From: a virus
Length of the DNA stretch: 22,666 nt
IMG/VR virus record: IMGVR_UViG_3300009106_000033
Coordinates: 1-22,666 of that record
Strand: one strand, 5' to 3'
Both the position numbers and the translations under genes were made by a program. Shown in pieces: positions 1 through 22,666 of this stretch. The notes below the pieces were generated by a model. That model saw only the letters and a program-made list of their open reading frames with translations. It was not told the DNA's origin and did no database searches. The number at the start of each line of letters is the position of its first letter. The stretch's first letter is position 1.

Positions 1-10
1 ATATCTCTAT

Positions 11-601
11 TTATGAAACGAATATAATTTGGAATGTAAATATACTTATTGCTAATGATATTCCCACAAGAAATGTCATGTAACTATAACGCAAATACTT
101 AAATTTATTCGTTGCAATTACTCTACCTATACCATATATGTCACCTGTCAATGCATCCATAATTTGTGCATCTGTCATCAATCGTTTAGCATATTCTTCT
201 TTATACTCTCGTATTGATATGTGAGCAAAATGCCCAAAGAATAATGGATTATAGAATGGTGAAGACTTATCTATTTTACCTGTCTTTGTTTTTGGATAGT
301 CAATCTTTGGCATAATCACTATGATAGCACAAACCAGTGCCACAACTGAACAAATACCCAATGCCATGAGAGGATATAATAACATTTCGTTTGTAATATT
401 TGCAACTGTAATAGAAAACACAATTGAACTAACTGTAATCATGATATTTGCTTTGGTGTCAGCCATCAATGTTAAACGCAATTGATTGTTATAATTCAAT
501 CGCAATATATTATCAACTGCCGTTCTATTCTCTGGTACTTGTTGAAACCCTACATGTGCATCCTCTTTGTTATCAAAATTTGAAAGGTCCCATTTATTCA
601 T
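11..601 (-). CDS. PycTM-like (DUF5706-type) membrane protein
   Basis: 196 aa. The family is that of the membrane effector of Pycsar defence systems, where a cyclic pyrimidine nucleotide made by PycC triggers membrane damage. Seen here: a soluble N-terminus, then the signature MADTKANIMI at residues 46-55 leading into TM helices at about 53-70 and 73-96, a cytoplasmic loop with NPLFFGHFA (about 118-126) followed by a charged helical stretch and DIYGIGRVI, then a last TM helix at about 172-194. This order fits the PycTM/DUF5706 domain over nearly its whole length. No cyclase gene is in the window. It is the last gene of an envelope operon and overlaps the GNAT-like gene by 8 bases. It may be a phage-borne effector against rivals, a decoy, or a membrane protein helping lysis; the family call rests on remembered motifs and the role is inference. 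Confidence 0.7.
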   Translation of the reverse strand: MNKWDLSNFDNKEDAHVGFQQVPENRTAVDNILRLNYNNQLRLTLMADTKANIMITVSSIVFSITVANITNEMLLYPLMALGICSVVALVCAIIVIMPKIDYPKTKTGKIDKSSPFYNPLFFGHFAHISIREYKEEYAKRLMTDAQIMDALTGDIYGIGRVIATNKFKYLRYSYMTFLVGISLAISIFTFQIIFVS

Positions 602-1064
602 CTTCGTTTCCGTGTCTTATGAAATACTCAAAGTTATAAGCCCACAATGATTCATGAATAAGTTTGGCTCCGTTGCTTTCGTGAAACTTTTTAGCCATTT
701 CTGTTTTAGGTGAGAGTGTTATATATCTCTCGTGTTTATTTTCTAATACCAATTGGGCCAATGAAATATTTAGTAACTGTCTGCCCATACCATTTACATG
801 TGACCAAAGACTATAAAATATTGCTTTGTTTCCTCCCTTACATGCACCACCCCAATGATATTCCGTGAGCAATTGTTCCTCACTGTCTGGTATTATTCTT
901 GACGTATGCATACAAACGGCGGCTATCAAATTCTCTGGTTCACCATAATAAAATACTCTCGCACCATTTTTTATTCTTAAAGCAGGTACGATATTCCTTC
1001 TTACAGGATCAGTTTCAATAATCTTACCCACTTCCTGTACATGAGTTGCTTCTTTTAGCATCAT
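594..1064 (-). CDS. GNAT-like N-acetyltransferase
   Basis: 156 aa, close to the usual length of a single-domain GNAT enzyme, which moves an acetyl group from acetyl-CoA to an amine. Seen: a segment around GMGRQLL (about residues 92-98) that fits the pyrophosphate-binding loop of motif A, and a C-terminal stretch TLSPKTEMAKKFHESNGAKL typical of the late strands and helix of the fold, where a residue follows the pattern 'F...GF/GA'. The substrate cannot be read from the sequence. It overlaps the upstream lipase gene by 4 bases (ATGA) and the downstream PycTM-like gene by 8, so it is translationally coupled inside the envelope operon. Two adjacent ATG codons are possible starts. The alternative is a GNAT-fold protein without activity. 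Confidence 0.6.
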   Translation of the reverse strand: MMLKEATHVQEVGKIIETDPVRRNIVPALRIKNGARVFYYGEPENLIAAVCMHTSRIIPDSEEQLLTEYHWGGACKGGNKAIFYSLWSHVNGMGRQLLNISLAQLVLENKHERYITLSPKTEMAKKFHESNGAKLIHESLWAYNFEYFIRHGNEDE

Positions 1065-1789
1065 AAATGTCTTTTTAACACTTTCTTATACTCTTTTATT
1101 GAATGATCCCTCGCATCAATTTTTGTAACATCGCCAATTGGATGATCTTCATCCCAATCAAGTGTTTCTGCATTTATTCTGATACCCCAATGAACATATG
1201 GGTAAGGTGGGAGAAAAGGAACAGGATCGTTTTCTAGATAAACTCTGAAATGCCCATCCATCCATAATTGTTCCATGATTACTGAAGGTGAACCAAAGGT
1301 GTATATCTGTACTTCGTATGCATCATTCTCAAACCACAACCCCAGTATTTGTGCTACTGCACCTCCAAGAGAGTGACCTGTGAATATGACCATCTCTTCA
1401 ATGGCATGATTCTCTATCAAATCTTCTTTGATTTTTTCAGCGGCATCTCGGAATCCTTTATGAATTCCTGCCGATAGTTTTTTGTCTTGAAAGGGTCTGG
1501 CGTCAAGATCTGAGAGAACATTTCTACCGTTATTAGTACCACGTATGATAACAATAGTGACACCACGATCTTGAACCACATTATATGAGAATTCATTATC
1601 TTGTATCTCCTTGCCGTCATCGTAGATTTTCTCACAATAATCTGCCATCTCAACAAGAACATCTATGCCTACTGGTAGATTTTCTTTTGTACCGTTTGCT
1701 CCGCCCATATTTAAAAATTGATTAGTTGATAGACAGGATGTAAAAATGAATAATATGAATACTAGGTTAATCTTTCCAAGAAGTTTCAT
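1061..1789 (-). CDS. Lipoprotein lipase (class 3 lipase family)
   Basis: 242 aa from the ATG at 1789; a TTG further upstream opens the frame but would put 15 charged residues before the signal peptide. The N-terminus is lipoprotein-like: MKLLGK, a hydrophobic run, then the lipobox FTSC with Cys at about 19, so the mature protein should be lipid-anchored. The body fits the class 3 lipase (alpha/beta hydrolase) family: nucleophile Ser140 in GHSLGG, Asp188 in NDPVPFLPP, and a His (about 229) in DHSIKEY near the C-terminus. That gives a complete Ser-Asp-His triad for hydrolysing acyl esters of glycerolipids. The gene overlaps the holin-like gene by 23 bases and the GNAT-like gene by 4. An envelope lipase beside a holin suggests a part in lysis or membrane remodelling (inference). 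Confidence 0.8.
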   Translation of the reverse strand: MKLLGKINLVFILFIFTSCLSTNQFLNMGGANGTKENLPVGIDVLVEMADYCEKIYDDGKEIQDNEFSYNVVQDRGVTIVIIRGTNNGRNVLSDLDARPFQDKKLSAGIHKGFRDAAEKIKEDLIENHAIEEMVIFTGHSLGGAVAQILGLWFENDAYEVQIYTFGSPSVIMEQLWMDGHFRVYLENDPVPFLPPYPYVHWGIRINAETLDWDEDHPIGDVTKIDARDHSIKEYKKVLKRHL

Positions 1790-2048
1790 TCTCTTCTTTC
1801 TTCTTCCAAGTTGCGACTCCGAGTATGCCTGCAAATGCTATGTGAAACATACCACCCATCTGTAATGTCAACGGTTCCCATCGTGTAGCATCACACACTA
1901 AACCTTTGTCAACCATTTTGTGACAATAAGTTTCCATCCTCATGTTCCACATTAATGGTGCGACAAAGAAATCGGTGAAGCATAGAAAAAGATACAAAAT
2001 CCCCGCCCAATCCTTCCAATACCGATTAATGATATAATTTATACTCAT
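1767..2048 (-). CDS. Holin-like small membrane protein
   Basis: 93 aa with two clear hydrophobic helices, at about residues 13-35 and 60-80, and a charged tail KKKEENE. The segment CFTDFFVAPLMWN followed by WEPLTLQMGGMFHIAFAGILG resembles the phage holin family found in marine T4-like phages, where the pattern is FDF...P.....W.PLTL..GG.FH..FG.I.G. Holins make holes in the inner membrane to time lysis. A short Cys-containing loop (residues 42-52) between the helices would lie on one face of the membrane. The ATG overlaps the stop of the upstream gene (ATGA) and the 3' end overlaps the lipase start, so the three are coupled. The family match is from memory. Confidence 0.6.
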   Translation of the reverse strand: MSINYIINRYWKDWAGILYLFLCFTDFFVAPLMWNMRMETYCHKMVDKGLVCDATRWEPLTLQMGGMFHIAFAGILGVATWKKKEENETSWKD

Positions 2049-2287
2049 GGTTCTTTATTTCTATATTTTTCACGCACCTCTCGCTGAAGTAAACCCCATT
2101 CAATATCTTGACAAAGAACATCTAAACGTATTAAATCTTTACGTAAACGTGTGACCTGTTTTACAATCTCATTTCGCCCTTTGTGAGTTTCAGGTAAAAC
2201 ATCATAAATTTTCTTCGATAACTCAATTAAGGATGGAACATCTTTTAATATTTGAATTTCTCTTCTAATCTGCTCTTCTGTTCTCAT
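2045..2287 (-). CDS. Small charged helical protein, unknown function
   Basis: 80 aa, with no family recognised. The sequence is rich in Glu, Lys, Arg and Leu with regular hydrophobic spacing (for example EIQILKDVPSLIELSKKIYDV and TRLRKDLIRLDVL), so it should be almost entirely alpha-helical, possibly a helical hairpin. It has no signal peptide or membrane segment, which sets it apart from most of its operon neighbours. It lies 19 bases after the amino-acid-binding protein and overlaps the holin-like gene by 4 bases. It could be a cytoplasmic partner or regulator of the holin (an antiholin-like role), but nothing in the sequence proves it. Confidence 0.6.
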   Translation of the reverse strand: MRTEEQIRREIQILKDVPSLIELSKKIYDVLPETHKGRNEIVKQVTRLRKDLIRLDVLCQDIEWGLLQREVREKYRNKEP

Positions 2288-2306
2288 GAAATTATTTAGG
2301 TGGGAT

Positions 2307-3782
2307 CTATTTTAGAGGGGGTGCATACAACAAACCTCCATCAGTGTAGAGTTTGTTTAATCCTCTCGTGAGACCTAAATCGGTGTTAGGTCCAACATGT
2401 TTTTCATATATTTCTTCATAATTACCAATCTGTCTTATAATTTCTATACTCCAATTAGCATTTAATCCTAACTTGGAACCTAAATTTTGTGAATCTCCTC
2501 CATTACGCTCACCCATAAATCGTTGTATCACAGGATCAATATTCTCCATATAATCTTCTATATTCTGTGACGTAATTCCCAACTCCTCCGCTAAAAATAT
2601 TACATTGACTGTCCATCTTACTATATCAGACCATAATTGATCTCCATATTTTACTGCTGGTCCAAGAGGTTCCTTTGATATAATTTCTGGTAATATAACA
2701 TGACGTTCTGGATACTGAAATCGTGCTTTGTGCCCTGCTAATGCTGACATATCTGTACCGTACATGTCACAATCATTATCAAGATAATAAACTTTTGGAC
2801 TATCTGATGGTGGTACTGGTACCGGTATAAAATTAATCTGCCACTTATTAAAGAAATCTTTAATGTTTTGTGCGGCGGTAGAACCGGTATTGAAACAAAC
2901 TCTTGCATTCATCATATCTTTTGCACTCTTGACACCAAGATTTTTTCTTACTATGAAACCCTGTCCATCAAAGAATACAGTAGGTAAAAACTCTATTCTC
3001 CAGTCTACATCTCTTGAAAAAGTCCATGTTGTTGTAGCAGATAAAATGTCAATTGAGCCATCAAACAATCTCTCAAAGCGTGTTCTACCATTGATTGGAA
3101 TAAACTCTATCTTTGTTTTATCAAGAAATAATGCTACTGCAAATGCTCTACAAATATCTACATCAAATCCAACCCAACCTGGCGGTTCCCCGTCACTTCT
3201 TTTAAGAAATTCTTCGCTAAATCCTGGTGTATCAGCATATGTTCCGCACACAACATATCCTCTTTCTTTTATTCGTTTGACTGTATCACCAAACCCAGGT
3301 TTATATTCCGAACCTACAACATACATATCACTCATATGCTTTTGTTTATGTTGTTGCTCTACTTGTTTAAGTCGTTCTAATTCTTTTTTGAGTGCATCTA
3401 ATTCGTCTTTTTTTATGATTGAATTGACTTCAACTTCTTCTGTATCATTATCTGGTGGAGTATTGAGTGACATCATCTCTTTATAATTGATACCCTCATT
3501 GAATTGTCGTTCTGGTTTGTGCATAGAAGGTAAGACAAATGTATCACCTTTATCTACATTACGATCCCAATCACGATCACCTGTTACATTTTCCATTTCC
3601 ATAAGAAAATCACCTCGTTCAGTATAACCTGCGAGTTTCATCATGGCATCAATATCAAGACGATTTCTTATGGTAAATTGTGCTTCAATCTCAATCATTT
3701 CAGACCCTTGGAGCACATATCCTTGCGATATACCAAGAATCCAAAACATTGTGAGCATAGCGAAAAAGATTTTAATCTTCAC
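2307..3782 (-). CDS. Periplasmic amino-acid-binding protein (AapJ/BztA-like) with added N-terminal domain
   Basis: 491 aa, beginning with GTG that overlaps the TGA of the cytochrome gene (GTGA). Residues 1-21 look like a signal peptide. Residues about 30-115 form an unrecognised domain, and 124-150 a Lys/Glu/Gln-rich helical linker likely to be a coiled coil. From about 165 to the end the protein matches the general L-amino-acid-binding proteins of Aap/Bzt ABC transporters: GYVVCGTYADTPGF, GFDVDICRAFAVAL, FDGSIDILSATTTWTFSRD, FFDGQGFIV, and the characteristic tail LGLTRGLNKLYTDGGLLYAPP. The fold is complete, with no frameshift. In bacteria such proteins deliver amino acids to an inner-membrane permease; no permease or ATPase is in the window. 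The normal bacterial protein lacks the 120-residue insert before the core. It may feed host transporters or act as an extracellular recognition module (inference). Confidence 0.85.
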   Translation of the reverse strand: MKIKIFFAMLTMFWILGISQGYVLQGSEMIEIEAQFTIRNRLDIDAMMKLAGYTERGDFLMEMENVTGDRDWDRNVDKGDTFVLPSMHKPERQFNEGINYKEMMSLNTPPDNDTEEVEVNSIIKKDELDALKKELERLKQVEQQHKQKHMSDMYVVGSEYKPGFGDTVKRIKERGYVVCGTYADTPGFSEEFLKRSDGEPPGWVGFDVDICRAFAVALFLDKTKIEFIPINGRTRFERLFDGSIDILSATTTWTFSRDVDWRIEFLPTVFFDGQGFIVRKNLGVKSAKDMMNARVCFNTGSTAAQNIKDFFNKWQINFIPVPVPPSDSPKVYYLDNDCDMYGTDMSALAGHKARFQYPERHVILPEIISKEPLGPAVKYGDQLWSDIVRWTVNVIFLAEELGITSQNIEDYMENIDPVIQRFMGERNGGDSQNLGSKLGLNANWSIEIIRQIGNYEEIYEKHVGPNTDLGLTRGLNKLYTDGGLLYAPPLK

Positions 3783-4240
3783 TTGAGGACCCTGTAAATG
3801 TTCATGAGTTCTTCATCTGGCATGGGTGTTGCCATTGTGTAGTATTTTTGATGACCTATTGTCATGAATGCTTTAAGATCAGCAAAACTTGGATAAGTCG
3901 CTTGGAGCCCAGATATGAGATAATCTGGTTCAAGGTGACATGTAGAGCATTCATTACCTTTTGCAAATACTCTCGTTGCCGCCTTATATCTTTCGCTTGT
4001 TACCAAGACCGAAGTAAGATCCTTTTCAATCCATTCAACCTTTTCTTCAATTCCAGGAATGACTAGAAATAACAAATAAACTAGCAATCCTATTGTTATG
4101 AAGATAAAGGTTTTAAGACTTTTTACTGCATCAAAAGTATCTTCTTCAATCTTTTTGACAGGTTCAAATCTAACCTCTCCTCCTTCGGTTTCTATTTCTT
4201 GACCAACACCTTCTGGCTTTTTGGTTTTTTGCTCAGCCAT
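3779..4240 (-). CDS. Membrane-anchored monoheme c-type cytochrome
   Basis: 153 aa from the ATG at 4240, which has AGGGG seven bases upstream. A charged cytoplasmic N-terminus of about 40 residues is followed by one TM helix (FIFITIGLLVYLLFLVIPG, about 45-63), then a periplasmic domain of about 90 residues. That domain has one heme-attachment motif CSTCH (Cys98, Cys101, His102) and a later ATPMPDEELMNIYRVL, where Met140 is a natural sixth ligand; this is the standard ending of a small class I cytochrome c. Such proteins carry single electrons at the outer face of the inner membrane. Heme would have to be attached by the host's cytochrome c maturation system. The gene sits between a 3-TM protein and the binding protein, overlapping the latter by 4 bases. 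The redox partner is unknown. Confidence 0.8.
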   Translation of the reverse strand: MAEQKTKKPEGVGQEIETEGGEVRFEPVKKIEEDTFDAVKSLKTFIFITIGLLVYLLFLVIPGIEEKVEWIEKDLTSVLVTSERYKAATRVFAKGNECSTCHLEPDYLISGLQATYPSFADLKAFMTIGHQKYYTMATPMPDEELMNIYRVLK

Positions 4241-4267
4241 TGACAAACCCCTTATTCAATTAATTAT

Positions 4268-4612
4268 TTACTTTTTGCCTACCTCGGATAATTTAGCCGT
4301 TATTTGTTGTGAAAACCATTTAAGTACGATTGGAATACTCACATTTGAGGTCAGACCAAATAAGAATCCTACAGGATATTTGTAGGAATCATATGCTTGT
4401 GCTTGAGGCACATTATTAAAGACTACTAAAATTAATAGAAATCCTGAGACTGACATTCCCAGATTGATTAATAGATCGAAAAGGATGAGAGGTATATTCC
4501 CTTTATATTTTTCTTTATGGTCTTGACGGTAGTTAAATAAAAAGATCCAAAAAGATGAGAAAAGTATTATTCCAATCATGATTAAATTCATAGAGTTAAA
4601 TATCTCTTCCAT
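4268..4612 (-). CDS. Three-TM membrane protein, first gene of the envelope operon
   Basis: 114 aa. Hydrophobic helices lie at about residues 8-26, 42-64 and 82-98, with a charged loop RQDHKEKYKG between the first two and a basic C-terminus. I do not recognise the family. The size and layout allow a holin or a small membrane scaffold. The start is supported by AAAGGTGATAT just before the ATG. A NATAAATA late-promoter box lies 52 bases upstream on the same strand, so the gene is likely to be the first of a late operon. It is 27 bases upstream of the cytochrome gene and may be its membrane partner (inference). Confidence 0.6.
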   Translation of the reverse strand: MEEIFNSMNLIMIGIILFSSFWIFLFNYRQDHKEKYKGNIPLILFDLLINLGMSVSGFLLILVVFNNVPQAQAYDSYKYPVGFLFGLTSNVSIPIVLKWFSQQITAKLSEVGKK

Positions 4613-4663
4613 ATATCACCTTTGTAATTGTTGTTGAATTTCCGTCCATGGAGAGTTTCGTAA

Positions 4664-4671
4664 TATTTATT
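4664..4671 (-). promoter_or_regulatory. Candidate T4-type late promoter for the envelope operon
   Basis: The minus strand reads AATAAATA, which fits the NATAAATA late-promoter box of marine T4-like phages. It lies about 52 bases upstream of the first gene of the envelope operon (start at 4612), with nothing else coding between. The box is AT-rich, so chance is possible, but it falls in the only real intergenic region on this strand. Confidence 0.5.
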
Positions 4672-4707
4672 TTACATAGTATATATCCATTTTGAAATTT
4701 CTCTTAT

Positions 4708-4715
4708 TATAAATA
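4708..4715 (+). promoter_or_regulatory. Candidate T4-type late promoter, plus strand (perfect TATAAATA)
   Basis: An exact match to the T4 late-promoter box TATAAATA, in the intergenic region and facing opposite to all large genes here. Transcription would begin at about 4721-4723, leaving a leader of about 38 bases before a micro-ORF with a strong ribosome binding site. Together with the box at 4664-4671 it makes a divergent pair 36 bases apart. Confidence 0.55.
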
Positions 4716-4759
4716 CAGAGGTATTGGAATCACAAGATTAATTATAAGAGAAGAGAACT

Positions 4760-4822
4760 ATGTTTGAAGTAGCATTATTAATCCTTAATGTTTATGTTGC
4801 TTATTTAATATTAATTCATTAA
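4760..4822 (+). CDS. Plus-strand hydrophobic micropeptide (20 aa)
   Basis: ATG at 4760, 20 sense codons and TAA at 4820. The peptide starts MFEVALLIL and ends YLILIH. It is almost wholly hydrophobic, with one Glu near the start and one His at the end, long enough to cross a membrane once. GAGAAGAG lies a few bases before the ATG, and a perfect late-promoter box lies 44 bases upstream of it. It is the only plausible plus-strand gene in the window and would converge on the phosphoribosyltransferase gene. It is too short for a homology call; the case rests on promoter, ribosome binding site and hydrophobicity together. The alternative is a leader peptide or an untranslated antisense RNA start. 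Confidence 0.45.
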   Translation: MFEVALLILNVYVAYLILIH

Positions 4823-4827
4823 AAAAA

Positions 4828-5268
4828 TTATTTATGATATTCTAGATTATTAGGATTGTCTGCCCATGTTTTTGGCATTTGAAACAACGCATTTACCCAA
4901 TCTTGTTTTGGTTTATTTCTTGCAAATATACACCATCCAAAATATTCTTCACCTTTAAAATTTTCATCAACAAAATCATCAAAAGAACCACCAGTTGTCA
5001 GTACATCGTCACAAATAAGATATGGATCATCAGAATTTTGAGTTGAATATTCGTTTAACCATCTACTGAGTTCCAGACCACCTCTCGGTATTCCTATAGC
5101 GGCACAAAAAGGTCTTTTCTCATATTCCATAATCATTCTCGCAAGACATTTCCATTCAGGTGAAGTTATAGCATCACATTCTATTTTCCAGTGTAACACA
5201 TCACCTGAGTGACTTACAAAATCTTCTTCTACAAACAAATAGTTTTTTCTTACATGAAAATCGTTCAT
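4828..5268 (-). CDS. Phosphoribosyltransferase-family protein
   Basis: 146 aa. The PRPP-binding signature is present as YLICDDVLTTGGSF (about residues 83-96): two acidic residues followed by TTGG. An upstream strand-loop CAAIGIPRGG (about 55-64) matches the PPi loop of type I phosphoribosyltransferases. Such enzymes join a base to PRPP, or act as regulators that bind PRPP. The spacing resembles orotate or adenine transferases more than Gpt, but the base cannot be named. The start has AAGGATTACC upstream, and the ATG overlaps the previous stop. It is the last gene of the run that also holds PRPP synthetase and a Gpt-like enzyme, so a salvage role fits. Confidence 0.7.
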   Translation of the reverse strand: MNDFHVRKNYLFVEEDFVSHSGDVLHWKIECDAITSPEWKCLARMIMEYEKRPFCAAIGIPRGGLELSRWLNEYSTQNSDDPYLICDDVLTTGGSFDDFVDENFKGEEYFGWCIFARNKPKQDWVNALFQMPKTWADNPNNLEYHK

Positions 5269-5432
5269 GGTAATCCTTGTTCACTTGATTTATCTCTCTC
5301 ATCTTGAAATTTCTGTAAAATTTCAAATAATTTTTGAAATTGTTCAGGAGTTAATCTTCTTAATAAAGCAATAGAAGCCCCGTCAAATCCCATTTTGTAT
5401 AATTCATTGTGCCCTATCCCATTACATTGCAT
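5265..5432 (-). CDS. Small hypothetical protein
   Basis: 55 aa from the ATG at 5432. A TTG at 5480 opens the frame further upstream but would force a 59-base overlap with the Cys-rich gene. No family recognised. The N-terminal half (GIGHNELYKMGFDG) looks loop-rich; the C-terminal half (LTPEQFQKLFEILQKFQDERDK) should be an amphipathic helix. It overlaps both neighbours, by 11 bases upstream and 4 downstream, so it is read as part of the same operon. Confidence 0.5.
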   Translation of the reverse strand: MQCNGIGHNELYKMGFDGASIALLRRLTPEQFQKLFEILQKFQDERDKSSEQGLP

Positions 5433-5619
5433 CTGGTCCAAACATGAATACTTCGCCACTATTATTTTCTTTATGCTCAAATGTACTTGTAGGATGAGGC
5501 AAAACTATACCTTCTTGATCAGGATTAATCCATTTATTATGACATTTTGAACAAAGCATCCAAATATTATCCACGTTAATAGTTCCTATATTTTTACAAT
5601 TAATTTCAGAGCATTCCAT
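5422..5619 (-). CDS. Small Cys-rich protein, probable zinc binder
   Basis: 65 aa. Four cysteines are arranged as C3, C8, C23 and C26, with a His at 27 (CSKCH), which suits one zinc site of the HNH or zinc-ribbon kind. The CSKCHNKWINP stretch recalls the zinc half of HNH nucleases, but there is no DH or HNH catalytic core, so a nuclease is not supported. Alternatively it is a truncated relic of such a protein. The upstream sequence holds a 15-bp direct repeat that also occurs before the next gene upstream. Confidence 0.5.
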   Translation of the reverse strand: MECSEINCKNIGTINVDNIWMLCSKCHNKWINPDQEGIVLPHPTSTFEHKENNSGEVFMFGPDAM

Positions 5620-5626
5620 AACTATC
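5612..5626. repeat. 15-bp direct repeat, copy 1
   Basis: CATTCCATAACTATC on the plus strand, repeated exactly at 5984-5998. The two copies sit at the two junctions of the membrane-protein gene 5622-5981, 372 bases apart. This copy covers the stop of that gene and the start of the Cys-rich gene. Confidence 0.7.
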
Positions 5627-5981
5627 TTATAATGGTTGAAAAATGTCTAACCAATATAAACGAACTTATACCTATCCATAAAGTATTGAACGCTAAAAGT
5701 GTAGGTAATAATTTTTGTTCACTAACCCAAATTAAAAGTCCAGATGTAAATAATGTAATTATATGTGCCCACCATACTTCATAACTAAAAAATATCGCAG
5801 GCAATATAACTAGTAATTTACCACTCCAGGCCATAGCCTCTACGATATTGTATCTCTTTTTCCAATATTGTTTATCTATCCACATTGCGTACACCTCTCG
5901 TACACGTTGAAAACCTGTTGCAGAGTATATTATGTAAATAAATGTAAACCATACTAAAAAAGTTAAAAGAATTATTATCAT
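5622..5981 (-). CDS. Small polytopic membrane protein
   Basis: 119 aa with hydrophobic segments at about residues 2-20, 52-68, 70-88 and 92-110, and a basic patch between the first and second (DKQYWKKRY). No family recognised. The ATG overlaps the stop of a tiny upstream ORF (ATGA), with GGAATG a few bases upstream. The gene is bracketed by a 15-bp exact direct repeat, which suggests that it came in, or could be lost, by recombination between the repeats. The repeats may equally reflect reuse of a translation start site. Confidence 0.6.
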   Translation of the reverse strand: MIIILLTFLVWFTFIYIIYSATGFQRVREVYAMWIDKQYWKKRYNIVEAMAWSGKLLVILPAIFFSYEVWWAHIITLFTSGLLIWVSEQKLLPTLLAFNTLWIGISSFILVRHFSTIIR

Positions 5982-6067
5982 AACATTCCATAACTATCCC
6001 ATGTTGCAATTATATAATATACACCATAGATACACAATGAATGAAATAGAAACATTGAGAGTGTCAT
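5978..6067 (-). CDS. 29-residue membrane peptide between PRPP synthetase and the next gene
   Basis: A short ORF begins with the ATG that overlaps the PRPP synthetase stop (ATGA) and ends with a TGA that overlaps the next start (ATGA), so it fills the gap exactly. The peptide begins MTLSMFLFHSL, continues with a hydrophobic, Tyr-rich stretch (CIYGVYYIIA) and ends TWDSYGML: one membrane helix. No clear ribosome binding site, so translation would rely on coupling. The double 4-base overlap, which is the style of neighbouring genes, is the main argument that it is real. Confidence 0.5.
   Translation of the reverse strand: MTLSMFLFHSLCIYGVYYIIATWDSYGML
5984..5998. repeat. 15-bp direct repeat, copy 2
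   Basis: The same CATTCCATAACTATC as at 5612-5626. Here it covers the end of the 29-residue ORF and the translation-initiation region of the membrane-protein gene. Confidence 0.7.
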
Positions 6068-6990
6068 GAGAATAATACCGATATGGATTCGTCATGATGC
6101 ACTCTGCGTATTGCTTCTGCAAATAGTTTGCTTACAGATAGCACTTTGACCTTTTGATTATCATATTGTGGAATTGAATCAGTGATGGTCAGCCCACTCA
6201 TGTTGGATTTGTTGATAGTCTTCATCCCTCCGTTGCTTAATACGCCATGCGTTATATACGCTTGCACTTCTTCTGCTCCATTGGCCAAAAGAGCATCTGC
6301 CGCCTTGACAAATGTTCCTCCTGTATCCACTATATCGTCTACTATTATACATTGCTTTCCTTTGACTTTACCGATTACGTTCATTGCTTCGCTTTCATTC
6401 GCTTTGTCTCTGCGTTTATCTACGATAGCAATGTCCAGATTAAGTTCTTTTGCGATAGTCCTTGCTCGTCTGACACCACCTGCATCAGGTGATACAATAA
6501 GTGCATTTCCATTACTCACCATTGGTTTTTTCTTTAGGTCTTTGACGAATAATGATTTAGACCTCAAGTCATCTACAGGAATGTTAAAGAATCCTTGTAT
6601 TTGACCAGCATGTAAATCCATAGTCAATACTCTGTCAGCACCAGATGCTTGTATCATATCTGCTACTAATTTTGCGGAAATTGGTGTTCTAGCGGAGGGT
6701 TTTCTATCTTGTCTAGCGTAACCATAATAAGGCATAACAGCCGTAATGCGACCGGCACTCGCACGTTTACATGCATCAATGACAATCAATAATTCCATGA
6801 GATTGTCGTTTGCAGGGTTGCAAGTGCTTTGTATAATAAAGACATCTTCACCACGAATGTTCTGATGTATTTCACAAAAGATTTCACCATCAGCAAATCG
6901 TGTCAATTTCATTTCACCTAATGCAATGCCTGCATGATTTGATATGTGACTTGCAAGCAGTTTATTAGAATTACCAGATAATAAAATCAT
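6064..6990 (-). CDS. prs: Ribose-phosphate pyrophosphokinase (PRPP synthetase)
   Basis: 308 aa, the usual family length. It makes PRPP from ribose 5-phosphate and ATP, the common precursor for purine, pyrimidine, NAD, histidine and tryptophan synthesis. Motifs are intact: RFADGE near the N-terminus, the ATP-binding PYYGYARQDRK, active-site His127 in DLHAGQIQGFF, the flexible-loop KRR (about 192-194), and the PRPP loop IIVDDIVDTGGTF (about 215-227). The ATG at 6990 is preferred over an in-frame GTG at 7002 because it has GGAAGG at good spacing and makes an ATGA overlap with the upstream stop. The sequence style is alphaproteobacterial. It shares an operon with two phosphoribosyltransferases and Amt. 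Confidence 0.95.
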   Translation of the reverse strand: MILLSGNSNKLLASHISNHAGIALGEMKLTRFADGEIFCEIHQNIRGEDVFIIQSTCNPANDNLMELLIVIDACKRASAGRITAVMPYYGYARQDRKPSARTPISAKLVADMIQASGADRVLTMDLHAGQIQGFFNIPVDDLRSKSLFVKDLKKKPMVSNGNALIVSPDAGGVRRARTIAKELNLDIAIVDKRRDKANESEAMNVIGKVKGKQCIIVDDIVDTGGTFVKAADALLANGAEEVQAYITHGVLSNGGMKTINKSNMSGLTITDSIPQYDNQKVKVLSVSKLFAEAIRRVHHDESISVLFS

Positions 6991-7199
6991 TTTTTTATCC
7001 ACCTTCCAGTCTCATCTTGTTTAAGAGACCTCCAATGTTTACCTGGATAAAATGCATCTAAATGACAATCATCGTGAGTTAGACATTTTATAAATGGCAC
7101 ACCTTTCATCATATGTGTATTTGCTACTACCTCATCAACTAATTCACGGTAAACTCCCCAACCCTCAGAAATTGGGTTGGGCTGTTTTATTTTACTCAA
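6987..7199 (-). CDS. Small hypothetical protein, start uncertain
   Basis: 70 aa if it begins at the TTG at 7199 that overlaps the Amt stop (TTGA); 41 aa if it begins at the first ATG (Met30). Neither has a clear ribosome binding site. No family recognised. The C-terminal half is rich in Cys, His, Asp and Trp (CLTHDDCHLDAFYPGKHWRS), possibly metal binding. The region just after the TTG holds a GC-rich hairpin (7157-7181), so the first 20 codons may be leader rather than coding. Its stop overlaps the PRPP synthetase start. Confidence 0.5.
   Translation of the reverse strand: MSKIKQPNPISEGWGVYRELVDEVVANTHMMKGVPFIKCLTHDDCHLDAFYPGKHWRSLKQDETGRWIKK
7157..7181 (+). terminator. GC-rich hairpin with T-rich tail on the plus strand
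   Basis: CCCAACCC (7157-7164) pairs with GGGTTGGG (7174-7181) around a 9-base loop. On the plus strand it is followed by a T-rich tail (TGTTTTATTTTA), the form of a Rho-independent terminator. That would stop antisense transcription. On the minus strand, the direction of the genes, the tail is weak (AGTTTACC), so there it may instead protect or trim the amt mRNA 3' end. It lies 15-40 bases after the amt stop. Confidence 0.4.
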
Positions 7200-8434
7200 T
7201 TTGATACCAAATTAAGAGATTGTTCACTTTCAGGAACAAATGTTCCTCTACCTAATTTAATTTCGTCATGAGTAACAAATTCACCATGACCTATCGTATA
7301 AGCAGAATGACCAAATTCAGCAATGTCAATACCCTGAGTTTCTTCTTCCAAAGAAATCCGGAGTCCCATTGCTAGTTTAATAACATACCAAACTGCAAAA
7401 CTAGAGCCAAAAACAAATGCTCCAATAATTAAAATGCCCTGTATTTGCGACATCAAACTTACTTCATGATTAAACACTCCTACTGCTAATGTTCCCCATA
7501 TACCAGCAACTAAATGAACAGACAATGCTCCTACCGGATCATCAATTTTTAGTTTATCCCACATAGGGATTGCTAGTACACATAATCCTGCTCCAATTAT
7601 TCCTATAACAGTTGCTAACCACATAGTAGGATAATCAGGACCTGCAGTAATAGAAACTAGTCCTGCTAATGCACCATTCAATACCATCGTCAAATCAACT
7701 CTTTTATATAACAGTTGAGTCAAAATCATAGCAGTAATAGCGCCAGCACAGGCGGCAATATTTGTATTTACAAACACACTTGCAATAGCATTTACATCTG
7801 CTTTAGTAGCCATTGCCAATTGACTACCACCATTAAAACCAAACCACCCCAACCAAAGAATCATTGTTCCTAAAGTTGCTAATGGAAGATTTGAAGGGGG
7901 AATCAAGTTAATTTTTCCGTCATCAGTATACTTACCTGATCTGGCACCTAATAATAGAACACCAGCAAGTGCGGCCCAACCTCCAACTGAATGAACAATT
8001 GTAGATCCTGCAAAGTCAGAGAACCCCATCTCAGATAGAAATCCCCCACCCCATGTCCAGGCTCCTTGCATAGGATATATGATTGCGGAAAGTACAAGAA
8101 CAAAAACCATAAATGACCAAAACCTCATTCGTTCTGCTATTGCTCCTGAAATAATAGATGCGGTTGTTGCGACAAAGACTACTTGAAAAAAGAAGTCAGA
8201 GGTCCCTGCATGGTCTCCATCCGACATGGCTCCATACATGAGATAATAACCACATGCGAGGAATGCTAGACAACTAAGAGCATATAAACAAACATTCTTA
8301 GTTAGGATTGCGGTCGTATTTTTCGTCCTCACCAATCCTGATTCTAACATTGCAAATCCAGCGGCCATCCAAAAAACAAGCACACCAGAAAATAATAACA
8401 AAAAAGTATTCAGAATATACTGAATATCGTCCAT
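7196..8434 (-). CDS. amt: Ammonium transporter, Amt family
   Basis: 412 aa from the ATG at 8434, which has AAGGAGAAAG just upstream; a codon further upstream would place the ribosome site inside the gene. Amt trimers move ammonium across the inner membrane. The full eleven-helix pattern is present: FWMAAGFAMLESGLVR at the N-terminus, GAIAERM, WTWGGGFLSEMGFSDFAGSTIVHSVGG with pore His148, GWFGFNGGS, and LSVHLVAGIWGTLAVG with the second pore His307. The C-terminal tail with EETQGIDIAEFGHSAY, the part that couples subunits and meets GlnK regulators, is also complete. No sign of decay. It sits in the nucleotide-metabolism run just after a structured leader. Confidence 0.95.
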   Translation of the reverse strand: MDDIQYILNTFLLLFSGVLVFWMAAGFAMLESGLVRTKNTTAILTKNVCLYALSCLAFLACGYYLMYGAMSDGDHAGTSDFFFQVVFVATTASIISGAIAERMRFWSFMVFVLVLSAIIYPMQGAWTWGGGFLSEMGFSDFAGSTIVHSVGGWAALAGVLLLGARSGKYTDDGKINLIPPSNLPLATLGTMILWLGWFGFNGGSQLAMATKADVNAIASVFVNTNIAACAGAITAMILTQLLYKRVDLTMVLNGALAGLVSITAGPDYPTMWLATVIGIIGAGLCVLAIPMWDKLKIDDPVGALSVHLVAGIWGTLAVGVFNHEVSLMSQIQGILIIGAFVFGSSFAVWYVIKLAMGLRISLEEETQGIDIAEFGHSAYTIGHGEFVTHDEIKLGRGTFVPESEQSLNLVSN

Positions 8435-8455
8435 CTTTCTCCTTCCGAGAAACAA

Positions 8456-8481
8456 AGCGGTAAGTCTTCCACCTTACCGCT
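8456..8481 (-). promoter_or_regulatory. Stem-loop in the amt leader
   Basis: AGCGGTAAG (8456-8464) and CTTACCGCT (8473-8481) form a perfect 9-bp stem with an 8-base loop. On the minus strand it is followed by TTGTTTC and then the amt ribosome binding site about 10 bases later. It could be a weak terminator or attenuator that sets amt expression below that of the upstream gene, or an mRNA processing site. The U-run is poor for a true terminator. Confidence 0.5.
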
Positions 8482-8493
8482 AATAATTAATAA

Positions 8494-8721
8494 TTAGGCA
8501 CTAGGTTTAGAATAAATGCCCCACAATACCCAAATTGCAACTAATCCGACGAGTCCTTCGCTTCCAAGTTGCTTTACTAATCCTACTACAGAACCGATCA
8601 CATCTAAACCGATAAACGGTACGGCGGCTCCAAAGAGGATCTGAAGCACTACTCCAAGTGCTATAAGTGATAAACCTATTTCTGTGATGGATCTAATCCA
8701 TCCGAGAATTTTATCTATCAT
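8494..8721 (-). CDS. Small membrane protein
   Basis: 75 aa with two hydrophobic stretches, at about residues 12-35 and 55-70, joined by a Gly-rich segment FGAAVPFIGLDVIGSVVGLV. It resembles a small protein family of unknown function common in marine T4-like phages; that match is from memory. Holin-like properties are possible but unproven. AAAAAGGAGAAAAATG gives a strong ribosome binding site, so it may be made in large amounts. It stands between the Gpt-like gene and amt and is followed by a stem-loop. Confidence 0.65.
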   Translation of the reverse strand: MIDKILGWIRSITEIGLSLIALGVVLQILFGAAVPFIGLDVIGSVVGLVKQLGSEGLVGLVAIWVLWGIYSKPSA

Positions 8722-8736
8722 TTTTCTCCTTTTTTA

Positions 8737-9207
8737 TTAGACTGGAGCATTCCACCATTGCTCCCACGGAAAATGTATCCATGTTTTAGTGGAATCCTTC
8801 GCAATCTCGTTGACATAATATGTTGGTTCAAAGTTACATTCATTGTTCCACCATAAGGTTGCATATTTAACATCAACTATATTCTGTTCTGGTCCTTTTC
8901 GTGGACCTTTGATATGTTGAGCCATTTTTTCAAATGTTTCTCCCGAATCACATATATCATCAACGATTAAAACCCTTTCATCGGTGGGTTTCGGCAAATA
9001 ATCTTCCCATTCAGGAAAATCTCTCAATGACGATTTAACAGGCTTAAACGGTTTCTTGAACCAATGAGATAACATAACACCAGGAGTGAGACCACCTCTG
9101 GATAATCCAACAATCACATTTGGGTCGAATTTGTCAAGAACAATATCTCTTGCAAGCACATTTACATCTCTTCTCATTTCTTCCCAACTATACCATAATT
9201 TATTCAT
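8737..9207 (-). CDS. Purine phosphoribosyltransferase (Gpt-like)
   Basis: 156 aa, near the length of xanthine-guanine phosphoribosyltransferase. These enzymes convert guanine, xanthine or hypoxanthine plus PRPP to the nucleotide. Seen: VIVGLSRGGLTPGVMLSHW (about 31-49, PPi-binding loop), the PRPP signature VLIVDDICDSGETF (about 79-92), and an aromatic C-terminus WIHFPWEQWW that is typical of the Gpt subgroup. ATTAAGGATTATC precedes the ATG. With PRPP synthetase and a second phosphoribosyltransferase in the same operon it would let the phage recycle bases from degraded host nucleic acid (inference). Confidence 0.8.
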   Translation of the reverse strand: MNKLWYSWEEMRRDVNVLARDIVLDKFDPNVIVGLSRGGLTPGVMLSHWFKKPFKPVKSSLRDFPEWEDYLPKPTDERVLIVDDICDSGETFEKMAQHIKGPRKGPEQNIVDVKYATLWWNNECNFEPTYYVNEIAKDSTKTWIHFPWEQWWNAPV

Positions 9208-9215
9208 GATAATCC

Positions 9216-9584
9216 TTAATCGACTTGTATATCTCTCGTTATATCTTTTATTTTTTCGATTTGTTTTGTAATGATTTCGTCACGTTTTGGCCAGTAAATA
9301 TAATCTTTATCTGGATTTTTCATCAAATTATACAATAGAGGTAAAATAAGTTTCTCAACTTTAAGCATGTCTTCCACATACTTTTCTTCAAGATACTCTT
9401 TTTTGTAATTGATTTCGTTGATAGCGGAATCTATCTTTTTTTCTAGATTTGTGAGGGATTCTGATTTTGCTTCGACTTCTACAATTTTCTTTTCGACCTC
9501 AGTCGTTTTCGCTTTGTATTCTTCATCATCTACCGCAGAAAAACCAAAATCAAAATCTGCGTATTCTTCAGGTATTGTTGCCAT
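9216..9584 (-). CDS. Coiled-coil protein with acidic N-terminus, unknown function
   Basis: 122 aa. The N-terminus (EEYADFDFGFSAVDDEE) is acidic and aromatic and recalls a short motif of hypothetical proteins in T4-like marine phages (from memory). Residues about 25-75 show heptad-like spacing with many Lys and Glu, a likely coiled coil. The end (YWPKRDEIITKQIEKIKDI) is helical too. It overlaps the RuvC-like gene by 17 bases, so it may serve recombination or replication, or be a packaging or virion accessory; I cannot tell which. Confidence 0.6.
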   Translation of the reverse strand: MATIPEEYADFDFGFSAVDDEEYKAKTTEVEKKIVEVEAKSESLTNLEKKIDSAINEINYKKEYLEEKYVEDMLKVEKLILPLLYNLMKNPDKDYIYWPKRDEIITKQIEKIKDITRDIQVD

Positions 9585-10140
9585 AGGCGTGTCCGTACTT
9601 TGCTATGTAATAACTATCAACTATATCTGTGATAGGATTATTTAGTTTAATGTTAAACTCGTCTAATAGGTTTCTATTAGTCTCATCGGTGAATGCATCA
9701 TACATTTTTTCTTTGTTAGCATTACCTTTAGTTGTAGCGTATTTTTTAATAACGGTAGGAGCAACCATCTCGTATTTGATTCCCCATTTTGTGAGTGTGT
9801 CTTTGAGTATTGCCATATTCTCTGCTATGTGAAATACTCTACCAGTGGCGGCATATGCGTAGTCTTCTATATATGCTTTCGGTCTTTCTGGGCTTGTTGC
9901 AGTAATACAACAATTAATCACCCAGTTTGCAAGCCCATGATACCTCTGCAAATCAGTTTCCCAAGCAGGATATATGTCTGTTTTTATGCTCCGAATCTCG
10001 GCCCATTTTGATCGTTGTCGTTCATTATTCGCCAAACAAAAATGAGTACAAGTGCCAGAATTATAATTCCACTTATCGTTTCCATTGTACAGTGTTATTG
10101 CAGGACTGGTTAATGAATAATCAATCCCAATTATCTTCAT
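9568..10140 (-). CDS. RuvC-like RNase H-fold nuclease
   Basis: 190 aa. The start MKIIGIDYSLTSPA gives the first strand and catalytic Asp7 of the RuvC/RNase H fold. Glu92 in AYIEDYAYAATG and Asp172/Asp175 in ITDIVDSYYIA complete the expected acidic site that binds two metal ions. RuvC-type enzymes cut four-way DNA junctions; in T4-like phages this job is usually done by endonuclease VII (gp49), while many marine relatives carry RuvC-like proteins. It overlaps the zinc-ribbon gene by 20 bases. A relaxed-specificity flap or junction nuclease is the alternative. Confidence 0.75.
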   Translation of the reverse strand: MKIIGIDYSLTSPAITLYNGNDKWNYNSGTCTHFCLANNERQRSKWAEIRSIKTDIYPAWETDLQRYHGLANWVINCCITATSPERPKAYIEDYAYAATGRVFHIAENMAILKDTLTKWGIKYEMVAPTVIKKYATTKGNANKEKMYDAFTDETNRNLLDEFNIKLNNPITDIVDSYYIAKYGHAYGNNT

Positions 10141-10267
10141 CTTCTTCTGGTGTTTCTACATAGGCACCGCAAAAAGGACAGTGGGATGGTGCCCTATGAC
10201 TAGTCCATGTAACTATATATGATTCGCTACACTCAACGCAATCAAAATCCTTTTCAATCTCGTTCAT
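10121..10267 (-). CDS. Zinc-ribbon protein (48 aa)
   Basis: ATG at 10267, TGA at 10121-10123. Cysteines are arranged as C10-x2-C13 and C30-x2-C33 (DCVEC and HCPFCG), a classic rubredoxin-like zinc ribbon, followed by an acidic tail rich in Glu and Asp. CGGAGAGG lies upstream at workable distance. It overlaps both neighbours (14 bases with 10254-10499, 20 with the RuvC-like gene). Small ribbons like this are frequent in T4-like phages beside replication genes, and the role may be binding nucleic acid or a protein partner. Confidence 0.8.
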   Translation of the reverse strand: MNEIEKDFDCVECSESYIVTWTSHRAPSHCPFCGAYVETPEEDEDNWD

Positions 10268-10499
10268 TTGCAGGCCTCTCCGAATCCTTATATTTTTTTA
10301 ATAAATGATAACAATGTTTAAGTCCGTCAGAATAACATTTAAGTCGTTCTGGCATGACCAAATGATTAAGGTCTGGTTTAGGGTTTCTTCTTATTTTTTC
10401 TCGTAAGTTAGAAACCCTAGTCATTTCATTTTCAATCTCGTCCATGATCTCCGCTAGGAGATTATCCGCATAGTGTTCTGGGACCATTGACATATCCAT
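10254..10499 (-). CDS. Small helical protein, unknown function
   Basis: 81 aa, with three Met codons near the start (residues 1, 3 and 5); the first has AAGG nine bases upstream. Sequence is helical: LLAEIMDEIENEMTRVSNLREKI then RLKCYSDGLKHCYHLLKKYKD. No domain recognised and no membrane segment. It overlaps the gene upstream by 38 bases, unusual even here, which supports tight packing. Confidence 0.6.
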   Translation of the reverse strand: MDMSMVPEHYADNLLAEIMDEIENEMTRVSNLREKIRRNPKPDLNHLVMPERLKCYSDGLKHCYHLLKKYKDSERPANERD

Positions 10500-10665
10500 C
10501 GTATTCAGCCTTATAATAATATAGTTTTTCTCGCAATTCTTTTATCTTTACTGCATTATATAGGTGTGATGGAACGATCAATTGTTCGCTTAATAAGTCC
10601 TCATAGTGTCGTATAGTCTGATATAATTCATCTTTCTCGGACAACGCATCTGATAATACTTGCAT
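10462..10665 (-). CDS. Small coiled-coil protein, unknown function
   Basis: 67 aa. Two helices are likely: LSEKDELYQTIRHYEDLLSE and VKIKELREKLYYYKAEYDGY, separated by a Pro-Ser turn, making a helical hairpin. No family recognised. The start overlaps the NrdJ stop (TAATG), so translation is coupled to the reductase. Confidence 0.6.
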   Translation of the reverse strand: MQVLSDALSEKDELYQTIRHYEDLLSEQLIVPSHLYNAVKIKELREKLYYYKAEYDGYVNGPRTLCG

Positions 10666-12596
10666 TAGATGTCCACCACTTCACAACCACCATCGGAGGC
10701 ACAAGCCAATTCTTGTGCTCCAGCAGTAAAGTCTTGCTCTTCGTATTTAGCCAACTGTAACCAATCAACATTTTTTGGCATTGTTTTCAATGCTTCTTCA
10801 TATTCTTCTTTTGTACAATCTTGATATGGTGCTTGACGATAAGTATGTTCATTAAAAGGAAGAAATGAGATACCACTGATATTGTCAAAGTTGTCCCAAA
10901 CCCAGTTACCTACTTCCATCCATTCATGTTCTTTGACTGAAATTGTCACTGATGGTTTATGCTCACACCAATGAGTTTGATATTTCTGCCAGAGTTCAAG
11001 TTGCTCTTTTGCGGTCATATCTTGTCTAAATACTGCATTTTTTGGACTCTGCATTGGAAATGAAAATACAGTTGTATGTTGTGGTTTCATTACATCTGCT
11101 TCGTTTGGAAACCCTGCATCTTTCATGAACGCACACAAAGGATCTTTGTTGTCTGCACGTACAGTTCTAATGTAATATGGATTATGTCTGGCATGGATAC
11201 CTGATGCAGAATCGACTAACTGACTAACCGTTCCGCTTGGCTTAACGCATGTAATAGCGGCAGATTGAGGAATGTCAAGTTTCTCTGCAAATTCTTTGTT
11301 TGTTGCAACCGCTTCTTGTTTAAGATTCTCTAATAAATCTTCTAGCCCTTTTTTCTTACCATTTGTAAGAGCATTGTCCATTATTCCTGTGAGAGAGACT
11401 CCAAGAAGTCGTTCTTCATCGCAGTTTCGTTTCCACTCTCTGGAGAGGTATTTGAAATTTGTGAGGGTTGATTGAAATGTGCCAAGGATAGTCGCCATGC
11501 GAACTTTCTTCCGTAAAGATTCGGCAGTGTCCCGTCCACGGACAACGACTTCTGAAAGGTTGCAAAACTCTCTGCTTCTAAGTATGATCTCACTGCAGGG
11601 GTTAGTTCCAAAGTCTTCTCTTGGTTCTCTTCTGATTTCTTCTTCATTGTTTAAACTTTCTACTTGTTTTTTGGCCGACATACTGTTATAGATTCCACGC
11701 TCTCCCGATTTAGAATCGTAGAGGGATAGCCACTCTCGCATGAAAGTCCCAATGTCTGGCTTTTCTTTATAGTTAACCGAATTATTGGCGAGGGCTCGTT
11801 GTTTATTATTCTCCCACCACTGTCCTGACTTAGCATGTCGCATTGTTTCGTCTTGTAAGTTTGACAGGCTGATAAGAGCAGAACGGCGGACCCCACCAAC
11901 AACAACAATTTCTGCAATTTTACATATAATATCATGTGCTTCTACCGGTTTAAGTTTACGCCCTGCACTATTCTGAAATGTATTTATTGTAAACTTAAAC
12001 AGTTCATCTAATGGCTCAGGACCTGATGCTCTACCTCCAAATGTTTTGAGTGGTGCTCCTGCAGGTCTCACATTTGAAAGATCCCACTTTGGTATTTGAC
12101 CTTGCCAAATAAGTGAGAGTAATTCTTTATATGCTTTAGCCCATCCTAATTTACTATCTGCTACAACTATTGTTGTGTCAGTCTCATGAAACTCTTCGGC
12201 AACTATTGGTAATTGAGCCACATACTCTTCTTCTACTGAAAATCCCACACCAGTACCATTCATGAGAATATACAACACTTCATCAAAGGATCTTGGAACA
12301 TCTACCTTAACATATGAACAATTATATCCTGCAATGTTTTCTTTCTTAAGGGCTTCACCTGCGGTCATCAAGCATCTCATGCTAGGCATAACATCTAGAT
12401 TAGTGATAGCCTCTCTCAGATCTGCCTCTAACCCATTATCTAATTTAAAACTATGTTTTGTATCTAAATGTTCTTTAAAAAAAGTAACCAATCTGTCAAC
12501 TGTTTCTTCCCATGATTCTCTACGTTTTAATGTATAATTCCATCTTGCATATCTTGATAAGTGAATAAATGATTGGTACTCGGTAGGTAGAGGCAT
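10665..12596 (-). CDS. nrdJ: Class II (B12-dependent) ribonucleoside-triphosphate reductase, monomeric
   Basis: 643 aa, somewhat shorter than the 739-residue Lactobacillus enzyme. It reduces ribonucleotides to deoxyribonucleotides with adenosylcobalamin as radical source, so no second subunit is needed. Landmarks: GYNCSY with Cys93 (redox pair), NPCSEI with Cys334 (thiyl radical) and Glu336, then CNLSEV with Cys345 (the partner Cys), CVKPSGTVSQLVDSASGIHARH for the phosphate-binding loop, and a terminal pair Cys632/Cys638 (CASDGGC) that would be re-reduced by thioredoxin. AAGGAGCAAAA precedes the ATG. It is flanked by ThyX and small proteins, a normal phage deoxynucleotide block. Host must supply cobalamin. 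Confidence 0.9.
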   Translation of the reverse strand: MPLPTEYQSFIHLSRYARWNYTLKRRESWEETVDRLVTFFKEHLDTKHSFKLDNGLEADLREAITNLDVMPSMRCLMTAGEALKKENIAGYNCSYVKVDVPRSFDEVLYILMNGTGVGFSVEEEYVAQLPIVAEEFHETDTTIVVADSKLGWAKAYKELLSLIWQGQIPKWDLSNVRPAGAPLKTFGGRASGPEPLDELFKFTINTFQNSAGRKLKPVEAHDIICKIAEIVVVGGVRRSALISLSNLQDETMRHAKSGQWWENNKQRALANNSVNYKEKPDIGTFMREWLSLYDSKSGERGIYNSMSAKKQVESLNNEEEIRREPREDFGTNPCSEIILRSREFCNLSEVVVRGRDTAESLRKKVRMATILGTFQSTLTNFKYLSREWKRNCDEERLLGVSLTGIMDNALTNGKKKGLEDLLENLKQEAVATNKEFAEKLDIPQSAAITCVKPSGTVSQLVDSASGIHARHNPYYIRTVRADNKDPLCAFMKDAGFPNEADVMKPQHTTVFSFPMQSPKNAVFRQDMTAKEQLELWQKYQTHWCEHKPSVTISVKEHEWMEVGNWVWDNFDNISGISFLPFNEHTYRQAPYQDCTKEEYEEALKTMPKNVDWLQLAKYEEQDFTAGAQELACASDGGCEVVDI

Positions 12597-12605
12597 TTTT
12601 GCTCC

Positions 12606-13421
12606 TTATTTTAATTTTTCTAAAAATTCTTTTGATTCTCGTTCTGATAGACCATATTTTGCCATTACCCAACTTCCATTTAGATTCTCTTTGATAATCC
12701 TCATCTCTTTGGCGGAAAATGTCTTTGAGTTTAAAATATAGTCTTCAAAGGCTTCACAACAAATAGGAAAATGTGGTTTTACCAATTCATACATTGCACT
12801 TGCGTAATCTTGTATCTCTTTTTGTGCGTGAGCATCCATACGTAATTTTGCAAAATGAAAAAAGTTATGTAAATCTATTTTCCAAATACACTCGGTGTAA
12901 TTTGAAACTGGTAAAACTGTTCTTGCAATTTCTCTTGCAATACCCTTAAACCCTTCATAAAATCCATCTAGAAGAGTAGGGTTAGCAATTTGTCTATAAC
13001 ACTCTTTTGCCTGATCGGTAGTTGCAACCATGCGACTTAAAACAAGAATTTTATTTTCTTGATCCAAATCTTGACCACGACCTTGATTGTTTGTTTCTGA
13101 TTGTTCTTGTACATCGGCTTCAGCAGGCAAATAAAATTCATCACTCATTAATGAGTACCGACCAGAGTATTCGTTTATGTTAGCAGTCCTATGTCTAACA
13201 AGTTGTCTCATCACGAATATTGGTAGTTTAATATGAAACTTCACTTCGCACATCTCAAATGGTGATGTATGTTTGTGTCTCATCAAATAACGAATTAGGT
13301 TTCTTGTTTGGTTAACCTTCCGTGTACCTTCACCGTAACTAATTCGGGCGGCATTTTCAACTTCCTCATCATTACCCATCACTTCTAATAACTTCACAAA
13401 ACCATGCTTATGTATTTTCAT
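12606..13421 (-). CDS. thyX: Flavin-dependent thymidylate synthase
   Basis: 271 aa. ThyX makes dTMP from dUMP with methylene-tetrahydrofolate and FAD/NADPH, needing no separate dihydrofolate reductase. The diagnostic RHRx7S motif is intact (RHRTANINEYS, Arg76-Ser86), with surrounding sequence VMRQLVRHR and GRYSLMSDEFYLP typical of the family. The C-terminal half has the expected helical features (WKIDLHNFFHFAKLRMDAHAQKEIQDYA). ATG overlaps the primase stop (ATGA); the gene is placed between primase and NrdJ, matching the dNTP supply theme. Confidence 0.95.
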   Translation of the reverse strand: MKIHKHGFVKLLEVMGNDEEVENAARISYGEGTRKVNQTRNLIRYLMRHKHTSPFEMCEVKFHIKLPIFVMRQLVRHRTANINEYSGRYSLMSDEFYLPAEADVQEQSETNNQGRGQDLDQENKILVLSRMVATTDQAKECYRQIANPTLLDGFYEGFKGIAREIARTVLPVSNYTECIWKIDLHNFFHFAKLRMDAHAQKEIQDYASAMYELVKPHFPICCEAFEDYILNSKTFSAKEMRIIKENLNGSWVMAKYGLSERESKEFLEKLK

Positions 13422-14431
13422 ATTTTAAATTCCAACATTTTTGTTTTCGCAATTAGACCAGAATAGACATTATTTTTTAACTCATTTATAACATCTATTC
13501 CACTCAAAATCATATCATTAATATCTTTATGCTCTATGTACCGAGGCCAAATTACTATTTTATGGTGTCTCTCAATTGTTGCTTCCATCTTTTTGATTGT
13601 CTCACGATTTCTTCTTTCATTATCGTAAACAAATATCAGTTCTTGATTAATGAAATGTTTTATTGCTGAAACTAAATCACCACCTGCAACCGCAATACAA
13701 TTATCTATGAACAAGGAGTCAATCGGACCTTCGACTACATAAATTGGCTTACTTATATCAACTCTATCAAGACCATATATTTTAGGGTATTGTTCATCAA
13801 TTCTTACAGTAATATATCTCAGGTCCGATTGACCTAGGGCTCGTCCTTGAACGGCAAACATCTTCCGTGATTTATCAAAGAAAGGAATCACTAACCTCGG
13901 CTCTTCATAAAGATGCTTATATATATCAACATCGGAGATTTCAAGACCTTGAACAAAAGTCTTAAAATTTTCTGTATAGAATAAATTTCTATGATGCTCT
14001 TTCGGTATGCCTCTCTTATTCACATACTCTTTACAATAATGCTCGTCATTAAGTAAATTGATTGACTTCAATTTTTGTAAAGGTGAAAGACTATCAGAAA
14101 ATTTAGGTGGCTCAAACTTGAATTCAGGTTTTTCTACTGGAGAAAACGTAGAAGCATTATTTGTATAACTTTCAAGAACATATTGTTTATGTAAGGTAGG
14201 ATTTATTTGCTTGATAAGATTGGCAAGACTCATACTCGCAGAACAATTATGACATCGATAAAACAAAAGATTTTCTTTACGATAGACATAGCCTCTCGCT
14301 TTATGTTTTTTCTTTTGTGAATCACCACAGATAGGACATCTGAAATTATACAGATCATCTCTTTTGCGTGTAAATCGTTCTAATTGTCCTGAGAGTAAAT
14401 TGATGAATTTTTGATCAATGTAGATACTCAT
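13418..14431 (-). CDS. DNA primase (T4 gp61-like)
   Basis: 337 aa. It makes RNA primers at the fork with a gp41-type helicase. Residues 32-63 form a zinc ribbon with Cys32, Cys35, Cys60 and Cys63 (CPIC, CHNC). The C-terminal half holds a TOPRIM fold: IYVVEGPIDSLFIDN with the catalytic Glu234, FVYDNE with Asp270, and KDINDM. The layout of a zinc ribbon, linker and TOPRIM is that of gp61, and the length is typical. It is the first gene after a consensus sigma-70 promoter, with a predicted leader of about 25 bases and no strong ribosome binding site visible. Confidence 0.9.
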   Translation of the reverse strand: MSIYIDQKFINLLSGQLERFTRKRDDLYNFRCPICGDSQKKKHKARGYVYRKENLLFYRCHNCSASMSLANLIKQINPTLHKQYVLESYTNNASTFSPVEKPEFKFEPPKFSDSLSPLQKLKSINLLNDEHYCKEYVNKRGIPKEHHRNLFYTENFKTFVQGLEISDVDIYKHLYEEPRLVIPFFDKSRKMFAVQGRALGQSDLRYITVRIDEQYPKIYGLDRVDISKPIYVVEGPIDSLFIDNCIAVAGGDLVSAIKHFINQELIFVYDNERRNRETIKKMEATIERHHKIVIWPRYIEHKDINDMILSGIDVINELKNNVYSGLIAKTKMLEFKI

Positions 14432-14462
14432 AATATAAAATGAAAGGGTTGAAAATAACTAT

Positions 14463-14491
14463 ATTATATAACAAAAAGTTCAAAATGTCAA
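14463..14491 (-). promoter_or_regulatory. Consensus sigma-70 promoter for the primase operon
   Basis: On the minus strand TTGACA (14486-14491) is followed after exactly 17 bases by TATAAT (14463-14468), a perfect match to the housekeeping sigma-70 consensus. Transcription should begin near 14456, about 25 bases before the primase ATG. The -35 box lies just after the stop of the 48-residue gene. It marks the border between the virion block and the replication and nucleotide operon and is likely an early promoter read by host polymerase. Confidence 0.85.
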
Positions 14492-14492
14492 A

Positions 14493-14639
14493 TTATATCC
14501 CAACCTGTTTGATTACAGTTATAAGTTCTTCTTCTTTTATATTATTTTTTTTAGCAAATTCATAAAGAGGAACCAGATCTCTTGTCTTTGTCTTTTTTTT
14601 AAGAGATAGTGCTAATTTCACAAGATCATTGTTTTGCAT
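14493..14639 (-). CDS. Small basic helical protein
   Basis: 48 aa from the ATG at 14639, which has GGAAATGT just before it; a longer frame reaches 14687 but would overlap the neighbour by 62 bases. No family recognised. It contains a Lys/Thr-rich stretch LSLKKKTKTRD and a C-terminal helix NNIKEEELITVIKQVG. The overlap of 14 bases with the membrane-protein gene suggests coupling. Promoter elements for primase begin right after its stop. Confidence 0.5.
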   Translation of the reverse strand: MQNNDLVKLALSLKKKTKTRDLVPLYEFAKKNNIKEEELITVIKQVGI

Positions 14640-14835
14640 ACATTTCCACATCATATACCAAAGCAAGCTGATCTCGCAACAAATCAACTTGCTTTGAAAT
14701 ATATTTTACTTCTGATTTAACCTGAGCCACTTCTTCTTTTAATTCTATAACAGAAGCAAGACTCCAACCTATCATAGCAATGATAGCCACTATCATAGGC
14801 GTTATAATCATTTGTACCAAATTCTCGTGTTCCAT
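14626..14835 (-). CDS. Single-TM protein with C-terminal coiled coil
   Basis: 69 aa. One membrane helix (MIITPMIVAIIAMIGWSL, about residues 9-26), then a charged heptad-rich stretch (KEEVAQVKSEVKYISKQVDLLRDQL, about 33-57). This layout is shared by inner-membrane spanin subunits, holin regulators and virion-attached membrane proteins. It lacks a known family motif, so the role stays open. It starts 3 bases after the upstream gene ends. Confidence 0.55.
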   Translation of the reverse strand: MEHENLVQMIITPMIVAIIAMIGWSLASVIELKEEVAQVKSEVKYISKQVDLLRDQLALVYDVEMYAKQ

Positions 14836-14838
14836 TAA

Positions 14839-15192
14839 TTATCCGATGCCATTGACTATTTTTAATAAACTTTTACCCATGGTAATAGCATTTTGTACTG
14901 TTTCTGCGGCGGCTTCGACCTCAGCATCTATATCGATATTTCCCCCTAAACCCAACTCTGTCATAGAATATTTAGTTAATTCCATAACCTCATCCAAGGA
15001 CAAATCTTCTAATTCTGGAAGAACTTCATCAATATTTTCTACTGCAGGAGCAATTTTTTTTAAAGGCTCTACAAAATTTTTGGCATCCCAAAAATCAAAA
15101 TCTCCATCAGACAAACTAACTTTTATCGCATTACCAAGACTGAAAACAAAAGCCAAAACTTCTTTTGTTTCTTTAATACCTCTTTCAGACAT
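14839..15192 (-). CDS. Hypothetical protein, possibly structural
   Basis: 117 aa. No family recognised. The sequence is mildly acidic and mixed helical: FVFSLGNAIKVSLSDGDFDFWDAKNF, then VLPELEDLSLDEVMELTKYS and an Ala-rich helix EVEAAAETVQNAI. No membrane segment is obvious, though the C-terminal MGKSLLKIVNGIG is amphipathic. GGAGAAATAA precedes the ATG. Position next to virion genes suggests a structural or assembly role, but that is only context. Confidence 0.5.
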   Translation of the reverse strand: MSERGIKETKEVLAFVFSLGNAIKVSLSDGDFDFWDAKNFVEPLKKIAPAVENIDEVLPELEDLSLDEVMELTKYSMTELGLGGNIDIDAEVEAAAETVQNAITMGKSLLKIVNGIG

Positions 15193-15222
15193 TTATTTCT
15201 CCATTCTGTTTAAAATCAGTCA

Positions 15223-16158
15223 TTACGAATATGTATTAAGTAGAGTTCCACTCACATCGAAAATTTTAGGCACATAATGACCACCTTCTGAAACTACTTT
15301 ATCAGAAACGACCATGTCTCCATTTGCATGTAATTGCACGTTATCTTGCCCAACTGAAAACTTATAAATATCACCAACAGCATCACCTGCAGTTGTTCCT
15401 GTCCATGCAATAGATATACCTTTTTCTACAGCCGTAGCACTTGTTGCCATGTCAATATCATCACTATAATTTAAATTATTTGTGCTCCATGCCCACTTGT
15501 GAGGTGTGGATGTTATATCTGTTGTTTTGATATAATAAGTGACAGGTGATGGACCTCCTGTATAATCGCCACTTGTTGTAATATCTCCAGTTGCTGGAGA
15601 TCCAACGGCGGCATGAATTGACACACTTCCTATCTGTCCGCCATCATTTGACCGTAAAATCAATCTACCTTTTACATCGGCACTTGTTCCTGGATGATTT
15701 ACTTCAATTTCAGCCATTTTGTGTGGAGCAGTTAAAGTTGTGAGAGGAACAATAACTGTTGATTCCCATACATCATTTAACGTATGTCCTGTTGTTGCTC
15801 CAAAAATAATTGTAACACCCTCGGCTAATGCTTGAACACCATCACTTCTTATCTCTATGTTTACCCCATTAAAAGTAGATCCTCCGTCATCACTATATTG
15901 AAAAGAATCTGGAGTTCCAACGGCTGTAATTTTTACTTGATAAGTTTTTGTCGAACTGCCCGTATAAGATCCTCCAAATGTTGCATCGTTTAATCCAGTT
16001 CCTGTTGCTTGAGTTGTAGGCCCAATACCACTTGTGACATCATTGAAATCGGCATCACCACTTTTAAAACCATAGAACGTAATTTTATTTTGTCTAGAAC
16101 CATCAGCATCACCTTCGTCAGGTGATAATAATTCTAAATTTTGTCTTATAACTGCCAT
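15223..16158 (-). CDS. Virion structural protein with two repeated beta modules
   Basis: 311 aa, rich in Gly, Thr, Ser and Asp, as are phage fibre and neck proteins. Two copies of a module are visible: about residues 53-139 (GGSYTG, TYQVKIT, FQYSDDGG, GVTIIFGATTGHTLNDVW) and about 184-272 (SGDYTG, TYYIKTT, WAWSTNN, GISIAWTGTTAGDAVGDIY). Each has the look of an Ig-like or beta-sandwich domain. The C-terminal HVPKIFDVSGT may be the trimer tail. It lacks a signal peptide. TTAGGAGTT precedes the ATG. A tail or neck fibre is the best guess. Confidence 0.6.
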   Translation of the reverse strand: MAVIRQNLELLSPDEGDADGSRQNKITFYGFKSGDADFNDVTSGIGPTTQATGTGLNDATFGGSYTGSSTKTYQVKITAVGTPDSFQYSDDGGSTFNGVNIEIRSDGVQALAEGVTIIFGATTGHTLNDVWESTVIVPLTTLTAPHKMAEIEVNHPGTSADVKGRLILRSNDGGQIGSVSIHAAVGSPATGDITTSGDYTGGPSPVTYYIKTTDITSTPHKWAWSTNNLNYSDDIDMATSATAVEKGISIAWTGTTAGDAVGDIYKFSVGQDNVQLHANGDMVVSDKVVSEGGHYVPKIFDVSGTLLNTYS

Positions 16159-16165
16159 TTAACTC

Positions 16166-16393
16166 CTAAACATTTTTCGGGGTCCCAGCAGGATATGAGT
16201 CACCTACTTCAGGCATACTCATATCATGCAATTCTGGTCCTGCTGGCACACAACCTCCTAATTCATTGTGCATAGTAAATCCGTCTGGACATTTTCCGTC
16301 TATTGGCGGTAAAGCACCAGTAGAGTATTCCAAAGTTGAATTGCCAACTGTTCTTTTTTTACTGTTTTTAATAAAAGTTTTGAATCCTTGCAT
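16166..16393 (-). CDS. Small hypothetical virion-block protein
   Basis: 75 aa, with two Cys (CPDGFTMHNELGGC) and many Pro and Gly residues, so probably poorly ordered or a small Cys-linked domain. The N-terminus is basic (KTFIKNSKKRTVG). GGAAAAGATA lies before the ATG, and the gene overlaps the one upstream by 26 bases. No family recognised; found in the virion block between two structural genes. Confidence 0.5.
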   Translation of the reverse strand: MQGFKTFIKNSKKRTVGNSTLEYSTGALPPIDGKCPDGFTMHNELGGCVPAGPELHDMSMPEVGDSYPAGTPKNV

Positions 16394-17114
16394 TATCTTT
16401 TCCGTATTTAAGATAAAGCATGGCCCCAGTTAAACTATCTTTAATTATGATAGGTTTACTTGGATTTGCTCTACCGTATTGTCTTATCTCTTCACCTACT
16501 TCATCATTACCTACATAATTCTCATATTTTGCATATTTCTTTTTACCAAATCTTGCTTTCATGAATACATTTGGGTCAACTGTGAAAACCTCTGCCCCTG
16601 CAAATTTTTCTCTTTTTTTCTTTTTTTGTGCCGCCGTAATACCTGGAGGTTCACCATCTGGTCCTACACCAATACTTGCTATATTACCACTGCCTGCATC
16701 TAACTCTTCAAGATATTTTTCTCTTAATGTAATCTGTTCTCTCACCATTTGTACATTTTTTTCATCTGTTTTCATAAACTTGAAAAATTCTTCTTGTAAA
16801 AAACTCTGATCTTGATAATGTCTATAAGTTAAATCTTCTTTAAGTAAAAATAATGCGGCGGCAAATGTTGCAAACCTTGTTTTACCACCAGGCACTTTAC
16901 CTAATAGTTTTTTAAGATTAAAGATCATAGTATCTGTTATCGTGTATGCATCTCTCTCTTCTTGACTTTTGAGTTTGCTTCGTTTCTTTAAAACTTTGCC
17001 TTTTTCATCTATTATACCTAATTTATATGCCTCGGTCTTTTCAAATGGAGTTGTCAATTTCGTTAAAAATTGATAAGCAAAATATATGTTTCCTGCTGAC
17101 TTTAATAGAGACAT
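16368..17114 (-). CDS. T4-like conserved structural protein
   Basis: 248 aa. The N-terminal segment YFAYQFLTKLTTPFEKTEAY followed by KLGIIDEKGK and LKKLLGKVPGGKTRFATFAAALFLLKE recalls a conserved protein of marine T4-like phages thought to be part of the virion (from memory). Residues about 150-170 form a Lys-rich low-complexity linker. No signal peptide; one hydrophobic stretch near FATFAAALFLL. AAGGAAAATTTA precedes the ATG, which overlaps the previous stop by one base. Placed beside DUF7207-like and fibre genes, consistent with a virion role. Confidence 0.6.
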   Translation of the reverse strand: MSLLKSAGNIYFAYQFLTKLTTPFEKTEAYKLGIIDEKGKVLKKRSKLKSQEERDAYTITDTMIFNLKKLLGKVPGGKTRFATFAAALFLLKEDLTYRHYQDQSFLQEEFFKFMKTDEKNVQMVREQITLREKYLEELDAGSGNIASIGVGPDGEPPGITAAQKKKKREKFAGAEVFTVDPNVFMKARFGKKKYAKYENYVGNDEVGEEIRQYGRANPSKPIIIKDSLTGAMLYLKYGKDNARIQNFY

Positions 17115-17503
17115 TAAATTTTCCTTAGTTTCTCTGCTATGTACAAATCAACACCTATATCTGAACTAATAATAGTTCTTTGATTAATACTTGAAATCAC
17201 TTCTGGCATATATTTCAAAAAAATCAAAAACGTTTTCAATTCTTTCCAATAATCTTCAGGTATCTTCAAAAATAATATTCTTACCAACACTGGAATAGGA
17301 AAAACATTTGATAGCATAATTAAATGATTAAGCATTAATCTTTCCTTTATCTTACCTGTCTTCGAATATCTATTCAATAATCTTTTAATATATTTTATAA
17401 TTTTTAAATCATTATGAAATTCCACCTCGCTTAAACATTGTGTATTTTCATAATATTTCATCGCATATAATATAAAATTATCTTCATTTAAATTTTCAAA
17501 CAC
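17114..17503 (-). CDS. DUF7207-like T4-like phage protein
   Basis: 129 aa starting at GTG, which overlaps the upstream stop (GTGTTTGA). The pattern FILYAMKYYENTQC, EFHNDLKIIKYIKRLLNRYSKTG and RLMLNHLIMLSNVF followed by RILFLKI and LKTFLIFLKYMPE matches the DUF7207 family of T4-like marine phages, as I recall it. All-helical and without membrane segments. Function is unknown in the family; the position among virion genes suggests an assembly or packaging role. Confidence 0.7.
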   Translation of the reverse strand: MFENLNEDNFILYAMKYYENTQCLSEVEFHNDLKIIKYIKRLLNRYSKTGKIKERLMLNHLIMLSNVFPIPVLVRILFLKIPEDYWKELKTFLIFLKYMPEVISSINQRTIISSDIGVDLYIAEKLRKI

Positions 17504-17693
17504 TATCAGTTTCTTCTTTTACTTCTTCATATTGAGATAAAAAATAATTACAAGTTTGTAAGGCACCTGTTAACATATCATTCTGTGCCTTTAACTTCGC
17601 CAATTCTTTCTCATATGTGACAATCGATGTTTCAATTTGAATTTTATCTTTTGTCAATCTTTCAACTTCATTTTCAACATGCTCTTTATCCAT
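17496..17693 (-). CDS. Short coiled-coil protein
   Basis: 65 aa, nearly entirely Glu/Lys/Gln/Thr-rich heptads (ENEVERLTKDKIQIETSIVTYEKELAKLKAQND). No domain recognised. It lies 12 bases after the giant fibre gene and overlaps the next gene by 8 bases, which suggests a chaperone or assembly partner of the fibre (inference). Confidence 0.6.
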   Translation of the reverse strand: MDKEHVENEVERLTKDKIQIETSIVTYEKELAKLKAQNDMLTGALQTCNYFLSQYEEVKEETDSV

Positions 17694-17704
17694 AATGCTC
17701 CATA

Positions 17705-20700
17705 TTATTCATTTTCAATAAAAGTTTCTCCTGTAAATTCTTCTAATTTACGTATCATTCGTTCCATATTTATTCTTGTAACTTTACCAGTTTTAGTATT
17801 GCGTGAATAAAACTCCCATTCGTTATCTTTATTATGCGGTCCTAATTGAGTTTCATTGCCACCTTCATCTTTTGTGAATAAGTGAGTTAGTCCATCATCC
17901 GCACCTCCGGATACATTTCTGGCATATAGATATGCTTGTCCTTCAGGAACTGTTGAAGGTGCAACTCCATTTCCAAAAACAAGAACATTATTTGCATCCT
18001 CACCAATATCAGTTGTAGTCGTACTTGTTGTTCCAAAACTGACAACTCTTAATTTTAAGTTTAAATCATCAGTCGTATTATCATAAAATATTCTGTTATC
18101 AGTAACACTTGCGGCAATTGTGACATTTGAATTGAAAGTTGTATTACCATAAACTGTTAATTTTTGACCAATGTTTACACTCTTTGCAATTCCTGCACCA
18201 CCAGTTACTTTTAAAGCTCCTGTTGTATTTGAAGAGGATGTCGTGGTACCAGTTACAACTACATTTGCTACCGTAATCTGTCCAGGTTTTGTTTCGTCAA
18301 GTGCAGTAAAATCAACTCTATTTTCATCATCTGTGTGTAAAAATCTCGAAACCTGGGTTTGTCCTAAGCTAACAATTTGTAATCTATTTAATTCGGTTAC
18401 ATCTGCTAAACATCCATCGAGTATATTCAACTCATCAGCAGATGATGTTACAAGTGAGCCTCCTAATTTTAAACCATAAGTAGCATGATCGTGACTAGCA
18501 ACATCAAGACTAATATTACCATCGTTAACAGTTAATGTACCAATACTCGTTTCAGTATCATAACTTGCACTAACAGTTTCTTCAAAATTTTCTACTGCAT
18601 TAAGGTCAGCAGGGGCTAGTGTATCAGAAGTTCCTGATAATTTATTAAGATCTGCTACATCACCTGTAAAACCATCTAGTGTATTAATTTCGGCTGCGGT
18701 AGATGTAATAAGAGTACCAGCCAATTTTAAACCTATATCTATTCCATTATGTGATGTTATATCTAAATCTTCACTGAACTCTCCATCATTGGAGGCTCTA
18801 AAAGTACCAATAACTTCAAGAGAATGGCCTGGATCTATGGTATTAACACCTAATCTACCATTAGTGTCTTTTACAAAAGTATAAAGAGTAGGATGACTTC
18901 CTAATTTAACCCCTGCACTTGATGATACACTTGTATTTCCATGAATAACTACATTTGCTTGTGCATCATTTGTAATGATATAGTCATCAGTATCTAACTT
19001 ACCGCCTAATTGTGGTGTTAAATCTTGATGTAGATCAGTCATATTTGTACCTGAGCCAGATGAGAACACAATATTACCATGTAACAATCTTAAAAATTGA
19101 CCATTAGCACCTGCAGTATTTGGTAAATTATATGCATCACTTACTCTAATAACACCATTTGCAAGACCATTATAAGTTCCAAGACTTATAACACCATTAG
19201 CAGAAGATATTTCTGAATTGTCAAGTATCATATCTCCGCCAATAATCATTCCTGTAGAATTACTTCCTATTCTATCAGTACCACCATCTTCTAATATAAA
19301 GGCGCCATCATCAGTTCCACTATCATATGCAGTACCATCTTCTAATAACAACAAGCCTTCAGTTGATATTGTGTCATTTATTGACAATTGACCACCAAAA
19401 ACAACAGAAGTGCCATCCTGAACATATACACCATTTCCAGCGAGTATATGTTTAGCAATATCTAAGTTTACATTCGAATATAATTCAGTTCTCTTTGTGT
19501 CAAGTTTAATAAATTCATTTTCATTATTCGAATTAATAATTAAATTATTATTAGCGTGAATAGTAACTTTTGAACCTGCACTCGTGGATCCCATGACAAC
19601 ATTACCGGCAACTTCACTTGTGCCTCTTACATTTGCATGTCCACCAATAAATGTATTAGCCGCTACATTTACAGTATGTAACATTTCAACATTACCTGAG
19701 ATATTTACTGAACCATCAAGATTTGTATTCGCAGATGTCGTTACTAATATAGTATTTGATGTAAACGCTGGCAATGCTGTATTTGCAGTGACTACTAAAT
19801 CGTCTCCTTCAATTGTAGTTTTTGTACCATCTAATGTAGTATTGGCGGAACTAATTTTAGTGTTCGCTCCAGAAATAAAAAGATTTGCAGTAACGTTTGC
19901 AGTTTCACCTGCAAGTGTCGTATTTGCAGATGTGTTCAATGATGTTGTTGTAATTGTGACTTTAGATCCAGATATAACTGAAATTTCACCATCAGCATTT
20001 GAATGAATATATTCTGTATCATCTCTTAATTGTAAAGATTTGTCTGTAGATATTTTTACATTATCAGTAAAATTACCAAATAATCCAGATACATTTCCAG
20101 TAGCAGTTATATCACCACTTGCATTTACATTTCCTGTGGCAACCGCATCATCAAGCCAAATGTTTCTAAATCGTTTTGCGGTAGTACCTAAATCATATGT
20201 CGAATCTGTGTCAGGAATAATATGAGAACCCACATCTGCACCAAAAGAAACGGTATCTGTGTCATCACTTCCTAAAGTAATAGTTCCACCATCAGCAGTT
20301 ATATTACCATTAGCATGAAGGTTTCCATGAATATTTACATTTTCTCCAACCCATAAACTTTTTGCAATTCCAACACCACCTGCAGTAACAATTGATCCTG
20401 TTGTATTAGTTTCTGAATCTGTAGTATCTGTAACATTTACATTACCAGCAACTGATAAATCGTCTCCAAGTGCAGTATTACCCGTTGTTGTTATATTACC
20501 TTTTATATAAACATTTGCAACTCCAGTAGGAGATATATAAACATTCGCACCTGTTATATTAAGATTTGCGGTTAATGTGGTATTAGCAGTAATATAATTA
20601 TTTGAACCTGTGATATTAACATTTGCACCACTCATCGTGACGTTTGAAGATATGACAGTATTAGTACCCTCTAAAGTAGTATTAGAAGATGAAAATGTAT

Positions 20701-21496
20701 TTCCAGCATCAATTTTTAATAATACCGTATCTGTGCCTTTTGGATTACCTCCACCAGATGTGACACCAAGAGACACATTTCCAAAAAATGTCGCATTAGC
20801 ATTTGAAGTTAAATTTGCCCCATTAAACAAACTCAAAATACCAGTTTGTGTTAAATTGGCAGACGATGAGAGATTCGATGATATGACTGTATTTGTTCCT
20901 GCAAGTAAAGTATTACTTGTTATATGCGTATTGCCAGAATTTATTACAGTATTTGTTGTATCAGAATGTACTATTAAATTTGCTTTAAATGTTGTATTTG
21001 CATCAACTGTTAAATCTGTTCCATTGACATATACATTTGCTCCTGTCGTTGTCAAATTTGCCGAAAATGTCGCATTAGCATCCACCTCAATTGCACCAGA
21101 ATGTCCAACAATTTTTTGAACATACACATCTTTCCATGATGCAATAGAATTACCTAAGTCATATGTAATTGTCGTATCTGGAGTTATATCTGAACTAAGA
21201 TTTGTAATTGCTCCATTTCCAGCTAATGTAAAAACACCATTTACTGTTACGTTACCATCAACTATTATATTTTTAGAAACGCCTATTCCACCTCTAAATG
21301 TCACACTACTAGCAGTTGAATTTGAAGCCGCCGTAACATTAGCAAAAACTATTTGAGGTTCTACATTAGCAAAGAATTTTTCAATTGAGACTTTTTTATT
21401 TGTAGGTGTTCCTGCAGGATCATCCACTACCAGCAGGATATCATCCTTGCTGATAGTGGTCATTGCAGTAAGACCTGATATGCGTTTATCTGCCAT
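17705..21496 (-). CDS. Giant fibre-like virion protein with shared N-terminal attachment domain
   Basis: 1263 aa. Residues 1-45 (RISGLTAMT, DDILLVVDDPAGTPTNKKVSI) match the N-terminus of the 260-aa neighbour and probably attach the fibre to the virion. Long Asn/Thr/Gly-rich beta-repeats follow (NITGANVYI, GNVNVSGDI and similar), likely a beta-helix trimer. Repeated units include GG.GI.K....G (three copies), IIPDTDSTYDLG, and TAAEINTLDG / SADELNILDG. The end (EWEFYSRNTKTGKVTRINMERMI) is helical and lacks the usual intramolecular chaperone Ser-Asp cleavage motif that I could see. Receptor binding is the likely job. Confidence 0.8.
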   Translation of the reverse strand: MADKRISGLTAMTTISKDDILLVVDDPAGTPTNKKVSIEKFFANVEPQIVFANVTAASNSTASSVTFRGGIGVSKNIIVDGNVTVNGVFTLAGNGAITNLSSDITPDTTITYDLGNSIASWKDVYVQKIVGHSGAIEVDANATFSANLTTTGANVYVNGTDLTVDANTTFKANLIVHSDTTNTVINSGNTHITSNTLLAGTNTVISSNLSSSANLTQTGILSLFNGANLTSNANATFFGNVSLGVTSGGGNPKGTDTVLLKIDAGNTFSSSNTTLEGTNTVISSNVTMSGANVNITGSNNYITANTTLTANLNITGANVYISPTGVANVYIKGNITTTGNTALGDDLSVAGNVNVTDTTDSETNTTGSIVTAGGVGIAKSLWVGENVNIHGNLHANGNITADGGTITLGSDDTDTVSFGADVGSHIIPDTDSTYDLGTTAKRFRNIWLDDAVATGNVNASGDITATGNVSGLFGNFTDNVKISTDKSLQLRDDTEYIHSNADGEISVISGSKVTITTTSLNTSANTTLAGETANVTANLFISGANTKISSANTTLDGTKTTIEGDDLVVTANTALPAFTSNTILVTTSANTNLDGSVNISGNVEMLHTVNVAANTFIGGHANVRGTSEVAGNVVMGSTSAGSKVTIHANNNLIINSNNENEFIKLDTKRTELYSNVNLDIAKHILAGNGVYVQDGTSVVFGGQLSINDTISTEGLLLLEDGTAYDSGTDDGAFILEDGGTDRIGSNSTGMIIGGDMILDNSEISSANGVISLGTYNGLANGVIRVSDAYNLPNTAGANGQFLRLLHGNIVFSSGSGTNMTDLHQDLTPQLGGKLDTDDYIITNDAQANVVIHGNTSVSSSAGVKLGSHPTLYTFVKDTNGRLGVNTIDPGHSLEVIGTFRASNDGEFSEDLDITSHNGIDIGLKLAGTLITSTAAEINTLDGFTGDVADLNKLSGTSDTLAPADLNAVENFEETVSASYDTETSIGTLTVNDGNISLDVASHDHATYGLKLGGSLVTSSADELNILDGCLADVTELNRLQIVSLGQTQVSRFLHTDDENRVDFTALDETKPGQITVANVVVTGTTTSSSNTTGALKVTGGAGIAKSVNIGQKLTVYGNTTFNSNVTIAASVTDNRIFYDNTTDDLNLKLRVVSFGTTSTTTTDIGEDANNVLVFGNGVAPSTVPEGQAYLYARNVSGGADDGLTHLFTKDEGGNETQLGPHNKDNEWEFYSRNTKTGKVTRINMERMIRKLEEFTGETFIENE

Positions 21497-21522
21497 AGTC
21501 CTACTTTATGATACGAATACCT

Positions 21523-22305
21523 TTATACGTTATCTATAGTGGTATTCGATGTTGCTAGTAACCAATAATCGGTACCATTAATTTTACATCTTACTCTGGT
21601 ATCGGCGGCTGTATCAGCACAATTAGCGGAAACCATAATATTATTGTTTCCTGTCTGATGAGCATTCACTTCGGTATTTCCTGCATTAGTCATAGATACA
21701 TAACCAGATGCATTAGAACCTAACTCAAACAAATACTGAACTGGATAAGCACCAGGTGAACGATTTGCAGTTGAGCCATGCTCATCATCTAAACAGATAA
21801 ACGCATCAGGTTTCATAGATCGTGTCGTACTATTAGAATCACTAAATTGAATTTTCATACCATATGCTCTTGCAGTACCTGAAGACCATGCAGTATTAAT
21901 AGAACTAGGTGCCGCACCATTAGTAATGTCTACATGAATAATTGATCCTGCTACAACTCCGGTTACATTAGCATAAGCGCCCTGAACGTTTGCAGAGAAT
22001 TTTGATCCATATAGAAATTGAACTGTTCTTGCACTAGACGATGTTTTGATAAAATTTGTATGCGAACTTAAAGGAATTGTATCACCAGATGTGGCATCAT
22101 TTCCTACGTTTTGAGTTGCGGCAACAAAAGTTCTACCAGAACTATCACCAGAGTCGGTTACGTGATTTAAGTTTCCAAACAAATTGAAAACCGAAACTCT
22201 TTTATTTACTGGACTGCCACTAGGATCATCAACCACATGTAAGATATCAGCGGAAGCGATACCTGTGGACAGATCCGTAAGGGCCGTCATTTTCTTATCA
22301 GCCAT
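21523..22305 (-). CDS. Short fibre-like virion protein sharing the N-terminal domain
   Basis: 260 aa. Residues 1-45 ([31 protein letters not shown]) are paralogous to the start of the giant protein downstream. The rest is a Ser/Thr/Asn-rich beta domain with aromatic strands, ending in [33 protein letters not shown] precedes the ATG. It starts 71 bases after the upstream gene, whose terminator lies between, so it needs read-through or its own promoter. Role: a short tail or neck fibre with the same attachment site as the giant one (inference). Confidence 0.7.
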
Positions 22306-22356
22306 TGTTACTCCTAAGAGTGTTGGGACTCAACCAAGACTGTTCATACTATAAAA

Positions 22357-22384
22357 GAACAGTAAAAGGGATGTTTTACTGTTC
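22357..22384 (-). terminator. Rho-independent terminator
   Basis: A perfect 11-bp stem: GAACAGTAAAA (22357-22367) and TTTTACTGTTC (22374-22384) on the plus strand, with a 6-base loop. On the minus strand it is followed by TTTTATAG. The stop codon of the upstream gene lies inside the stem, so the last ribosome could open it. Confidence 0.75.
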
Positions 22385-22651
22385 CTCGTTTTCTTGTTTT
22401 GTCTTCACACTATTGTCGTTTATAAGTTGGTCTAGAACCGTTCTAGCACCATGTAATCCACTAAGTTCATAACGAACATTTTCTTCTAATTTATTTAGTT
22501 CATCTTTCTCACGGCCAATGCGATCTAATTCCAAAGACTGTTCTTGAAATAAGGCATCAACTTCGTTCTTCTTATAAACTAAAATTTCAATCAATTCATT
22601 ATTTGTATAGGTTTTTTCAATCGTTTTTAATAACGAAATATTGTCATTCAT
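22376..22651 (-). CDS. Coiled-coil protein, unknown function
   Basis: 91 aa from the second ATG (22651), chosen because GGAG then lies five bases away; the first ATG (22654) leaves only two. The body (NELIEILVYKKNEVDALFQEQSLELDRIGREKDELNKLEENVRYEL) has strong heptad spacing. No family recognised. It ends inside a terminator stem, so it is probably the last gene of an upstream transcript, with fibre genes starting afterwards. Confidence 0.65.
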   Translation of the reverse strand: MNDNISLLKTIEKTYTNNELIEILVYKKNEVDALFQEQSLELDRIGREKDELNKLEENVRYELSGLHGARTVLDQLINDNSVKTKQENEEQ

Positions 22652-22666
22652 CATGTCTCCATAATA

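Follow-up and report, generated by a model that had tools for sequence, protein, structure and literature searches.

A conserved gene trio encoding a small membrane protein, a cytochrome c and an amino-acid-binding protein in marine T4-like phages

Comparison with described systems

Class I holins, of the lambda S type, are proteins of about 110 aa with three transmembrane (TM) helices, an N-out/C-in orientation and a basic tail; the holin T of phage T4 has a periplasmic domain. We know of no cytochrome or amino-acid-binding protein (SBP) in T4. The pairing of a late membrane pore (holin T) with a periplasmic regulator (antiholin RI) in this T4-like phage is described in PMC8385771 and PMC11413866. 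The marine T4-like phage Melnitz encodes another set of envelope proteins, the CsgGF curli pore, put forward as a lysis regulator in PMC9004378. Genes for respiration and nitrogen uptake (cbb3 oxidase, amtB) are also known from marine viruses, according to PMC3474794 and PMC8115048.

The cassette described here may be likened to T4 T/RI in how it might work, as a late pore with a periplasmic regulator, and in that respect only. Its first protein, TM3, shares the size, helix number, predicted topology and basic tail of class I holins, but matches no holin family and is unusually conserved; unlike T4 holin T, it has no periplasmic domain. The SBP keeps the pocket and C-terminal signature of the AapJ-type protein 4z9n, but has no adjoining permease or ATPase in the cassette, is linked to a cytochrome, and in some clades has an N-terminal extension. 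A further protein belongs to the same family (by Pfam and PADLOC) as the Pycsar effector PycTM, but is found here in a phage, without a cyclase and in a virion-linked cassette. The Melnitz set differs in both its proteins and its site, and tblastn searches with CsgG and CsgF found nothing in two of the phage records used here (G001 and G002).

Organization of the window

The window, the whole stretch of DNA that was analysed, comprises the 22,666 bp of a virus record, and near-identical sequence also lies inside one 116.9-kb record. Eight co-directional ORFs on the minus strand span positions 11-4612. In order of transcription, beginning with a candidate promoter, the features are:

4664..4670, minus strand: ATAAATA, a possible late promoter of T4 type some 50 bp ahead of the TM3 start
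4268..4612, minus strand: TM3, core gene 1, 114 aa, with three TM helices predicted; possibly a pore of the holin type, or a scaffold
3779..4240, minus strand: mini-cytochrome c with predicted membrane anchor, core gene 2; CSTCH at residues 98-102
2307..3782, minus strand: SBP, AapJ-type (SBP_bac_3), core gene 3; PF00497, 3e-10
2045..2287, minus strand: w5, helical, 80 aa, accessory; present at 6/92 cytochrome loci (L026 and five from the window's cluster)
1767..2048, minus strand: w4, small membrane protein, 93 aa; adjoins the lipase gene in 18/19 loci having both
1061..1789, minus strand: class-3 lipase lipoprotein, accessory; PF01764 (Lipase_3), 5.8e-19
594..1064, minus strand: ORF earlier called GNAT, accessory; label without Pfam or PDB support
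11..601, minus strand: PycTM-family membrane protein (Pycsar/2TM effector family), near-core; PF18967, 1.1e-21

A sequence-only reading had described this run as eight overlapping genes, mostly for membrane, periplasmic or lipoproteins, behind a late-promoter box. All eight do run in one direction. Neighbors overlap at five of the seven junctions (by 4, 4, 23, 4, and 8 bp), but gaps separate TM3 from the cytochrome gene (27 bp) and SBP from w5 (19 bp). The envelope character also stands: averaged over 19 residues, hydropathy reaches 1.6 in the products of 6 of the 8 genes, compared with 3 of the 21 remaining ORFs taken as genes in the window (Fisher p 0.004). The labels PycTM-like, lipase and binding protein correspond to the Pfam matches listed above, all better than the curated cut-offs. 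Searches of phages, plasmids, PDB, Pfam, PHROGs and the literature are consistent with its statement that the run matches no phage module known so far; in the open-access literature searched on its parts, no description of the cassette was found.

As for the promoter box, the motif is present before TM3, but the window shows no enrichment of ATAAATA, with 7 copies against an expected 13.2. Where TM3 comes after the small terminase gene, as in 24 clusters of related loci, the motif is never found in the 150 bp before TM3; in the other 19 clusters it is found there in 6. From gene position and promoter motif together, we infer that the cassette is expressed late.

Conservation and genomic setting

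Relatives of the cytochrome are encoded in 205 IMG/VR stretches, of which the best 80 were taken; further lists of relatives comprised the best 80 of 592, 185, and 149. Clusters were counted once each, represented by the locus with most room, giving 44 clusters of cytochrome loci. The window's own cluster of 7 loci is represented by L015, which lacks w5 and the GNAT-called ORF. Six loci (L002-L005, L007, and L009) are omitted from the 92-locus set, their contigs being present under other identifiers.

TM3, the cytochrome and the SBP are almost never separated and are strongly conserved as a trio. Among the matches listed, all 43 clusters with room have TM3 immediately before the cytochrome gene, and 41/42 have SBP immediately after it. 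Starting from TM3, the arrangement is kept in 72/72 and 63/63 loci (again among the matches listed), in a set of 80 that is not independent of the first, 23 also being in the cytochrome set and others sharing contigs with it. For the trio, these counts reject a chance co-location of the eight genes. Selection on it is strongly purifying, with dN/dS of 0.03-0.15 for TM3 and 0.03-0.06 for the cytochrome.

There is no conserved eight-gene system: in relatives, the genes fall into a core set and a tail of accessory genes. The joint system that had been proposed thus holds for the core but not for all eight genes, and the co-occurrence expected in relatives was found for the trio, nearly always accompanied by PycTM, but not for w4, lipase, w5 and the GNAT-called ORF, which are patchy.

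The cassette sits between the small and large terminase genes, the small one immediately preceding it in 24 of 43 clusters, and its carriers are a clade of marine T4-like phages. Cytochrome distances correlate more closely with SBP distances (r 0.83) than either set does with those of gp15 (0.40 and 0.56); TM3 distances follow gp15 and SBP equally (0.76 each) and the cytochrome less closely (0.62).

Outside this clade, cytochrome relatives were absent from 50,697 phage records and 72,556 plasmid records, and TM3 relatives from the plasmids. Among cellular genomes (phylum names follow record titles), one of the 395 from Bacteroidota has the cytochrome and one has TM3, and a single genome of the 400 from Chloroflexi has the cytochrome; each time the gene lies on an already known MAG contig. 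The genome-contig scan for the cytochrome used two degenerate peptide patterns, which distant relatives would escape. Apart from MAG contigs that carry the cassette itself, no host version of either protein was found in these searches, the profile searches covering genomes of Bacteroidota and, for the cytochrome, Chloroflexi, but not Pseudomonadota. The viral cbb3 and amtB genes, in contrast, have host counterparts. This lack of cellular relatives suggests a phage-intrinsic function, and under either of the two readings weighed most closely below, lysis control and host upkeep, TM3 and the cytochrome would serve as markers for the clade.

The cytochrome and the binding protein

For a phage, a cytochrome of the c type and a binding protein for amino acids would be unexpected as fixed late genes. 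The cytochrome has a hydrophobic anchor (maximum KD 2.69) and is predicted to be exported. CxxCH is present in 43/43 clusters, and C98, C101, H102, and H130 (window numbering) are invariant in 44 aligned sequences; Lys123 and Tyr149 are invariant over the 43 clusters. Past the heme motif, His130 (43/43 clusters) is the sole invariant His or Met, Met126 being found in 42/43 and Met136 in 35/43; this argues against a simple respiratory shuttle. The canonical distal Met before the C-terminal helix, expected of a class I cytochrome c, is missing in 8/43 clusters. The Pfam match, to SoxA-TsdA (0.0012), is below the cut-off; the AF2 model has a pLDDT of 62 and a pTM of 0.29, and of its 20 weak matches in the PDB, 6 carry the name cytochrome c6, all with E above 1 and none significant.

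The SBP matches PDB 4z9n over residues 161-489 (E 1.4e-92), and residues 167-491 are 45% identical to alphaproteobacterial binding proteins, a similarity that only suggests alphaproteobacteria as hosts. An extra N-terminal segment of about 130 aa is absent from many clades. The C-terminal signature and the amino-acid pocket residues (presumably those corresponding to the pocket of HisJ-type proteins) are conserved. Judging by these resemblances, the protein appears to derive from host metabolism. By Pfam, the eight window genes include no permease or ATPase.

One possible role is late upkeep, in which the cassette would be a piece of auxiliary metabolism keeping the membrane energized during packaging: the SBP would feed the host's general amino-acid ABC permease, the cytochrome would pass electrons to a host oxidase, and TM3 would act as an anchor. 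The AapJ-type character of the SBP, its conserved pocket and its alphaproteobacterial similarity are as this proposes; the window also encodes AmtB, and one related locus (L008) has two further binding proteins with a transporter ATPase and permease adjoining, as judged by eye. The viral cbb3 oxidase genes reported from the Indian Ocean (PMC3474794) were counted in its favor as well. However, an invariant His130 with a distal Met that some clusters lack is unlike a high-potential shuttle, a near-inseparable trio behind a terminase gene does not resemble auxiliary genes of patchy occurrence, the searches above yielded no host version of the cytochrome or TM3, and PycTM is left without explanation. 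Upkeep is somewhat unlikely, if still a close rival to the lysis-control reading favored below. Were it true, a respiratory and nitrogen-supply device would stand among core virion-linked genes.

PycTM and the accessory genes

PADLOC PycTM models match 11/11 of the proteins compared. Among the matches listed, PycTM follows SBP within 5.5 kb in 22/26 clusters and has SBP upstream in 54/56 loci, with PycTM-SBP distances correlating at r 0.72. In four clusters the trio has no PycTM nearby; three of those records, possibly fragments, show none. Pfam scans of 20 of the 29 window proteins found no pyrimidine cyclase PycC. By its sequence, the window protein belongs to the PycTM family and is not a Pycsar system.

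A stand-alone PycTM matched by PADLOC, with no cyclase among the proteins scanned, might indicate a defence counter-measure or superinfection exclusion: a cyclase-less PycTM could poison host PycTM oligomers or soak up cyclic nucleotide, while the trio altered the envelope against competitors. Linkage to late structural genes would be late for anti-defence, though, the cytochrome and SBP are not accounted for, and the trio also occurs without PycTM nearby, so that this seems improbable.

The remaining genes are more loosely attached. Among 15 clusters with 5 kb of room, w4 is present in 6, lipase in 5, w5 in 1, and the GNAT-called ORF in none; over the 92 loci, the GNAT-called ORF occurs in 8 and w5 in 6. 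These last two are patchy passengers, and relatives of the GNAT-called ORF turn up elsewhere: L048 and L055 have one upstream of TM3, and L082 has one downstream of PycTM. Its GNAT identity was not upheld, with no Pfam match at E<=0.1 and no PDB match at E<=1; nor was the holin-like label of w4 as a family assignment, as neither it nor two relatives match a holin family. The lipase also matches phrog_21992 and PDB lipases, and in the seven rows examined its relatives have GHSLGG (7/7) and a lipobox (6/7).

Such patchiness would be expected if two unrelated cargo units (TM3-cytochrome-SBP and PycTM-w4-lipase) had settled at an inter-terminase hot-spot with no joint action. Melnitz has a different insert between the same genes, and at L265 and L291 PycTM and lipase stand without any gene of the trio in the locus, nor do their records show a cytochrome. 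The position of PycTM behind SBP in nearly all of its listed loci, and their correlated distances, make this account decidedly unlikely.

TM3 and a possible role in lysis

The reading favored here, held tentatively, is that the cassette is a late inner-membrane and periplasmic module controlling how and when the host envelope opens. TM3 (114 residues, three helices, N-out, with a basic C-terminal tail inside) would act as a class-I-holin-like pore and PycTM as a second membrane-permeabilizing part; the anchored cytochrome and the SBP would be periplasmic partners, as antiholin RI regulates holin T in T4; and loss of membrane energy would leave an exported endolysin able to act. If so, a heme protein open to testing would couple virus release to the physiology of the host. 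The PycTM family is described as forming membrane pores in PMC11224242.

The AF2 model of TM3 (pLDDT 80.5) has helices at 7-30, 40-67, 75-88, and 93-113. Mean K+R over 43 clusters is 0.02 at the N-terminus, 3.63 in loop 1, 1.23 in loop 2, and 4.65 at the C-terminus, and from these charges and the model a class-I-holin-like N-out/C-in topology is predicted. The top BFVD structure match is a holin (E 0.17, probability 0.94, not significant), and 13 of the 50 viral structure matches listed, this one included, are named holin, all with E of at least 0.17; named holins are expected to be frequent among small viral membrane proteins. No holin family was found for TM3 in Pfam (window protein) or in the PHROGs matches of 44 members, and its model has no significant PDB match. 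An ABC permease fragment was considered and rejected: BPD_transp_1 (E 0.0033) is below the cut-off, Cation_efflux is equally weak, and both were judged composition-driven. Distant TM3 relatives occur in two Vibrio phages, in one of them near genes annotated as LysM and tail protein; their E-values are for 310 ORFs in records picked after weak tblastn matches (E 0.2 and 0.4). Neither record matched the cytochrome or SBP.

The sequence-only reading had speculated on a lysis or envelope-takeover system with redox and nutrient sensing as its trigger, which may or may not hold: topology, neighbors and endolysins fit a lysis role, but the intact SBP pocket also fits nutrient uptake. Counted for lysis control were the trio linkage, purifying selection, cytochrome-SBP co-tracking, the want of cellular relatives of TM3 and the cytochrome in the searches above, and the terminase site, together with the TM3 charges, holin-named structure matches, PycTM pore family and endolysins. 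Counted against it were the conservation of TM3, its lack of a holin family and its weak structure matches (E>=0.17); TM3 distances that follow gp15 as well as SBP and better than the cytochrome; Vibrio phage relatives without cytochrome or SBP; the intact SBP pocket; the four clusters with the trio but no PycTM; and a distant endolysin in G002 and G008. A more specific version, an energy- and nutrient-gated lysis clock, is unlikely: TM3 would be a holin held shut by a redox-reading heme protein and a supply-reading SBP, virions being released once respiration or feeding fails, and PycTM would be a captured immune effector serving as an added pore.

Under the broader lysis-control reading, candidate demolition genes lie further downstream in various clades: the lipase lipoprotein, w4, an XhlA/holin-like protein, or an endolysin with a hydrophobic N-terminus. 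In two groups, relatives of a PF07486 endolysin are encoded on the PycTM strand, 2.6 and 4.7 kb downstream of that gene; among the matches listed, just 2 of 30 clusters have an endolysin no more than 5 kb behind PycTM, and in G002 and G008 the endolysin is far from the cassette. A search of 11 records for a GH108 endolysin gave no match, but its control matched nowhere either. All four endolysins read have a hydrophobic N-terminus. In G002, an XhlA/holin-like protein of 91 aa (a weak match) is encoded shortly after PycTM, and of the 20 of 180 plus-strand ORFs that passed a hydrophobicity and length filter, six lie in or right behind the cassette.

The gene run in the window

The window, a 22,666-bp virus record, comes from a T4-like phage: it encodes a primase, a RuvC-like resolvase, ThyX, and a ribonucleotide reductase whose nearest phage record is Puniceispirillum phage HMO-2011 (64.7%). 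A larger record of 116.9 kb, G001, contains near-identical sequence and encodes relatives of gp21, gp23, gp55, polymerase, and RecA as well. Eight genes, all on the minus strand, read from 4612 to 11 in this order:

4612-4268, minus strand: TM3, a 114-aa predicted three-helix membrane protein
4240-3779, minus strand: cytochrome c
3782-2307, minus strand: SBP, an AapJ-type amino-acid-binding protein
between SBP and PycTM, minus strand: w5 and w4 (small accessory proteins), a lipase, and an ORF called as GNAT
601-11, minus strand: PycTM, a Pycsar-effector-family membrane protein (PF18967)

The sequence-only reading described a compact operon of overlapping genes. Five of the seven junctions do overlap (by 4, 4, 23, 4, and 8 bp), but TM3 and the cytochrome are separated by 27 bp, and SBP and w5 by 19 bp. 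The description of the products as mostly membrane or periplasmic is borne out: six of the eight have a 19-residue stretch with a hydropathy of at least 1.6, compared with 3 of the 21 other window ORFs. SBP_bac_3, Lipase_3, and PycTM score above the curated Pfam cut-offs; the cytochrome match is weak, w4 and w5 have implausible matches only, and the GNAT label is unsupported, that ORF being without a Pfam match.

Elsewhere in the window, an AmtB-type ammonium transporter is flanked on the same strand by genes for PRPP synthetase and a phosphoribosyltransferase (6064-9207), and two proteins of 1263 and 260 aa resemble each other over some 45 residues at their N-termini, with 52% identity (17705-22305).

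Conservation among relatives

Relatives were collected by SBP scan (8 loci), cytochrome scan (21 loci), and cytochrome alignment (best 80 of 205). The main test set comprised 92 cytochrome loci, which fall into 44 clusters when grouped at 95% identity. Of the clusters with room, all 43 have TM3 directly upstream of the cytochrome, and 41 of 42 have SBP directly downstream; L046, the exception, carries an insertion. PycTM followed this trio within 5.5 kb in 22 of 26 clusters, immediately in 14; it was not within that distance in L047, L048, L050, and L055. The proposed joint system of eight thus contracts to a core, since w4, lipase, w5, and the GNAT-called ORF occur in just 6, 5, 1, and 0 of the 15 clusters with 5 kb of room (21, 19, 6, and 8 of the 92 loci); w4 and lipase are adjacent in 18 of the 19 loci carrying both.

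Because this set had been selected through the cytochrome, the test was repeated from TM3, PycTM, and the virion gene gp15. Starting from TM3 (best 80 of 185, a set overlapping the first), all loci with room had the cytochrome (72/72) and SBP (63/63). Starting from PycTM (best 80 of 149), 56 loci had 2.6 kb of room: 54 of these carry SBP upstream and 53 the cytochrome. In L265 and L291, PycTM and lipase stand without any gene of the trio in the locus, and their records lack the cytochrome. Starting from gp15 (best 80 of 592), all seven loci at 73% identity or above carry the cassette, as do L131 (46%) and L134 (41%); the other 71 show none in the available flank, which is short in some. By this distribution the cassette marks a clade and is no general feature of T4-like phages.

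Comparison of the window with four relatives gave dN/dS values of 0.03-0.15 (TM3), 0.03-0.06 (cytochrome), 0.08-0.17 (SBP), and, in the three finite cases, 0.06-0.28 (PycTM).

Genomic site and co-inheritance

A small terminase gene immediately precedes TM3 in 24 of 43 clusters, often with an overlap of a few bases. In L023 the order by PHROGs is head-tail adaptor, head closure, sheath stabiliser, small terminase, cassette, large terminase, sheath, and the surrounding gene clusters recur in other loci. In other clusters the cassette follows different genes (one family in eight of them), its internal order kept. ATAAATA, a late-promoter motif in T4 and cyanophages, occurs no more than 150 bp upstream of TM3 in 6 of the 19 clusters where a gene other than the small terminase precedes TM3, vs. 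0 of the 24 where the small terminase does. A perfect TATAAATA lies at 4708-4830 of the window on the plus strand, pointing away from the cassette, ahead of a very short ORF.

Distance correlations were 0.83 for cytochrome-SBP, 0.76 for TM3-SBP, 0.73 for cytochrome-PycTM, and 0.62 for TM3-cytochrome; with gp15 they were 0.40 (cytochrome), 0.56 (SBP), and 0.76 (TM3). By these values cytochrome and SBP clearly travel together, while TM3 follows the virion genes as well. That the cassette is independent cargo seems unlikely.

The predicted proteins

The TM3 model (pLDDT 80.5) has helices at 7-30, 40-67, 75-88, and 93-113, and charges over 43 clusters predict the N-terminus outside, with loop 1 and the tail inside. 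This N-out, C-in topology is that of class I holins. Among viral structures a holin ranks first (E 0.17, prob 0.94), and 13 of the 50 matches listed carry the name holin, none of them significant. There was no significant match in the PDB (model), none in plasmids, and no holin family in Pfam (window protein) or PHROGs (44 members). Among 310 ORFs, the TM3 profile picks out, at E-values of 3e-8 and 2e-7, distantly related small membrane proteins from two Vibrio phages (L115 5881-6219 and L116 5932-6222); a neighbor in L116 is annotated as a LysM protein.

The cytochrome model (pLDDT 62) has a long helix with an anchor and a C-terminal CxxCH part. Cys98, Cys101, His102, His130, Lys123, and Tyr149 are invariant, and Met126 is kept in 42 of 43 clusters; in 8 of 43, Met136, at the position of the distal Met in class I cytochromes, is replaced by Leu, Arg, Val, Ala, or Thr. 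We infer His/His heme ligation, which would give a low redox potential. No relatives were found in phage records, plasmids, or the PDB. Across 84,980 species genomes, a pattern scan found four MAG contigs, each with TM3 and SBP near the cytochrome; in two of the MAG phyla, profile searches covering 395 and 400 genomes turned up only contigs from this set. The four (L044-L047) carry the phage trio; assigned to Flavobacteriaceae, Chloroflexi, Flavobacteriales, and Saprospiraceae MAGs, they are probably phage contigs binned along with them.

SBP is AapJ-like (PDB 4z9n, E 1.4e-92) and 45% identical to Sinorhizobium binding proteins, with Arg257, Thr302, and Asp344 invariant in nine sequences. This intact pocket accords with late upkeep of energy and amino-acid supply, a reading ranked a close second; the presumed His/His ligation weakens the idea of a bc1-to-oxidase carrier.

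PADLOC PycTM models match the phage PycTM in 11 of 11 cases. In a 2024 paper PycTM is reported to disrupt membranes through pore formation (PMC11224242). A counter-defence role appears improbable.

Possible lysis role and other downstream genes

A role in lysis or envelope control, close to what the sequence-only reading had speculated, is ranked first, and tentatively. The near-inseparable trio, two members for which no host version was found, and the virion-gene site look phage-intrinsic, and the predicted TM3 topology, PycTM, and endolysins would fit. Two points chiefly cast doubt on this reading: TM3 matches no holin at family level, and the SBP pocket is intact.

In four loci (L209, L217, L222, L226) PycTM is followed on its own strand, after about 2.6 kb, by an endolysin relative; in two (L054, L311) the interval is about 4.7 kb. 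The four distinct endolysins examined have a hydrophobic N-terminus (15-residue maxima 2.5-2.8). G002, a relative of 167 kb, has a large terminase with 59% identity to the Melnitz and cyanophage proteins; its endolysin (PF07486; PHROGs endolysin) is distant from the cassette (52.6 kb vs. 147 kb). Two genes after the PycTM of G002, a 91-aa protein has weak PHROGs matches to holin (0.0047) and hemolysins (0.015, 0.018), but two unnamed families score better (0.0013, 0.0027). Thirty PycTM clusters (from the best 80 of 149 relatives) had 1.5 kb of downstream sequence; within 5 kb behind PycTM, large terminase occurred in 10, w4 and lipase in 8 each, and endolysin and an XhlA-like gene in 2 each.

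Both leading readings are known phage late-envelope functions; the gene arrangement itself matched nothing known in the searches, and the literature searched held no description of the cassette. Viral cbb3 oxidase and NADH dehydrogenase genes (PMC3474794) and amtB in marine T4-like viruses (PMC8115048) have been reported, and CsgGF has been proposed for lysis control in phage Melnitz (PMC9004378). The main text of PMC11360552 does not mention cytochrome, amino acid transport, substrate-binding, ABC transporter, or electron transport.

Other genes accompany the cassette in single loci or a few. BMP-type and NMT1-type binding proteins lie behind it in L008 (8268-12943; similar families in L102), followed by a transporter ATPase and permease (by eye), apparently amounting to a complete ABC uptake system carried by a phage. 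The lipase-PycTM interval of L026 (5412-8643) holds an SbmA/BacA-like transporter and a trypsin/PDZ protease with, by eye, a lipoprotein-like N-terminus. Behind PycTM in L009 (15582-17210) are a DNA/RNA endonuclease (PF01223) with a signal-like N-terminus and then ErpA- and IscU-like Fe-S genes (by eye). L055 (14786-16468), L048, and L080 share a different gene trio (clusters 36-38), the first protein of which appears MotA/ExbB-like by eye.
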